A DNA stretch of 57,091 nt, taken from positions 1 to 57,091 of the forward strand of contig JAFXIL010000048.1 in assembly GCA_017563185.1 (NCBI GenBank). The letters are read 5' to 3'. A program made the translations under genes and the position numbers. The DNA is from Kiritimatiellia bacterium. Lineage in GTDB: Bacteria > Verrucomicrobiota > Kiritimatiellia > RFP12 > UBA1067. This document shows, piece by piece, positions 1 to 57,091 of the stretch; position 1 is the first letter of the stretch; each line of letters begins with the position of its first letter. The notes below the pieces were generated by a model that saw only the letters and a program-made list of their open reading frames with translations, searched no databases and was not told the origin of the DNA.

Positions 1-74
1 AACTCGCACGCCTGCCCGATCACGATCGGGCCTGATCCTATTATGAGAACCTTCTCAACATCCGTTCTTTTCAT
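1..74 (-). CDS. carB: Carbamoyl-phosphate synthase large subunit, N-terminal fragment
   Basis: The first 24 residues are visible before the window ends. They begin MKRTDVEKVLIIGSG and continue PIVIGQACEF, the highly conserved start of the large (ammonia/ATP-using) subunit of carbamoyl-phosphate synthase, which makes carbamoyl phosphate for arginine and pyrimidine synthesis. The ATG at 74 has an AGGAAGG ribosome site shortly upstream, and a promoter-like TATAAT lies about 75 bp upstream. The rest of the gene lies to the left of the window, so completeness cannot be judged. Confidence 0.88.
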   Translation of the reverse strand, partial: MKRTDVEKVLIIGSGPIVIGQACE

Positions 75-147
75 GGCTGAAACCTTCCTGACCGCGCCCT
101 ACCTCCCCGCAAACGCGCCAGAGGGCAGGAATCGCAATCGGGCGAAT

Positions 148-176
148 ATTATACCGAATCCCGCCGCAAGCCGCAA
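148..176 (-). promoter_or_regulatory. Sigma70-type promoter for carB
   Basis: On the minus strand TTGCGG (176-171) is separated by 17 bp from a perfect TATAAT (153-148). It points toward carB, giving a leader of roughly 65 nt. The neighbouring gene ends at 195, so the promoter occupies the whole short intergenic stretch. Confidence 0.65.
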
Positions 177-194
177 GCCGTTTCACGACCCAAT

Positions 195-1217
195 TCACGC
201 GAAGTCGATCGCGTAGCCCTCGCCGCGGTACGTGGCGCTGCAGACGTACTGCACGGCCGTCTGGGAGAAGCGCTCCTCCCAGAACGCGTGGCAGTGGCCG
301 CAGAGCACGGCCGTGAGGAGCGGCTGGGCCTTGAGGTACTTGATGAACTCCTTGGTGGGGGCGTCGGCGCGCTGCTGCACGCGGCGGTCGCGCCAGTTCT
401 GGTCCTCGGGGAATGGCTTAGCCGGGGCGCGCCACTTGTCCACCAGCTCGTCCGGCACGCCGGTCTGGTACGAGCACACGCCGCGCGTCTTCGCAAGCTC
501 GCTCTCGTAGTGGCGCGGGGTGTACAGCGGCACGTGGCACATCATCACGATGGGCAGCCCCTTCGCCACCTCCTTCTCCATCAGCGCAAGCTGCTCGGCG
601 GTGAAGTTGTAGTACACGTCGTCCACCGCCACGAAGTTGACGCCGTTCACCACGCGCGAGGCGAAAGTGAGGTCGTTCGGATAGAACGCCTGCACGCGCG
701 CGAAGCTGCCGGCCTTGTACGCGGCGTCCTCACGCGCCTCGCCGACGTACCGGGAGAACTCGTGGTTGCCGCTAGAGACGAACCAGTCGTCGGAGCCGTA
801 GTAGCGCCCAGCAAGGTTGAGGTTGGCGTTGGAGACGAAGTCGATCATGTCGCCCGTGTGCAGCAGAAGCGCCTTGTCGCGACGCGCCGCCGCCACGGCC
901 TCGGCGAGATAGTGCTCGCCGAACGACATGTGCACGTAGCGGGACGCCGCGAGCTGCACCTTGCGCGGATCCCTCTCCGTGGCGTCGGCCCGCACTATGT
1001 GCGTGTCGGAGACATGCACCGCCTTGAACGGCCTTTCCGCGCCCGCCTCTATGCGGAGTCTCTTCAGCTCGAGCGGCTTGAACCGCGGGAGCACCCTGCC
1101 CCTCGGCTCGACCGGACGCTCTGCGCCGGAACACATCCCACCCGCGAGAATCATTCCCGCGCCCGCCACCAGAAACGACCTTCTACCAACTTTGCATCCT
1201 TCTTCGCAGTCTTTCAT
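195..1217 (-). CDS. Exported calcineurin-like metallophosphoesterase
   Basis: 340 residues. The five metallophosphoesterase motifs are all present in order: SDTH (D71, H73), TGDMID (D123), GNHE (N151, H152), a CHVPLY histidine and GHCH near residue 315, so the dinuclear metal site should be intact. The N-terminus has a Tat-like GRRSFL followed by a short hydrophobic stretch, indicating export. The ATG at 1217 was chosen because an AAAGGG ribosome site precedes it and the signal peptide begins there; the open frame continues upstream but overlaps the neighbouring gene. It starts 29 bp after the DUF5703 gene and is probably cotranscribed with it. The substrate is unknown; exported sugar- or lipid-phosphate hydrolysis is plausible. 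Confidence 0.85.
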   Translation of the reverse strand: MKDCEEGCKVGRRSFLVAGAGMILAGGMCSGAERPVEPRGRVLPRFKPLELKRLRIEAGAERPFKAVHVSDTHIVRADATERDPRKVQLAASRYVHMSFGEHYLAEAVAAARRDKALLLHTGDMIDFVSNANLNLAGRYYGSDDWFVSSGNHEFSRYVGEAREDAAYKAGSFARVQAFYPNDLTFASRVVNGVNFVAVDDVYYNFTAEQLALMEKEVAKGLPIVMMCHVPLYTPRHYESELAKTRGVCSYQTGVPDELVDKWRAPAKPFPEDQNWRDRRVQQRADAPTKEFIKYLKAQPLLTAVLCGHCHAFWEERFSQTAVQYVCSATYRGEGYAIDFA

Positions 1218-1246
1218 TCTGCTTGCCCTTTCACTAGGCTTTTGCT

Positions 1247-4078
1247 TCAATGACACACAACAACCACATCGGCACGCCTGGAGGCAGGCGTCACCACAAG
1301 GTCCTTCAGCTCGCCTTCCACTATGCGGCCCTCCACCGTCGTGTTCCTCGGCGCGTTGAGCCTGAAGTCGCAGTTCCACTCCTTCGGCCATGCTGGCATG
1401 AGGAATATCCTGTCGCCCTCGTACTGCAGTAGCATGGACTGGATCGTGTTCTGGAACACGCCGCCCTCGTCCTGATCGGGACGCCAGTTGTAGTTCGGCC
1501 CCCAGTACGCCGGCCAGCGGTATTCCGACGGCCTGTACGTGCGCTCGGCGATGTTCTCCTCGTTGCATCCGATCGTCCTGCCGAGCGTGGGCGTGTTCTT
1601 GAACACGCGGTCCACTATGTGTTCCCGCGCCTCCTCCGCCATGCCGAGATACGCCGCGTTCAGCTCGTCCTGCGCCCAGCCGAAGTAGAGCCTGTGGAAG
1701 CGCCCGTCCGTGTACGTGCGCCGCCCGGTCTCAGCGTTCGGCTTCTCGAACGAGCAGAGGCGGAACGGGAACACGCAGTAGAGCTCCGGCGTCTCCACGT
1801 TGCCGTGGCGAGCGTACCGCTGCGCCGGCGCGAACACCACGCCGCCGTCGCCGAGTATTCTCGTGGGAAGTTCCGGGGTACGTGCGCGGACCTTCGCGAA
1901 GAAGGCCCGGTCTTCGGCCGAAAGAATCCTGTCCGGCATGGCAAGCATGAGATCGGTGACGCGCATGAGGCCGGAAATCTCCGTCATCGGGTTCGTGCAG
2001 TCCTGCCACGTCTCGACGGCCTGCGCCGGATACATGTGATAGCGGCCCGTCGCGTCAACTTTGTAATGCCCGTCGAAGTAGCGCACGAACTCGCGGATGC
2101 ACGGCAGCGCCTTCGCCTTGAACCATGCATCGTCCTGCGTGTGCTGCCAGCGCATGATGGCCATGAGGGAGAGCTCCATCTGCCCGACCCAGGCGTACTT
2201 GTGGCAGCTGTGGCACTGGTGCTTGTCCTTGCGCAGCCTCCATTCGCACTCCGGGCCGTAGCTGCCCACGAAGTGATCGCCCCACGGCTGCATGCATTCC
2301 GGGAAGTACGCGCCGTCGTGCCCGAAGTACTTCCGCGTGCGCCTCTTGAGGAACTCCAGCTTGCCGAAGTACATGTCGAAGAGAGCGTCGGTGCCGTCGA
2401 TGTCGCCTGCGGCGAACATGGGATAGTAGGGCAGGCGCGTGTTCTGCCACCAGTAGCCGTTGCCCCAGCGGCGGTAGTCGGGATCTCCATTGTGTGAGAC
2501 GGTGAAGAGCGAGCCGTTGAAGCGGATCGGGAGGCGTCCACGCGCGGCGCACGCGGCGAGGTAGCGCTGCGCGGCGTAGGCGGTCGCGACGGCGCTGCAT
2601 TCGCCGGCCAGCGGAATGAATGGGCGCCCCAGGCACATCCGCTCCGTCTTTCCGTCCACTGCGATCTCCGCGTCGCCCCACTTCGACACGCGCACCTCCA
2701 GCGCCGTCTCGCGTCCCGCCGCCACGTGTGCGGAGTGGTGGAACTGCGTCTTGCCGAATATGCCGCGCACGCGCCCCAGATAGACGTCGATGATGAAGCC
2801 GTCGCTTCCCCCGGGCGTCATGTTGTCGAGAAGCCTCTGCGGTTTTTCGAGATGGTCCGTCGTGAATTTGCACGAAAAGCGAAAGCTGTTGACATCGCGG
2901 CGGTCGCGGAGCGACCGCCCTATCGTTTCGCACGCCTTCGGAACGCCCGAATACACCACCTTGCCGTCGAACTCGACTTCGGCGGACGCGAATGCGCCGA
3001 GAAACTTGTTCCCGCCTCGGGAATCGACGCCGAAGCTCAGCGGCAGCCTGCCGTTCGTCGGCATGACATAAGGTTTGCGCGGAGCCTCCTTTGCCTTTTC
3101 GGACGGCGTGATCGCGATATGACTGCGGTTCCAGAAGGCGCGCCACCAGGCGATGTGCGCCGCGCGCTTCGCCTCCTCGCCGGCGATGGTCCAGCCGTCG
3201 CGGTCTAGCATCTCGTTCGTGCGGCGCAGCCATTCCTTCTCGTCCAGGCATGGATGCAGGCACGTGACACCGGTGAGGAAGAGTATCTCATGCGGCGCGC
3301 TCGGCGAGCGCGCCCTACCATCGCCCCGTGGTAGGGCCGCCTCGCCGAGGCGGCCGTATGTCCGCGTCACGCCGCCGAAGGCGCGGTTCGAAAGCAGATC
3401 CGGCTTGCCGAGATCCCCGGTCGCCTGATAGTAGTCGTACACCTTCATCAGGTCGGCGACCGTCTCGTTGCGGTTCACGTGGCACCAGCCGCCCGGCACT
3501 AGGCGGTCGGCGCTAATGACGAACTTCCTGTCCCTGACGTTCTTGACGAAATACCCCTCGCAGAAGCGTATGCCCAGTTCGTACTCGCCCACGCCGAAAG
3601 ACTTCGCACCGCCCGGGTAGAGACGCCAGTTGACTACCTTCGCCTCGGCCTCCGGCGCGCCCTTCACGTGGCACGCGGCGATCGAATCAGTCCCCTGCTG
3701 GATGCGGTAGCGAAGCGACACCGCCCTGCCGCCGCTCTTCCACGCGGCCGCGAACTCGCCGCGCGCCATCGAAAGCTCCTGCCTGTACGTTCCTGCATCG
3801 ACCGGCGACTTCGTGTCGTAGTCGACGGCGCCGGTCTTCACGTGGCGGCCGCCCTCGTTCCAGCTGTCGGAGTTCTGCAGCACTGTGTGCAGCACACCGG
3901 CGGCGTCCAGCCACGCCGTGGCGCCCACCTCGCCGTTGCCGAGAACCATGATCCCCTTCTCGTTCACGGCCGGCGTGTCGAACACTATCGGCACCGGCGC
4001 GAAATCCGCCGCGAGGATGGCCATCTGGAGAGAAAACGCCGCGAGGGCGGCAATTGCATGCATTACCCCGTCTTTCAT
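1247..4078 (-). CDS. DUF5703-type (alpha/alpha)6 glycoside hydrolase-like protein
   Basis: 943 residues with an N-terminal signal peptide. The segment after it (LGNGEVGATAWLD, then LQNSDSWNEGGR) matches the start of DUF5703 proteins, which resemble GH95/GH65-like enzymes: an N-terminal beta-sandwich followed by an (alpha/alpha)6 barrel. The barrel section contains the WWQNTRLPYYPMFAAGD and WPAYWGPNYNWRPDQDEGG stretches typical of six-hairpin glycosidases. An ATG at 4078 is preceded by AAAGG at suitable spacing; a GTG at 4087 would overlap the upstream stop and is less likely. The gene carries two inserted palindromic elements (2899-2922 and 3294-3355) that stay in frame and add Arg/Pro-rich loops. 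Its substrate cannot be told from sequence. It sits 5 bp after the upstream metallo-hydrolase, so the two are likely in one transcript. Confidence 0.72.
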   Translation of the reverse strand: MKDGVMHAIAALAAFSLQMAILAADFAPVPIVFDTPAVNEKGIMVLGNGEVGATAWLDAAGVLHTVLQNSDSWNEGGRHVKTGAVDYDTKSPVDAGTYRQELSMARGEFAAAWKSGGRAVSLRYRIQQGTDSIAACHVKGAPEAEAKVVNWRLYPGGAKSFGVGEYELGIRFCEGYFVKNVRDRKFVISADRLVPGGWCHVNRNETVADLMKVYDYYQATGDLGKPDLLSNRAFGGVTRTYGRLGEAALPRGDGRARSPSAPHEILFLTGVTCLHPCLDEKEWLRRTNEMLDRDGWTIAGEEAKRAAHIAWWRAFWNRSHIAITPSEKAKEAPRKPYVMPTNGRLPLSFGVDSRGGNKFLGAFASAEVEFDGKVVYSGVPKACETIGRSLRDRRDVNSFRFSCKFTTDHLEKPQRLLDNMTPGGSDGFIIDVYLGRVRGIFGKTQFHHSAHVAAGRETALEVRVSKWGDAEIAVDGKTERMCLGRPFIPLAGECSAVATAYAAQRYLAACAARGRLPIRFNGSLFTVSHNGDPDYRRWGNGYWWQNTRLPYYPMFAAGDIDGTDALFDMYFGKLEFLKRRTRKYFGHDGAYFPECMQPWGDHFVGSYGPECEWRLRKDKHQCHSCHKYAWVGQMELSLMAIMRWQHTQDDAWFKAKALPCIREFVRYFDGHYKVDATGRYHMYPAQAVETWQDCTNPMTEISGLMRVTDLMLAMPDRILSAEDRAFFAKVRARTPELPTRILGDGGVVFAPAQRYARHGNVETPELYCVFPFRLCSFEKPNAETGRRTYTDGRFHRLYFGWAQDELNAAYLGMAEEAREHIVDRVFKNTPTLGRTIGCNEENIAERTYRPSEYRWPAYWGPNYNWRPDQDEGGVFQNTIQSMLLQYEGDRIFLMPAWPKEWNCDFRLNAPRNTTVEGRIVEGELKDLVVTPASRRADVVVVCH
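2899..2922. repeat. In-frame palindromic element
   Basis: GGCGGTCGC, a 3-nt loop, then GCGACCGCC gives a perfect 9-bp stem followed by CTA. It lies inside the coding frame of the DUF5703 gene and encodes an Arg/Asp-rich loop (RSLRDRR). The stem resembles one arm of the composite elements at 3294-3355 and 10904-10966. Confidence 0.6.
3294..3355. repeat. Composite double-palindrome element inside a coding frame
   Basis: Two perfect hairpins (8-bp stems at 3294-3314 and 3335-3355) flank a head-to-head CCCTACC (3313-3319) and GGTAGGG (3330-3336). The whole unit is a large dyad. It lies inside the DUF5703 gene without breaking the frame. The same architecture recurs at 10904-10966 in the GH89 gene, so this is a dispersed family rather than a local accident. 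Confidence 0.75.
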
Positions 4079-4083
4079 GTTGA

Positions 4084-5403
4084 TCACGCCTTTGAGTTGC
4101 GGGAGGTGAAGTCGTATGCTCCGCGTACGGTCATGGATTCATCGTCCGCCGTCACGTATGCCACAGAATATGCGTTGCCGCCTGGAGCGACGTTCAGCAC
4201 CACGTGGCCTGCGCCGAAAGCCTCGGGGGCGATGTCGCGGACGAAATCCTTTCCCGCGTCCTCGAAACGGCGCTCTGGCGAGAACACGCCCGCCGCCACA
4301 AGGCGCGGACCAGAATAGGCAGCGCGGTCGGAAAGGCGGGTGAGAGTGTCGGCCGTGATGTGAAGCTGGTCCCACATGCAGGCCGTCCATACGCGCGCCT
4401 GAAGCGCCGCCACTAGCTTGGCGGGCATGGAGTGGTGGCCGTGGTGGTTGACCTTCGCCACGTCCACTGGATCTAGCTCCTTCGCGAGCTCGGCCTCGAT
4501 GTTGCGCCGAGAGCCATCTGGGAGCCTCGGACTGTCAGAGAAGTCGCCGGCCGAGTAGAAGCGGAACGGACCATACTGCACGAGAAGCCCGAGACACATG
4601 CCGTTCTCGTTGAGCCGCTTCGCGTTGTGGAGCTCCGCGTAGAGGTCGCGCACCTTGCCGTCGCGGCACAGTATCTTGCCGTTGCCGGTGATGTTGGTGA
4701 TGGAGAAGGACGGATAGTCGGCGGCGTTCTTCAGCATCGCCACCTGGTTCTTGGCGCCCACCTTGAACTGAGCCATCTTCAGTCCGTCGCGCTGCGTTAG
4801 ATAGTCATAGACCTTGCGCATCAGAGAGTAGCAGACGGTGTCGCATTTTTCGTCCGGAATGGGATCGTTGAAGTTCGGCCACCCGCGGTCGAACGCCGTA
4901 CCGAACTTGAGAGTGTCCGCCGCCTGCATGAAGCCGCTCACGAAGATGTTCGTGCCGTTCCATTCGCGCGTGCCGGCGCCCCATGTCTCGCCGCCGCCAT
5001 GGTCGGAGTGGTGGTGAGAGAGCATCATGTAGTCAACGGCGGTCTTCGCGGGATTGACACGCGTCACGTAGCGAGCGATCCATTCGCCCGCGTTCTTTCT
5101 GCCGTTTGGGAGTATCCACACCGCCTTCTTGCCGCGTGTCCAGGCAGCGTGGTCGCCGCAGTCGAGGAGCATCGTGGTGCCGTCTGGCAGAATCCAGAAC
5201 ATGCTCTCCGCCACGCCCGTATAGATGAAATGCACCTGAAACTCGCCTGGCTTCCACGAAGGAAGCTTTTTGCCGGCCAGAGGGTGGTTCTTACCGCTCC
5301 AGGACTGTCCGGAAGATGCCGTGATGGGCGTTGAGGCACTAGCGCCCACGGCGCCGAAGAGCGGCGCAAGCGCCGCCGTTTTTATGAAGTTCCTTCTGTT
5401 CAT
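4084..5403 (-). CDS. Exported ComEC-type metallo-beta-lactamase-fold hydrolase
   Basis: 439 residues with a Tat-type signal (NRRNFIKTAALAP). The metal-binding HxHxDH is H130-H-H132-S-D134-H135 (SHHHSDHGGG). A later SAGDFSD and KVNHHGHHS match the extra motifs of the extracellular beta-lactamase domain of ComEC-like proteins. The reaction is probably hydrolysis of a phosphodiester or similar ester outside the cytoplasm; the substrate is not determinable. ATG 5403 is supported by AAGGGAG just upstream and by the signal peptide. A strong promoter lies at 5426-5454. The stop is 5 bp before the DUF5703 start. Confidence 0.8.
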   Translation of the reverse strand: MNRRNFIKTAALAPLFGAVGASASTPITASSGQSWSGKNHPLAGKKLPSWKPGEFQVHFIYTGVAESMFWILPDGTTMLLDCGDHAAWTRGKKAVWILPNGRKNAGEWIARYVTRVNPAKTAVDYMMLSHHHSDHGGGETWGAGTREWNGTNIFVSGFMQAADTLKFGTAFDRGWPNFNDPIPDEKCDTVCYSLMRKVYDYLTQRDGLKMAQFKVGAKNQVAMLKNAADYPSFSITNITGNGKILCRDGKVRDLYAELHNAKRLNENGMCLGLLVQYGPFRFYSAGDFSDSPRLPDGSRRNIEAELAKELDPVDVAKVNHHGHHSMPAKLVAALQARVWTACMWDQLHITADTLTRLSDRAAYSGPRLVAAGVFSPERRFEDAGKDFVRDIAPEAFGAGHVVLNVAPGGNAYSVAYVTADDESMTVRGAYDFTSRNSKA

Positions 5404-5425
5404 TTCACTCCCTTTTCGGGCACGT

Positions 5426-5454
5426 ATTCTATCATGTTTCCCGCACACTGACAA
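5426..5454 (-). promoter_or_regulatory. Sigma70-type promoter, extended -10
   Basis: On the minus strand TTGTCA (5454-5449), a 17-bp spacer and TAGAAT (5431-5426) with TG one base upstream of the -10. It drives the metallo-hydrolase at 5403 and probably the DUF5703 and metallophosphoesterase genes downstream. Confidence 0.7.
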
Positions 5455-5499
5455 GGGAGTCCAATTCAAAGCGGCGTGGAATCAAGCGGAAGGATTCCG

Positions 5500-6495
5500 T
5501 CACCCTAGCACCATTTCAAGGCCGTCGTATGCGGCGCGGAGCATGGGCGGAAGCTCCTTGTTGATCTTCTCCGCCGGCCAGCCGCGGTACTTGATGGCGA
5601 GGTGCGTGATGTAGGCGTGCTGGCCGGGCGGCGGCGTGAAACGACCGTTCTTCGCAAGCATGTTGACGAAGCGCGACACCGTCTGCACGCTCGAATGGAC
5701 GAACAGGCGGAAGTCCTCGTCGTTGTCGCCGTCCGTAGCCTCCATGATGAATGCGGTGAGCGCCTGAGGCCTGCGCACGTATGCGCCCGAGGCCGCAAAC
5801 CGGGAAAAGTTGCCGTCCTTCACATGCGGGTCGATGCCCATCATCCGGGCGGCGTCGCCCATGAGCCCGCCAGTGTCGGTTGCGTACAGGAGGCGCGAGC
5901 CGCCCTTCTCCACAAGGTAAACGGATGTGCGTTCAAGAACGCCGTTCGTGACGCGCGAAGTGCTGTGGTTCGCCGGCACGCCCGTGAAGCGCATGCCACA
6001 CTCGACAACAGGCCTGCCGAACGGAAGGCCGATGACCTCGGGCGCCGGCAGCCCCAGCGCCGCAGCGGCCTTGCCCACCTCCTCGCGCGCGGCGTCGGCC
6101 CACGTCTCCTGCACGTACATGCGCTTTACGCCCGACTTCACCGCCGCCCTGGGGTTGTAGTGGTCGCCGTGGGAATGCGTCTGGAAGAGAACCTCGGGAC
6201 GGCAGTTCTTCGGCAGCATGTCGAACGCGCACATCGTGAAGTCGATGAGCACCTTGTTCTCCAGCAGCACGCTCGACTGGCGGCGCGCGTGGGGGTTCTT
6301 GGCCATTTCCGGCTTCCAGCCGGCGGCGCCGCTGCCGAGGAAGCGCACGCGGATTCCCGACTCTGCGGAAATCGCCTGCTCAGGCGCGGATTGCGCAGGC
6401 TGCGTTCCATTGGGCTTTGCCGTAGTACAGCCTGCCACGGCCGCGAGCGCGGTGGACGAAACGAGGAAATTTCTGCGGGAGATGTTGTTTGTCAT
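5500..6495 (-). CDS. Exported metallo-beta-lactamase-fold hydrolase, probable lipoprotein
   Basis: 331 residues. The N-terminus has SRRNFLVSS followed by a hydrophobic stretch ending in the lipobox VAGC (C23), so it may be a Tat-exported lipoprotein. The metal motif is THSHGDH (H107, H109, D111, H112), with a later ATDTGG aspartate, as in the RNase Z/PhnP-like branch of the fold. Its substrate is unknown. There is no Shine-Dalgarno sequence before ATG 6495; instead an extended -10 ends 6 nt upstream, suggesting a leaderless message. Confidence 0.78.
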   Translation of the reverse strand: MTNNISRRNFLVSSTALAAVAGCTTAKPNGTQPAQSAPEQAISAESGIRVRFLGSGAAGWKPEMAKNPHARRQSSVLLENKVLIDFTMCAFDMLPKNCRPEVLFQTHSHGDHYNPRAAVKSGVKRMYVQETWADAAREEVGKAAAALGLPAPEVIGLPFGRPVVECGMRFTGVPANHSTSRVTNGVLERTSVYLVEKGGSRLLYATDTGGLMGDAARMMGIDPHVKDGNFSRFAASGAYVRRPQALTAFIMEATDGDNDEDFRLFVHSSVQTVSRFVNMLAKNGRFTPPPGQHAYITHLAIKYRGWPAEKINKELPPMLRAAYDGLEMVLG

Positions 6496-6501
6496 GCCGC
6501 A

Positions 6502-6510
6502 AGTATAGCA
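6502..6510 (-). promoter_or_regulatory. Extended -10 promoter, probably leaderless
   Basis: TGCTATACT on the minus strand (TATACT at 6507-6502). The start codon follows after only 6 nt, so transcription would begin at or next to the ATG. A TTCCAC at the -35 distance is a poor match. The same geometry is seen at 25631 and 20300. Confidence 0.5.
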
Positions 6511-6539
6511 CAACCGCACGGAGAGTGGAAGCGCAAATC

Positions 6540-8084
6540 CTAGGCCTTGACCTCGAAGCGATGGGCGTTCGGACGGATCTCGACGCGCGAGAGCCAATCG
6601 GCATTGCCTGTGCCGTTAGCAAATGTCATCTTCGCGGGATTCCAGTCGAAGCCCGTGTCGTGCACGTAGCTCATGTGGACCAGCTGGCAGAGCACGGAAG
6701 TCCAGGGCCCCACGTGGTGGTTGGAGATCGTGTCAGTGCGGGCCGTGACGCACTCCACGAAGTTCTGCACCTGGTTGCGCGATGCGTAGAGCCGCTTCTT
6801 GAAGTCCTTCACCTTGAAGCCGAGGCGCTCCTCGGCCAACTTGATCGCGTGCATCGAACTCATGCCGAATTCATTCGTCGCCGTGTCGATCTCCCTCTTG
6901 ACGCCGTCGACGCGCTCGTCGTAGCGGCCATTGTAGTAGGCGATCTTCTTGAGGCCGTCGAACGTGCCGCGGCTCAGGCCTTCGCGCACCTTGCGGTCCG
7001 TGCCGAATCGGCCGTCGCCCTCCCAGATCGCGAAGCGGCCGCGGTCGACGCAGATGACGCCGCGATCGCCGAAGAACACCGTTCCCCAGCGCGTGCCGCC
7101 AACATGCAGAAGCTCAAGTCCGTCGGCATAGACGAGACGCGCCCCGTTCTGGCGGCGGAAGCCGCGGTCCCACGCCCAGTGGCGCCCCTCGGTGCTTGCG
7201 ACTACCTTGACCGGCCCAGTGCCGTCCTTGCCCATGCCCCACTGCGTGATGTCCATGTGGTGGGCGCCCCAGTCGCCGCATCCTCCGCTGCCGAAGAAGT
7301 CGTCTTCGCGCCAGAAGCCCGGGAAGAAGTTGTGGACTCCGCGCGGTGCGAGCTCGTCGGAATACGGCACGTCCGGCGCAGGGCCGATCCACATCCTGAA
7401 ATCGCAGTCGGGGTTCGGCGCGCCCTCGCTCTCCCACTTCTTGAAGTCCTTGTAGGGACGGCGCGGACACGCCGGGCCGCCGAACTGGTTCTCCACGTAC
7501 TTGACCTTGCCTATCACGCCGTTCTGCACCATCTCGCAGGCCGCGCGGAACTCGTAGCCCGAACGCTGCATCGCGCCGGTCTGCAGGATGCGGCCGGTGC
7601 GCTCTGCCACCTCCACGATCACGCGCGCCTCGTCCACGCTGTAGGTGAGCGGCTTCTCGCAATAGACGTCCTTGCCGTGCTTCATCGCCTCCACCACCAT
7701 GTAGGCGTGCCAATGGTCGGGCGTGGCTACGCAAACCATGTCGATCGAGGGGTCTTGGATGATCTTGCGGAAGTCGCTCTCTGCCTTGCAGACGTCGGCA
7801 GGCACGCCGAGGTCCTTGTGGTCCCTGTAATACTCGCGCACTCGCCTGAGCGCGTCCTCGCGGCGGATGCGGTCGCAGTCGCAAACGCGCGTGACGACGC
7901 ACTTCTGGCCAAGAAACTGGTTTAGGAGGCCCCGTCCCTGAAGACCTAGGCCGATCATTGCGACTGTCGGCAGTTCGTTGAGCGCACGCCTGCGCGCCGG
8001 CGCGATCGCCGCGAAGAGACGCGGCGACGAAACGGCTGCCGCGCCTAGAAGACCTCTTTGAAGAAACTCTCTGCGATTTGTCAT
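6540..8084 (-). CDS. Exported Gfo/Idh/MocA-family oxidoreductase
   Basis: 514 residues. A Tat-type signal (NRREFLQRGLLGAAAV) is followed by an NAD(P)-binding Rossmann motif GLGLQG (residues 45-50) and the family hallmark CEKPLTYSVDEA near residue 150. Members oxidise or isomerise sugars and cyclitols, and exported versions are common in planctomycete-like bacteria; periplasmic members of this family act as glycosidases or nucleotide-sugar enzymes with tightly bound NAD. ATG 8084 has an AAGGAA ribosome site. The gene has its own near-perfect promoter and ends 44 bp before the next start. Confidence 0.87.
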   Translation of the reverse strand: MTNRREFLQRGLLGAAAVSSPRLFAAIAPARRRALNELPTVAMIGLGLQGRGLLNQFLGQKCVVTRVCDCDRIRREDALRRVREYYRDHKDLGVPADVCKAESDFRKIIQDPSIDMVCVATPDHWHAYMVVEAMKHGKDVYCEKPLTYSVDEARVIVEVAERTGRILQTGAMQRSGYEFRAACEMVQNGVIGKVKYVENQFGGPACPRRPYKDFKKWESEGAPNPDCDFRMWIGPAPDVPYSDELAPRGVHNFFPGFWREDDFFGSGGCGDWGAHHMDITQWGMGKDGTGPVKVVASTEGRHWAWDRGFRRQNGARLVYADGLELLHVGGTRWGTVFFGDRGVICVDRGRFAIWEGDGRFGTDRKVREGLSRGTFDGLKKIAYYNGRYDERVDGVKREIDTATNEFGMSSMHAIKLAEERLGFKVKDFKKRLYASRNQVQNFVECVTARTDTISNHHVGPWTSVLCQLVHMSYVHDTGFDWNPAKMTFANGTGNADWLSRVEIRPNAHRFEVKA

Positions 8085-8114
8085 GAACTCATTCCTTGTG
8101 GCATTTTTCAGATG

Positions 8115-8144
8115 ATTATACCACGCGAAGATATCGACTGTCAA
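8115..8144 (-). promoter_or_regulatory. Consensus sigma70 promoter for the Gfo/Idh gene
   Basis: Minus-strand TTGACA (8144-8139), an 18-bp spacer and TATAAT (8120-8115), with TGG immediately before the -10. Both hexamers are perfect. The leader to ATG 8084 is about 25 nt. Confidence 0.85.
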
Positions 8145-8250
8145 TTATGCGCCGCAATTTTAACGGTGAGGCACATCTGCATTTTTTCAACCGAGCGTAT
8201 TTGGATTTGGAAACAACAGAAACAACCTGCAAAGACAACCTTTTCTTCTC

Positions 8251-8298
8251 GCCGCGCAACTGCGCGGCTTTCTTGAATCGGCGGGCAGTTGCCCGCCG
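8251..8298. repeat. Pair of perfect palindromes
   Basis: GCCGCGCA-AC-TGCGCGGC (8251-8268) and CGGCGGGCA-GT-TGCCCGCCG (8279-8298) are two perfect short-loop hairpins about 10 bp apart. They belong to the same style of GC-rich, 2-nt-loop palindrome found elsewhere in the window. Confidence 0.6.
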
Positions 8299-8695
8299 TA
8301 AAAGAAAGCTGTTTCAGATAAGTTGTTTCCTGTCATCAGAAAGCATGGCGGTGAATTATGGAGATGCGAGCCTGTGTGGACTGTCCCTCCTTGGCCAGAT
8401 AACGCGGCTTTGCCAATGTCTCATCGTCTCACGTCTCGCGTCCGCGCGCACACAACCATCTCGCCAGCGACGGTCATGTGCGCGGCACGTCACCTATCGC
8501 AAGTGAAGTAGCGGGCATGAGGCATAAGATTACGGTGCGGAACGTGTTTGTGGGAATTGCGGCTCGCCCAGAGGGCTCGCCCCACCACGGCTCGGCGGGA
8601 CGCCTCGCCCCACCGAGCGGCCGCAACAAGCGCGGCCTGAGCTACAGTATCTGGTGGATAACGGCAACGGCTATGTACGCGCAAATGTCACGCGC

Positions 8696-8765
8696 ATAAC
8701 ATTATGGGGGACAGTCCCCCACTCCCAGAAATAACATTATGGGGGACAGTCCCCCACTCCCAGAA
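8696..8765. repeat. Perfect 35-bp tandem duplication containing hairpins
   Basis: Two identical 35-bp units (8696-8730 and 8731-8765) follow each other without a gap. Each contains TGGGGGA-CAG-TCCCCCA, a perfect 7-bp stem. They lie 56 bp downstream of the GH89 stop codon and may form the end of that transcript. Confidence 0.75.
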
Positions 8766-8821
8766 AGACTCAATAACTCCAAGACTCCGAAACTCCAAGC
8801 AGCGAAAGCAACCGCCGTTCG

Positions 8822-11461
8822 TCATTTGCGTTTGCTGATATCGTCCCAGTCGGCGACAAGTTCGTCAACCAGCTTCTCGCAGGTCCAGCCGGCTGCTGGC
8901 GGCGCGATCGGCAGACGCTCCTCCACCCACTTGTTCTGCCAAGCGCGGATTTCCTTGGCCTTACCCGCGCGCGCCAGACGCAGACGCGGCAGGTAGTAGT
9001 TCGCCACGAGTCCGCTCCACACGCGCGCCGCATAGTCGCCCAGCCCCGGCGCCCACACCGTGATGATGCGCCGCGCGTCCGTCTCGTAGTAGTCGGCCAG
9101 CTTCTCGTCGCCGTCCGCGCACGAACGCGCCTTGGCGATCCAGTTGCGCAGGTCGTGCGTGGGATGGCCGGCCAGCACGGCGTCGACGCCCTCAAGCAGA
9201 CGATCCCCGCGCGCGACGAGCTCCGGCTTGCCCGACGCGAGCAGCAACTCGGCAATTTTGCCGGCCGCATGTGCGGACTGCACCGCGAAGTCGCGGCGGA
9301 AGATCGGATTGTCGCCAACCTTCGCGGCAAGGCCGCGCATCGTCTTCATCGCGGCAACTGCCTCCGCCGCGCCGCGGGAATTGCCTCTCACTTTCGCCGG
9401 GCGGTTCTGCCACGAGAACTTCTCGGGCCCGAAATCGGCGTTCCATTCTCCATAGACGCCCGCGAGCATCTGCTGCCAGTATTTGCGCACCTCCGCGCCT
9501 TCTACGCCCCAGCGTCCGAGCGAATAGCGCTCCAGCCAGTCGACGATTTCAACCGGACGGTCACGCCACCCCGCCGCGCTGAGCACCTCGAACACGTCGT
9601 CCAGTACCTCGATGGCCTCAGTCATCGTACCGAACGCGTAGAGCGCGCCCCGGTTGCCGCTTGCGATCGCCGAGAGGTGCCCGTTCGCGTTGAACGGCAG
9701 GTCGCCGTTCGGAAGCGTGTTGCCGCCGTAGTCGGGAATCGGGCTCCACGCCCAGCGCCGGCCGTTGTACGACTGGTATTTGTCCCAGTTCCATAGGAAC
9801 CGCCGATAACGATGTCTGTTGTAGCATTCGACGCAGTTGTCCACGAGCAGCATTTTGTCCGCCGGCACGGCGGAAAGGAAAGCGTCGGCTCGCTCCTTCG
9901 TCCACACGTTCGGCGCATTGATGAAGATCCATCCCTGGAGCGTCCACACGGCGTCGGGATTCGCGGCCTTCAGCGCGCCGTAGATGTTGCGTCCGCACGT
10001 CTCCAGCCCCTTGCGCGTCGCCTCGTCGCCGTCCTTGAGCCACGGCATCGAGCGCGACATCTCGATGAAGCTGTCGCAGAGATAGTATTTCCCCTTGCCG
10101 AACGCCTTCTCCCACTCGCGCACGATCTCCGCGCCGATCTGCACGAAGAGCGGATCGTCGGGATAGAGGAACCACGAATGGTAGCGTCCCACCCACGTGA
10201 GCCGCGCCATCTTTGCATCCGGCTGGACGCGCCTGAGGCCGGCCGGAACCGCGCCTGCGAACCCTTGCGCCATCACGTCCATGCCTAGCGAGCGCAGGCG
10301 TTTGTATATTGCATGCTGGAGCGGCACGGACCGCTTCCGCCACGCCGCCGGCAAGTGGCTGATCGCGTTATCCACGCAGCCCATGCGCGAGAACGCGAGA
10401 TACGCCGGCCCCGCGAACGACTCCTCGATCTCCGCGTCGGTCAGCCCGTGCTTCTTCCACACCCGTTCGAGAATCGCCTCGAACGCGGTGACGGCGTTCG
10501 GGAGATCGTAACCGTGTAGCGCCATCCAGTCGATCTCGCGCATCCAGCGCGCCTCGTCCCAGAACGCGGTGGTATAGGACGCCGTGCAGGGCTGCATGTA
10601 GAGGTGGCGGCGGAACGGCGAGACGACGCGCAGGTCGTCGTTCGGCGTTCCTTCCGCCCACGCCTTCGCGTCGAAGCGGTTGCCGCTCCACGAGCAGACG
10701 CCCGCGCCCTTGCGCGTGACGTCCGTATAGAACGCCTTCGCGAGCGTCGCGCCGTTGGAGGCGCGGATGCGCCTTCCGCGTTCCAGCACCTCGAAGACGG
10801 GCCGCCCCGCGTCGAACGTGATGATTTCGAGCGTGAGTTCCCGCGCCACATCTTCGCCCGCGAAACGCGCGATCACGCCACGTGCGGCCTCGATCTGACC
10901 CTCGGCGGCCAGAGGGCTGGCCGCCCTACCATGCACCGGTAGGGCGGTCGCCCCGCGACCGCCGCAATTGCCGCCCACGTCAATGTCGCGCGGCACGAGC
11001 GTGAGGTCGGCAATTCCGTATCCGGCGGACTTGGGGCTGGTCACGAGCGGATGGGCTGTTCCGTTGAGCGACCCATCCGCGTTGACGAACTTCCAGCCGA
11101 GACCATGGTCCTTCGTCAGCACGTAGCGGGCTGCAACTGCGCGGCCCAGCACGCCGTCAGCGCCGTCGAAGAGTTCCAGCACGATGCACTTGAGATGGTA
11201 GGAATCCATCATCTGCATCTCTACGCGCAGACGCGCCGGCCGGGCAGCCTCCTTCGGCAGCATGGTCTTGTTGTACCCAACCATGTTCCGCGGACGCATG
11301 TGCGTGCCGATGGCGTTGCCGCTGATTTCGTTCGCCTGCACGTCGGCAAGCGTCCGGCCTTTCAGCACGAGCGCCGGCGCGTTAATCGGCACAACGCCTG
11401 CAAGAGCCGCCGCCGCAAGTGCAGCACATGCGACGCTGAGAAGAAGTCTTGGCATTTTCAT
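8822..11461 (-). CDS. Exported GH89 alpha-N-acetylglucosaminidase
   Basis: 879 residues with a signal peptide (residues 1-22). The central region follows the human NAGLU family closely: DWMALHGYDLPNAV, FAGPAYLAFSRMG and LQGWIFINAPNVW. Candidate catalytic glutamates are E467 (YLCDSFIEM) and E615 (GTMTEAIE), aligned by context with the two human NAGLU catalytic glutamates. The enzyme removes terminal alpha-1,4-linked or alpha-linked GlcNAc, as in heparan sulfate or mucin glycans. Residues 1-230 form an N-terminal beta-rich region; residues about 163-190 are encoded by an inserted palindromic element. The start ATG overlaps the upstream stop (ATGA), so translation is probably coupled to the metallophosphoesterase. 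Confidence 0.88.
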   Translation of the reverse strand: MKMPRLLLSVACAALAAAALAGVVPINAPALVLKGRTLADVQANEISGNAIGTHMRPRNMVGYNKTMLPKEAARPARLRVEMQMMDSYHLKCIVLELFDGADGVLGRAVAARYVLTKDHGLGWKFVNADGSLNGTAHPLVTSPKSAGYGIADLTLVPRDIDVGGNCGGRGATALPVHGRAASPLAAEGQIEAARGVIARFAGEDVARELTLEIITFDAGRPVFEVLERGRRIRASNGATLAKAFYTDVTRKGAGVCSWSGNRFDAKAWAEGTPNDDLRVVSPFRRHLYMQPCTASYTTAFWDEARWMREIDWMALHGYDLPNAVTAFEAILERVWKKHGLTDAEIEESFAGPAYLAFSRMGCVDNAISHLPAAWRKRSVPLQHAIYKRLRSLGMDVMAQGFAGAVPAGLRRVQPDAKMARLTWVGRYHSWFLYPDDPLFVQIGAEIVREWEKAFGKGKYYLCDSFIEMSRSMPWLKDGDEATRKGLETCGRNIYGALKAANPDAVWTLQGWIFINAPNVWTKERADAFLSAVPADKMLLVDNCVECYNRHRYRRFLWNWDKYQSYNGRRWAWSPIPDYGGNTLPNGDLPFNANGHLSAIASGNRGALYAFGTMTEAIEVLDDVFEVLSAAGWRDRPVEIVDWLERYSLGRWGVEGAEVRKYWQQMLAGVYGEWNADFGPEKFSWQNRPAKVRGNSRGAAEAVAAMKTMRGLAAKVGDNPIFRRDFAVQSAHAAGKIAELLLASGKPELVARGDRLLEGVDAVLAGHPTHDLRNWIAKARSCADGDEKLADYYETDARRIITVWAPGLGDYAARVWSGLVANYYLPRLRLARAGKAKEIRAWQNKWVEERLPIAPPAAGWTCEKLVDELVADWDDISKRK
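10904..10966. repeat. Composite double-palindrome element inside the GH89 gene
   Basis: Hairpin one (8-bp stem, 10904-10925), CCCTACC (10924-10930), GGTAGGG (10938-10944) and hairpin two (9-bp stem, 10943-10963). This is the same layout as at 3294-3355. The right arm and following GCCGCAAT also match the element at 24741-24772. It adds a Gly/Ala/Arg/Pro-rich loop to the protein without a frameshift. Confidence 0.78.
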
Positions 11462-13041
11462 TGCTTTATTGTGGTTTTAGGCTGGGCCTTGCGAGCTGTC
11501 TTAGGCGCAGAAGAGGCTTCCCATTCGGCGACGATCGGCTTGCCGCGCGCACCGAAGCAGTTGATCGGCGTCACGGTGAAACGCACCTTGCCGGAGCCGA
11601 GCTCGTCCTTGAAGAAATAGCACCACTGCTTCGACAACGCCTTCTTGTGCTTCTCCGAATGGTTGAAGCCCGAGGCGAGCACGTGCTTTACGCGCTTCTT
11701 GCCGTCTGGCGTCTCGGCCGCGAACTCAAGCCTGAAGAGACGTCCCTTTATGTCGGGCGTGATCGGCGGCGTGACGATCTTGAGCGTAGGCTTCTTCACC
11801 GATGGTACGCTCTTCTTGCCGTCAGGCGACTTGCCGCCGCGGTTGATCGACTTCATCGCGATCACCGTGGGCACGGCGTCCTTTGAAAATTCGGGGGCGC
11901 GCACCTTCTGCGCGTGCGCCGCGAAGGCAAACGGCTTCGACTCGGCCACCGGAAGCGGCATCACCCAGTCTTCGCCGATGTCGAGGTTCGAGAGAAACTC
12001 GCGGCGCCTCACAACGATGCAGTCGTCGTACACGTTCCAGAGCATGCCCTGGCGGCAGTCTCTCGCAGCGAACTGTTTCATCGACTTCGCGGCGTCGATC
12101 CTCCAGGTAGCGTGGTTGCCGGTTTTGGTGTTTTCATAGCCTTCGTTGGGGCGTTCTTTGTAAGGCATGCCGGTGTAGCGCAGCGAACTCGTGCCCACGC
12201 TCGTGAAGGCACCTTGCCAGATGCTCCGCTCGTCGGTGAGCGAGTAGTGCGAATGTCCCGAGAACGCAATGGCGTTAGGATATGCCGAAAGCGTTTTCGT
12301 GACGGAGCCCTTGTCGTGTCCCCACGCCCATGGTCCGTAGCAGGTGTCCTTGGGATGCGGGTGCTGCACGTAGAAGAACGGCAGGTTCGGATCGAGCGAC
12401 TTTCCGTTCTTCGCCATGTACTCTTCGATGCGCGCGAACGGATCGACTGTCTTGCCCGTCTCCGCGCCGTGGCCGCCGGTGTCCCAGTGCGCGCCGAGGA
12501 AGGTGTAGCCGTTGACCTGCTTCACGCTGAACGGGACGTAGGGTTCGTGGAAGGCCTTGTCCCACCAGCCGGCGATGTCCTTGCGGAGGATGTGCTTCGC
12601 GCGCTCCTTCGGATCTGGGTAGCGCTTCTCCGCGTGTCCGCCGTAGCTGTAGCCGACCCAGTCGTGGTTGCCGGTGATGAAGAACTTGGCGACGGGGCGG
12701 CCGTCGGGGTATTTGTCGTCTGGGAACACGGAGTACCATGCCTCGGCTACGGCCATGAGGTTTTCGTCCATGCCCTTGTCCGCCATGTCGCCGGCGATCG
12801 CGACGGCGTCGACGCCCTGTGCGCGGAACCATTCAAGCGTGTGCTTGAACGTGAGGTTGTTGCCGAACGCCTCCATCTTCTCGTCAGCGCCCACGTGGAG
12901 GATGTGGATGTCGGAGACAACGCCGAAGCGCATGCGCGGCGTCTCCCCGGCCTTGAAGCCTGGCGCGGCGAGGAACCGGCAGCCCCCGAACGCGCCGAAC
13001 GACGCGGCGCCGCCGATGAAGAACCTTCTTGAGATGTTCAT
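11458..13041 (-). CDS. Exported calcineurin-like metallophosphoesterase
   Basis: 527 residues. A Tat-type N-terminus (SRRFFIGGAASFGAF) precedes the motifs SDIH (D44, H46), AGDMAD, GNHDW, QHPHP and SGHSH, all expected metal ligands. The C-terminal 150 residues are a beta-rich, lysine-rich extension beyond the catalytic domain and are not recognised. AAGGAG lies before ATG 13041. The stop overlaps the GH89 start by 4 nt, so both are made from one message; joint removal of phosphate groups and GlcNAc from the same exported substrate is a reasonable inference. Confidence 0.85.
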   Translation of the reverse strand: MNISRRFFIGGAASFGAFGGCRFLAAPGFKAGETPRMRFGVVSDIHILHVGADEKMEAFGNNLTFKHTLEWFRAQGVDAVAIAGDMADKGMDENLMAVAEAWYSVFPDDKYPDGRPVAKFFITGNHDWVGYSYGGHAEKRYPDPKERAKHILRKDIAGWWDKAFHEPYVPFSVKQVNGYTFLGAHWDTGGHGAETGKTVDPFARIEEYMAKNGKSLDPNLPFFYVQHPHPKDTCYGPWAWGHDKGSVTKTLSAYPNAIAFSGHSHYSLTDERSIWQGAFTSVGTSSLRYTGMPYKERPNEGYENTKTGNHATWRIDAAKSMKQFAARDCRQGMLWNVYDDCIVVRRREFLSNLDIGEDWVMPLPVAESKPFAFAAHAQKVRAPEFSKDAVPTVIAMKSINRGGKSPDGKKSVPSVKKPTLKIVTPPITPDIKGRLFRLEFAAETPDGKKRVKHVLASGFNHSEKHKKALSKQWCYFFKDELGSGKVRFTVTPINCFGARGKPIVAEWEASSAPKTARKAQPKTTIKQ

Positions 13042-13113
13042 TTCAGTTTTTCTCCTTGTTGGCTATTGCAAGTTGCTTCTCTTGCGTTTTCATGGCAAGG
13101 CAATTAAAGAAGT

Positions 13114-15501
13114 TCATTCCTCTGGTTCCTGCGACAGATCTGCGGCAAGGAAAAGACGGTCTATCTTAGTGCCGTCCTCGCGGGCGTGGAGGGTGAGCAC
13201 AACAGGTCCTGCGGGGAGCGCAAGCTCGGTCTTGAACGCGCGCCACTGCCACTGACCCTTCGTGACGCCGGTGGGCCACACCGTTACGTCGAGAACGCTC
13301 TTGCTGCGCGACTTCGCCACCGGGAACTCGCCAGTGCACGCCGAAACGAAGAACGAGTCGTCGTCCGGCGTAGGCGCCCACACGCGTCCCCACAGGCGAT
13401 ACACGCCCGCATCCTGCACGTCGAGCTGCCATGACACGGATCCCCGTGCGGACCTTCTGCCGCCGGGCTCTCCCGGCACCCATACGAACCTGCCTCCGTG
13501 CGCGCCTGGATCGGCATCCGCCTTGAACACATGGTCCATTGCTCCGCTCTCCGCCTCCCATATCGCCTCGCGCCTCTTCGACACCGGCACGCGGTTTGCG
13601 GCGATCGCCTTTAGCATCCGCTCGCGCTCGGCTCGGTATTCGGCAAGCCCAGGCGCCTCGCCGATGATCTCCGCGCCTATGTCGCGTCCGTCGAGAGCGA
13701 AGACGGCCCGTGCCGGCTCTGGTTCAACGAGCGATGGCGCGGCAAACGGCGCGGCGGCGCCAAGGGAAAGCGGACCCTCCTCGCCGGCGGCCCTGATAGC
13801 CACGTTGGTGGCCGAGGCGTGGACAGAGCAGACTGCGGCGGCGAAAGACGCGCGGAACGCGGCGAACTTCGCGGATGTTGAAGCATCGTCAGTCACGCGC
13901 ACCCAGAAGGCCGCAGCCGGAGGATTTGCGGCGTCAATCGAACGTCCCCAGAAGTCGTGATGTGCAACAGTGAGGCGCAGGGCGTTCACGTCAGGCGCGT
14001 CATCCCACACCACCGCCGCAGGAGCGCGCTCGCCAGTGACGCCGCGCGACCATGCAACGCGCGCCGCGAAGGCGCCGCCGCCGTGGCGCACGAAGACGCA
14101 GCCACCGGGCGGAAGCGGATGGGCAAATGGACGCCCCCGCACAGGCACGATGGCGGCGTCGCCGACGTATATTTCATCGACGTCGCCGGGAAACACGAAG
14201 TGCGATTCGAGCGTAGGCGTATCCTGCGGCACGTCGCCTGGACGGTACACCGCGAGCCCGAGTGCATCGCGTCCGCGCTGCACACCGCACCAGAACGGCC
14301 GCAGGTGAAGCGTCTTCTGGTGTGGACCGTTTCCTTCGGGTATCTTCTTCATGCCATACGGGTCTCGGCGGGCGTCGGCGATGAAGTATCCTCGCGCCTT
14401 GCGCGTGGAGGAGGCGAAGTCGATGGCAAGGGGTATGTCCATGTTCCAGTAGTTCGCGCCGGAAACGCCAAGCGCGATGTTGCGCCCGATCCAGGCGGTG
14501 CGGTACTTTTCGTCGTCTTCGCCCCAGAACGACACGATCGTGCGCGGAGCGAGCGAGGCGAGGGACATGATGGATGCGGGCGGACGCCATTCGGACAGCA
14601 CGAGCTCAAGCGGCGGGCGCTCCTCCGAGCCTGGAAGCGGCGCTGCAACGCCGACAGCCCGCAGAAGCGCGGCCACGCCGCCCATGCCGTAGAGGTAGTC
14701 GTAGTCGCGGCTGTGGGTTCCGGCAAGCCGTCCGGCCGGAGCGAACGCAGAAGCGCAGACGTCGGTCCAGAAGAGCTTCAGCAGTCGCTCGGCACGGTCG
14801 CGCACCGCCGCGTCGCGCACGTAGGCGTGTAGGCGGTGGAGGTTCAAGATGTCGACCGCCGTGTATGCGGGGCTCGAGTATTCGCACACTCCGAAGAGCG
14901 CAGTGTTAAGCGTGAAGGCGTCTAGGCGCTTGACGCCTTCGTCGAAGACATCACGCCGTGAGCGTGCCTCGCCGAGGAGGACGAGGTTCACGGCGTTCAT
15001 GATCGCGATGTTGGTGTAGGAGTCGCGCACGCGGTGCGAGAGGCAGCCGGCGATGGCGCGGTCGAGGATCGCGAGGAACTTCTCGCGCTGGGCGGGGGAC
15101 ATCTTGCCGAGATGGTCGCGCGCGATGAGCGAGCCCGTCTGCATGCAGAAGTCGACAGCGTTCAAGTCCATCACGAATCCGTCTCGCCACGACCAGCGGA
15201 AGTTGCCGAAGGTGCGGCTGGCGGGGTCGCGGTCCTGCATTTCGGCGGCGACGTCGAAGAGGAGGTCGAGCGCGTCGAGGTGACGCGACGCCTCGCAGAA
15301 GCAGAACGCCGCCTGGAACAACTCCGCGGCGCCAAGCGCGCGGTCGTGGCGCCGGGCCTTTTCGACGGTGCCGGCGAAGGCTCCCTGCGCACGCTGTTCC
15401 ATGTATGCGGCACGGTCGACCTGCACCGCCACGGCGATGCACGGCGCAATCAGCGCAGCGAGAACGATGCTTCCGCAGAGAGCCTTTCTTCCTGTTGCCA
15501 T
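13114..15501 (-). CDS. Large exported protein of unknown function with CBM-like C-terminus
   Basis: 795 residues with a signal peptide. Residues about 30-300 are helix-rich and Cys/Arg-rich, reminiscent of the (alpha/alpha) toroid of polysaccharide lyases and hydrolases (SRDYDYLYGMGG), but no catalytic signature is certain. Residues about 655-790 look like a carbohydrate-binding module: WEAESGAMDHVF, then GVYRLWGRVWAPTPDDDSFF, then LPAGPVVLTLHAREDGTKIDRLFLA, as in CBM35-like domains. GGAGGAAG before ATG 15501 supports the start. It is followed 72 bp later by the metallophosphoesterase-GH89 pair, so a role in glycan breakdown is inferred from context. Confidence 0.6.
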   Translation of the reverse strand: MATGRKALCGSIVLAALIAPCIAVAVQVDRAAYMEQRAQGAFAGTVEKARRHDRALGAAELFQAAFCFCEASRHLDALDLLFDVAAEMQDRDPASRTFGNFRWSWRDGFVMDLNAVDFCMQTGSLIARDHLGKMSPAQREKFLAILDRAIAGCLSHRVRDSYTNIAIMNAVNLVLLGEARSRRDVFDEGVKRLDAFTLNTALFGVCEYSSPAYTAVDILNLHRLHAYVRDAAVRDRAERLLKLFWTDVCASAFAPAGRLAGTHSRDYDYLYGMGGVAALLRAVGVAAPLPGSEERPPLELVLSEWRPPASIMSLASLAPRTIVSFWGEDDEKYRTAWIGRNIALGVSGANYWNMDIPLAIDFASSTRKARGYFIADARRDPYGMKKIPEGNGPHQKTLHLRPFWCGVQRGRDALGLAVYRPGDVPQDTPTLESHFVFPGDVDEIYVGDAAIVPVRGRPFAHPLPPGGCVFVRHGGGAFAARVAWSRGVTGERAPAAVVWDDAPDVNALRLTVAHHDFWGRSIDAANPPAAAFWVRVTDDASTSAKFAAFRASFAAAVCSVHASATNVAIRAAGEEGPLSLGAAAPFAAPSLVEPEPARAVFALDGRDIGAEIIGEAPGLAEYRAERERMLKAIAANRVPVSKRREAIWEAESGAMDHVFKADADPGAHGGRFVWVPGEPGGRRSARGSVSWQLDVQDAGVYRLWGRVWAPTPDDDSFFVSACTGEFPVAKSRSKSVLDVTVWPTGVTKGQWQWRAFKTELALPAGPVVLTLHAREDGTKIDRLFLAADLSQEPEE

Positions 15502-15537
15502 GTCTTGCGACTTCCTCCGGCGTTATGGTTCCCGCCC

Positions 15538-18510
15538 CTACTTCTTGCCTTTATCCTTGCCGCCCTCCATGGCCACGTTCTCTACGACGTCGAGATCCTT
15601 CTCGCACGTGGCCATCGGTTCGGCGCCAGCAAGCACGCACACCGCAGCGTCCGCAGCGAGGGCGTCCACCTTCGCCGCGAACGCGCGCAGATCGGCCTTC
15701 GTGGTCTTGAGCATCTCGTCGCGCAGCCTCTGCAGGTCGGCAGCGGTGACGCCGTTAAGATGACGCTCCATCGCAAGGCCCATCTCGGCGCTCGCCGAAA
15801 GATAAGGCTCCGTCACGGCCACCGCGCCGATCACGTAGCGGTCTATAGCCTCGGTTCCGTCGGCAAACGCGCGCAGCGCATCACCGCTGCCAGAGTACAC
15901 GCCGAGCGAACGTCCGGGCTTGGGGTCGTTCCAGGATAGCCATCCCGCGTCGCCGTTGCGGCGCACGCCGAAGTTGCCGCCGTACGCGCCGCCCTTCACG
16001 CGGATCTCCTGCCACAGGTGGTTGAGCGTGAGAATGCGCGCCGCAACCACGGCCGAGCCGCTGTAGAGGCGCTCTGCGGGATGCGCCACGCGCGCGGCGA
16101 AGCCGATTCCCGCGGAGATGCGGAAGCCCTCGTTTCTGCGCGGGAGCGGCCTGTACGCCACGCGCGCGCCCATGGCGCCGCGAGGCAGCGTCGCCGCGAG
16201 CTGCGCAGCCCACGCGGCGGGAGCGTTGTCCGTAATGCAGACAACGAGGCGGTCCCTGGTGAACACGCGCCGCGCAAGCGCCGCAAGGCGCTCGCAATAT
16301 GCGGGCCCGTCGCATGCAAACGCCGTGTCGGCCGTCTGAAGGCGGCGTATCTGCGAGAATCCCGAGAACGTCTCGTCCAGCGCGCCGCGCGCCGTCAGCT
16401 GCGCCGCGGCACGGCGGAACGGAAGCTGACGCGCAGAGAGGCCGGTCGCCGAGCGCTCTGCTCCAATGCGGCGCTGCTTGAGAATCCGCCCTACTGCATT
16501 GGTGTCGGCAAACGACGTCTCGCGCAGCACCTCCGGCACAAGGCGCACCACGTCCGCCCACTTGGCCTCAAGCGCCGAGACGTCCACCTCCAGATACGGC
16601 GACGCCTCGTCGCCTCTTGCCGCCGCCATGGCACCCGCCGCAAACCTGCCGAGCTTTCCGTCGATCTCGTTGCGGAGCTCTTCGATTGAGTGTTTCGCCG
16701 TGGCGAGGTTGCCCAGAAGCGCAGAGAGCATCGGCATGTCGGCCAGCTCCTCGAGCGTAAGGTCCGCAAGCGAAAACGCGAGCTCCACATGCACCACGCC
16801 GTTCGCCTGCGTGTGAGGGCGCACAACTGTGATTCCGTCCGCAGTCGCGACTTCGGTCTTGATCACCGGCGCCTCGGCTGGAACATCCCTGACGGCGAGC
16901 ACGGGGAGCTTCGCGGCGTCTTCGGGCCTGTTCGGCGCGGCCTGGTACGCCTCGAGCGCGCGGCATTCGGCCAGCACCTTGTCGAGCTGCTCCTTCGTCC
17001 AGCCGGCCTTCACCTTCGCGAGCGCCGCCTTCTCGGCTGCGGCGTTCTCGGCGGCGAGAGTGCGCGAGGGAACGAAGGTGAGCTCGGCGCGATGCGGGTT
17101 CTCGATGAAGGTCTCGCGCAGCAGGCGCTCGAACCAGCCGTCCGCGATCTTCGAGCGGAGCGAGGCGAAGCGCGAGGCGTTGCGGAAGGCGTCCGCCGGA
17201 TCGCCGCCGTAGAGCCAGAAGTCGAAGGCGTCGGAGAGGAAGGCGAGGCCACGCGGGGTTTCGCCGAAGTCCTTCTCGCGGTCGCGGAACTCGGCGCGGT
17301 CGAGAAGCGCGGCGAGGCGCGCATGGTCGAGGCCCTTCTCGGCGAGGGAGACGATCGTCTCGCGCACGGTGCGGCGCACTTCGTCCACATTCTCATTCTT
17401 CACGTTCTTGGCGACAAGCGAGACCTCGAGCTGGGCAGCCCAGCCCACGCCCATGTGAACGTCCTCGCAGAGGCCCTTCGAGAGAAGCGCCTTCTTGAGG
17501 GGCGCCTCGTTCGAGCCCGCAAGCGCGTCCGTGAGCACATCTACGGCCATGCACTTCTCGCGCTCGTCGAACCTGCCGAACACCCACGCGTCGCCGAGGA
17601 TCACCTTGCCCTCCTCGCTTTCGGCGGCGCCGATCTCGTACTTCATCGTCTTCTTCGACGAGACCGGCTTCTGGTACGCGATCTCGGCGTCAACCGCCTT
17701 GCGCGGATAGGGCTCCAGAAAGCCCTGGAGCTTCGCGAGCACGGCCTTGAGGTCGATGCGCCCGTCGAGGAAAATGCGCGCGTTCGACGGGTGGTAGAAG
17801 CGGTTGTAGAAATTCCTGTAGCCCTCGAAGTCGAGGGTTGGGATGGCGGCCGGGTCGCCGCCCGAGACGAAGCCGTAGCACGTCTCAGGATAGAGCATGC
17901 GGCGCAGCTCGTGGTAGAGGCGGCGCTCAGGCGTGGAGAACGCGCCCTTCATCTCGCTGTACACGATGCCATTGCGGGCGAGCTCGCCGTCGGCAGATGC
18001 TAGCTCGTAGTGCCAGCCCTCCTGCCTGAAGGCGAGAGGCGACTTGACGCTCAGGGGATGGAACACGGCGTCGAGATAGACGTCCATGAGATTCATGAGG
18101 TCCGCGCGGTTGCGCGAGCACACCGGATACATCGTGTGGTCGGAGCTGGTGTATGCGTTTAGAAACGTGGCGAACGAGCTCTTCAGCAGATCCACGAACG
18201 GCTCCTTGACTGGATACTTGTCGGAGCCGCAGAGCACGGAGTGCTCGATGATGTGCGGCACGCCGGTGTCGTCGCTCGGCAGCGTGCGAAAGCCGATCGC
18301 GAACGTCATGTTGTCGTCGTCGCGCTCGAGCCACACGAGGTCTGCGCCGTTCTTCGCAAACTCCATGCGCACGAGGCGTCCCTGCACCTCGGGCAGGGAC
18401 ACGACGTCTTTCACGATGAATCCCGACAGCTCGTCGCCAGGCTTGAATTCGATTGCGGCAACCGGCAGCGCCGCCGCAGCAGCAGCACACATAGACATGA
18501 TCTTTCCCAT
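15538..18510 (-). CDS. Exported M16C (presequence protease-like) zinc metallopeptidase
   Basis: 990 residues, the length of PreP/M16C peptidases. The inverted zinc motif HIIEH is at H86-E89-H90 and the distal glutamate lies in GIVYSEMKGAF. The remaining halves follow the two-lobed M16 layout, including the C-terminal region with an AYGGNFGVRR-like segment. A short hydrophobic N-terminus suggests export, where the enzyme would degrade peptides. ATG 18510 has a GAGGAG site. That site directly follows the T-run of the terminator after the HU gene. Confidence 0.88.
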   Translation of the reverse strand: MGKIMSMCAAAAAALPVAAIEFKPGDELSGFIVKDVVSLPEVQGRLVRMEFAKNGADLVWLERDDDNMTFAIGFRTLPSDDTGVPHIIEHSVLCGSDKYPVKEPFVDLLKSSFATFLNAYTSSDHTMYPVCSRNRADLMNLMDVYLDAVFHPLSVKSPLAFRQEGWHYELASADGELARNGIVYSEMKGAFSTPERRLYHELRRMLYPETCYGFVSGGDPAAIPTLDFEGYRNFYNRFYHPSNARIFLDGRIDLKAVLAKLQGFLEPYPRKAVDAEIAYQKPVSSKKTMKYEIGAAESEEGKVILGDAWVFGRFDEREKCMAVDVLTDALAGSNEAPLKKALLSKGLCEDVHMGVGWAAQLEVSLVAKNVKNENVDEVRRTVRETIVSLAEKGLDHARLAALLDRAEFRDREKDFGETPRGLAFLSDAFDFWLYGGDPADAFRNASRFASLRSKIADGWFERLLRETFIENPHRAELTFVPSRTLAAENAAAEKAALAKVKAGWTKEQLDKVLAECRALEAYQAAPNRPEDAAKLPVLAVRDVPAEAPVIKTEVATADGITVVRPHTQANGVVHVELAFSLADLTLEELADMPMLSALLGNLATAKHSIEELRNEIDGKLGRFAAGAMAAARGDEASPYLEVDVSALEAKWADVVRLVPEVLRETSFADTNAVGRILKQRRIGAERSATGLSARQLPFRRAAAQLTARGALDETFSGFSQIRRLQTADTAFACDGPAYCERLAALARRVFTRDRLVVCITDNAPAAWAAQLAATLPRGAMGARVAYRPLPRRNEGFRISAGIGFAARVAHPAERLYSGSAVVAARILTLNHLWQEIRVKGGAYGGNFGVRRNGDAGWLSWNDPKPGRSLGVYSGSGDALRAFADGTEAIDRYVIGAVAVTEPYLSASAEMGLAMERHLNGVTAADLQRLRDEMLKTTKADLRAFAAKVDALAADAAVCVLAGAEPMATCEKDLDVVENVAMEGGKDKGKK

Positions 18511-18530
18511 TTCACAACCAGCTCCTCTTC

Positions 18531-18564
18531 AAAAAAAACGGCCGGCGCCACACGGACGCCGGCC
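18531..18564 (-). terminator. Rho-independent terminator after the HU gene
   Basis: GGCCGGCG, a 9-nt loop and CGCCGGCC followed by a run of eight T on the minus strand. It lies between the HU-like gene and the M16 peptidase, and the T-run touches the ribosome site of the peptidase gene. Confidence 0.88.
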
Positions 18565-18591
18565 TTCTCTGCACGACGCAGAGACCAGGAA

Positions 18592-18909
18592 TTACTTCTT
18601 GGCCTTCGGCGGAACGAGCGCGTCCTTCGCGGCCTTCGCGAGACGGAACTTCGCGACCTTGCACGCGGGCTTCTTGATGGCCTCGCCGGTCTGCGGATTG
18701 CGCACGATGCGGGCACCCTGCTTCTTGATGAGGAGCTTGCCGAGGCCAGGGATGACCCAGCCCTTCTCGTTCTGGCGGGCACCCTCGTACGCGAGCTCGA
18801 TGAGCTTGTCGTAGATGGCCGCAGCCTGCTTCTTGCTGACCTCACCGGCTTCGGCGAGCGCGGCCATCAGGCCGCTCTTGGTCGTAGGGACTTCAACTTT
18901 CTTTGCCAT
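18592..18909 (-). CDS. HU/IHF-family DNA-binding protein
   Basis: 105 residues. After a short N-terminus the sequence follows the HU fold: helix region GLMAALAEAGEVSKKQAA, then GWVIPGLGKLLIKKQGARIVRNPQTGE, with the arm motif RNPQTG that inserts proline into the minor groove. The Lys-rich C-terminus (PPKAKK) extends beyond typical HU. It bends and compacts DNA. ATG 18909 has AAGGAA upstream; the longer frame starting upstream lacks a ribosome site. It has its own promoter and terminator and so is a monocistronic gene. Confidence 0.93.
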   Translation of the reverse strand: MAKKVEVPTTKSGLMAALAEAGEVSKKQAAAIYDKLIELAYEGARQNEKGWVIPGLGKLLIKKQGARIVRNPQTGEAIKKPACKVAKFRLAKAAKDALVPPKAKK

Positions 18910-18961
18910 TTTGTTCGTTCCTTGATTGGTGCGCAAGGCGGATTTCGCCCGCAACGCCAAT

Positions 18962-18990
18962 AGAATAACGGATTTTTTCGCTTTGCGCAA
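18962..18990 (-). promoter_or_regulatory. Promoter for the HU-like gene
   Basis: Minus-strand TTGCGC (18990-18985), 17 bp, TATTCT (18967-18962). The -35 resembles the TTGCGG of the carB promoter. The predicted leader is about 50 nt. Confidence 0.55.
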
Positions 18991-19056
18991 GACGGAAAAT
19001 GATTTTTCTTTGATTTTTCGGCGTTTTCGGCCCCTTGAAACCCTTCGCACGACATG

Positions 19057-19959
19057 TCAGGCGCGCGGATGGTGGCGGCTGTGCACCGAGCCGAGACGGG
19101 CCTGGTCCACATGGGTGTATATCTGCGTGGTGCCGATGGACGCGTGGCCGAGCATTTCCTGGATGGCGCGCACGTCTGCGCCATGCTGCAGCATGTGCGT
19201 GGCGAAGCAGTGCCGCAGCACGTGCGGGGAAACGCGCGCCGGATCCACGCCCGCCGTGGCCGCGCGCTCGCGCAGCATCTTGAACACCCCCATCCGCGTG
19301 AAGGCGCTTCCAAGGCGCGTGAGGAAAAGGCGGCGCTCGTCGGCACGGCCGCGCGCGAACACGTCGCGCGCCGAAGCGAGATAGCGCTCGAGCGCGTGCG
19401 CGCACACGCTGCCCAGCGGCACGAGACGCTCCTTGGAGCCCTTGCCGCGGCATCGCACAAGCCCGGCGTCCGTAACGATGTCGCGCACTTCGATTGAGCA
19501 CAGCTCGCTCACGCGCAGCCCGCATCCGTACAGAAGCTCGAGCATCGCCCTGTCGCGCAGGTCGCGCGGATCTTCTCCAGAAACGCCTTCCACGAGCCGC
19601 CGCATTGTCGCCTCGTCTAGAACGCGCGGCAGAGCGCGGTTCTTCTTCGGCGCGTCGAAACCGTCTCCCATGTCCTTCGCCGCATATCCCTCCGTCTTCA
19701 GGTGGCGCAGGAACTCGCGTATCGACACGAAGGCGCGGGCGCGCGACGAGGCGCGCTGACGCTTGGCGCGCAGCTGCTCGAGATACGCGGCCACGTCGTC
19801 GCGCACGATGTCGCCTGACGCGGCATGTCCGCGACCGACGAGGAACTTCACGAAGAAGCGCACATCGCGCCCGTACGCCTCAAGCGTCTTCGGCGCAAGC
19901 CCGCGCTCGAGCGCAAGCCATGCCGCAAACGACTCCTCGCACTCCTTGAGGCTCGCCAT
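19057..19959 (-). CDS. XerC/XerD-type tyrosine recombinase
   Basis: 300 residues, the standard length. The N-terminal SAM-like core-binding domain covers about 1-95. The catalytic set is complete: R149 (GLRVSEL), K173 (GKGSKER), H246 and R249 (HVLRH), H272 (LGHASI) and Y281 (IYTHV). Such enzymes resolve chromosome dimers at dif. It is probably the housekeeping recombinase and not the prophage integrase, since it is 20 kb from the prophage edge and is followed by HU. It starts 6 bp after the small lipoprotein gene. Whether XerC or XerD cannot be decided here. Confidence 0.92.
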   Translation of the reverse strand: MASLKECEESFAAWLALERGLAPKTLEAYGRDVRFFVKFLVGRGHAASGDIVRDDVAAYLEQLRAKRQRASSRARAFVSIREFLRHLKTEGYAAKDMGDGFDAPKKNRALPRVLDEATMRRLVEGVSGEDPRDLRDRAMLELLYGCGLRVSELCSIEVRDIVTDAGLVRCRGKGSKERLVPLGSVCAHALERYLASARDVFARGRADERRLFLTRLGSAFTRMGVFKMLRERAATAGVDPARVSPHVLRHCFATHMLQHGADVRAIQEMLGHASIGTTQIYTHVDQARLGSVHSRHHPRA

Positions 19960-19965
19960 CGCGCA

Positions 19966-20292
19966 CTACTTCTTCGGCGCGGCGCCTATCGACTCGGGGG
20001 TGACGCCGTTGGCGACGAATCCGAGCTGGGCGATCGTCATCTCGATGTTCTTCTTCGCAAGCTTCATCGAGTCGTATCTGAGCCGCAGCACGTGGGCGTT
20101 TTCGTCGAACGCGATCGAGGTGACATCCACGCCCTCGTACTGCTCCAGCGCGCCGCGCATCGCGGCCACGTCGGCTGCGGTTGCAGTGGGCACCTTCACG
20201 TCAAAGTCGCGCCAGTCCACGCGGCGGCAGCCCGCAAGGACCGCGACTGCGGCGCAGAGCGCGAAGACAACTGCTATGTTCCTTCGTTTCAT
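19966..20292 (-). CDS. Small lipoprotein with a heavy-metal-associated-like domain
   Basis: 108 residues from MKRRNIAVVFALCAAV, with a clear lipobox (LAGC at about 22-25). The rest (DFDVKVPTATAADVAAMRGALEQYEGV, then VTSIAFDENAHVLRLRYDS) has the beta-alpha-beta-beta-alpha-beta pattern of HMA-like domains but no CxxC, so metal binding is doubtful. ATG 20292 lacks a Shine-Dalgarno but has an extended -10 ending 7 nt upstream, as in a leaderless message. It precedes the Xer gene by 6 bp. Confidence 0.65.
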   Translation of the reverse strand: MKRRNIAVVFALCAAVAVLAGCRRVDWRDFDVKVPTATAADVAAMRGALEQYEGVDVTSIAFDENAHVLRLRYDSMKLAKKNIEMTIAQLGFVANGVTPESIGAAPKK

Positions 20293-20299
20293 GGCGCGC

Positions 20300-20308
20300 A
20301 TTTTATCA
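20300..20308 (-). promoter_or_regulatory. Extended -10 promoter, probably leaderless
   Basis: TGATAAAAT on the minus strand (TAAAAT at 20305-20300) lies 7 nt before ATG 20292. The -35 candidate TTGCGC at 17 bp is only a partial match. Confidence 0.45.
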
Positions 20309-20435
20309 TAATCGCATTGCAAGCGCAAGGCGCATCTGCTCCGTATTGTTGCCGACAAACATCTCCCACGCCGCGGCATTCGGCAAGTGAAGCATTCTCC
20401 AACCTGCACATCAGCCTCCACCTCGCATCTCGGCA

Positions 20436-20837
20436 TCAGGCTTCCGCAAAGAGCACTTGAAGGAGTGGAACCCTGCGAAAGTGAGGATCAAAGGTACAGA
20501 CGGGCACGTTACGCACCAAGGCGGAAGATGCAATCCATATGTCGTTTATCGGAATCGGAGTTCCGTTAGCCTTAAGCACCCTGTACAACAACGCGTACTT
20601 CAGGCTCTCTTCGCGCCCGACAGACAGAAACTCCACAGATGCGTCCGCAAGGAAGTCGTCCCAAACCTGCGAACGCCTCCTTCCTGAATCAGTATCAAGG
20701 TCGATCTCCGCACGAAACTCAGCGTCAACAGCCGCCGGAACGAGTAATCGGTCAAAGCGGCTCAAGAGTTCACAGACCTTATTGCCCTTCTCTAGAAAGG
20801 TGATCAGCACATTCGTATCTACAACCGCGGCATTCAT
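20436..20837 (-). CDS. PIN-domain toxin (VapC-like)
   Basis: 133 residues. The PIN active site is recognisable: D in AVVDTNVLI, E in DAEFRAE, D in PINDIWIA and D in TFDPHF. Such toxins are Mg-dependent ribonucleases that cut tRNA or rRNA. ATG 20837 overlaps the upstream antitoxin stop (ATGA), which fixes the start and marks a two-gene operon; a TTG two codons upstream is less likely. Confidence 0.88.
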   Translation of the reverse strand: MNAAVVDTNVLITFLEKGNKVCELLSRFDRLLVPAAVDAEFRAEIDLDTDSGRRRSQVWDDFLADASVEFLSVGREESLKYALLYRVLKANGTPIPINDIWIASSALVRNVPVCTFDPHFRRVPLLQVLFAEA

Positions 20838-21094
20838 TTCCAATCCGACTCGTCAACCTTTGAGAACGACGCCGCTTCCACAAAGGAACGCAACTCCGCT
20901 GCATCCTCGGAAGTGAAACCACCGGCAAATCGCATGAAACCAGGCGGCCTGCGTTCGCGCGATGAAGACACGCCCAAGGCACTGGCAATCAGTGTCTTAG
21001 CCGCCTGATTAAGACTTGTCCCCAACTCCGATGCGTATCGGCGCAAGGCAATGACAAGCCGGTCGTCCATCGCATGTAGTGTCAACGCGCTCAT
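20834..21094 (-). CDS. Ribbon-helix-helix antitoxin
   Basis: 86 residues. The N-terminal segment LTLHAMDDRLVIALRRYASELGTSLNQAAKTLI has the strand-helix-helix pattern of CopG/Arc-like antitoxins; the C-terminal half would wrap the toxin. AAAGGAG before ATG 21094 gives strong translation. It is the first gene of the toxin-antitoxin operon, driven by a promoter with three direct repeats that are probably its own binding sites. Confidence 0.82.
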   Translation of the reverse strand: MSALTLHAMDDRLVIALRRYASELGTSLNQAAKTLIASALGVSSSRERRPPGFMRFAGGFTSEDAAELRSFVEAASFSKVDESDWK

Positions 21095-21097
21095 TAT

Positions 21098-21125
21098 GGT
21101 TCACTCCTTTGGTTCACATGGTTCA
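21098..21125 (-). promoter_or_regulatory. Triple TGAACC repeat, putative antitoxin operator
   Basis: GGTTCA (TGAACC on the minus strand) occurs three times, starting at 21098, 21111 and 21120, between the -10 box and the start codon of the antitoxin gene. The ribosome site AAAGGAG lies between repeats. RHH antitoxins bind short direct repeats, so autoregulation is likely. Confidence 0.6.
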
Positions 21126-21127
21126 TT

Positions 21128-21157
21128 ATTATACTCCATCACGCCCTAGCGCGTCAA
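21128..21157 (-). promoter_or_regulatory. Promoter of the toxin-antitoxin operon
   Basis: TTGACG (21157-21152), 18 bp, TATAAT (21133-21128). The -35 overlaps the stop codon of the decayed symporter, so the promoter has formed at the edge of a dead gene. Confidence 0.78.
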
Positions 21158-21425
21158 GTAGGACATTTGAGGCCCTTCCAGCACGTCTTCAGCAAGATCC
21201 CCGACACCACGCCCGTCGCGATGCAGAGATAGACGCCCTTCGTGTTCGGACGCCGCCACAGAATCCCGAACACACTTGGAATCACGATCGGCACGCCAAA
21301 GAGCGCCATCAACAGCTTGTTCGCCTCGAACGCCCCGCCGAGCCGCGAGACGAAGAGCGCGCCGCAATCGCGGGCAGCACGGCGAGAACGCGGCGGTAGA
21401 GTTCAACCGCGTCAACCACGGCGCC
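21154..21425 (-). pseudogene. Remnant of a sodium:solute symporter (SSS family) C-terminus
   Basis: Read on the minus strand, the last part encodes ALFVSRLGGAFEANKLLMAL, then FGVPIVIPSVFGILWRRP, ending at a TGA at 21154. This matches the ends of SSS-family transporters. Just upstream a different frame gives VVDAVELYRRVLAVLPAIA, also SSS-like, so at least one frameshift or deletion separates the pieces and the rest of the gene is absent. No functional product is expected. Confidence 0.65.
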
Positions 21426-21672
21426 GGCACGCTTCCCGACGGCATGCCGCCCACCTCGACGCACAAGGGCCATCAGCCGTCCTGGAAGGCAACATTGAGC
21501 CTGACTAGGCGATGGTTCGGATCAGACGCCCATTGCGTCAATGTCGTCGTGGCGACTGCGTTCCGCCATTTCCATTCAACGGTACTCGCTCATTTTCAGG
21601 CAAGATCGCCCTAGGTGAGTTCCTGCGATCACCTCACAGCTCGGATGCATGCTCCGACCTTACCACTCCACA
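21426..21672. other. Non-coding interval beyond the symporter remnant
   Basis: I see no gene, repeat or RNA in this stretch. It follows the exported-protein operon on its 3' side, and the change to lower GC begins here. Confidence 0.4.
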
Positions 21673-22140
21673 TCACCAAGCACCATTGTCCCAGAGAATC
21701 TTGAGGACAAAATCACAATTCATGTCTTTGTGAGGAATGTAGGACTTTGTCCTCTGCTCAAGAAGATCTGCCTCTGTCCGAGAAGGGAGAAACTCGTTAA
21801 GAAATATTTCCCAGCCAAGTCTAACACGCTGATAAACATTCGTATACGCAGGGAGCGTTGCCGCATCCGATATCCGCATATACCTAATAATCGAATTGGA
21901 CATTGTCAAGTGGTCTGAAAACATAATGTCATATTCAACCATGATGTTTGCCGCCACAAGATCATTGCTATTCGCAGCAAACCTAGTCTGCGCAAGCTCG
22001 TACACGTTAGACCAATTCCCGTTGTACCAATCGTTCGTGACAGCCACGTAGTTGTTAGCGGACGGAGTTGCCAATGCCGCCACAATTACTGCAAACGCAA
22101 CAACGGCGATCATGATTCTCATAAACTTGTCGGTCCTCAT
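21673..22140 (-). CDS. Small exported protein of unknown function
   Basis: 155 residues with a signal peptide or N-terminal anchor (FMRIMIAVVAFAVIVAALA). The mature part is Asn/Tyr/Trp-rich with no known motif; helical stretches such as NDLVAANIMVEYDIMFSDHL suggest a TPR-like or helical fold. AAGGACAAGGAAG before ATG 22140. It is the last of three exported-protein genes and begins 15 bp after the second. Confidence 0.6.
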   Translation of the reverse strand: MRTDKFMRIMIAVVAFAVIVAALATPSANNYVAVTNDWYNGNWSNVYELAQTRFAANSNDLVAANIMVEYDIMFSDHLTMSNSIIRYMRISDAATLPAYTNVYQRVRLGWEIFLNEFLPSRTEADLLEQRTKSYIPHKDMNCDFVLKILWDNGAW

Positions 22141-22155
22141 CTTCCTTGTCCTTTC

Positions 22156-25038
22156 TTATTGTTCGGGTCTCAGCATCCGCCGACGCCGCACTTCATCCTC
22201 AATCACCTGCGGCGATCTGAAGAAGCGATTGTAGTTGACGGTTCCGGGACGTTCAAGATGGTTGTCGGTCGCGGCAGGATTCGGCCAGAGGGTCTTGACC
22301 TTCATGCCAGACTGCGACCACATATTTGTTGAAAGCATAGCCACCGTTTCAACAACATTACTGCCTTCGGCAACGGCGTTACCAGCCGTCCAACTCATTT
22401 CAGCAGTGACATCATTGTCCGTTCCGATGGATTGAGAGATCCAACGAGAAATCTCCCACACGCCAAGACGCTTCGTTCCATAGCCAGCAAAAAAGTTGCC
22501 GAACTTCGCCATCCTCACCGGAACTCCGTACAATGTTGCCACTGCACCAAATCCGCTGATGTCATCAACCTGATTATAACGCCATACCGTAGGACTCGTT
22601 ACGTTGTCAACGCGCCCTCTATAATCCGCCGCGCCATTATTGGAAAACCACTTCAATCCGAAAAGCGGCCCCTGCCTTTCATACCGCCCCTTCCCTGCGT
22701 CAATAGCCGTCATCACATCCTCGTACAAGGTGAAATCATGTTCGAACACGCCACATACCTCTGCCCCTGCAAGCGGAAGCACGATGTTCGCCTCCGTCCA
22801 TAGAGAGCCGTTGCACCGCCCCCTAAAGCGATATACGCCGCCGTTCTTCGGGTTGACAAAGTGTGCGGCTAGACCATCGCCCGGAACAAGCGCGCCGCTC
22901 ATATGCGGAATGGCCTCGACCAGCTCCCAATCGCATGAGATGTCGCCCGTCGGCGTTTCTTCTGGCTCAAGCTCAAGGCTCATATCAACAGCAAAGTCCT
23001 TCACAGAAAAGTCATTCGTCCGGACTACGTTGAAATACGGAATCATCAGGTGGCGATCAGGAGTCAGGCTGTTGGTGACCGAAAACGGGCACATCTGCTC
23101 CCCGTCAAACGGCGGCGGATTTACACTCGTTCCCTGCATGGACGATTGCACATGAAGAAATTTCACGCGGGCAACCGTCAGATTACGCGCAACAACCGTG
23201 CTGTTGCTCCCCAGATCCACTTCGAATTCAAAGCCCACATCACCCGGACGAGCACTCAGCGCCACACCTTCGATGAAGAACACTCTCTGGAATGGCTGTG
23301 CGGCACTCCAAGGCGAAGGGATGGAAAACGCCGTTGTCATGTCTTCATCTTCCCAAATGGCGATCTTGTTTGTTCCCGAAACAATGCGCAGCGACGCCGT
23401 TCCCTGTGCGGAATTTGGCGGTAGATATGTCAATGACGCCATTCGTGGCGATCCGTTTCGCATGACCACGGATGGAACGGAGAAAGAAATCCAGGTCGCG
23501 GGATTTCCCTCATTCTCATGCTGGCATCGGCATTGAGCCTGCCAGTCAAATGACTGCGAATATCCCTCCCATGTTGCCGTCACGCGCCAAAGCTGTCCAA
23601 ACCCTGTACAACCACAGTTTCCGTCACAGGTCCACAAATAATTCACGCCGTCAAGCGAAACTCCGCAGCAACATCCGTTCACTGAGGACAGCGTTGCCCC
23701 AACCAGAGGCTCCGACACAAGCGTTCCGCCAGCAGTTCCTCCGCCCAGTCCAAGAAAAACATTACGCCTCACAAGAAAAGCATTCCCTGCCGAACCTCTG
23801 TCAGCGTGTTGAATGGAAGCGTCCGCATCTTCAGATGCCAAATCCTCAACAGGCCAGTTTGCCGTCAATCGGTATTGCGGTCCCTTCAGAAGCGGGACCC
23901 TACAAACCTGATTGGAGTTTGCAATGACAAAAAGGTCGCCAAGACTAGATTCACCGTCACAGTCCATGACCACGCACGTCCCGTCCCTCATTACCTTGAA
24001 ATGTAACCAGAAATACGCAGCCTCACAAACATTCGTGTGCCATGAAATCGTTATCTCGTCGTTCGTCCCAAGACTCGCGGAAAGAACGCTGCCACAGTTC
24101 GCATTAAGCCACTCAGCTCCAGTTCCAAAAGAATCACCTCCGTACACCATCGGTTCCGGATCAACGGAATTCTCAAGACCGTCACCATCCCAGTCAAAGG
24201 GAAACACTGGTGCATAGTCAACAGCATGATCCTGATAGCGATACGCGAAACGTCCGTCGGAGAAGAACTCCGCCTGGAAATTGGTGATGCAATTCACGTC
24301 GCGGTTGACGGGCGCGTTCTCCCATGTGACGATCAGCGAGTTGGACGGCGAGACGGCGTGCCAAAAAACATTTGAGACACCGCCCGGAAGAAGGTTCCAG
24401 TTGAAGGACGGCACGACCGCAAGCGGAACTTCAAACGGCATCGGGAAATATGGTACACGCAGCGATGGACGCAACCCTCCATCGGAAAAGACCGTCATGC
24501 CCTCAAGAAAACCATCACGCCATGGAAACGACCATCCGACGGCGGGAATGCGCATCACATCCATGAAACCGCCACGCATCAGCCAATCCGCATGTATCTG
24601 CGGTGCGTCGAAGGCGTCGCGTCCAACTATCTCGCATCCCTCGCGCATTTCGGCGACACGCCAGCAGTTGGTAATGTCCTCGCCGGTAATCTGAACCTGA
24701 GTACCTCCCGAGCGCAGCGGCACGCCAAGGCCCGACGGCTGGGAGGGCGGCCAGTCCCCTGGCCGCCGCAATGGCTCGCCACTGACTTGTCCCTGCTGCA
24801 CTTGGTTCGTAGGATCGCCAGGCACTTTGACAGATCCTATCGAAACGCCAATCACAAACATCACGGACATGAAGAAGACATCAGGAAAGCCACAGCGGCA
24901 TATATTCACGGCGGACATCTTCACGCTCTTCATCAGCGCAACAACCGACGAGACCGCGAGAACGCCAAGCGACAGCGCGACCAGCGCGTACAGCACGAGG
25001 CTCTGGCATGACTCGAGAAACAACTTCACGTCATTCAT
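22156..25038 (-). CDS. Very large exported surface protein
   Basis: 960 residues. Two hydrophobic segments lie near the N-terminus (about 14-35 and 52-69), so the protein may be anchored. The rest is beta-rich, Trp/Asn-rich and lower in GC codons. A WDGDGLENSVDPEP segment is a calcium-binding thrombospondin-type-3-like motif, and a Cys-rich patch (GCCCGVSLDGV, CDGNCGCTGF) lies in the middle. No enzyme family is recognised. GAGGTGAC before ATG 25038. Its N-terminal linker carries one of the palindromic elements (24741-24772). An adhesin or secreted matrix role is a guess from composition. Confidence 0.6.
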   Translation of the reverse strand: MNDVKLFLESCQSLVLYALVALSLGVLAVSSVVALMKSVKMSAVNICRCGFPDVFFMSVMFVIGVSIGSVKVPGDPTNQVQQGQVSGEPLRRPGDWPPSQPSGLGVPLRSGGTQVQITGEDITNCWRVAEMREGCEIVGRDAFDAPQIHADWLMRGGFMDVMRIPAVGWSFPWRDGFLEGMTVFSDGGLRPSLRVPYFPMPFEVPLAVVPSFNWNLLPGGVSNVFWHAVSPSNSLIVTWENAPVNRDVNCITNFQAEFFSDGRFAYRYQDHAVDYAPVFPFDWDGDGLENSVDPEPMVYGGDSFGTGAEWLNANCGSVLSASLGTNDEITISWHTNVCEAAYFWLHFKVMRDGTCVVMDCDGESSLGDLFVIANSNQVCRVPLLKGPQYRLTANWPVEDLASEDADASIQHADRGSAGNAFLVRRNVFLGLGGGTAGGTLVSEPLVGATLSSVNGCCCGVSLDGVNYLWTCDGNCGCTGFGQLWRVTATWEGYSQSFDWQAQCRCQHENEGNPATWISFSVPSVVMRNGSPRMASLTYLPPNSAQGTASLRIVSGTNKIAIWEDEDMTTAFSIPSPWSAAQPFQRVFFIEGVALSARPGDVGFEFEVDLGSNSTVVARNLTVARVKFLHVQSSMQGTSVNPPPFDGEQMCPFSVTNSLTPDRHLMIPYFNVVRTNDFSVKDFAVDMSLELEPEETPTGDISCDWELVEAIPHMSGALVPGDGLAAHFVNPKNGGVYRFRGRCNGSLWTEANIVLPLAGAEVCGVFEHDFTLYEDVMTAIDAGKGRYERQGPLFGLKWFSNNGAADYRGRVDNVTSPTVWRYNQVDDISGFGAVATLYGVPVRMAKFGNFFAGYGTKRLGVWEISRWISQSIGTDNDVTAEMSWTAGNAVAEGSNVVETVAMLSTNMWSQSGMKVKTLWPNPAATDNHLERPGTVNYNRFFRSPQVIEDEVRRRRMLRPEQ
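24741..24772. repeat. In-frame palindromic element
   Basis: GGGAGG then GGCGGCCA, a 6-nt loop and TGGCCGCC, followed by GCAAT. The stem and flanks match the right arm of the element at 10904-10966. It encodes an Arg/Pro/Trp-rich stretch of the large surface protein. Confidence 0.6.
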
Positions 25039-25042
25039 CGTG

Positions 25043-25624
25043 TCACCTCAGAAGAAACACCGTGCCGTCAACAGACGCCTTGACCGCGCCATGCTCGCCA
25101 ACCACGTCCATCCCGCGAACCATCACGCAGGCCATGTTCCATTCAGGCTCGTACAGCCATCCCGGCGGCGAAGCGGATATCCCTGCGAAAATCGGCGAAG
25201 CATCTACCGTTGCCACAAGTCTTGACGGACATCTTCCGCCGCGAAGCCAAAGATTCCATCTGAACGCGACATCCTCTCCGCCCGGCGGCGCAGCCGCCTG
25301 CTGAACGCACTCCCCTTCCGCACTGCGCACGAGCCAGACGCCGCGATTCCATCCGGCCTCCATGCGCCACTCATCCGGCGAGAGAACGCCGTTGCCGTCG
25401 AGATCGACGCCGAATGCGACCTCCACGTTGTTCGACGCGCACGGCGCGAAACTCAGCGAAAACGAAAGCGTGCCAGACGCTGACAATGCGTTCAATACGA
25501 TGTTAGTACACGCGCCGGCATCTGCAAAGTCAGGCTGCGGCAATGGTGCGGCCATCGCCTTGCGCGCAAAAGCGGCAAAGGCGACTACCGTGAACAAGAT
25601 CGCGATGTGACCTCTGATAGGCAT
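25043..25624 (-). CDS. Exported protein with an EF-hand-like loop
   Basis: 193 residues from MPIRGHIAILFTVVAFAA, a signal peptide. DLDGNGVLSPDEW is a 12-residue EF-hand loop with acidic residues at 1, 3, 5 and 12, so calcium binding is likely. The function is otherwise unknown. ATG 25624 is preceded by an extended -10 six nt upstream; an ATG at 25645 without a ribosome site is the alternative. It ends 4 bp before the large surface protein starts, making it the first gene of a three-gene operon. Confidence 0.62.
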   Translation of the reverse strand: MPIRGHIAILFTVVAFAAFARKAMAAPLPQPDFADAGACTNIVLNALSASGTLSFSLSFAPCASNNVEVAFGVDLDGNGVLSPDEWRMEAGWNRGVWLVRSAEGECVQQAAAPPGGEDVAFRWNLWLRGGRCPSRLVATVDASPIFAGISASPPGWLYEPEWNMACVMVRGMDVVGEHGAVKASVDGTVFLLR

Positions 25625-25630
25625 GCAGTC

Positions 25631-25639
25631 ATTATAGCA
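25631..25639 (-). promoter_or_regulatory. Extended -10 promoter, probably leaderless
   Basis: TGCTATAAT on the minus strand (TATAAT at 25636-25631) lies 6 nt before ATG 25624. There is a TTGACA further upstream at about 30-bp spacing, which is too far to act as a -35. Confidence 0.5.
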
Positions 25640-25702
25640 TTTCATGGGTTACTCGTGTGGATTATTTGTCAAAGATCGCCCTTCTTGAGGTTGCACGTGC
25701 GG

Positions 25703-26228
25703 AGTTATTTTAAGAGGCAATTTCAAAACCACGAAAAAGGCGCCGGCCCGAAGTACATCGCCTCGAAGGCGCGCGAGGCCGGCGTGATCGACCAGGTCTA
25801 CTACACCGGGCAGGACTACCCCCAGGCGCTTGAATGGACGCGCGTTGTGCCAGGCGGAAAGACGCTCATCTGGATCGGCACCTGGCCCAAGCCGAAGCAC
25901 ACCGCAGAGGGCACCGCGAGATTTGAGAGGCATTTCGAAAAGAAGATGGACGAAATGCGCGCCAACAACTTCAAGGGCGTCTCGGCCGTGTCGCTTCACA
26001 CGTACTACGATCCGAAGGCCGCCGACCCATTCGTGCCAAGCACGACGTATCTCAAGAAGATCATCGCCGAGTTCCACGCGCACGACATCCCCGTATGCTC
26101 AATCCCCTTCGAGGGCGGAGAGACGGAGGAGGTGTACTTCAAGCTCTTCGAGCTCGGCTGCGACGGCTTCTCAACCGATTACCCAAGCGTGATGTTCTCA
26201 GTGATCAGAAAGCTCAAGGCGCAGAACC
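25703..26228 (+). pseudogene. Truncated glycerophosphodiester phosphodiesterase-like remnant
   Basis: The plus strand encodes KYIASKAREAGVIDQVYY, then VPGGKTLIWIGTWPKP, then GGETEEVYFKLFELGCDGF and STDYPSVMFSVIRKLKAQ. The last part is the typical C-terminus of GDPD enzymes (GxDGxxTDYP). The catalytic N-terminal half with its HRG motif is missing, there is no ribosome site, and the frame runs without a natural stop into the convergent glycosidase gene. It appears to be a fragment left by deletion. Confidence 0.65.
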
Positions 26229-29200
26229 AGAACGAATCTCGTATATCCGAGCGCCGATTTCGCGCACAGCCTCGATTGTGTCCCAGTACGGCGTGTCGCA
26301 CACGTCCGTCCAGCCCACCTGCATGTTCTCTCCGTCGAAGCGGCCTGACGTCGCCTGGTCGGAGAACTGGTGCCAGTGCACGCCCACGATCTGCGGATGC
26401 TCAAGCGACGTGCGCACGTACTCCTTGTACGTCTCGGCGCGGTGCCTCTGGTCGCGCAGGAGGATGAGCCCCGGGCAGAACGGCCCGCGGTCGAGCGCGC
26501 CGAAGTGGAACTCGCCGATCATCACCGGCGCGTCGATTCCCTCCGGCAGCTTGAACTCGCTCATCTCCTTGCGGTAGACGTTGTAGCTCAGCACATCGCA
26601 GTACTTCGCCGCTGCCTTCACCGTGAACGCCGGCGCACCGCCCGCCCAGCGGCAGCCAAGGTACAGCTTGCCGGGGTTCGCGCGCTTCAGCTCCTCGCGG
26701 ATGATGCGGAAGTAGTTCTCGGCGATCTCTGACGAAAACGCTTCGAGGTCGGCCTTCGCGCCCTTGAACGACTTCGGCTCTTTCGTCACTTGCAGGAAAT
26801 CGTTCCAGTCCTTGTACGCCATCCCCCACGCGGCGTTGAGCTTCGCGACCGTTCTGTACTTCGTCTTCAGGCGATCACGGAACACGGCCTTGCACGGCTG
26901 GTCGGCGGGCGACTTCAACGTGGAAACGCCAAACGAATGCGCCGCGCCCCAGTGGTGCTCATTGTCGACGAAGAAGCCGAAGCACCAGGGGTCGTCGATC
27001 TCGGCCTTGTACACCTCCGTCATGCGGCGCGCCTCGGCGCGGAACGACGGGTCGAACGGGTCGCAGAACTCCCACCAGCCGCCCTTGTGCCCGGCAATCG
27101 GACGCGCATGGATCTCGAAGCGCTCCGTGTAGGGCGTGCGGTCCATAAGGCAGATGCGCTTGTCGGACGAATTGGCGATCGTGTTGCAGCTCCAGCTCCG
27201 CAGGCGGCGGTGCGCAAGGTCTGCCCACGTCTCGAACCACTTCTCTCCGTACTTCCGGCGGATGTTCGCGGCGGAGAAGTCGTACACCTTGTCTATGCCG
27301 CGTTTGCCGTAGTAGGGCCAGAGCAGCTCGTCGCGCGTCTCGTAGAAAATGCCGAAGACGGGATCGTCGCGCTTCGGCAGCTCCGCGAACCAGCCGGAAC
27401 GGTCTCCGGCGGGCGTGGCGAGCGGCGTCATCGCGCTAGACGGCAGCACGCGCACCGGGCCGTGGCTCCACCAGAGGTGTCCGTCGGGATCGACGATCCA
27501 CCACTTGCCGTTCCACTTCGTCGTCGAGAAGCCGCCGGTCTTCGGGAGCTGCGGACCATCCGCCCAGCCGCCCCACTTGTCCCAGCCCTTCGGCCCCGGA
27601 TGTGCGGCGAGGTCCTTCTCTTCTTTCGCGCGCTGCACGGCGAAGTCGGCATCGGAATGCACCTTGTCAGGCCATTCCTTGTGACGGAACTGCCCGTACT
27701 TGTCGAGGAACGGGAAGAACTCTTTCTCTGAAAGCTTTGTCCAAGCCTGCACAGTACCCGTCGTCAGCGACTTCGCCTCTTCCTTCGCAACGATCCGCTT
27801 CACGCTCCACGTGTGCGGAAGCTTCGGCTGGTTGATGTAAACAGCCACCTGCACTACGCACTCCGGATCAAGCTGCCCGATTCCCGCCTGCGGCGCGGAA
27901 TGGCGGCCCGTGTACATCTCGTACGGCACGCCCGCCGCGTACGGAAGCGCCCAGACGCGGAGAGGCTTCAAGCGCCCGGCGATCGCGTCGAGCTGCGGAT
28001 TGCGCGGCACCATGTCGGCGCCAAGCACGGCGTGCTTCTCGAACCTGATCGGAAGCTTGAACACCTTGCTGCCCTTCTGCCTGCCGGGATCGCCGCCGGG
28101 ATTCAGGAGCCGCAGCGTGTACTTCCCGTTGATGCCGCCGTTCACGAATTCCACCTCGATGCGACCGTAGCGGGAGAGGTTCCATTTGCCGGCGATGCAG
28201 ACGCCGGGGTAGGAATCCGACGGCTTAGTCTTCACGGTCAACAACCCGTTGGTGAGCGAAAACGCCGCGCCGTCCTGCGAGGAGATTCGCGACGCATCGG
28301 CGGACGCCGCGTCAAAAAGAACGATGTCGCCGGATTTGGAACCGGCCACCGTTCTCACTTCGGCCTTCAGGAGATTGTGGCCAAGTTCGCGCCCGCCGTC
28401 CTGCGAGTAGATGCCGTTGCACAGCGAATAGCCGAACTCGCAGCAGAGGCTCGCCCAGCAGTTCGGCTGTGCCTCGACCCACTGCCGCGACGACACCAGA
28501 CCGGCCGCGCGGTCTTTTTCCATCTTGACTGAATAGCCCTTTCCCGCCTTGATGTCGTTCTTCCCGTTGTACGCGAGCGCACCGCCCCTAGACGTCTCAG
28601 CCCAGTTGTGGCGAAATGCGTCGATGTGCGCGTTGTGCCATTGGCTCAACGACCCGAACGTGAACGCGCAGTCCTGCTCGGGACAGTTCGGGTAGCTTCT
28701 CACATGCGGAGAATGGAGGTCGAAGAACACGATCTTCTTTCCGTGCGATTCGCGCACAAGCAGTTCCTTGAAGGCCCTCACGGACGTGTAGACACCTGCG
28801 ACGTAGTCGCGGTTGTGGTCGTGCGGACGCCGGTTCTTCCCCTGGTCGCCATCCTCCACGCCGTCCTTGTCCATGAACGGCACGAACACGCAGTCGGCGT
28901 TGTCGCGGACCCATTCCCCTTCCGGCGAGCCGGAGAGGATTTCGTCGATGATTCCCTCCATGACCGGATTCGCCGTCGTCTCGCAGGCGTGATGGCGGGC
29001 GGTATACGCAAACAGCCACTTCGCAGTTCCCTTCCGGCACGGAATGCGCAGCAGCTCCGTGTCGCGACGGCCGCTCTGCGACTTGCAGAGAACGTCGAAC
29101 TTCACGCCTTCCTTCCCGCGCCAGCGTGCGCTCGCCGCATCCCAGTCCTTCTGCAGATATGGAATCGACGTCGCGAAGCGCGTCTCGCTCTCGTCGGCCG

Positions 29201-29555
29201 CGAAGGTGTAGTCAAAGGCGTTGTTCGGCTCGTGGCGCTTGCCGTCCGCATTGAGCCAGCGCCAGGTCTTCCCGCCGTCACGGCTGATCGCCGGGCCCAG
29301 CGAAGAAAGATAGTCGCCCTTAGGGAACTGGAAATGGAGCTTCCTTCCTGCTGCGCCGCGAAGCGTGAAATCCCAGTAGAACCAATATCCCCTCGTGTCG
29401 CGAAGATCGGGGCGAACGGCAACGATGCCATTCGCCTCGTCGATCTTGTCGACCTTGACGTTCCCTCCGGGATATTCACAGTCTATCGACATCTCGCAAA
29501 ATGCAACCGATGTCGAAAGCACACAGATCATCAAACTTGTAACAGCCTTCATCAT
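26214..29555 (-). CDS. M14-type peptidase fused to a GH-A (agarase/GH50-like) glycosidase
   Basis: 1113 residues with a signal peptide. Residues about 25-170 are an N-terminal beta-sandwich. Residues about 175-380 carry zinc carboxypeptidase features: HxxE (H189-E192, HHACETTANP), N248-R249, H281 (FFDLHSPH) and a possible catalytic E373 (CCEFGYS). Residues about 690-1113 are a clan GH-A barrel starting GGFSTTKWNGKWWIVDPDGH, with acid/base candidate E866 (VDNEHHWG) and nucleophile E1015 (IGEFHFG). It is a single uninterrupted frame. AAAGGAAA before ATG 29555. It may act on glycopeptides or peptidoglycan-like or proteoglycan material. Confidence 0.75.
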   Translation of the reverse strand: MMKAVTSLMICVLSTSVAFCEMSIDCEYPGGNVKVDKIDEANGIVAVRPDLRDTRGYWFYWDFTLRGAAGRKLHFQFPKGDYLSSLGPAISRDGGKTWRWLNADGKRHEPNNAFDYTFAADESETRFATSIPYLQKDWDAASARWRGKEGVKFDVLCKSQSGRRDTELLRIPCRKGTAKWLFAYTARHHACETTANPVMEGIIDEILSGSPEGEWVRDNADCVFVPFMDKDGVEDGDQGKNRRPHDHNRDYVAGVYTSVRAFKELLVRESHGKKIVFFDLHSPHVRSYPNCPEQDCAFTFGSLSQWHNAHIDAFRHNWAETSRGGALAYNGKNDIKAGKGYSVKMEKDRAAGLVSSRQWVEAQPNCWASLCCEFGYSLCNGIYSQDGGRELGHNLLKAEVRTVAGSKSGDIVLFDAASADASRISSQDGAAFSLTNGLLTVKTKPSDSYPGVCIAGKWNLSRYGRIEVEFVNGGINGKYTLRLLNPGGDPGRQKGSKVFKLPIRFEKHAVLGADMVPRNPQLDAIAGRLKPLRVWALPYAAGVPYEMYTGRHSAPQAGIGQLDPECVVQVAVYINQPKLPHTWSVKRIVAKEEAKSLTTGTVQAWTKLSEKEFFPFLDKYGQFRHKEWPDKVHSDADFAVQRAKEEKDLAAHPGPKGWDKWGGWADGPQLPKTGGFSTTKWNGKWWIVDPDGHLWWSHGPVRVLPSSAMTPLATPAGDRSGWFAELPKRDDPVFGIFYETRDELLWPYYGKRGIDKVYDFSAANIRRKYGEKWFETWADLAHRRLRSWSCNTIANSSDKRICLMDRTPYTERFEIHARPIAGHKGGWWEFCDPFDPSFRAEARRMTEVYKAEIDDPWCFGFFVDNEHHWGAAHSFGVSTLKSPADQPCKAVFRDRLKTKYRTVAKLNAAWGMAYKDWNDFLQVTKEPKSFKGAKADLEAFSSEIAENYFRIIREELKRANPGKLYLGCRWAGGAPAFTVKAAAKYCDVLSYNVYRKEMSEFKLPEGIDAPVMIGEFHFGALDRGPFCPGLILLRDQRHRAETYKEYVRTSLEHPQIVGVHWHQFSDQATSGRFDGENMQVGWTDVCDTPYWDTIEAVREIGARIYEIRSGSAP

Positions 29556-29591
29556 TTTCCTTTCAGCTTTGATCCCTTGGACAGTGTATCT

Positions 29592-29600
29592 ATTATAGCA
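29592..29600 (-). promoter_or_regulatory. Extended -10 promoter of the M14/GH fusion gene
   Basis: TGCTATAAT on the minus strand (TATAAT at 29597-29592), about 37 nt before ATG 29555. No clear -35 is visible; the preceding gene ends at 29615. Confidence 0.5.
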
Positions 29601-29614
29601 TAATCCTTCTGAGT

Positions 29615-31531
29615 TCAGCGCTCGACGCCGAAGAGGCGAGTGTCGGGCGAGGCGAACTTTACGCTGAACGAATCGGCGTCGCGCGCCATGATCTCACCCG
29701 TAAGAAGATCCACCACCTTGGCGGCTTTTGTACGCAGGCGAACCATCTTCTCCCCGCCGTCCTTTGCGTGGACGGCGAGGAAACCCTCCTTCGCGAACAC
29801 GGTTGCGAGCTCATTTAGATAGAGATGCACGCCCGCGTCGGAAGCGATTTTTGTGAGAGATTCCGGCGTGAATAGCTTGTAGTCGTAGGCATAGACGCTG
29901 CGCCATCCTTCCATCTGCGTGGCACTGATCCCCGGCGTCTTGAACGGAACGCCCGCCCACTCCTTCACACGCGTGGCATCGAGCGTCTTGCCGTCCGTAA
30001 CGCCCGGCGCGTAGCACCAGAGGACCGTGCGGCCATTTGCACAGACTTTCTCGCGCAGGAACTTCGCCCGCTCCGGCGTGATGAGAAGCGTGGAGTTGAG
30101 GCAGACGAGCTTGTAGCGTTCCATGTCCAGCACTGGAAGATCGTCGAAGGAGTAGATGTCGTATGGAGCGGCGATGCGGGCGAGCTTGTTGCGGAGGTGC
30201 TGGCCGAACGCGCGTTCGAGCGGACACTTCTCGTTCACGTGGTAGAGCGATTCGGAGTCGCACACGATGAGGATCTCTGCGACGGACGGCGCCGGCTTGA
30301 GGGCGTCCTGCACCTTCTTGAGCGCGGCGATGCGCTCACGCACCCTGGGGTCGCGGTAGAAGCCGCCCCACATGTCAAACCACCAGTAGTTGGCGTTGTT
30401 CGCCATCGCGAAGGCCGCCTCGCGCGTGTTGCCGGCAAGGTCATCCTCCAACGTCTTCCAAAGGCCGCGTCCCCACTTGGTCTGGTCATGCGGACCAAAG
30501 TCGATCTCATGCAGGAAGCGCTTGCCGTAGCGGAGGGCCGTGCCGTACACGAGCTGGCTCCCGGCGCCGCCTCCGATCGCGCGGTCGGAGTAGTTGCCGG
30601 GCGCGATGAAGAAGTCGATGTCCGGCGAAGCATAGACACGCTCGTAGTCGAGATGCGCGAACGACGTCTGGTTGATGCAGCTCGTGAGGTAGTAGCCGAA
30701 GAACACGCCGATCTCCTTTGTCTTCGGAATGGCCTTGCGGGCGGCCTTTGCGAAGAAGAGGATGGCGTTTGCGGTGATCGAGTTGTGAAACTTCCAGTAG
30801 GCGATCTTCTCCGGCTCGGTCGCAGGATCGTACACGAGGTTCTCGAACACGGCGCGTGCGAGCGCCTGCGGCGTGGGCGGTGTTTCGCCGAGGGAGAGGT
30901 TCCGCGCCTTGCACCAGCCCTGCCATCCTCGCGTCTTCGCGTTGCTGGAGCGTCCGCGGTCGTATTCGTACCACTCGCTCGTGCCGCCGCCGGAGAGGAT
31001 GTAGCAGCCGATGCGGTCGCCCCACCGCTTCTCCGCATAGGCGATGAAGTCGAGCATCCACTCCTTCGTGCGGTTGCGCCATTCGGGCATCACGCCGGCG
31101 TGGGTGATGTCGGTGAAGGAGTCGAGCCAGAACTTGTGCGTGGCCCAGTAGGGCGTGTTGAGGTCGATCATCACCATGAAGCGCGCGTTCGGGCTCGCCT
31201 TCACGAGGTCCTCCGCCTGCGCGTCGAGCGCGGACCAGTCGTACTGCTTGAACCCCTTCCAGATGAGCGGGTATTCGCAGTAGGGGGCACCACCTCCATT
31301 AATCGTGTTCGCCGCGAAGAAGCACCTGTTCGTGATGCCCATTGCGGCGAACTGCGCCGTACGCTCAAGTTCCTTGTTGAAGCTGCGGTACGTGACCCAC
31401 AACTGTTTCTCGCACTGCTCCCTGAAACCAACAGGGACCGAGGCGCACACCTGAAGCGCCAACCCTATCGCGGTCATCACCGCGCCTGCCGTCAAAGGCG
31501 CCTTATTGTAGTTTACTTTTTTTGTTGTCAT
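29615..31531 (-). CDS. Exported GH42-like clan GH-A glycosidase
   Basis: 638 residues with a signal peptide (about 10-31). A TIM-barrel glycosidase layout is seen: acid/base candidate E186 in GGGTSEWYEY and nucleophile candidate E342 in FLHEIDFGPHD. The C-terminal third (AEILIVCDSESLYHVN, then YKLVCLNSTLLITPERA) is the flavodoxin-like beta-galactosidase trimerisation domain. A beta-galactosidase-like activity is therefore likely, although the exact sugar is not known. GGGAG before ATG 31531 sets the start; the frame extends upstream into the regulator gene without a ribosome site. Confidence 0.75.
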   Translation of the reverse strand: MTTKKVNYNKAPLTAGAVMTAIGLALQVCASVPVGFREQCEKQLWVTYRSFNKELERTAQFAAMGITNRCFFAANTINGGGAPYCEYPLIWKGFKQYDWSALDAQAEDLVKASPNARFMVMIDLNTPYWATHKFWLDSFTDITHAGVMPEWRNRTKEWMLDFIAYAEKRWGDRIGCYILSGGGTSEWYEYDRGRSSNAKTRGWQGWCKARNLSLGETPPTPQALARAVFENLVYDPATEPEKIAYWKFHNSITANAILFFAKAARKAIPKTKEIGVFFGYYLTSCINQTSFAHLDYERVYASPDIDFFIAPGNYSDRAIGGGAGSQLVYGTALRYGKRFLHEIDFGPHDQTKWGRGLWKTLEDDLAGNTREAAFAMANNANYWWFDMWGGFYRDPRVRERIAALKKVQDALKPAPSVAEILIVCDSESLYHVNEKCPLERAFGQHLRNKLARIAAPYDIYSFDDLPVLDMERYKLVCLNSTLLITPERAKFLREKVCANGRTVLWCYAPGVTDGKTLDATRVKEWAGVPFKTPGISATQMEGWRSVYAYDYKLFTPESLTKIASDAGVHLYLNELATVFAKEGFLAVHAKDGGEKMVRLRTKAAKVVDLLTGEIMARDADSFSVKFASPDTRLFGVER

Positions 31532-31570
31532 GGATTCTCCCGCTCTCCGATTGTTCTGCATTGCATGCAC

Positions 31571-31579
31571 ATTATACCA
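31571..31579 (-). promoter_or_regulatory. Extended -10 promoter of the GH42-like gene
   Basis: TGGTATAAT on the minus strand (TATAAT at 31576-31571), 39 nt before ATG 31531, in the 109-bp gap after the regulator gene. No -35 is visible. Confidence 0.5.
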
Positions 31580-31640
31580 TAAACCTCTTGCTGCGGATCC
31601 CGTAAACATCCGTACCAGGCCAATCGAGACGACTTTCGTT

Positions 31641-32801
31641 TCAGGCCTTCTGCCTGGCCCTGTTTCGCCATGCCGACATGGAACAATCAACCAGTTTACG
31701 GAACTGCTTCCGAAGCGAATTGGGGTTTGCGCAGCCGCAGAAATCCGCAATGTTCTTGATCGGCATTGAACTGTTTTCAAGAAGCTGCTTTGCCCGCTCG
31801 ATGCGCACGGCGATAATCTCTTCGAGCACCGATCGCCCTGTCGCCCTGCGAAAACGAATCTCGGCTTGACGACGGGCGCAGGGGAAACGTTTTAGGACTT
31901 CGGCCGCACTGATCCCACGGCACGCCTCGTGCCGAATCAATTCAAGCGCTTCCAGAACGGGACGGTCATGCGCCACGACTCTACGCGTCGAGGCGCGGTG
32001 TACGACATGAAGAGGGCCAAAGGTGCGCCTATGCGGCCCGGCATAGCCCGCACCGTTCTTAAGCTGTGCGTCAAGAAAAAGTGCCGCAAGGCGGCCACCC
32101 TCCGTGAAATCGGGCTTGACCGACGTGAGCGACGGATTCGTCCGTTCGCATATCTCCTCGGCATTGTCAACGCCAATCACAGAAAGAGCCTCAGGTACAG
32201 GAATGCCGATGAGTGCCGCGGCAGTCAAAACGTCCTTTGCGATCTTGTCATTGGCGGCGAAGAGCGCACAGGGCTTCTTCAGCCCGGTAAGAAACTCGCG
32301 CAACTTCCTCTGATGGTGCGTTGGGTCGGCTGACGAGTACCGCTCGCCGAACACCTTGCAGCTATAGCCGTTGAGACGAACCGCAGTGCTGAATCCGCGT
32401 TCGCGCTCATCGCTCCAGAAGCGTCGTTCAGGATATGGTACGAATGCAAACTCCGTTATGCCGCCCATCATCAGCTCGCGCGCCGCCATGCGTCCGGTGG
32501 CGGCGGAGTCGTGAGTGACGCAGAAGGCTTTCTTAGGCAGACATGAAGGATCGTGATCGAAGAACACCATCGGCAGGGAGCCAAAGGCGGCGGCCTCCAC
32601 TGTCGCCGCAGTTCCACCACACTCAACTATGACACCGATGGGTTCCCAGAAGTCAAGCAACATACGCAGCTGCTTAGCCGATGGAATCCCATCGACCGGC
32701 TGGACAAGCCAACCCAACTTGTCGGCAACCTCCTGCACGCCAGCGAGCTTCTCTGCAGCGTTTATCTTTGCCGATGACTGGAAATACAGGACAACGTTCA
32801 T
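31641..32801 (-). CDS. XylR-type transcriptional regulator (LacI-like sensor plus AraC HTH)
   Basis: 386 residues, the length and order of XylR-family activators. Residues about 1-270 form a periplasmic-binding-protein-like sensor (GVIVECGGTAATVEAAAFG, LFAANDKIAKDVL, VIGVDNAEEICERT). Residues about 285-386 are an AraC-type double HTH (ISAAEVLKRFPCARRQAEIRF and IKNIADFCGCANPNSLRKQF). It should sense a sugar in the cytoplasm and activate neighbouring operons. The direct repeats at 35526-35554 and 40199-40227 are the best candidate binding sites. It begins 11 bp after the surface-protein gene, so its own expression is probably autoregulated. Confidence 0.88.
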   Translation of the reverse strand: MNVVLYFQSSAKINAAEKLAGVQEVADKLGWLVQPVDGIPSAKQLRMLLDFWEPIGVIVECGGTAATVEAAAFGSLPMVFFDHDPSCLPKKAFCVTHDSAATGRMAARELMMGGITEFAFVPYPERRFWSDERERGFSTAVRLNGYSCKVFGERYSSADPTHHQRKLREFLTGLKKPCALFAANDKIAKDVLTAAALIGIPVPEALSVIGVDNAEEICERTNPSLTSVKPDFTEGGRLAALFLDAQLKNGAGYAGPHRRTFGPLHVVHRASTRRVVAHDRPVLEALELIRHEACRGISAAEVLKRFPCARRQAEIRFRRATGRSVLEEIIAVRIERAKQLLENSSMPIKNIADFCGCANPNSLRKQFRKLVDCSMSAWRNRARQKA

Positions 32802-32812
32802 TAGGCGATTGG

Positions 32813-35452
32813 CTATCGGACGAAAATGGACATGCCTTCGAGGAAAATCAGCCTAAGTCCAATTGTATCCGATCTCATGTGATAGTATTTCCGAGTGTCT
32901 TCATCCAGTTCAAACGTGACACCCTGCGGTTCACTTTCCCATGTGACGATGTACGGACTGCCAGACTTCGACAATTCGCGAAGATCTTCTCGTCCGGCAA
33001 GATTGACCATGATTGTCGCATTGTCCGCGAAGGACACAGTATTGGCCTCGACAGTCAGCGAATCGCCCACCTTACCCTTCAGATTGAAAACGGTCGTGCG
33101 CTTCGAAATGTCAAGCTCGGCTCCATCCTGCAATTCACAGCCGCAGAAATAGTCTGTATTCGGTTGAAATGTTCCAAAGACTTTACAGCCATTTTTATGG
33201 TACGAAGGATTATTGTCAGCTGCCGTCGTGTTCACGATGTAATTGCCGAGCAACGGTGTTGTTGAATTCGGACGAAGCTGCCCATTGTCCTGAACAATCA
33301 GCGTGCAGTTTCTCAAATCTGACTCCGGCGGCAAGAACTCTATGAGCCTATTACCAAACAATTCAATTGTCCCTTCTGTTGTCACAAGGCCACGAACATA
33401 GAGAGGTTTCGGCGTGTTGACTGTCAATTTGTGCCCGCCGAGATCAATATACGAACCGGTGAGTCCATAATTTCCCTGTGCGTTCAGACTAGTGAAACCA
33501 TACGACGCATCCGCCTGAATTAAAGAATCCGCGGTAACGACCATATTGGAAACACATGCACTCTTGTAACTGTCTATATAAGTTTGCCGTGAATTCTTGA
33601 GCGTCCCACCAGCCAACGCAAACACATAGTCATTGTAGAAAAGTCGGCCGTTCATGTCGAGAATTCCCATCCCGCTGGCATTCGTTGAGACTGTGATAGT
33701 TCCACCTTCATGGCCAAACGGGTGATCGTTTCCATCCGTGCCACAGACGAGCGTTCCTGCCGACACCACCGTTCCGCCCGTGTAGGTCTGACCTGGCTTG
33801 CTCGCCGTAAACGAACCTTTGCCATCCTTCAGCACCTTTAAATTACCTGAAAACACAATCGAAGTGTTTTCACATGCAGCAGCAGGCCCCGTCGCTCTCC
33901 CATGCGCCGAAAACGCAGTAGCACTGGCGCTTGCATAGAACTTTCCGCAGACTCTGTCGTACATGCCGTATTCAGCGTTCGGCGACATGGCGGGCACCAG
34001 ATCCAACTTGAGCGTTCCGTCGGAACCATAGGCCTTGAAGTAGTAGCACTTGCACCTTGAGTAGTTGTTCCACCCGGCCATGGCACCATTCGAAATCTGA
34101 AACGATGCGAAGAGAACAAGATTCGTCACCGCCGTAAAAGATGGAGAGGGTGGGGTAACGGATGCCCCGACAGAGCCGTTTACGGTAACCGTTCCCGCAG
34201 CGCCATCGGCGACTATTGTGTATGTATTGCCGGAGGAAAAGGAGATTCCGTTCGATGACTGCCTGCCGCCAAGGTCAAATCTGAGTTTTGCGGGAAGCGC
34301 GGAGAGACTGAACTGTGTCGAAGTCCCCGATATCCTCGTGCAGAAGAAAAACTGGTTGTCGGAAGACACCGTGCCGATTATGGGCTCAACCTTCATCTCC
34401 ATGCGGTCCGTTGATTCCGGCACATAGTCCGTTATGATGTACTGACTGTGCTCCGGCTGGATGTATTCAAGCTGCTGATAGCCTGGCACGACAATTCGAA
34501 GTTCCGCCGGATCGCCCGCGGCAGAGTTAGTGATTTCATGGAACAGATCAGTACGGACAGCAGAGAAACCACCCGCGCCGGAATTACGGTAGAACTTGCC
34601 GGCGACACGATCATAGACGCCGATTACGCCATTATCTTCATCATATACTGGAACAATATGGCACTTGAGCGTTGTTCCAGTGGAGTCGAAGACTTTGAAA
34701 TGGTAAAAACGGACTCCTGCATGATTATTCCAGTTTGCAAGAGCTCCATTTGATATATCAAATGATGCAAAAAGAACAATGTTTGTGGGAGGGGTGAAAT
34801 CGCCGCTGCTGGCCATCGTCCCAGCATCGTTTCCATTCACTGTGCATTTGCGGGTATTGTAGTTTGCCACAACAGTGTACTCCGTGCCGATGCCAGCTGA
34901 ATATGAAGCGGCGCCACCAGTGCTGCTCCCCCGATCGAAGCGAAACTTACCATTCACCTTACCACAGGATAAAGTTGCATTTGCACCGCCTATGCGGTCA
35001 CACCAGAGAAACTGGTTGTTCCCAGAACCCGCTCCGTCGAGAAATTTGATTTTCATTTCCACGATGTCGGTTGCCGACGGCTTGAAATCCGTAATGATTC
35101 TCTGACCATTGCTATTTGAAGCGCCATTAACGAAGGTGACACTCGTATCAATGAATTCAAGGTCTTGGTACCCCGCCACTACACCTTCAGTGTTGGTAAC
35201 GCAAAGAGCGGATGTTGAGTAAGATCCTGCTACTAATCCTGCTACTGAGAGATTATGCCCCGCAAGATCAACTGTCACGCCATTGGCGATGTGAACCTCG
35301 CCATCAGCTGTCCAGTCTTCATCGGTAGTAAGCGTATAGTTCTCGCTGATAGTCCTGTCGGCCATCACGACGCCAGATATTGCCAACACGACGATGAGAA
35401 CCATTAACTTACGCCACCCGCACTTTATGGCTGAATTGGGAAGTTTAATCAT
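32813..35452 (-). CDS. Autotransporter-like surface protein with LamG-like modules
   Basis: 879 residues with signal peptide MIKLPNSAIKCGWRKLMVLI. Two LamG/concanavalin-like modules start with VAGYQDLEFIDT (about residue 94) and GYQQLEYIQPEH (about 325). Residues about 560-620 contain GQTYTGGTVVSAGTLVCG, a passenger-associated transport repeat of autotransporter beta-helices. No beta-barrel is obvious at the C-terminus. Probably a secreted or surface glycan-binding protein. GGAGCTACGAG before ATG 35452. The first module is closely related to that of the GH27 enzyme. Codon use is less GC-rich than its neighbours. Confidence 0.7.
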   Translation of the reverse strand: MIKLPNSAIKCGWRKLMVLIVVLAISGVVMADRTISENYTLTTDEDWTADGEVHIANGVTVDLAGHNLSVAGLVAGSYSTSALCVTNTEGVVAGYQDLEFIDTSVTFVNGASNSNGQRIITDFKPSATDIVEMKIKFLDGAGSGNNQFLWCDRIGGANATLSCGKVNGKFRFDRGSSTGGAASYSAGIGTEYTVVANYNTRKCTVNGNDAGTMASSGDFTPPTNIVLFASFDISNGALANWNNHAGVRFYHFKVFDSTGTTLKCHIVPVYDEDNGVIGVYDRVAGKFYRNSGAGGFSAVRTDLFHEITNSAAGDPAELRIVVPGYQQLEYIQPEHSQYIITDYVPESTDRMEMKVEPIIGTVSSDNQFFFCTRISGTSTQFSLSALPAKLRFDLGGRQSSNGISFSSGNTYTIVADGAAGTVTVNGSVGASVTPPSPSFTAVTNLVLFASFQISNGAMAGWNNYSRCKCYYFKAYGSDGTLKLDLVPAMSPNAEYGMYDRVCGKFYASASATAFSAHGRATGPAAACENTSIVFSGNLKVLKDGKGSFTASKPGQTYTGGTVVSAGTLVCGTDGNDHPFGHEGGTITVSTNASGMGILDMNGRLFYNDYVFALAGGTLKNSRQTYIDSYKSACVSNMVVTADSLIQADASYGFTSLNAQGNYGLTGSYIDLGGHKLTVNTPKPLYVRGLVTTEGTIELFGNRLIEFLPPESDLRNCTLIVQDNGQLRPNSTTPLLGNYIVNTTAADNNPSYHKNGCKVFGTFQPNTDYFCGCELQDGAELDISKRTTVFNLKGKVGDSLTVEANTVSFADNATIMVNLAGREDLRELSKSGSPYIVTWESEPQGVTFELDEDTRKYYHMRSDTIGLRLIFLEGMSIFVR

Positions 35453-35490
35453 CTCGTAGCTCCTTTCCTTTCCAACTTTCGGCTTTCAAT

Positions 35491-35575
35491 ATTCTATCAA
35501 AAACCGCTTCGAGCTGTGCTACCTTTGCGCAGAAAAAAGCGTTACTTTTGCGCACATCAAATCAAGATGCTCACA
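35491..35575 (-). promoter_or_regulatory. Promoter with putative XylR-type operator, copy A
   Basis: The minus strand carries a 12-bp direct repeat TGCGCAAARGTA twice, 23 bp apart (TGCGCA cores at 35549-35554 and 35526-35531), then an extended -10 TGATAGAAT (TAGAAT at 35496-35491) with no good -35. The whole stretch is nearly identical to 40163-40248. Activator-dependent expression is inferred: AraC-type proteins bind direct repeats of this spacing. Confidence 0.72.
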
Positions 35576-35580
35576 TGGAA

Positions 35581-38025
35581 TCAAGCCTCCGGCCTGCCTT
35601 GCTGCTTGACTTTATCCCCGCATTGTTCACAGGGATATGACTTGGGGGCCCTGTAGCCGGGTTTGTCGACCGGACGCAGCGCCTCGAACTGGATGTAGAC
35701 CGAGTTCATGCGGATGTCCGTTACGCCTTCGGCGAGGCGGGCGGCCTCCTTCGGAAAGAGACGCACGAGGTGCGTGGCGTGGCCAGGCACCTCCGTCGAA
35801 TACCTGATGCCGTAGATGCCTTCGTCCTTCTGCCGCCAGAGGTCGCGCACGAGCCACTTCCCCTCGAGGCCGAGCGAATCGAAGTCGATGGCGATGCGCG
35901 TGTCGTCCTCCGCGGTGTTGAAGAGCGCGAAGACGAGCGAACCGTCGTGCATGGGTTTTGCCCACACCTGCGCGCGCGGTCCCTTCGCCACAAGTGCCGC
36001 CTGCGCGCCGAGCTCGTCCTGGTTCACCTCGATCACCTCGTCGTTCGTCAGGAGCGAACGCGTGAAGTCGTCGAGCTTCATCAGGTCGCAGCCGAGGAGG
36101 AGCGGCGAGCAGAGCATCGCCCACATCGAGACGTGTGTGTACTGCTCGTTGTGCGTAAAGGTACAGGCATGCGTCTTCGTCATGCCCACGGTGCCGATAC
36201 CGCCGATGCTGATCGGCCCCACCATGAGCATGTCGGGGTCGTTCCACGCGCCGGGACGGGCATACGGCCAAAGCGGAGCCTGTGCGTTGACGATCCTGGA
36301 CATCTGCAGGAAGCTGTCCCGGAAGTCGCCGCCCGTGCGCCAGCACTGCCCGCCAACGTTCTCGCCCCATGTGGACACATTCGCCAGTCCATACTGGCAA
36401 AGCGAGAACACGATGTCGCGTTTCTGCGCGGCAAGCGCCTCGCCCATCAGACGGAACGGCAGCGTCGCGGCCTCCAAGGACGAACCGCCGGCGACTCCCT
36501 TGTGGCTGTACATCCCATTGCGGAATCCCTTCCTGTTGTACGTGCAGAGATCGTACTTGAGGTAGTCGTAGCCCCAGTCGGCGTACGTCTTCGCGTCCTG
36601 CCATTCGTGACCCCAGCTGCCCGTGCACATGCCGCACGTGTAGGGCCCGGGCGAAGAATAGAGCCCGATCTTCAGTCCCTTCGCATGAACGTAGTCGGCG
36701 AGCCCCTTCATGTCGGGGAAGCGCGCGTTCGGGTTGATTGTCCCGTCCGGCTTGCGCTCTGCGCCCTGCAGCGTCGGGTCGTCCTTGAAGCGGTAGGGAT
36801 TGTTCTGCCAGAAGTCGTCGATGTTCACGTACGTCCAGCCGTGGTCGGCGAGGCCGCTCGACACCATAGCGTCGGCCGCGTCGCGGATGTTCTTCTCGGT
36901 GACCGCGAAGTTGAAGCAGTTCCAGGAGTTCCATCCCATCGGCGGAGTGAGGGCGATTCTGTCGCCGACGACGAGCTTCCATTTCCGGCTCGCGCGGCCG
37001 TGCGCGTTTTCCGCCGCGACGTCAAACTCGTACGTTCCCCGCTCCGCCACAGCCCCGCCGATGATTCCGCGCGCCTCGTCGAACGTCGCGCCTTTCGGCA
37101 GCCCTTTCACGGAGATGCGCATCGGACGCTCCCCCGTCACGGGAATCCGCCACAGGATTGGCCGTCCCGGACGCACCCCAAATATTCTCGCGCCGTTGAT
37201 GCGCGGCGTCTTCCCCTCAGGCGGCGTGAGGATGCCCAACTGAATCGGCACCTTGTTCTCGCCCCTCTCTGCGGAGAAGGCACCCGTACCGACATTCTCG
37301 TAGAACCTCTTCGCCACGCGGTCGTATACGCCGATCGCCCCGTCTTTCGCCCTGCGCACGGGAACGATGCGGCAGACGCATCTTCCGCCGCGGCGCACCT
37401 TCAGCTCGTAGAACCGCACGCTCGCGTGGTTGTTCCAACGCGTGAAGGCTCCATTCTCGAACACGAACGAGGCGAAGAGCACGAGATTGGTGGGCGGCGA
37501 AAAAGAGCTTGCACATTCCATCGTGCCCGCGCTCTTGCCGTTCACCGTACACGCGCGGCTACCGTAGTCGACGATGATGCGGTAAAGCGTACCCATAGTC
37601 GCCGAGCACATCTCCGCGCCGGACGTGGAAGATCCGCGGTCGAAGCGGAAGCGGCCAGTGTCCATCTTTCCGGCGGAAAAGGTATCCGCCGGACCGTCCA
37701 CGCGGTCGCACCACAGGAACTGGTTGCAGCCGAATCCGCGCGGGAGGAACTTGACCGTCATCTCCACAACGTCAGAATCCAACGGACGGAAGTCTGTCAC
37801 GATGCGTTGCCCCGACTGCAACGCGTTACCGCGTTTCTCCACGTTTGTATCGAGGTATTCAAGGTCCTGATACCCAGCCACGACGCCTTGGGCGTTTGTG
37901 ATGCACAGCTCGGCGAGGGCACTGCCCGTCCCCTCGGCCTGCGCGATGCCGAACGCCATGGCTGCAATGACCGTTGCAATTGCCTTCGCCTTTAATGGCA
38001 TGTATAGTACTTTTCCCGTTGTCAT
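35581..38025 (-). CDS. Exported GH27 alpha-galactosidase with LamG-like and Ig-like domains
   Basis: 814 residues. After a signal peptide (about 1-30) comes a LamG-like module from VAGYQDLEYLDT (about 49-250), an Ig-like putative domain (about 278-355), and the GH27 TIM barrel starting PPMGWNSWN (361). The nucleophile is D492 (YLKYDLC) and the acid/base D598 (WNDPDML). It should release terminal alpha-galactose, for example from galactomannan or raffinose-type oligosaccharides. AGGGAAG before ATG 38025 (an in-frame ATG at 38001 is possible). It follows the six-hairpin glycosidase by 16 bp in one operon. Confidence 0.9.
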   Translation of the reverse strand: MTTGKVLYMPLKAKAIATVIAAMAFGIAQAEGTGSALAELCITNAQGVVAGYQDLEYLDTNVEKRGNALQSGQRIVTDFRPLDSDVVEMTVKFLPRGFGCNQFLWCDRVDGPADTFSAGKMDTGRFRFDRGSSTSGAEMCSATMGTLYRIIVDYGSRACTVNGKSAGTMECASSFSPPTNLVLFASFVFENGAFTRWNNHASVRFYELKVRRGGRCVCRIVPVRRAKDGAIGVYDRVAKRFYENVGTGAFSAERGENKVPIQLGILTPPEGKTPRINGARIFGVRPGRPILWRIPVTGERPMRISVKGLPKGATFDEARGIIGGAVAERGTYEFDVAAENAHGRASRKWKLVVGDRIALTPPMGWNSWNCFNFAVTEKNIRDAADAMVSSGLADHGWTYVNIDDFWQNNPYRFKDDPTLQGAERKPDGTINPNARFPDMKGLADYVHAKGLKIGLYSSPGPYTCGMCTGSWGHEWQDAKTYADWGYDYLKYDLCTYNRKGFRNGMYSHKGVAGGSSLEAATLPFRLMGEALAAQKRDIVFSLCQYGLANVSTWGENVGGQCWRTGGDFRDSFLQMSRIVNAQAPLWPYARPGAWNDPDMLMVGPISIGGIGTVGMTKTHACTFTHNEQYTHVSMWAMLCSPLLLGCDLMKLDDFTRSLLTNDEVIEVNQDELGAQAALVAKGPRAQVWAKPMHDGSLVFALFNTAEDDTRIAIDFDSLGLEGKWLVRDLWRQKDEGIYGIRYSTEVPGHATHLVRLFPKEAARLAEGVTDIRMNSVYIQFEALRPVDKPGYRAPKSYPCEQCGDKVKQQGRPEA

Positions 38026-38041
38026 GATTTTCTTCCCTATC

Positions 38042-40129
38042 TTATTCTAGAACCACAACTTCGGATTTGTCCAGCGCTGCCTCGCGGCGCGAACCGTCGG
38101 GCAGAACGAGCTTGATCCTACGTGCGGGATCGATGCGGCGCGGGCGCAGAACGAGCTTCTCGGCCCTGCCGCCCTTCATCGCGAACTCAACCTCGTAGCC
38201 GTTCTCCGCAGGGAGCCGGAACGACCAGTCCTTCCAATCTGTCGGCACGCCCGCGCCGATGCGGCATTCGCCGTCCATCTCCGCAAGCAGCATCTGGTTC
38301 AGGGCGTAGAGGCAGTTGCCTGCGGCCGTCATGAACCATGGTTTGATCTGCACGTTCCCCGGCTCGTTGATTTCCCAGTATTCGCCGTAGCATCCAGCCG
38401 AGGCCGCCGCCTCCATGACGAGCGGATAGATCTTCTTGTACATCCCCGCCCGCTGTGCCGCCATCGCCATCGTGCCCGCATACCATGGACAGATCTTCTT
38501 CCCCATCGCATACATGTTTCCCGCCTTCGTGCCCTGTGCGAGGAAGAAATTGACAGCAGCCGTCTGCTCCGGATGCCCCTTCGGAAAGATCGGGAACGGG
38601 AAATAGCCCGCAAGCGTGCCCATGGAGACGGCATCGGGGTCGTTGGCAGTCGGCACGAAGCGCCCGTCCTTGACAGGAAGCGACTTCTCGAGTCTAGCCG
38701 CCTTCTCTCGCCAATCTGCCGCCTCTTTGGCATCGATGCCAAGCTGGTCCGCCACCGCTGCGCATATGCGGAACGTGTGGATGATGCCACACGTCGTCAT
38801 GCACGGACGCTCCTTCGCCGCGCCGAGGCGTTCAAGGTCAGTACAGATGCCGACGAACGACGAACCGTCGGCCGCGTCATAAACGTACTGCGCGCGATAG
38901 AAGCGCGCGCATTCGCGCATCACGGGGTACATCTTATCTCGCAGGAACTTGAGGTCGCCGATATATGACGCCGTGAGGTTGCACGTCTGGGCGATTGCGG
39001 ACATTTGGAAGATGTGGTCGAGCCAGTGTCCCGACGGCGCGCCCTCCCTAACGGTATCTTCCATGCACTCCCAATACCACCGCGCGCCGCGTCCCCCGCC
39101 GCCAACGCGCCTCTTGGCCTGCCCGAGCGTGTTGAAGCGGAAGTCCGCCACATGCCGTGCCTCTTCGAAATGGCCGGCGGAGAGCAGTCCCTGCACGCCG
39201 TAGAGCTCGTCGAATGCGAACGAGTTTCCGTTCCAGTGCGACGGGAAGATTCCCACCGGGAGGTTCCAGCGCGTGACGTTGCACTTGAGCTGGTACTCCG
39301 CCATCACGCGCATGCGCATCAGCTTCGCGTCGGGCAGCTGCACGGACGATGCGGCATAGTACCTGCGCCATGCGGACTCGTGGCGCTTCGCAAGGTCGGC
39401 ATACGTGCCGGCGTATGGTTTGTCGCCCTGCTTGTCGTACGAGATGAACGTCACGAACGCACCGTCCTCTTTTGCGTGGCGAATGGTGATGCGCGTTTTG
39501 TCGATGTTGCGTCCATACGCCGTGAAGGAATATGCACGGCCATCTGGCATCTCATCCCAGGGGCTCACGACAATGCGACCAGCCGCGTCCCTGTGCGGCG
39601 TATAGTCGAGGCCAACGGCAAGACGCTCTGGAGCGATGCCCGGGAAAGTCTGCCGAATGGCTATGACGTCTCGGCCTGATGCGACGAATGTTTCGACCAC
39701 GCGCGTGACGTCGCCGAATACGTTTGTGACGATTGATTTTGCCGTCAGCGGATCGAGCGTCTGTGTCCAGCGGTCGGGCTTCACGAGTGGTTTGCCGTCC
39801 ACCGATAGCGTGAGGCGGTAGCTGCCGTGCCCGTAGATGTTGTAGAGAAGCCGACGCCCGGCGATGAAGATGCCGGTTGAAATGTGGCAGCGGCGAGTCT
39901 GATCCGAAGGGAACGGCACGCCGCCTAGATGGTCGGCCGTCATGCAGAGACTCCCGTTGGAGAGCATCACGGGCACATACGAATCCGGCATGGACGAACC
40001 CTCCCCGCGCACAGTCCAGTCCTGGTCTCCGGCCCAGACCTTCATGATACCACACATCGCCACCAGCACGACAAGAAGAGCAGTGGCCCTACGCCCTCCG
40101 TTTATGGCCGAAGTTGCAAGTTTAATCAT
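38042..40129 (-). CDS. Exported six-hairpin (GH65/GH95-like) glycosidase
   Basis: 695 residues with a signal peptide (MIKLATSAINGGRRATALL). An N-terminal beta-sandwich is followed by an (alpha/alpha)6 barrel: GNSFAFDELYGVQGLLSAGH, SGHWLDHIFQMSAIAQ, MTTCGIIHTFRICAAVADQLG. This fold is shared by GH65, GH95 and related families; the exact family is uncertain. The start at 40129 was chosen since its first residues (MIKL, SAI) match the surface protein at 35452; ATG 40135 is an alternative two codons upstream. It is the first gene of the operon and has the operator at 40163-40248. Confidence 0.68.
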   Translation of the reverse strand: MIKLATSAINGGRRATALLVVLVAMCGIMKVWAGDQDWTVRGEGSSMPDSYVPVMLSNGSLCMTADHLGGVPFPSDQTRRCHISTGIFIAGRRLLYNIYGHGSYRLTLSVDGKPLVKPDRWTQTLDPLTAKSIVTNVFGDVTRVVETFVASGRDVIAIRQTFPGIAPERLAVGLDYTPHRDAAGRIVVSPWDEMPDGRAYSFTAYGRNIDKTRITIRHAKEDGAFVTFISYDKQGDKPYAGTYADLAKRHESAWRRYYAASSVQLPDAKLMRMRVMAEYQLKCNVTRWNLPVGIFPSHWNGNSFAFDELYGVQGLLSAGHFEEARHVADFRFNTLGQAKRRVGGGGRGARWYWECMEDTVREGAPSGHWLDHIFQMSAIAQTCNLTASYIGDLKFLRDKMYPVMRECARFYRAQYVYDAADGSSFVGICTDLERLGAAKERPCMTTCGIIHTFRICAAVADQLGIDAKEAADWREKAARLEKSLPVKDGRFVPTANDPDAVSMGTLAGYFPFPIFPKGHPEQTAAVNFFLAQGTKAGNMYAMGKKICPWYAGTMAMAAQRAGMYKKIYPLVMEAAASAGCYGEYWEINEPGNVQIKPWFMTAAGNCLYALNQMLLAEMDGECRIGAGVPTDWKDWSFRLPAENGYEVEFAMKGGRAEKLVLRPRRIDPARRIKLVLPDGSRREAALDKSEVVVLE

Positions 40130-40162
40130 CTTCATTGTTCCTTTTAACACTTGGTTTTTAAT

Positions 40163-40248
40163 ATTCTATCAAAAAAACGCATCGCGTTGTGCTATCTTTG
40201 CGCAGAAAAAAGCGTTACTTCTGCGCACATTAAATCAAGATGCGTAGC
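40163..40248 (-). promoter_or_regulatory. Promoter with putative XylR-type operator, copy B
   Basis: TGCGCA cores at 40222-40227 and 40199-40204 are 23 bp apart within a 12-bp direct repeat, followed by TGATAGAAT (TAGAAT at 40168-40163). Sequence and layout match copy A almost base for base, including the flanking ATCTTGATT. It controls the six-hairpin glycosidase and GH27 genes. Confidence 0.72.
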
Positions 40249-40283
40249 TTAAGGGGATAGTTCACTTCCCATACGAACAGAAC

Positions 40284-40311
40284 AAAACCCCTAGCGAGGG
40301 CTAGGGGTTTT
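40284..40311. terminator. Bidirectional hairpin terminator
   Basis: AAAACCCCTAGC, a 4-nt loop and GCTAGGGGTTTT form a perfect 12-bp stem with A and T tracts on the two sides. On the minus strand it follows the tRNA-like 3' end, so it is probably the original terminator of that tRNA gene. Confidence 0.85.
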
Positions 40312-40326
40312 GCATTGCTTTAATGG

Positions 40327-40352
40327 TGCGACTGACTGGGATCGAACCAAGA
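40327..40352 (-). other. tRNA 3'-end fragment, putative attL core
   Basis: The minus strand reads GGTTCGATCCC then AGTCAGTCGCACCA: a T-loop, an acceptor 3' strand (CAGTCGC), a discriminator A and CCA. No 5' part of a tRNA precedes it, and the expected T-stem partner is mismatched, as if the upstream half had been displaced. This is the pattern of a bacterial tRNA end left at one junction after integration into a tRNA gene. Confidence 0.65.
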
Positions 40353-40372
40353 AACGGGTTTTTATGGTGTGT

Positions 40373-40442
40373 TTTCGCTTGATTTTTCGCTTATTTCGCT
40401 TATTGCATTCTTTCATTGTATCATAATTTGTATCAGCGAAAA
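40373..40442. repeat. Putative integrase arm-type sites
   Basis: TTTCGCTT occurs three times (starts 40373, 40385, 40394) and a related inverted copy AGCGAAAA at 40435. They begin 20 bp from the tRNA-like core, the layout of arm-type sites in phage attachment regions. The stretch is AT-rich and has no gene. Confidence 0.5.
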
Positions 40443-40471
40443 CCGGCATCTATTCGGGGCGGGTTGCAGCT

Positions 40472-41866
40472 TCAAGTCGGCGGAACTGACTGCGAAGATC
40501 TTGGAAGAGTGTAAAACCTTCTAGCCCGGCGAAAGCCTTTCGACTCTGCCTCTGCGACGGTAACGCAAAAACAATCCCCTTCAGACGGAACGATCTTCGT
40601 GACGTCATACTGCTCGTCAAACGGCAAATGGAATATCCCGCTTGACTTGTTGCACTTGATGCGTGGAAACGATGCGACATCTTCGGGGAGACCTATGTTT
40701 TCATGGTATTGTACTCCAAGCGCAACGGCAAAATGACGCGCCATGTCCGACAGCCTAGTAGAGGTGATCAATACCGGCTTCAATCGGGCAGGCAAACGGC
40801 CGTTAGTCAACTCTATTCCATGTGCAAACGCATATTCAACGGTCGTGCCGAACAACTGCATGACATGTTTCTCGTGGATCAGTTTCTCCTTCGACCAATA
40901 TTTGCACTGGACAATGTGCGTCTCAGGACTGGACGACAGCGGATCGCTCCGGCATATCAGGTCGCGGCCCATGTCTGCGAGCTTCTTTTCCATGCCGATA
41001 TGCTCGACTTGGAAATCTTTACGCCTATAGCAGTGCCCTATATACAATTCGTAGTCACGTCCGATCTGCCACTTCGACTTGTTATGCGAGCCGATGTAGC
41101 GATCAAGCGCAAGCTGGCTTTTCTCCGTAGATGACAGTCTTGCGTATTCTTCATCGGAGAGCCAGTCCTTTTCGGTAGTCTTTTCAGGAACCGGAGATGT
41201 TGCGGCATTGGGTACTTCATCGTCTGCGTAGTCCAGAAGTCCAGGGAAAAGAGATTCGTAATAAAGGCATTTGTACATTGCCAAATACATCTCGCGCCTT
41301 CTTTCACGATTAGCCGAACGCAGGCTGGAAATATAATCGCGCACCGTCGAATAGCACGACCAATTCAATTCCGTATCATAGCGCAAATACTCATAATCGG
41401 TTATGGCCCGCGCAATCCAAGCCGGAGACGCACCTCTGATTGACATGATGAAGTCACGTACTTCTTTACGTTCGGTCTCAACTTTCTGCTCTCTATTCTT
41501 AATCTGTAATTCCTTATCTTTCACGGCGTCAGCAACTTTCTTATTGAACTTTTGCGAGACCTCGTTTTCGATTGCCGCCGCACGTAATGACCACTTGTAA
41601 TCTGCCTCTTTTATTGATTGTTCAGCCGTCTTCATCAAAGCTTCGGCCTTGCATTTCTTTTCCTCTATTTTAATCTGTTCTTTGCGCCGAACCCCTGGAA
41701 CACTAAAAAGGATCTTAATAGAAAACAAGAAAACGACAACAGATATCAAAAGTAGAATTGCCGCCAATCCGTCAATTCCATTGCCGGAATCCCTTGCAGC
41801 AAAGAACAGCGGCATGTATGCCGCTGCACAGGACAGGCGGAAAACACCATTTCTTCGCTCTGTCAT
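40472..41866 (-). CDS. Membrane-anchored Mrr-like restriction endonuclease-fold protein
   Basis: 464 residues. A transmembrane segment (about 33-54) is followed by a long coiled coil (about 62-138), a linker, and a PD-(D/E)xK domain of the Mrr type: E273 (GRDYELYIG), D302 (GRDLICRS) and Q320-C-K322 (IVQCKYW). Such proteins cut DNA, often modified or foreign. ATG 41866 is at the centre of a palindromic operator. The protein is leftward and divergent from the repressor, as is common for lysogenic-conversion or superinfection-exclusion genes, which is the likely role here. A host gene beside the prophage cannot be excluded. Confidence 0.75.
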   Translation of the reverse strand: MTERRNGVFRLSCAAAYMPLFFAARDSGNGIDGLAAILLLISVVVFLFSIKILFSVPGVRRKEQIKIEEKKCKAEALMKTAEQSIKEADYKWSLRAAAIENEVSQKFNKKVADAVKDKELQIKNREQKVETERKEVRDFIMSIRGASPAWIARAITDYEYLRYDTELNWSCYSTVRDYISSLRSANRERRREMYLAMYKCLYYESLFPGLLDYADDEVPNAATSPVPEKTTEKDWLSDEEYARLSSTEKSQLALDRYIGSHNKSKWQIGRDYELYIGHCYRRKDFQVEHIGMEKKLADMGRDLICRSDPLSSSPETHIVQCKYWSKEKLIHEKHVMQLFGTTVEYAFAHGIELTNGRLPARLKPVLITSTRLSDMARHFAVALGVQYHENIGLPEDVASFPRIKCNKSSGIFHLPFDEQYDVTKIVPSEGDCFCVTVAEAESKGFRRARRFYTLPRSSQSVPPT

Positions 41867-41873
41867 ACAGAGG
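41857..41873. promoter_or_regulatory. Palindromic operator, leftward copy
   Basis: On the minus strand, CCTCTGTATGACAGAGC contains a CTCTGT/ACAGAG dyad with a 3-nt centre. That centre is the start codon of the Mrr-like gene. A 17-bp identical copy in opposite orientation lies at 42328-42344, on the other side of the repressor gene. Confidence 0.65.
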
Positions 41874-41881
41874 CGACAAAT

Positions 41882-41910
41882 AGTTTACAACAAATGGTTA
41901 TGAAGGTCAA
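41882..41910 (-). promoter_or_regulatory. Leftward promoter for the Mrr-like gene
   Basis: TTGACC (41910-41905), 17 bp, TAAACT (41887-41882) on the minus strand. The message would start about 9 nt before ATG 41866 and has no Shine-Dalgarno. The operator at 41857-41873 covers the start. Confidence 0.6.
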
Positions 41911-41916
41911 TACCAA

Positions 41917-42291
41917 ATGCGAAAAATTCTAGAAAAAGTTAAATCGTGTCAAAACGGCATGAGCGTGTCGAGTTTTGCACGTTTTCTTGGATTGAATCAA
42001 CAGACTGTCTACTATTACCTCAACGGAGACAGAAAAATGTCTCTAGATTTTGTCTATACCATTTGCGAGAAATGTGGCGTTTCCGCCGATTGGCTTCTCG
42101 GCTTCTCCGACGAGCGCGCGCCCGGTGGTGCCTCCATGGCGCAGCCGAACGTCGATCCGCGCATTGCCGAACTGGAAGCGGAGAATGCCGCCCTGCGAGG
42201 CGAGGTAAAAGGCCTTAAATATGCGCTGGAAGCGGCCATGAGGGGGGCAAAAGCTGTCCCGGATTCCGTGCCCCATGGGCGCACTGCATGA
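41917..42291 (+). CDS. XRE-family HTH repressor-like protein
   Basis: 124 residues. The HTH lies at about 15-45 (SVSSFARFLGLNQQTVYYYLNGDRKM), followed by the common LDFVYTICEKCGVSADWLLG tail of phage repressors. Residues about 80-107 form a short coiled coil for dimerisation. Two identical palindromic operators flank the gene. It is probably the lysogeny repressor, although it lacks a peptidase domain. AAGG lies 11 nt before ATG 41917, a weak site. Confidence 0.82.
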   Translation: MRKILEKVKSCQNGMSVSSFARFLGLNQQTVYYYLNGDRKMSLDFVYTICEKCGVSADWLLGFSDERAPGGASMAQPNVDPRIAELEAENAALRGEVKGLKYALEAAMRGAKAVPDSVPHGRTA

Positions 42292-42327
42292 TTCGTCGCA
42301 TGGTAGGATCGCCATGAAAAAGCCTGT

Positions 42328-42344
42328 CCTCTGTATGACAGAGC
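42328..42344. promoter_or_regulatory. Palindromic operator, rightward copy
   Basis: CCTCTGTATGACAGAGC, identical to the inverted copy at 41857-41873, lies 41 nt upstream of the first rightward phage gene. Binding here would shut off the whole rightward operon. Confidence 0.65.
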
Positions 42345-42384
42345 AAGCACATGATAAGCAAAACATGCAGAAAGGTCAAGAGAA

Positions 42385-42588
42385 ATGAGCGAGAAGCTGA
42401 ATGTGATAAGGCGCAAGGAACCGTTTGCGATGATTACGCTGCGGGTGTTTGCGGGCGACAAGAAGAGGATCGAGCAGGTGGCCACGGCGAACGAGGCTAC
42501 CGTGACGGACGTAATCATCAGCGCGCTCGTGCAGACGGGCGTGATCCCGGAACGGGCGGGCGCGGCAGCGGCGAACCCCGCGCCGTGA
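42385..42588 (+). CDS. Small ribbon-helix-helix DNA-binding protein
   Basis: 67 residues. AMITLRVFAGDKKRIEQVATANEATVTDVIISAL fits the RHH (CopG/Arc) pattern. First gene of the rightward phage operon, so it may act as an early regulator. AGGTCAAGAG precedes ATG 42385. Confidence 0.7.
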   Translation: MSEKLNVIRRKEPFAMITLRVFAGDKKRIEQVATANEATVTDVIISALVQTGVIPERAGAAAANPAP

Positions 42589-42618
42589 ACGGCGCGAGGT
42601 GCAGGACAGGAGGGAAAG

Positions 42619-42849
42619 ATGAACGAGATTGACTGGTACAAGATGACCGAACGGCCGGATGAGCGCGAGCTTCGCCGGAAGATTCGCCGCGTGGCGATCG
42701 TGGAATGGATCGGGCTTGCCGTGCTGATTCCGCTTTCCATCTTTCTCTTCTGGCTGTTTCTCGCCGCCACGCCGACGCAGTCGAGCGCGATCAACGACCT
42801 GGACACGGCGGCTGAAGCCGCCCGCTCCAATACGGAGGACGCCCCGTGA
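42619..42849 (+). CDS. Small single-pass membrane protein
   Basis: 76 residues: a charged N-terminus, one transmembrane segment (IVEWIGLAVLIPLSIFLFW) and a short hydrophilic tail. Function unknown. AGGAGGGAAAG before ATG 42619 is a strong site. The C-terminal codons contain a GGCGGCT-GA-AGCCGCC palindrome. It overlaps the next gene by 4 nt. Confidence 0.6.
   Translation: MNEIDWYKMTERPDERELRRKIRRVAIVEWIGLAVLIPLSIFLFWLFLAATPTQSSAINDLDTAAEAARSNTEDAP
42807..42822. repeat. Short palindrome inside a phage coding frame
   Basis: GGCGGCT, two-nt loop, AGCCGCC. The same GGCT-GA-AGCC core recurs at 50387-50402, and similar 2-nt-loop palindromes occur at 43575-43586 and in the chromosomal part at 8251-8298. 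Confidence 0.5.
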
Positions 42850-43256
42850 CGACTAGCGAAGTCAAAACCGCGCTGGGCAAGGCGGCGAGGAGGTGCTGGC
42901 CGAACGTGACGAGGGCCAGCGACCTCCCCTTCCCGGAATACTGGAAAGGCGCGACGGAATGGCTGACGTTCCACGCGCCGCATGTCGGCGACGCGCTGAT
43001 GCGGAAGCTGATCGACGGTTTCGCGGTGTCGGCGAAGGAGGCGGAGGAACGGGGCGAGGCGCCGGTTCCTCCGAAGGTGCCGGAAAAGGTGAAGGAGATC
43101 TGGGCCATTGTGGCCGAACACAGTTCGGCCATCAGGGCTGACGAGGCCAAGACGGAAGAGAAGCGGGCGGCATGGGAACACGCGGCGGAGCGGGCGGCGG
43201 AGGTGAGGAGCCGATTCGCGCCAAGGGCGAACGCCGTGCAGGGGAGGCTGCTATGA
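42846..43256 (+). CDS. Phage protein of unknown function
   Basis: 136 residues beginning with GTG at 42846, which overlaps the previous stop (GTGA). Helix-rich, with a coiled-coil-like C-terminal half (EVKEIWAIVAEHSSAIRADEAKTEE-type composition) and a basic tail. No motif recognised. It overlaps the next start by 4 nt, so it is translationally coupled on both sides. Confidence 0.6.
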   Translation: MTTSEVKTALGKAARRCWPNVTRASDLPFPEYWKGATEWLTFHAPHVGDALMRKLIDGFAVSAKEAEERGEAPVPPKVPEKVKEIWAIVAEHSSAIRADEAKTEEKRAAWEHAAERAAEVRSRFAPRANAVQGRLL

Positions 43257-43645
43257 GCGAGGCGGCGAGCGAGATCTTCGGCGCGCGGGAGAGGCCTTAC
43301 GACTTCCGCTGGGGCACGCCGCAGCAGGTGAGCGACCAGTTCGGGATCTGCGTACAGGTGCTGAAGGCGGCATGGAAGCGCGGCTGGGTGCGTGCGCGGC
43401 AAGGCAACTGGGTGAGCGACGAGAAGCGGACGCAGACGGTGTACTGCTTCGAGGACATCCACGGCTGGCTGGAGCGCGTCGCGCACAAGGTAAGTGAGGC
43501 ATACGCGGAAAAGTGGTGGACTGACGAGACGATTGCCACCCTGGAGGAGAAGACGCCGGACGGGCCGTATTTGCGGGCTAAAGCCCACCGGCCCAATGTC
43601 CGGAAGGACGGCTTCGCGCCGTTGCCGAGGAATGGGATGCTTTGA
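43253..43645 (+). CDS. Phage protein with a helix-turn-helix/excisionase-like domain
   Basis: 130 residues. TPQQVSDQFGICVQVLKAAW followed by KRGWVRARQGNWVSDEKRTQ and YCFEDIHGWLE resembles a MerR/excisionase-type winged helix. ATG 43253 overlaps the upstream stop. The C-terminal coding region contains a nested palindrome (43561-43596). A DNA-binding role is probable; the target is unknown. Confidence 0.5.
   Translation: MSEAASEIFGARERPYDFRWGTPQQVSDQFGICVQVLKAAWKRGWVRARQGNWVSDEKRTQTVYCFEDIHGWLERVAHKVSEAYAEKWWTDETIATLEEKTPDGPYLRAKAHRPNVRKDGFAPLPRNGML
43561..43596. repeat. Nested palindrome in a phage coding frame
   Basis: An outer GGGCCG/CGGCCC dyad surrounds an inner GGGCT-AA-AGCCC hairpin. 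It lies in frame near the end of the gene at 43253-43645 and resembles the inserted elements elsewhere. Confidence 0.45.
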
Positions 43646-43658
43646 GGAAGGAACGATC

Positions 43659-43832
43659 ATGGACGCGGTGATACATGTCAAGGTGCCGGAGGGATGGTAC
43701 GCGGGCTTGCGCGCCCTTGCGGACCAATCCGAAGGAACGATCAGCCAGCAGACGCGGCTTGCGATCCGCGAGCGGCTGGAGCGCAAAGGGCTTCTGGGCA
43801 ATGCCCAAGGACAAACCAAAACGGAGAACTAA
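43659..43832 (+). CDS. Small ribbon-helix-helix protein
   Basis: 57 residues. VIHVKVPEGWYAGLRALAD then SEGTISQQTRLAIRERLERKG is an RHH fold. GAGGAAGGAAC before ATG 43659 sets the start. Its TAA is immediately followed by the ATG of the beta clamp gene, so it may regulate or be cotranslated with the clamp. Confidence 0.68.
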   Translation: MDAVIHVKVPEGWYAGLRALADQSEGTISQQTRLAIRERLERKGLLGNAQGQTKTEN

Positions 43833-44930
43833 ATGAAAACTACGATAACGAAGGCCGCCCTTGCGGAAGCGGCCCAAGCAGTCAGGGGGCTCGTCTCAAA
43901 AGACGGCCTGAGCGCGTTCAGCAGGGTGCGGCTGGACGCAGTAGGCCCGAACGTGTCGCTCACGGGATCGAACGGCGACATTCAGATTCTTTGCCGTTTC
44001 AAGGGCGAGACGGAGAGGGACGGTGCCGTGACGCTGCCGGGCATGCTCTTCTGGCGGTTCGTCGGAGCGATGCCGGAGGGCAAGGTGGAGATCGAACGCG
44101 AACCCCTGAAAACTCTGGCGAGGCTTTCAGGCAGCGAAGGCGTGAAGTTCAGGCTTGTCGCCGGGAATCCTGAAGACCTGCCGCCAATGGCGCCGCCGAA
44201 AGACGAGGCGGAGGTGCATGTGCCGGAACTTATGCTGCGGGAAATGCTGAGAAAGACGATGTTCGCGGCGAGCACGGACACGACCAGGGCGGCGCTGTGC
44301 GGCGTGAACGTCCACTGGAAAGGAGACCTTCTGGAAATGACGGCGACAGACGGGCGGCGGCTTGCGCACGTGGAGCATGAGGTGGACCGAGGCGAGGGCT
44401 TCGACTTCACGCTTCCGCTGAGGGCCGTTCAGGTGCTGTGGGGGCTTCTGGAGGCGGACAGCGACGAGACGCTGACCGTCAAGTCGGACGGGCGATCGGT
44501 GCAGATCGTCGGCGACAGCTGCCTCTTCACGTCGAAAGTGTCGGACACCGTCTATCCCGGCTGGCGAAAGGTCGTGCCGGAGAAATGCGCGCACGAGGCG
44601 AGGATCGGGCGAACGAGGTTCCTTGACGCGCTGGATCGCGCGGCGCTGGCCGCCGGCGAAGATTGCTCGGTGAAGATGACGCTGAAGAACGGATGCATAC
44701 TGTTCGACGCGCGCAGCGACCTGTCGGCGGCAAGTACCGGGATGGCGGCATGCGAGATGGACGACGGCCTGAAAGAGGAGTTCCACTTCAACCCGAGGCT
44801 GCTGAAGGACGCGCTGGAGGCGCTCGACGAGGACGAGTTCACTCTCCACTTCGACAACGGAGCGAGTCCGGTGAAGCTGACATGCTCGATTCCATGGCTG
44901 GCCGTGGTGATGCCGTTGCAAAAGAAATAA
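43833..44930 (+). CDS. dnaN: Phage-encoded DNA polymerase III beta subunit (sliding clamp)
   Basis: 365 residues, the size of bacterial DnaN. Three clamp domains of about 120 residues are recognisable by the repeated beta-alpha pattern; the diagnostic ATDGRRLAHVE sits in domain 2, and VRLVVPSR-like signatures are replaced by a divergent C-terminus (IPWLAVVMPLQKK). It would load on DNA as a processivity ring. No polymerase is visible in this window, so the phage probably redirects host Pol III. The start directly follows the previous stop. Confidence 0.85.
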   Translation: MKTTITKAALAEAAQAVRGLVSKDGLSAFSRVRLDAVGPNVSLTGSNGDIQILCRFKGETERDGAVTLPGMLFWRFVGAMPEGKVEIEREPLKTLARLSGSEGVKFRLVAGNPEDLPPMAPPKDEAEVHVPELMLREMLRKTMFAASTDTTRAALCGVNVHWKGDLLEMTATDGRRLAHVEHEVDRGEGFDFTLPLRAVQVLWGLLEADSDETLTVKSDGRSVQIVGDSCLFTSKVSDTVYPGWRKVVPEKCAHEARIGRTRFLDALDRAALAAGEDCSVKMTLKNGCILFDARSDLSAASTGMAACEMDDGLKEEFHFNPRLLKDALEALDEDEFTLHFDNGASPVKLTCSIPWLAVVMPLQKK

Positions 44931-44943
44931 GGAGGGCTGAGGG

Positions 44944-45612
44944 ATGGCGCTTTCAATGCTGAAGGACGGGAAAATCACTCCGCTTGAGGAGGAACGCGAC
45001 GATGTGTCGCCGCACACGGAACCAGAGGGCGAGGGACAGCCCCAGGATGCGGCGGACGCGGATATACTCGAAGAGGCCGAGGGCTTTTCCGGGAAGGAGA
45101 AGGCCGCGAACAAGCCAGGAACGGAAAAGCGCGACTGGGTGGAGGAGGCCTGGAAGTGCTTCATCAAGGACGCGGGCGACATCGACCCGACGGATCCCGT
45201 GAAGGCGGTGGAGGCCTACTTCCAGAAGAACGCCACCGACGAGCTGAAGGCCAGGTGCAAGGCCGAAGGCAAGGACGCCAGGGGCTGCTGGAGGTTCATT
45301 GAGGCCGTTGCGAGGAAGGCGTTGCACGGCTCGAGCGGCCACGTCGACCCGGGCGTGGTTTACGCGATCGCGATGCACTGGTTCGAGGACGTGCCGGCGG
45401 ACTGGGACAAGCCCGCGCCAAGCCCGAAAGCCAAGACCGCGAAACCCGCCAAGAGCGCGAAGCCGAAGAAGCCAGCCGAGACGCCTTCCGAGATCAAGAA
45501 GGAAAAGGCGAAGGCCAAGGCCAAGGCGGCCAAGACGAAGAAACCGAAACAGCAGCAGGGCTTCTTCTTCGAGATGCTGGAGACGCCGTTTGAAGGAGGG
45601 CAGGATAAATGA
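44944..45612 (+). CDS. PcfK-like protein
   Basis: 222 residues. The acidic N-terminus is followed by a PcfK-like domain (about 75-155): VEAYFQKNATDELKARCK, then GCWRFIEAVARKAL, then VVYAIAMHWFEDV, as in the PcfK family first seen on conjugative plasmids. The C-terminal 70 residues are Lys/Pro/Ala-rich, as in a nucleic-acid-binding tail. PcfK and PcfJ genes usually travel together; the PcfJ partner is at 47380. Its biochemical role is not known. It overlaps the next gene by 4 nt. Confidence 0.7.
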   Translation: MALSMLKDGKITPLEEERDDVSPHTEPEGEGQPQDAADADILEEAEGFSGKEKAANKPGTEKRDWVEEAWKCFIKDAGDIDPTDPVKAVEAYFQKNATDELKARCKAEGKDARGCWRFIEAVARKALHGSSGHVDPGVVYAIAMHWFEDVPADWDKPAPSPKAKTAKPAKSAKPKKPAETPSEIKKEKAKAKAKAAKTKKPKQQQGFFFEMLETPFEGGQDK

Positions 45613-45833
45613 ACAAGCAAGTCGAGATCGAATTGGCAAGAAAATTCTTTGACTGTATTTTCGCCGAGGTAGAAAATGGTAATGACGTGATCTATGAGTT
45701 TATCGACCCAGAATGTGAACATGAGAACCTCTGCGACAAGTTGAACAATTATACAGTCAAAGAGGTTCTTGCGCTTGGGTTTAGACAGAAATACGGCACG
45801 GACTGGCACGTAGAAAGCGAGGTGAAGGAATGA
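45609..45833 (+). CDS. Small phage protein of unknown function
   Basis: 74 residues, acidic, with helical N-terminal half (ELARKFFDCIFAEVENGND). No motif recognised. Codon use is less GC-rich than its neighbours, suggesting separate origin. Joined to both neighbours by ATGA overlaps. Confidence 0.6.
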   Translation: MNKQVEIELARKFFDCIFAEVENGNDVIYEFIDPECEHENLCDKLNNYTVKEVLALGFRQKYGTDWHVESEVKE

Positions 45834-46921
45834 GCGACACGCATGGAGTGAACGGCGAAGGATGGATCGGATTCGATCTTGACGGAACCTTGGCGAAATA
45901 CGACGGCTGGCAGGGCATCGACCACATTGGCGAGCCAATAGAGGAGATTGTCAGGCTTGCGAAGAAATTCCACGCCGAGGGGAAACGCGTCAAGATACTA
46001 ACGGCCAGAGTCGCACCGCGACTTTGCGGCGAGACGCATGCCACCGGATGCAAGTGCGGTCATTGCGAGGAGGAGGCAAGCCGCCCGCCTGTCATACAGG
46101 AGCAGTACCTTGTCGAACTTGACGACCACGGCTTCAGCGTCAAGAGGACGGCTTCGAGCTACATCCGAGAATGGTGCGGCAAGCACCTTGGCTTTGTGCC
46201 TGAGATCGTCCACGAGAAGGATCATCTGATGCTGGAGCTTTACGACGACCGCGTGAAGCAGGTCGTGCCGAACAAGGGCGTCCTTGTCGAGGACTTGGCA
46301 AACTACTACAAGTCGCTTGTGGAATGCCACCGACACGGCAGTTCCATCTTCACGGATGGATGGCAGCACTACACGGACGGCGAGATAAAGGATCAGGCGC
46401 ACATGTTCCTGGTCAAAGCCGAATTGCCGGAGGACAAGATCGACTTCCTCGTGAACGCATTGGGGTTTATGCGGATGCCGGCGTCGATCCACCACCACCT
46501 GAACTATCCGGGCGGCCTTGCGCGGCACAGCGTGAACGTGACGCACTGGATGCTGCGGCTGACGGATCCGTTCGGATGCAAGTGGATGAAGCCGAGGAGC
46601 CCGTACAGGATCGGGATGCTCCACGACCTCGTGAAGTGCTACTGCTACAGGCCCGACGAACAGGAGCCGGGGAAGTTCCGCTGGATGCCGCCGCCGTTCG
46701 AGGGGCACGGCACGACGAGCGTGATTACCGCCGTGACGGAGCTGGGAATCGACCTGACGACGCAGGAGGCGCTTTGCATCGCCTGGCACATGGGCGCGTT
46801 CGGGCTTGGCAAGGACGAGCTGAAGCAGTACGACGCCGTGATCGAACTTCATCCGAGGGAAATCCTGCTTACGCACACGGCTGACATGCTGGCCGCAAAG
46901 GTGACGGAGGAAGGAAAATGA
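45830..46921 (+). CDS. HAD phosphatase fused to an HD-domain phosphohydrolase
   Basis: 363 residues. Residues about 10-150 are a HAD domain: FDLDGT (D16, D18), TAR (T58), and YDDR (D139, D140), with a Cys/His-rich insert C66-x3-H70-x3-C74-x-C76-x2-C79 that could bind zinc. Residues about 215-355 are an HD domain: H233, H265-D266 (LHDLVK), H293, H320 and D352 (HTADML). Both metal-dependent active sites look intact. HAD parts alone of this type are widespread in phages; the fused HD partner suggests a two-step nucleotide hydrolysis. Overlaps both neighbours by 4 nt. Confidence 0.85.
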   Translation: MSDTHGVNGEGWIGFDLDGTLAKYDGWQGIDHIGEPIEEIVRLAKKFHAEGKRVKILTARVAPRLCGETHATGCKCGHCEEEASRPPVIQEQYLVELDDHGFSVKRTASSYIREWCGKHLGFVPEIVHEKDHLMLELYDDRVKQVVPNKGVLVEDLANYYKSLVECHRHGSSIFTDGWQHYTDGEIKDQAHMFLVKAELPEDKIDFLVNALGFMRMPASIHHHLNYPGGLARHSVNVTHWMLRLTDPFGCKWMKPRSPYRIGMLHDLVKCYCYRPDEQEPGKFRWMPPPFEGHGTTSVITAVTELGIDLTTQEALCIAWHMGAFGLGKDELKQYDAVIELHPREILLTHTADMLAAKVTEEGK

Positions 46922-47367
46922 ACGACTCGCACACGCAGAGAATGATGCCGAGGACGGAGATCAGAAGGTTGAAGCGCAGCGAGTGTGCGGTACTGCACCT
47001 CGGGTTAAAGAGCCACTGGTACAGGATGATCGACTCGGGCGTGAAGAAGGTCGAGTTCCGCGAGGCGACGCCGTACTGGGATGTGCGCGTGGCCAACTGG
47101 ATTCGGCGTTGGAAGCGGGCTACGAGTGATGAACCTGGGAATATCCCCGTGCTGGAGTTTCAGAACGGCTACGGTCGCTTCTCTCCGCGCATGGCGTTTA
47201 TCGCCGGCGGCGCTGTCTATGACGTGCTTGACGCCAAGACGCCAGTTCGGCACAAGGAGCTGGGCGAGTTCCCCAAGAAGCGGTACGTGTTCTTCATCGG
47301 CGAGCGCGTGGTACTTCAAAACGAGCAGGTTCCGGAGAAGCCGGCACATGCTCTTTATCAGCGATGA
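46918..47367 (+). CDS. ASCH/PUA-like domain protein
   Basis: 149 residues. AVLHLGLKSHWYRMIDSG and VKKVEFREATPYWDVRVANW follow the ASCH domain consensus, a PUA-like fold that binds or cleaves RNA or modified nucleotides. The rest is a beta-rich tail. ATG 46918 overlaps the previous stop. RNA or nucleotide processing during infection is a reasonable inference. Confidence 0.7.
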   Translation: MNDSHTQRMMPRTEIRRLKRSECAVLHLGLKSHWYRMIDSGVKKVEFREATPYWDVRVANWIRRWKRATSDEPGNIPVLEFQNGYGRFSPRMAFIAGGAVYDVLDAKTPVRHKELGEFPKKRYVFFIGERVVLQNEQVPEKPAHALYQR

Positions 47368-47379
47368 AAGCGAGGTGGA

Positions 47380-48927
47380 ATGATGCTTACAAACGAACAG
47401 TATGCGGAGGTCGTGGAGTTCGACCGCCAGTACAGGGAACGCGACCGACGCATCACCCGGCTGAAGAAATGCAACCGGCGGACTATCAGGTACAACTACA
47501 TCGTGCCATGCGAACGCAAGGAAAAGAGCCTTGCGGAGGTGTTAGGTTACGACAAGCCGACGAAGAAAGAGGTTTGCGTCGTGAACGTGGCCGTGCGGCT
47601 GGACGTGAACTACGTGCCTATCGTCAAGGAAGTCATGTGGATGCGTCCGGAAACCGGCTGGCAGGAATACCGCGACATGTCCTATTACGGGACTGCCGGA
47701 TGGACGGTCAGGTGGGCGAAAAGCGACTACCGCAAGCGGAAGCCGCGAGCGGGCGAGAAGTTCCGGATAGGGAGGCGGGTTGACGACAGGTCCTACCACA
47801 TGGACTTCAAGCATGGCCGCCCTGGATTCAATCGCACGTACGATCTGACCGTGAACGTCCAGGCGCTGGCCGAGACGCGATACAAATACTGCCAGTACGT
47901 CGACGACTGCGAATGCAAGACGGGACTCATGGAATGGCTCTCGCTCTATCGCCGGGAGCCGAAGGTCGAGCTGCTGGCCAAGTGCGGGCTGTACTGCTTC
48001 ATAAGTCCCGCCGGCCTGAAGGCGTTGAAGCAGAAACGCATCTTCCAATGGGCGAAGGACAACATGGAGATGCTGCGGAAATACGACTATCCGCCGATCA
48101 AGTACGTCCTTTGGGCGGCGCGGCACGATACGACGCTGGAAGACGCGCGCCGGCACTACGAGATCGTCGTACACAATCTATCCCACCAGCTGGACAGCAT
48201 GCGCTGGCATCTTAAATATCCGGGGCACGACCGTACCGGCGTCAAGCTCAAGCTCGACTACGAACGGCTCGCGGGACTGCTGAAGAAATGGCACGTGGAC
48301 GCCCGCGAGTACGGGAGGTACATCGAACACGCCTTCGACCTCGGGTACGACCTTCGCAACGACGGGACGCTCTACCCGCCCACGCGCGGCGGCCGCAAGG
48401 CGTTCATGGCGCGCCTCGAGGAGATGGAGCGCGAGTGCGCGCGGATTGAGGCGGAACGTGAGCGCATCGAGGCGGCGAAGCTCAAGGCGGAGGAGAGGGC
48501 CGAGAGGGAATGGATCGCAAAGACGATGAAGGTGCGGTTCGAGGAGATCGAGGCGTTCCAGAAGTCGCTGCGGCGCACGGCGACGCTCAGGGGATGCGGC
48601 TACACGCTCGTCCTGGCGAAGACGCAGAAGGAGCTTCGCGCCGAGGGGCGGCGAATGGGCAACTGCGTCGGCAACGGCACCTACGGGCGCGGCATCGTCG
48701 AGGGCGACAGGCTGATCGTGATGCTGGGCCTCGGAGGGAAGAGCTACTGCGACATCGAGATCGACCGTCGCACGTGGGGAGTGAGGCAGTGCTACCTGAA
48801 GGGGAACCAGACCCCGCCTGAAGAGGTGCGCAAGCTGGCGAATCTGATTGCGAAGCAGCTGAAGGATGAACACCGGCGGCATCGTAAGGCCGGGCTGTTC
48901 AATGTGCCAAGGAGGAAGGCGGCGTGA
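47380..48927 (+). CDS. PcfJ-like protein
   Basis: 515 residues. The C-terminal region (about 410-500) has the PcfJ signature: EGRRMGNCVGNGTYGRGIVEG, KSYCDIEIDRRTWGVRQCY and LKGNQTPPEEVRKLAN. A coiled-coil-rich region (about 345-390) precedes it, and the N-terminal half is basic and Tyr-rich. PcfJ proteins are found on plasmids, integrative elements and phages, usually with PcfK; their function is still unclear. GAGGTGG before the double ATG at 47380/47383. Overlaps the next gene by 4 nt. Confidence 0.72.
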   Translation: MMLTNEQYAEVVEFDRQYRERDRRITRLKKCNRRTIRYNYIVPCERKEKSLAEVLGYDKPTKKEVCVVNVAVRLDVNYVPIVKEVMWMRPETGWQEYRDMSYYGTAGWTVRWAKSDYRKRKPRAGEKFRIGRRVDDRSYHMDFKHGRPGFNRTYDLTVNVQALAETRYKYCQYVDDCECKTGLMEWLSLYRREPKVELLAKCGLYCFISPAGLKALKQKRIFQWAKDNMEMLRKYDYPPIKYVLWAARHDTTLEDARRHYEIVVHNLSHQLDSMRWHLKYPGHDRTGVKLKLDYERLAGLLKKWHVDAREYGRYIEHAFDLGYDLRNDGTLYPPTRGGRKAFMARLEEMERECARIEAERERIEAAKLKAEERAEREWIAKTMKVRFEEIEAFQKSLRRTATLRGCGYTLVLAKTQKELRAEGRRMGNCVGNGTYGRGIVEGDRLIVMLGLGGKSYCDIEIDRRTWGVRQCYLKGNQTPPEEVRKLANLIAKQLKDEHRRHRKAGLFNVPRRKAA

Positions 48928-49058
48928 CGAAGGTATTTCCGGTGATGCTGATCGCGCTTGACGTGGCGGCGGCGGCGGTGTACGCCGCCTGCGGCGACTG
49001 GCGGAGGTTCATCTACTGGCTGGCGGCGGCGACGCTGACGGCCACAGTGACGTTTTAG
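48924..49058 (+). CDS. 44-residue phage membrane protein
   Basis: Begins with GTG overlapping the PcfJ stop (GTGA). It encodes VTKVFPVMLIALDVAAAAVY, then ACGDWRRFIYWLAAATL, then TATVTF. Two short hydrophobic stretches flank a GDWRR motif, a pattern seen in small phage proteins next to replication genes. Function unknown. Confidence 0.55.
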   Translation: MTKVFPVMLIALDVAAAAVYAACGDWRRFIYWLAAATLTATVTF

Positions 49059-49074
49059 GGGAAAGGAGCGCGGC

Positions 49075-49329
49075 ATGGAACGGGCAAAGCTGTGGTGGAC
49101 GGTCGTGACGGACTGCGGGACGCGCAGGACGCTCGCCGTCTCGAGGGCCAAGGCGATCCGAAACGTCAGGTACCGGCTCGTGATGGACGACCGCAGCTAC
49201 GACCGGCCCCGGCCGCGCGACTTCGCGGAGATGCGCGACATCGAGGTGATCGAGGTCATGCGTGACGAGGAAACAACGGACGGGGCCTCTGGCGGCCCCG
49301 AACCCTGCCCAAGGATATTTTTTCAATGA
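49075..49329 (+). CDS. Small basic phage protein of unknown function
   Basis: 84 residues with AAAGGAG before ATG 49075. Arg-rich N-terminal half and acidic C-terminal half; no motif recognised. A GGGGCC/GGCCCC palindrome lies in its last codons (49283-49301). It overlaps the primase-helicase start by 4 nt. Confidence 0.55.
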   Translation: MERAKLWWTVVTDCGTRRTLAVSRAKAIRNVRYRLVMDDRSYDRPRPRDFAEMRDIEVIEVMRDEETTDGASGGPEPCPRIFFQ

Positions 49330-52300
49330 TCAGCGAAAGCGAGTTTCTGGGGAAGTTCGAGGGCGTCCAGGCGAGCGGCGGCGGATGGGTCGCGCGGTGC
49401 CCGGCGCACGGCGACGACAATCCGTCGCTCTCGATCGCGCGAGGCGAGGACGGGCGGTGGCTCGTCCACTGCCACGCGGGATGCAGCGCGGAGGCCGTCG
49501 TCGCGGCCGTCGGGCTGAAGATGGCAGACCTGATGCCGTCGAACGACAGGCCGCAGCGGACGATCAAGGGCCGCTGGGGACGATGGGTGTGCGACTACGT
49601 TTACACGGACGCGCAGGGAGCCGTGCTGTACAAGAGCAGCCGGTACGTGAAGGACGACGGCAAGAAGACGTTCGTCATCAAGACGCCCGATCCGGATGCG
49701 AAGTTCGGATGGAGCTTCGGCCTCTCGAAGAAGAACATCGCGCGCGTCCCCTTCCGGCTTCCGCGCGTCGTCTCGGCTGCGAAGGCCGGGAAGACCATCG
49801 TGATCGTCGAAGGCGAGAAGGACGTGCTGACGGTGGAGGAGGTCTGCGGATGCGCGGCGACCTGCAACGTCGCCGGCGCGATGAAGTGGGGCTACAGGTT
49901 CCCGGAGAACTGGATCGACTGGTTCAGGGGCGCGGGCGGAATCATCGTCATAGCGGACAACGACCCCAGGACGAAGAAGGTGACGAGGCACGTCCGGGGC
50001 GAGACGGCGGAGGAGGAGATCGAGCACTGGCGCGGGCAGAAGCACGCGGCGGACGTGCGGCGGCAGCTTGTGGCGGCGGGGTTCGAGGGGAAGATAAAGC
50101 TGATGGTGATGCCGGCCGTCGGCGAGGAACATCCGAAGGACTTCACGGACTGGGCGGAGGCCAGGAGAAAGGCCGGGCTCTCGGCTGACAAGGCGGCCTT
50201 CATGAAGGCGGTGAGGGAGGCAGCGCCCTGGCCGGAGGAGTGGAACTTCGACGCGGCGGCGCTCGAGCTTGCGGCGAAGGACGACGGACGGACGTTCGCG
50301 GAGCGCAGCGCATCTACGGAAGTTGCCGCCGCCGAAGGCCGCGCCAGCGGCCAGAGAAACGGCGGCGGCGAAGCCATATCAGATTCGCCGGCTGAAGCCG
50401 GCCGCCCCGACAGGGGCAGGTTCGGCGCGCCCGTCCCCCGCGCCCCCGACGAAGACGTGGAAAGGTATGCGGTGGATTTCGACATCGGCGGAGGCCGCTT
50501 CGCGACGATCACGCTTGAATACGGATGGACGGTCGAGCGCGTGTTCGCGGCCGCCGTGTACGCCGTGAGCCGCAAATGCCCTAACAACGAGCTTCCGAAG
50601 GGCGTTCCCGTGCGCCTGAAGGCGTGGAGCGCGGCGATATGGCTCATCATGCGCGGCAGCTTCTTCTGGCACAGCGACTACCGCGACTTCGCGACGTGCA
50701 TGTTCCTGGACCGGGACGCGAAGAGCTGCACCCTGATGCGGATCATGAGCGACGAGTTCTTCGCGTTCGTCGCCAGGAACGCCAAGCTCGAGGACGTCGA
50801 TCCGAAGAAAGGCGACCTCGCGAAGGTACTGGGGCTTGTGAAGCAGATCGCGGTGAACGAGGACTATTCGCGCGGCGTGAGGCCCGGCAACAGCTGGGAG
50901 AGGCGCGGCGACGCGGTGTACATTTCATCAGGCGACACGGAGATGTGCCGCGTGAAGGACGGCAAGTGCGAGATCGTGCAGAACGGGACGGACGGCGTGG
51001 TGTTCCTCCGGGGCAAGACGCTCGCGCCCTGGAAGCTCGTCGACGGCGGCGGCATCGACCCGTTCACGAGCGCAAAGATATTCGCCGGCGCGAGCTTCGC
51101 GGACGCGAACGGGCTGATGAACGTGCGGCTCTGGACGATGAACCTCCTGGCTTGCCACGCGACGAAGCCGCCCCTGCTCATCACCGGCGGCGCGGGATCT
51201 GGCAAAACGCGCATGGCCAAGGGCATCAAGGAAATCCTCGGCATGCGCCAGGACGGCGCGCTCGACCTCTCGGTGCAGCAGATCGAAGACGGCGACAAGG
51301 GCCTCGATGCGTTCTGGGCGACGGTGAACGACGGCAAGCTGGAAGTGTTCGACAACTTCGACACGAAGGTCAAGTGGGCCAGCGACACCCTTCAGACGGC
51401 GGCCACGGACGGCCAGACGAAGCGCAGGACGCTCTACACGACGTTCGGCGTCTCGATCCTCCGGGCGAACGCGCACATCATCCTGACGTCCAACAATCCG
51501 ATCTTCTCGACGGAGGGCAACGGAGGGCTTGCCGACCGGCTTATCACGATTCCGCTCACGCTGAACCGGAACGTCAGCCAGGACGCGGAGCTTTCGGCCG
51601 AGATCGCGGCGAACCGCGACGAGTACCTGACGTGGATCGCGCGGACGCTCGCGAAGGCGCTCATGGACAAGAAGCCGGTGGACAAGTCGATAAACCGGCG
51701 GCACCCGGACTACGGAGAGTTCTCGGTGCGCGTCGGACGCGCCATCGGCGACGAGGAAGGAGTGGTGCAGGCCCTGGGCGCGGCGGAGGCCGACAAGGCC
51801 ATCCTTCCCTTGATGAACGACGCCGTGACGAAGGAGATCATGGCGGTTCTCTCCGACAAGGGCTACGAGTGGAGCGGGACGGCCGGCGAGATGTCGGAGC
51901 TTATCATCGCCAAGCAGGGCGACGACGAGGACGAGAAAACCAAGACGATTTTCTCGTCGCGGCGCGTCGGCAAGGCGTTCAACAAGTATATGCGGCAGTT
52001 TTCCATCATTTTCCGCATGGACGAGCCGAAATTGCGCGAGGGCCGGAGCGTCTATGCGTTCCGGGGAATGACGGCGCTTGGGCGCATGTCGGTGGGTTTG
52101 GTGGATTCAAAACCCACTTTCGGCAAAACCCGTGAGAGCGCGAGCGCGCACGGGTTTATGGAAAACCGCGTTTTTAATCCACCGAATCCACCGGACGCGG
52201 GAGACACGGGCACATGGGGCGCGGGGGCGGATGGCGCGTCAGCACGCGCGCGCGCGCCTTCCCCGCTCCCCTTGCAAGAAGAAGAAGGGAACGTAGAGAA

Positions 52301-52331
52301 TGAAAGCGAAGGTTTCAACTGGGATTTGTAG
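49326..52331 (+). CDS. Phage primase-helicase
   Basis: 1001 residues. The N-terminal zinc finger is C25-x2-H28 ... C49-x3-C53 (RCPAHGDDNPSLS, HCHAGC). The TOPRIM centre is E162/E164 (VEGEKDVL) with D211-N-D213. The linker (about 330-380) is Pro/Gly/Arg-rich and encoded by palindromic DNA. The helicase half has P-loop GGAGSGKT (621-628) and a later TSNNPIFSTEGNG sensor-like stretch. Together it would synthesise primers and unwind DNA at the phage fork, with the clamp at 43833. ATG 49326 overlaps the previous stop. Confidence 0.87.
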   Translation: MISESEFLGKFEGVQASGGGWVARCPAHGDDNPSLSIARGEDGRWLVHCHAGCSAEAVVAAVGLKMADLMPSNDRPQRTIKGRWGRWVCDYVYTDAQGAVLYKSSRYVKDDGKKTFVIKTPDPDAKFGWSFGLSKKNIARVPFRLPRVVSAAKAGKTIVIVEGEKDVLTVEEVCGCAATCNVAGAMKWGYRFPENWIDWFRGAGGIIVIADNDPRTKKVTRHVRGETAEEEIEHWRGQKHAADVRRQLVAAGFEGKIKLMVMPAVGEEHPKDFTDWAEARRKAGLSADKAAFMKAVREAAPWPEEWNFDAAALELAAKDDGRTFAERSASTEVAAAEGRASGQRNGGGEAISDSPAEAGRPDRGRFGAPVPRAPDEDVERYAVDFDIGGGRFATITLEYGWTVERVFAAAVYAVSRKCPNNELPKGVPVRLKAWSAAIWLIMRGSFFWHSDYRDFATCMFLDRDAKSCTLMRIMSDEFFAFVARNAKLEDVDPKKGDLAKVLGLVKQIAVNEDYSRGVRPGNSWERRGDAVYISSGDTEMCRVKDGKCEIVQNGTDGVVFLRGKTLAPWKLVDGGGIDPFTSAKIFAGASFADANGLMNVRLWTMNLLACHATKPPLLITGGAGSGKTRMAKGIKEILGMRQDGALDLSVQQIEDGDKGLDAFWATVNDGKLEVFDNFDTKVKWASDTLQTAATDGQTKRRTLYTTFGVSILRANAHIILTSNNPIFSTEGNGGLADRLITIPLTLNRNVSQDAELSAEIAANRDEYLTWIARTLAKALMDKKPVDKSINRRHPDYGEFSVRVGRAIGDEEGVVQALGAAEADKAILPLMNDAVTKEIMAVLSDKGYEWSGTAGEMSELIIAKQGDDEDEKTKTIFSSRRVGKAFNKYMRQFSIIFRMDEPKLREGRSVYAFRGMTALGRMSVGLVDSKPTFGKTRESASAHGFMENRVFNPPNPPDAGDTGTWGAGADGASARARAPSPLPLQEEEGNVENESEGFNWDL
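50337..50417. repeat. Cluster of three palindromes in the primase-helicase linker
   Basis: GGCCGC-GCCA-GCGGCC (50337-50352), GCCGGCT-GA-AGCCGGC (50387-50402) and GCCCC-GACA-GGGGC (50404-50417) lie in the interdomain linker and stay in frame. The linker composition (Gly, Arg, Pro, Glu) is unlike the flanking domains, consistent with DNA inserted between two conserved domains. Confidence 0.55.
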
Positions 52332-52382
52332 CGGCAAGGCCAAACACAGCTTGGCCATCAATGCTCAAAGTTCAATGCACCG

Positions 52383-52402
52383 CCCTGGAAACAGGGTGTT
52401 TT
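52383..52402 (+). terminator. Weak hairpin between the replication and packaging genes
   Basis: CCCTG-GAAA-CAGGG followed by TGTTTT. A short 5-bp stem, so it may only partly stop transcription. A second hairpin (GGCCAA/TTGGCC) lies at about 52338-52356, just after the primase-helicase stop. Confidence 0.35.
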
Positions 52403-52427
52403 CGGGAGTTATCGGGAGCGGCGAGGG

Positions 52428-52934
52428 ATGAAACAGGGCCTGACACTGATGGAGGAGCGGTTCTGCCAGCTCTCGGCGCTCGGATTGACCGCCCGCGAGG
52501 CCTATTCCGAGGCGTTCTCGCTTGCGATCACGGCGGACAGGAGGCGCGTCCACACGATAGACAACCGCGCGAGCCGCCTCATGAAGCGCGCGGACATCAT
52601 CAGCCGGATCGCGGAGCTGGCCGGGGAGGCGAAACGCAAGAACCGCGAAATGTGGGAGAGGCGCGGAGAAGGACTGGCCGACAAGCTGTACGAGCGCGTC
52701 ATGGAGGCGGACAAGGCGGGGCTGCTGCTTTCCAAGGGCGCACTGAAGGGAATCGAGGTGCTGGCGAAGCTGAAAGGCCTGAACGCCCCCGAGGAGACGG
52801 TGTTGAAGGACGGTGGAAAGGCCGATAACTACACGCCGCGCGGCATCGAGGGCATGAGCGACGCCGACCTGCGGGCCATCATCGACCAGGAGGAGCGGAC
52901 GATAGATGTTGAATCGGAGGAGGTCAAGGGATGA
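52428..52934 (+). CDS. Terminase small subunit
   Basis: 168 residues. LTLMEERFCQLSALGLTAREAY then SASRLMKRADIISRIAELAG-type segments match phage Terminase_2-like (XtmA) DNA-binding subunits: an N-terminal HTH-like domain and a helical oligomerisation region. It recognises the packaging site and feeds DNA to the large subunit. GGGAGCGGCGAGGG before ATG 52428; overlaps the large subunit by 4 nt. Confidence 0.8.
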   Translation: MKQGLTLMEERFCQLSALGLTAREAYSEAFSLAITADRRRVHTIDNRASRLMKRADIISRIAELAGEAKRKNREMWERRGEGLADKLYERVMEADKAGLLLSKGALKGIEVLAKLKGLNAPEETVLKDGGKADNYTPRGIEGMSDADLRAIIDQEERTIDVESEEVKG

Positions 52935-54499
52935 TCGGGGCGAAGGAGGCGATGATAGAGCTGCTGCGCAGGGCCGCGCAGGGAAACCTGCTGGCGTTCC
53001 TGCAATACGTCTGGTGGATGCCGTCGCCGCTGCACATCGGGCGGCACACGCGCGAGATTTGCGCGCGTCTGACGCGGGCCGTCGAGGACTTCCGGCGCGG
53101 GATAGACACGTACCTCATCATAAGTTTGCCCTTCCGCCACGGCAAGAGCGACATAGCAAGCCGTGCGTTCCCTGCGTACTTCCTCGGACGGTGCGCTGAC
53201 ATGCAGCCGAACGTCCTCATGTCCGGCTACGGCTCGTCGCTCGTCAAGGGCTTCTCGTCGAACGTGCAGAGCATCGTCGAGGGCGAGGCGTACGCGCGGC
53301 TGTTCCCTGGCATGAAGATCGACCCGGAGAAGAACGCGACGGACGAATGGCGCATCAAGGACTCCGTTTCGAGCGTATACGCGCAGGGCCTCGGTGGTTC
53401 TATCACCGGCAAGGGCGCGAACCTCATAATCGTTGACGACTTCTTCAAGAACGCGGAAGAGGCCGGAAGCCAGACGGTGCGGGACAAGGTGTGGGAATCT
53501 TTCAGGACGGACATCTGCACCCGCACGAACGCGCCCGCGCACATCATCATCGTCATCGGAACGCGCTGGCACGTTGACGACCTCATTGGCAGAATCTACG
53601 AGGAGATGAAGAAGAATCCCGACTTTCCACGCTTCGAGTCGCTGGTATATCCTGCGCACAAGGACGGGCCGGACGGGTGGGAGACGCTGTTCCCCGAGCA
53701 CTACCGCGACTCCTGGTATGCCATGCAGCGCTCTCAGCTGGGGCCGTACCAGGCGGCGGCGCTCCTCGACTGCGATCCGAGGCGGGCTGGCAAGACGGTG
53801 TTCCGGCGCGAATGGCTCGAATACTACACGGGCGAGATCGACTGGCGGCAGATGCGCATCATCATCCTCGTTGACGGCGCGAAGTCGAAGAAGAAGACAA
53901 GCGACTACACCTGCATCCAGGTGTGGGGGAGGAACCGCGACGGACGCTCGTATCTGCTGGACGGAGTGCATGCGCGGCTCAATCTGGACGAAAAGATCAA
54001 AGAACTGTTCCGGCTTGTCGAACGCTTCGGCGGGCCGCGCAAGGTCGATTGCGTCTGGTGGGAGCAGGTCGGGCCGATGAGCGACGTGGAGGCCCTTCGG
54101 ATCGAGATGGACCGGCGGCTCTACCACTTCACCGTCCGGGAGCTGCGGCACAACACCAACAAGGACTTCCGCATCATGCGGCTTGTCGTGCCGTTTGCGA
54201 AGAGGGACATCGTGCTTCCGCTCCGGATGGTGCGCACGCGGATCGTGGAGCCGGGCGACGGACGACCGCCGGAGACGCAGGTGTACGACCTAGTGCAGGA
54301 GATGGTCGAGGACGAGCTCATGCTGTACACCGGCGACCAGACAAGCATCCTGCACGACGACATGATCGACTGCATGGCCGACCTCACGGACGAGGAGGTC
54401 CTGGCGCAGTTCACACCGCCGGAGGGGGGCGAGACGCAGGGGGAGGCGTTTCGCCGGGAGCGCGGGAAACAGGCGGGCGACGGGCTTTTCGGGCGGTAG
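52931..54499 (+). CDS. Terminase large subunit
   Basis: 522 residues. The ATPase has Walker A LPFRHGKS (66-73) and Walker B LIIVDD (165-170). The nuclease domain starts near VDGAKSKKKTSDYTCIQVWG, with later acidic residues (WWEQVGPMSDVEA; MIDCMADLTDE). It drives DNA into the prohead and cuts it. The overlap with the small subunit and the downstream portal are the usual packaging order. Confidence 0.93.
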   Translation: MIGAKEAMIELLRRAAQGNLLAFLQYVWWMPSPLHIGRHTREICARLTRAVEDFRRGIDTYLIISLPFRHGKSDIASRAFPAYFLGRCADMQPNVLMSGYGSSLVKGFSSNVQSIVEGEAYARLFPGMKIDPEKNATDEWRIKDSVSSVYAQGLGGSITGKGANLIIVDDFFKNAEEAGSQTVRDKVWESFRTDICTRTNAPAHIIIVIGTRWHVDDLIGRIYEEMKKNPDFPRFESLVYPAHKDGPDGWETLFPEHYRDSWYAMQRSQLGPYQAAALLDCDPRRAGKTVFRREWLEYYTGEIDWRQMRIIILVDGAKSKKKTSDYTCIQVWGRNRDGRSYLLDGVHARLNLDEKIKELFRLVERFGGPRKVDCVWWEQVGPMSDVEALRIEMDRRLYHFTVRELRHNTNKDFRIMRLVVPFAKRDIVLPLRMVRTRIVEPGDGRPPETQVYDLVQEMVEDELMLYTGDQTSILHDDMIDCMADLTDEEVLAQFTPPEGGETQGEAFRRERGKQAGDGLFGR

Positions 54500-54703
54500 C
54501 CGAAAACATGTCAAGCGCAAAAAACGCGTTTTAAATGTTTTCTCTTCCTGTTGACAAGTCTTTATTGCGCTTATTGCGTTCCCGCGCGTTCATTTAGCCT
54601 TTTTGTTAGACGGCGAAAACAAAAAAAATCCGGGACAGGGTATAGAATATGCGCGCACGGAGCGTGCCATTTGGATCGAACCAGAAAGCAAAAGGAGAAC
54701 GAC
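54500..54703 (+). promoter_or_regulatory. AT-rich interval between terminase and virion genes
   Basis: This 204-bp gap is strikingly AT-rich for the phage. It has an AAAACGCGTTTT palindrome with flanking A/T tracts (about 54519-54530), a TTGACA (about 54551-54556) and a TATAGAAT near 54640. No convincing gene is present. It probably ends the early transcript and starts a late virion transcript, but the exact promoter is not clear. Confidence 0.45.
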
Positions 54704-54919
54704 ATGGGCAAAGGCGGCGGAGGAAGCGTCAAGACGGCGCCGGTGGCGGCGGAGGCGCCGGTCACGCCGGCGGTGGCGAGGTCCGTCGAGGCGGACGCGC
54801 AGCAGGGCCAGGAGAACCAGGCCGAGCGGCGCGCGCGCCTGCGCGGGATCCGCTCGACGTACAGCAGGTTCGCGTCCGAGCAGGGCGCGGCGAACGGCAC
54901 GAAGAGCAGGCTCGGCTAG
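54704..54919 (+). CDS. Small Gly-rich protein upstream of the portal
   Basis: 71 residues, starting MGKGGGGSVKTAPVAAEAP with an Arg-rich C-terminal part. Similar short MGxGG proteins sit immediately upstream of portal genes in podovirus-like phages. AAAGGAG before ATG 54704. A structural or scaffold role is inferred only from position. Confidence 0.6.
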   Translation: MGKGGGGSVKTAPVAAEAPVTPAVARSVEADAQQGQENQAERRARLRGIRSTYSRFASEQGAANGTKSRLG

Positions 54920-54931
54920 AGGAGGCGGGCG

Positions 54932-56674
54932 ATGGCCGGAAGAAACTGGGCGAATGTGCGTCGGAGGGCCGCGAAGACGGCGAAACGCCTCTTCGAGGAC
55001 TTCGACGGCAAGCGGCGGCAGATCCTGACGGATGTGTGCCGCGAGTTCTACCCGCTCGGCGTCGCGGGGCTCGTCAAGACCACGGAGGACGTGGCGGACG
55101 AGTGCTGGTACGACGAGGAGCACCGGCTTCTCACATGTCAGCCGCTCGTGGCGGTGCGCAACGGCGCGTGCGGCTTCAAGAGCCATCTCACGCCCAACGC
55201 GGGCGGGTGGTTCAAGTTCAAGCCCGTCGGCGCGGACGGCGACGCCGCCGTGGACGGCGAGGCGATGGACCGCCTCACCACGGCCGTGGAGCGCGCGTTC
55301 GACCGCTCCCGCGCCTACGACTCGCTGTACAAGCTCTACGAGCACCTGCTGGTGGCGGGGTTCGGATGCCTGCTGGTGACGCGGCACCCGCGCGACGTGG
55401 TGCGCGTGAGGACGCTCCGCCTCGGCACCTACGCGATGGGCGTGGACGGCGAGGGGGACGTGGTGCGCGTGGCGCGCCGGTTCAGCTGGACGGCGGACCA
55501 GATACTCGGCTCGTTCGGAGCGGACGGCGCGCCGGAGCGCGTGAGGGACGCCGCGAGGAAAGGCGACCTCCAGACGCGCTGGACGGTGTGGAACCTCGTG
55601 GAGCCGAACGCGACGGGCGACATGCGCGCCTACGACGAGACGGCGCGCGAGCTCGCGCTGGACGACTCGATGGTGTACCGCTCGGTGTACTGGATCGAGG
55701 GGGCGAGGGACGACGACCCGCAGGGCGGAGTCCTCGACGCGAGCGGGTTCACGGTGAAGCCGATCGTGGCGCCGAGGCTCGACCGCGAGCTGGGCGACGT
55801 GTACGGGCGCGGGCGCGGCATCGACGCATTGTGCGCGGCGCGCGGGGCGCAGAGCTTCCAGTACGACATCCTGGGCGTCTCCGGCATACGCGGCAAGCCG
55901 CCGCTCGTCGTCTCCAGCGAGTTCAAGGACGACGGCTTCCGGGCAGGGCGCGGCGGGATCAACTACGTCCGCTTCGGCGAGCAGCGCGGCGCGCTGGCCT
56001 ATCCCGTGTTCGCGCAGCTGCCGGACACGGCGGACCTGCGCGTCAACCGCCAGGACGCCGAGCAGCAGATATCGGAGCTTTTCTTCAATTCGTCCTTCGC
56101 GACGATCGACGCGCTGAAGAACAACCCCGGCGTGAAGACCGCGACCGAGGTGGACAACCTCGTGCGCGAGAACATGGAGCGCCTCGCGCCCATCGTGATG
56201 AACCTCGAGCGGGAACTGCTCGACCCGCTCGTGACGGCCGTCGCCCGGTACGCCGTGGCGGCGGGCTTCGCGCCGCTCACGAAGGAGGACGTGGAGGCGA
56301 TCTCCGACGTGGAGGTGGAGTACGTCTCGCGCCTCCACATGGCCGCGCACGCCAGGCGCGTCTCGGACATCGACGCGTGGACCGCGCGCCTCGGACAGCT
56401 CGCCGCGCTCAAGCCGGAGGTGCTGGACAAGGTGGACGCGGACGCGGTGGCGGACGAGTACGCCGAGATGCTGGGCGTTCCAGCGTCCGTGCGCGCGAAG
56501 GACGCGGACGTTGCGGCAATTCGCCAGGAGCGCGAGCGGCAGGCGCAGATGCAGCAGCAGGCCGCCGCCATGCAGCAGATGGGCGAGCTCGCGAAGATTG
56601 GCTCCGTGCCCACGGACGGGGAACATCTCGGCGGAATGCTGAAGGACGCGCAGGAGAACGGAGGCGAGGCATGA
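54932..56674 (+). CDS. Podovirus-type head-tail connector (portal) protein
   Basis: 580 residues. The order of conserved segments fits T7-like portals: N-terminal YDEEHRLLTC, SLYKLYEHLLVAGFGCLLV, YGRGRGIDALCAARGAQSFQ and TEVDNLVRENMERLAPIVMN, with a long C-terminal helix. Twelve copies would form the DNA entry channel. The type suggests a short-tailed phage. It overlaps the next gene by 4 nt. Confidence 0.85.
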   Translation: MAGRNWANVRRRAAKTAKRLFEDFDGKRRQILTDVCREFYPLGVAGLVKTTEDVADECWYDEEHRLLTCQPLVAVRNGACGFKSHLTPNAGGWFKFKPVGADGDAAVDGEAMDRLTTAVERAFDRSRAYDSLYKLYEHLLVAGFGCLLVTRHPRDVVRVRTLRLGTYAMGVDGEGDVVRVARRFSWTADQILGSFGADGAPERVRDAARKGDLQTRWTVWNLVEPNATGDMRAYDETARELALDDSMVYRSVYWIEGARDDDPQGGVLDASGFTVKPIVAPRLDRELGDVYGRGRGIDALCAARGAQSFQYDILGVSGIRGKPPLVVSSEFKDDGFRAGRGGINYVRFGEQRGALAYPVFAQLPDTADLRVNRQDAEQQISELFFNSSFATIDALKNNPGVKTATEVDNLVRENMERLAPIVMNLERELLDPLVTAVARYAVAAGFAPLTKEDVEAISDVEVEYVSRLHMAAHARRVSDIDAWTARLGQLAALKPEVLDKVDADAVADEYAEMLGVPASVRAKDADVAAIRQERERQAQMQQQAAAMQQMGELAKIGSVPTDGEHLGGMLKDAQENGGEA

Positions 56675-57030
56675 GCGACGTCTTCCACAGAGGCGCGGCG
56701 GACAGGACGCCGGAGGAGCAGCGCAGAATCGACGCCGAGGCGCAGGCGCTCGCCCGCGCGTGGCTGGAGGCGACCGACAGGCTCGCCGTCAACGCCGACT
56801 TCTCTACGTGGCTCTACGGCGTCATGGACGACCTGGGGCTCTTTGACCGCGCGGAGGCGCCAGTCGGCGAGTTCGGGCAGGGCTTCCGCGCGGCCGCGAA
56901 CCGCATCCGAAACCGCATGCTGGAGGCCCCGAAGGCCGTCCAGCTCTTCACCGACCTTACGAAGCGGCACCACGCCGAGCTGCACAGGCGGCTCGTCGCA
57001 GACCGCCAGAAACAGCAAACGGAGAACTGA
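56671..57030 (+). CDS. Bbp19-like phage protein
   Basis: 119 residues. WLYGVMDDLGLFDRAEAPVG then EFGQGFRAAANRIRNRMLE fits the Bbp19-like pattern (short-tailed phage proteins encoded beside the portal); the role is not known. ATG 56671 overlaps the portal stop. Confidence 0.6.
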   Translation: MSDVFHRGAADRTPEEQRRIDAEAQALARAWLEATDRLAVNADFSTWLYGVMDDLGLFDRAEAPVGEFGQGFRAAANRIRNRMLEAPKAVQLFTDLTKRHHAELHRRLVADRQKQQTEN

Positions 57031-57032
57031 CG

Positions 57033-57091
57033 ATGGAACAACCCACGCCCACGCCGACGCCGGAACCGACGCCCACGCCGGAACCGACGCC
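57033..57091 (+). CDS. Start of a Pro/Thr/Glu-rich protein, cut by the window
   Basis: Begins ATG at 57033 after GGAG and encodes MEQPTPTPTPEPTPTPEPT before the window ends. A Pro-Thr repeat at the N-terminus at this position suggests a scaffold or virion protein, but only 19 residues are visible. Confidence 0.45.
   Translation, partial: MEQPTPTPTPEPTPTPEPT

Follow-up and report, generated by a model that had tools for sequence, protein, structure and literature searches.

Inverted copies of a 17-bp dyad around a prophage repressor gene may mark the ends of an invertible immunity-control segment

INTRODUCTION

Why would a prophage carry the same short dyad on both sides of its repressor gene, in opposite orientation? 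The question is raised by a 57,091 bp stretch of DNA from a Kiritimatiellia bacterium (GenBank assembly GCA_017563185.1, contig JAFXIL010000048.1, positions 1 to 57,091), which is referred to here as the window. A first-pass annotation interpreted the two copies as operators of the XRE-type protein encoded between them, such that one repressor would silence transcription in both directions and, on one side, operator and translation start would be the same sequence. Comparison with related loci points to other roles, including that of the ends of a DNA segment that may invert.

RESULTS AND DISCUSSION

A dyad pair in a prophage immunity region

The presence of the 17-bp dyad on both sides of the XRE gene, in opposite orientation, was confirmed by direct reading. 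The left dyad (GCTCTGTCATACAGAGG, positions 41857–41873, − strand) reads CCTCTGTATGACAGAGC when followed leftward, and the right dyad (CCTCTGTATGACAGAGC, positions 42328–42344, + strand) is its exact reverse complement. Each comprises arms CTCTGT/ACAGAG around a 3-nt asymmetric centre. No third copy was found in the window with up to 3 mismatches allowed, and a search of the genome (3,207,387 bp; one mismatch allowed) gave no perfect CTCTGT-N3-ACAGAG site beyond this pair. A 17-bp inverted repeat within 600 bp occurred in 0 of 60 Markov-shuffled windows, versus one observed. Short palindromes are common, and 69 stretches of viral contigs match the dyad pattern (see below), as would be expected of a chance repeat without function. 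Nonetheless, an exact 17-bp inverted copy within 500 bp, which three other phages retain at the corresponding promoter position, makes chance a negligible explanation.

The earlier assignment of the XRE gene to a prophage immunity region is supported. Phage early and packaging genes (sliding clamp, PcfK- and PcfJ-like, Toprim, terminase) lie to the right of the switch, and host-looking sugar-hydrolase genes lie to the left, beyond about 40.2 kb. Between the dyads, the repressor gene (41917–42291, + strand) encodes a 124-aa protein with an HTH_3 domain and a predicted C-terminal coiled coil; no Pfam peptidase domain was detected in it. The first early gene (42385–42588, + strand), whose ATG follows the end of the right dyad by 40 nt, encodes a 67-aa ribbon-helix-helix-like (RHH) protein that we propose as the Cro equivalent. 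The window protein itself has no Pfam match. Its homologues in two related phages, L020 and G007, have RHH-type matches below threshold, and its more distant counterpart in a third (L108) matches PF01402 above the cut-off. The early operon follows (42619–47367, + strand) and includes a sliding clamp (43833–44930), a PcfK-like protein (44944–45612), an HAD/HD-like protein (45830–46921), and a conserved 149-aa protein (46918–47367; 61–70% identity among these phages, no Pfam match), all on the + strand.

To the left, the cargo gene (40472–41866, − strand) encodes a predicted N-terminal membrane segment and an Mrr-like nuclease domain (PF13156, 18 bits, below the cut-off of 22). As annotated previously, its ATG (41866–41864) is the centre of the left dyad. 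This predicted start lacks a recognizable Shine-Dalgarno sequence, and a second in-frame ATG lies downstream. The proposed identity of operator and start codon did not extend to relatives: the dyad centre is AAG or ACG in three of them, so the overlap is private to the window phage. At the right dyad, the ATG in the centre opens a 17-codon frame read from the sequence (42335–42388, + strand; MTEQAHDKQNMQKGQEK), whose TGA stop shares bases with the RHH start codon (ATGA), and which is not conserved in L020. Peptides from both dyad ATGs start with MTE.

Both recognizable promoters read leftward

Two sigma-70-like promoters were recognized near the dyads, and both read leftward. P_L (TTGACC-17-TAAACT, 41882–41910, − strand) reads out of the segment bounded by the dyads, and its −10 box ends 9 nt from the left dyad, which lies at the predicted P_L start site, as it does in L020, G007, and L108. 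P_R (TTGACC-17-TATCAT, 42351–42379, − strand) reads into the segment; its −10 box ends 7 nt from the right dyad, and its score of 16.0 exceeds the 95% point of shuffled sequences (13.5). P_L is conserved in nearly all relatives. These promoters are matches to a consensus that may not be that of the host group. No rightward promoter above shuffles precedes the XRE gene or the early operon in the window, L020, or G007, where the early genes are nonetheless intact. The idea of one repressor silencing both directions is thus not supported, as neither dyad has a recognizable rightward promoter.

The same arrangement bears on whether the dyads might act as RNA, that is, as hairpins formed close to where outward transcripts begin, similar to nut/boxB antitermination sites. 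In each of the four CTCTGT pairs, the centre does read in the same sense when viewed along the outward direction, and the left dyad is followed by a terminator-like hairpin in both the window and L020. However, no outward promoter precedes the right dyads, the right copy in L108 lies upstream of the nearest promoter and hence outside that transcript, and the hairpin energies of the right sites do not exceed those of shuffled sequences. Overall, we give this explanation only a very slight probability. The window hairpin (41806–41827, − strand) is located in the P_L transcript, 30 nt downstream of the left dyad, and sits inside the Mrr-like frame, which suggests either attenuation of the cargo gene or a true start further downstream. 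The similar hairpin in L020 (1925–1945, − strand) is likewise in the P_L transcript.

Relatives carrying an inverted pair

Three other phages (L020, G007, and L108) carry the same inverted dyad pair around an XRE gene. A search with the XRE protein recovered L020 and L021 (IMG/VR, 39% identical), which are one phage type from two samples, together with about 30 loci in related genomes. In L020, CTCTGTAAGACAG lies upstream of the XRE gene, and its inverted copy precedes the first gene of the rightward operon by 56 nt, measured start to start; the G007 genome has the same layout (20-bp identity). Scanning all viral contigs for the dyad pattern gave 69 stretches, most of them isolated chance matches, and two copies in one contig only (IMGVR_UViG_3300028832_000220; L108/L128). 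These copies flank an XRE gene, with an RHH gene nearby. Because the scan used the dyad pattern alone and no protein, this locus constitutes independent confirmation. Beside its right dyad, a HEPN-domain gene (L128 2157–2531, − strand) lies behind a promoter of consensus sequence (TTGACA-18-TATAAT) and is a candidate cargo gene. The same record holds a single 2600-aa open reading frame (2705–10507, − strand), apparently a polyvalent phage protein.

Further searches added no such loci. The Mrr-like, clamp, or RHH protein alone recovered no relatives from viral contigs, and the XRE protein gave only partial matches, to its C-terminal half, in genome contigs. A second scan of viral contigs with the pattern of the P_L end yielded no new XRE-linked locus, the 149-aa early protein used as a marker led to no further dyad pair, and the phage GenBank collection contained distant HTH matches only and no RHH match. 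Single dyads in other genomes (e.g., L047 and L049) were read as chance. A conserved frame common to L188 and L108 was considered as evidence of the early operon and dropped, as an overlapping antisense frame was more gene-like.

Of 25 loci with longer flanks, 5 (0.2 expected) have a stretch of 13 nt or more of the control region repeated in the sequence 0.3–4 kb beyond the XRE start, in each case inverted; none has a direct repeat (0.4 expected). The five loci are the window, L020/L021, G007, L108/L128, and G118, of which four were chosen for the dyad and G118 independently of it. In G118, a 22-bp inverted repeat (CGCTCTGTTATAATGAGCGAAG; L188 7838–7859 and 10157–10178) surrounds another XRE gene. 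This repeat is unrelated in sequence to the CTCTGT dyad, and both copies have an identical 9-nt asymmetric centre. Centres therefore match within each pair and differ between pairs (ATG/ATG, AAG/AAG, AAG/AAG, ACG/ACG, and the 9-nt centre of G118), and in L020 they are identical although the arms have diverged. Such identity is expected of recombination sites, whereas a palindromic operator needs none. Alternatively, a shared regulator could keep the copies of a pair alike.

Two regulators and their predicted sites

The control region of the wider family is uniform, with P_R directed right into the XRE gene, P_L directed left, their −10 boxes facing, and a dyad between them. At 15 loci, the gene on the left encodes a small HTH protein, mostly of about 60 aa, and Mantel tests on these loci separated the two regulators. 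The central dyad followed the small opposing HTH protein (r = 0.82, P = 0.0002) and not the XRE protein (r = −0.06), whereas the P_L spacer followed the XRE protein (r = 0.59, P = 0.0002) and not significantly the small HTH (r = 0.12). The correlation between dyad and HTH could owe something to linkage with the left gene, but such linkage cannot explain the missing correlation with the XRE gene, which is equally close. For example, L062, L069, and L079 have a common central dyad (GTCACGGCGTGAC) and nearly the same small HTH, with three different XRE proteins, and L071 and L076 likewise have a common central dyad and different XRE proteins. In the window, the corresponding spacer (41883–41904) is the predicted XRE operator region. 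The small HTH family opposite XRE genes includes L062, L069, L079, L051, L052, L073, and other family loci. Six loci combine the recognition helix SREHLS(R/K)VLHG with half-sites TCAC-N3-GTGA, a possible specificity code.

These results bear directly on the first-pass interpretation of both dyads as XRE operators. In its favor, the dyads lie on both sides of the XRE gene, and 15-bp dyads suit lambdoid-type HTH dimers. However, the XRE recognition helices of the four CTCTGT phages all differ (LNQQTVYYYLNG, WPYQTWGKYESG, IPLNTYTNWLLY, and LNQAAVDRYVKG) while the half-sites are common to them, and the dyad is absent from L076, L006, L051, L052, and L054, whose XRE helices are most like that of the window and whose central dyads are different ones. 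Absence of the dyad beside a repressor of the same kind is what the first-pass annotation itself had named as grounds for rejection. As the half-sites are common to four helices and the family dyad follows the small HTH rather than the XRE protein, the dyad is very unlikely to be an XRE operator, and two-directional silencing through such operators is accordingly improbable.

A different protein may bind the dyad here. The small HTH was rejected as the partner in the CTCTGT phages because the window, L020, and G007 stretches do not contain it; it was also not found in the part of L108 examined. Instead, an RHH gene lies behind one dyad copy in all four. Members of the RHH family were detected in 2 of 388 genomes of the phylum, the same two that have the dyad pair; at comparable strength the family was otherwise absent (162 genomes of the order and 388 of the phylum), bar one weak second match in G007. 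The RHH search model was built from three of the four CTCTGT phages, and L108 alone is an independent test of the link between dyad and RHH gene. On this pattern of co-occurrence, the RHH protein is a reasonable candidate for the dyad partner.

It may also be that this is all the dyads do. They could serve as a fixed pair of operators for a Cro-like partner. The RHH protein is the likeliest such partner; it would shut P_L at the left dyad and control its own operon at the right dyad, and the present layout would have arisen by one old rearrangement with no switching. This explanation is favored by the position of the dyad, which is that of the operator predicted for the opposing small HTH in relatives, by the co-occurrence with the RHH family in place of the absent small HTH, and by the blind scan, which recovered L108 with both XRE and RHH genes. 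It leaves unexplained, however, the lack of promoters before the early operon and the XRE gene in three phages with intact early genes, and the matching centres within pairs. Moreover, the second dyad of L108 adjoins the promoter of the HEPN cargo rather than the RHH operon. A further difficulty, the exact restoration of the canonical promoter spacing, is described below. Taken together, we consider fixed operators possible but rather doubtful.

A split switch and evidence for rearrangement

In 21 relatives, the −10 boxes of P_R and P_L face each other 27–33 nt apart (mean 29.3) around one dyad. In the window, L020, and G007, by contrast, P_L stands at the left dyad with no P_R there, and a leftward promoter lies 7, 7, and 8 nt, respectively, outside the right dyad. 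In L020 this promoter scored 15.0 against a shuffle point of 13.5, and in G007 it scored 11.5, which is not significant. When the dyad-bounded segment is inverted on paper, the distance between the −10 boxes becomes 31 nt in the window, 30 nt in L020, and 31 nt in G007. L108 has 30 nt as sequenced, uninverted, with P_R (TTGCCC-17-TATCAT), the dyad, and P_L (TTGACA-18-TATAAT) together and the early operon on the P_L side. This split of P_R and P_L, restored to exactly the canonical spacing, is what fixed operators leave without explanation.

The flanking sequences point the same way. The early flank of L108 by its dyad (GTTTGTAGTATCATGTGTTTA) closely matches the right outer flank of the window (GTTTTGCTTATCATGTGCTTG), with z = 5.6 in anchored alignment versus about 1 for the left outer flank. 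The P_L ends of the four phages match one another (z = 3.6–9.3 for L108 versus the other three), and the cargo flanks of L108 and the others gave no significant alignment. A set of syntenic early genes (RHH, three others, and the 149-aa gene) is found on the P_L side in L108; in G007 the set occupies the far side. A single inversion accounts for both the two promoterless transcription units and the two misplaced promoters, and a rearrangement of the segment is well supported by these comparisons. The inverted cases all resemble integrated prophages (host-like genes beside the window phage, a tRNA-like end in L020, and a 109 kb contig for G007). The uninverted L108 may be a free phage or a fragment, although one case proves nothing.

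Proposed inversion mechanism

We propose that an immunity-control segment, comprising the XRE gene and P_L and ending in a dyad on each side, has been inverted by recombination at these dyads, probably by reversible site-specific inversion, and we regard the evidence for and against this reading as evenly balanced. In the uninverted form (L108 and the layout of the 21 relatives), P_R and P_L would face each other across one dyad, P_R would produce the XRE repressor, P_L would produce the early lytic operon, and the XRE protein would repress P_L by binding its spacer. In the inverted form (window, L020, and G007), P_L would read across the left dyad into the cargo gene (the Mrr-like nuclease in the window, HicBA in L020 and G007), and P_R would read antisense into the segment. 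The XRE gene and the early operon would then be without a promoter, leaving the lytic genes off and the repressor not needed. The Cro-like partner, here probably the RHH protein, may in addition use the dyad between the promoters as its operator. Neither the Mrr-like frame nor its start codon would be disrupted by inversion, as the two 17-bp copies do not differ. The site specificity and reversibility of the inversion, the recombinase, the activity of the promoters, and all protein binding are features that we infer.

Several observations count against inversion as a switch. Each phage was seen in one orientation (L020 and L021 are alike), and opposite orientations were found only between different phages. 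There is a single uninverted CTCTGT phage, L108, and one old inversion could account for all three inverted forms. The genomes and records yielded no serine recombinase (PF00239). Tyrosine recombinases (PF00589) exist in the G000, G007, L020, and L021 records, but none is tied to the dyads; none was found in the L108 record or in the prophage part of the window. In addition, the repeats are short (13–22 bp) and P_R of G007 is weak.

More broadly, we tentatively suggest a temperate phage family that might choose between inducible lysogeny and a locked dormancy by reversible inversion of its immunity segment, although we would sooner bet against this scenario than for it. One orientation would be an ordinary face-to-face switch under repressor control. 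In the locked form, the lytic operon would be disconnected and its promoter would drive defense or addiction cargo (Mrr-like nuclease, HicBA). If reversible inversion does occur, lysogeny would be set by the orientation of DNA as well as by the level of repressor, the lytic operon could stay off without any repressor, the same strong promoter could be lent to host-protecting cargo, and orientation could be read directly from sequencing reads. Even with a single old inversion, the loci provide a parts list for a switch family (XRE, small HTH or RHH partner, and paired promoters), and covariation separates the sites of the two regulators whichever the history of inversion. Neither an invertible phage immunity region nor a switch family with these parts was found in the open-access literature searched.

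Comparison with known systems

Several known systems share parts of this arrangement. The lambda nut/boxB sites are transcribed hairpins on both sides, and the right dyad lacks this feature, having no outward promoter and unremarkable energies. As in lambda CI/Cro, the repressor gene adjoins its control sites and two regulators oppose each other. Here, however, the sigma-70-like promoters face instead of diverging, the repressor has no recognized peptidase domain, and two sites flank the window repressor gene as inverted copies. Phage P22 encodes a small RHH regulator, Arc, in its immunity region. The small RHH-like protein in the immunity/early region of the window is similar in this respect, although its family match is weak and no antirepressor partner was identified.

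The fimS switch of Escherichia coli is a segment with an outward promoter and short inverted repeats with identical centres, one orientation of which joins the promoter to the target operon. The window segment likewise has an outward promoter and inverted-repeat ends with identical centres. Unlike fimS, it contains an immunity repressor, no cognate recombinase was found beside it, and its orientations differ between phages only.

P2-like phages and coliphage 186 have face-to-face promoters, with repressor operators over the lytic promoter and separate sites for Cox or Apl; in P2-like phages the promoters are 40–60 bp apart, and Apl binds direct repeats (PMC7498355). The 21 relatives and L108 resemble the P2/186 switch in their face-to-face promoters, with −10 boxes in this family only about 29 nt apart around one palindrome. 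In the window, unlike P2/186, the palindrome is duplicated and inverted, P_R and P_L stand at different dyads, and the promoters face each other only after inversion on paper. The allocation of sites may nonetheless be similar: the P_L spacer, which tracks the XRE protein in 15 relatives, is the predicted counterpart of the repressor operator over the lytic promoter, and the central dyad, which tracks the small HTH in relatives, would correspond to the separate operator of the opposing regulator.
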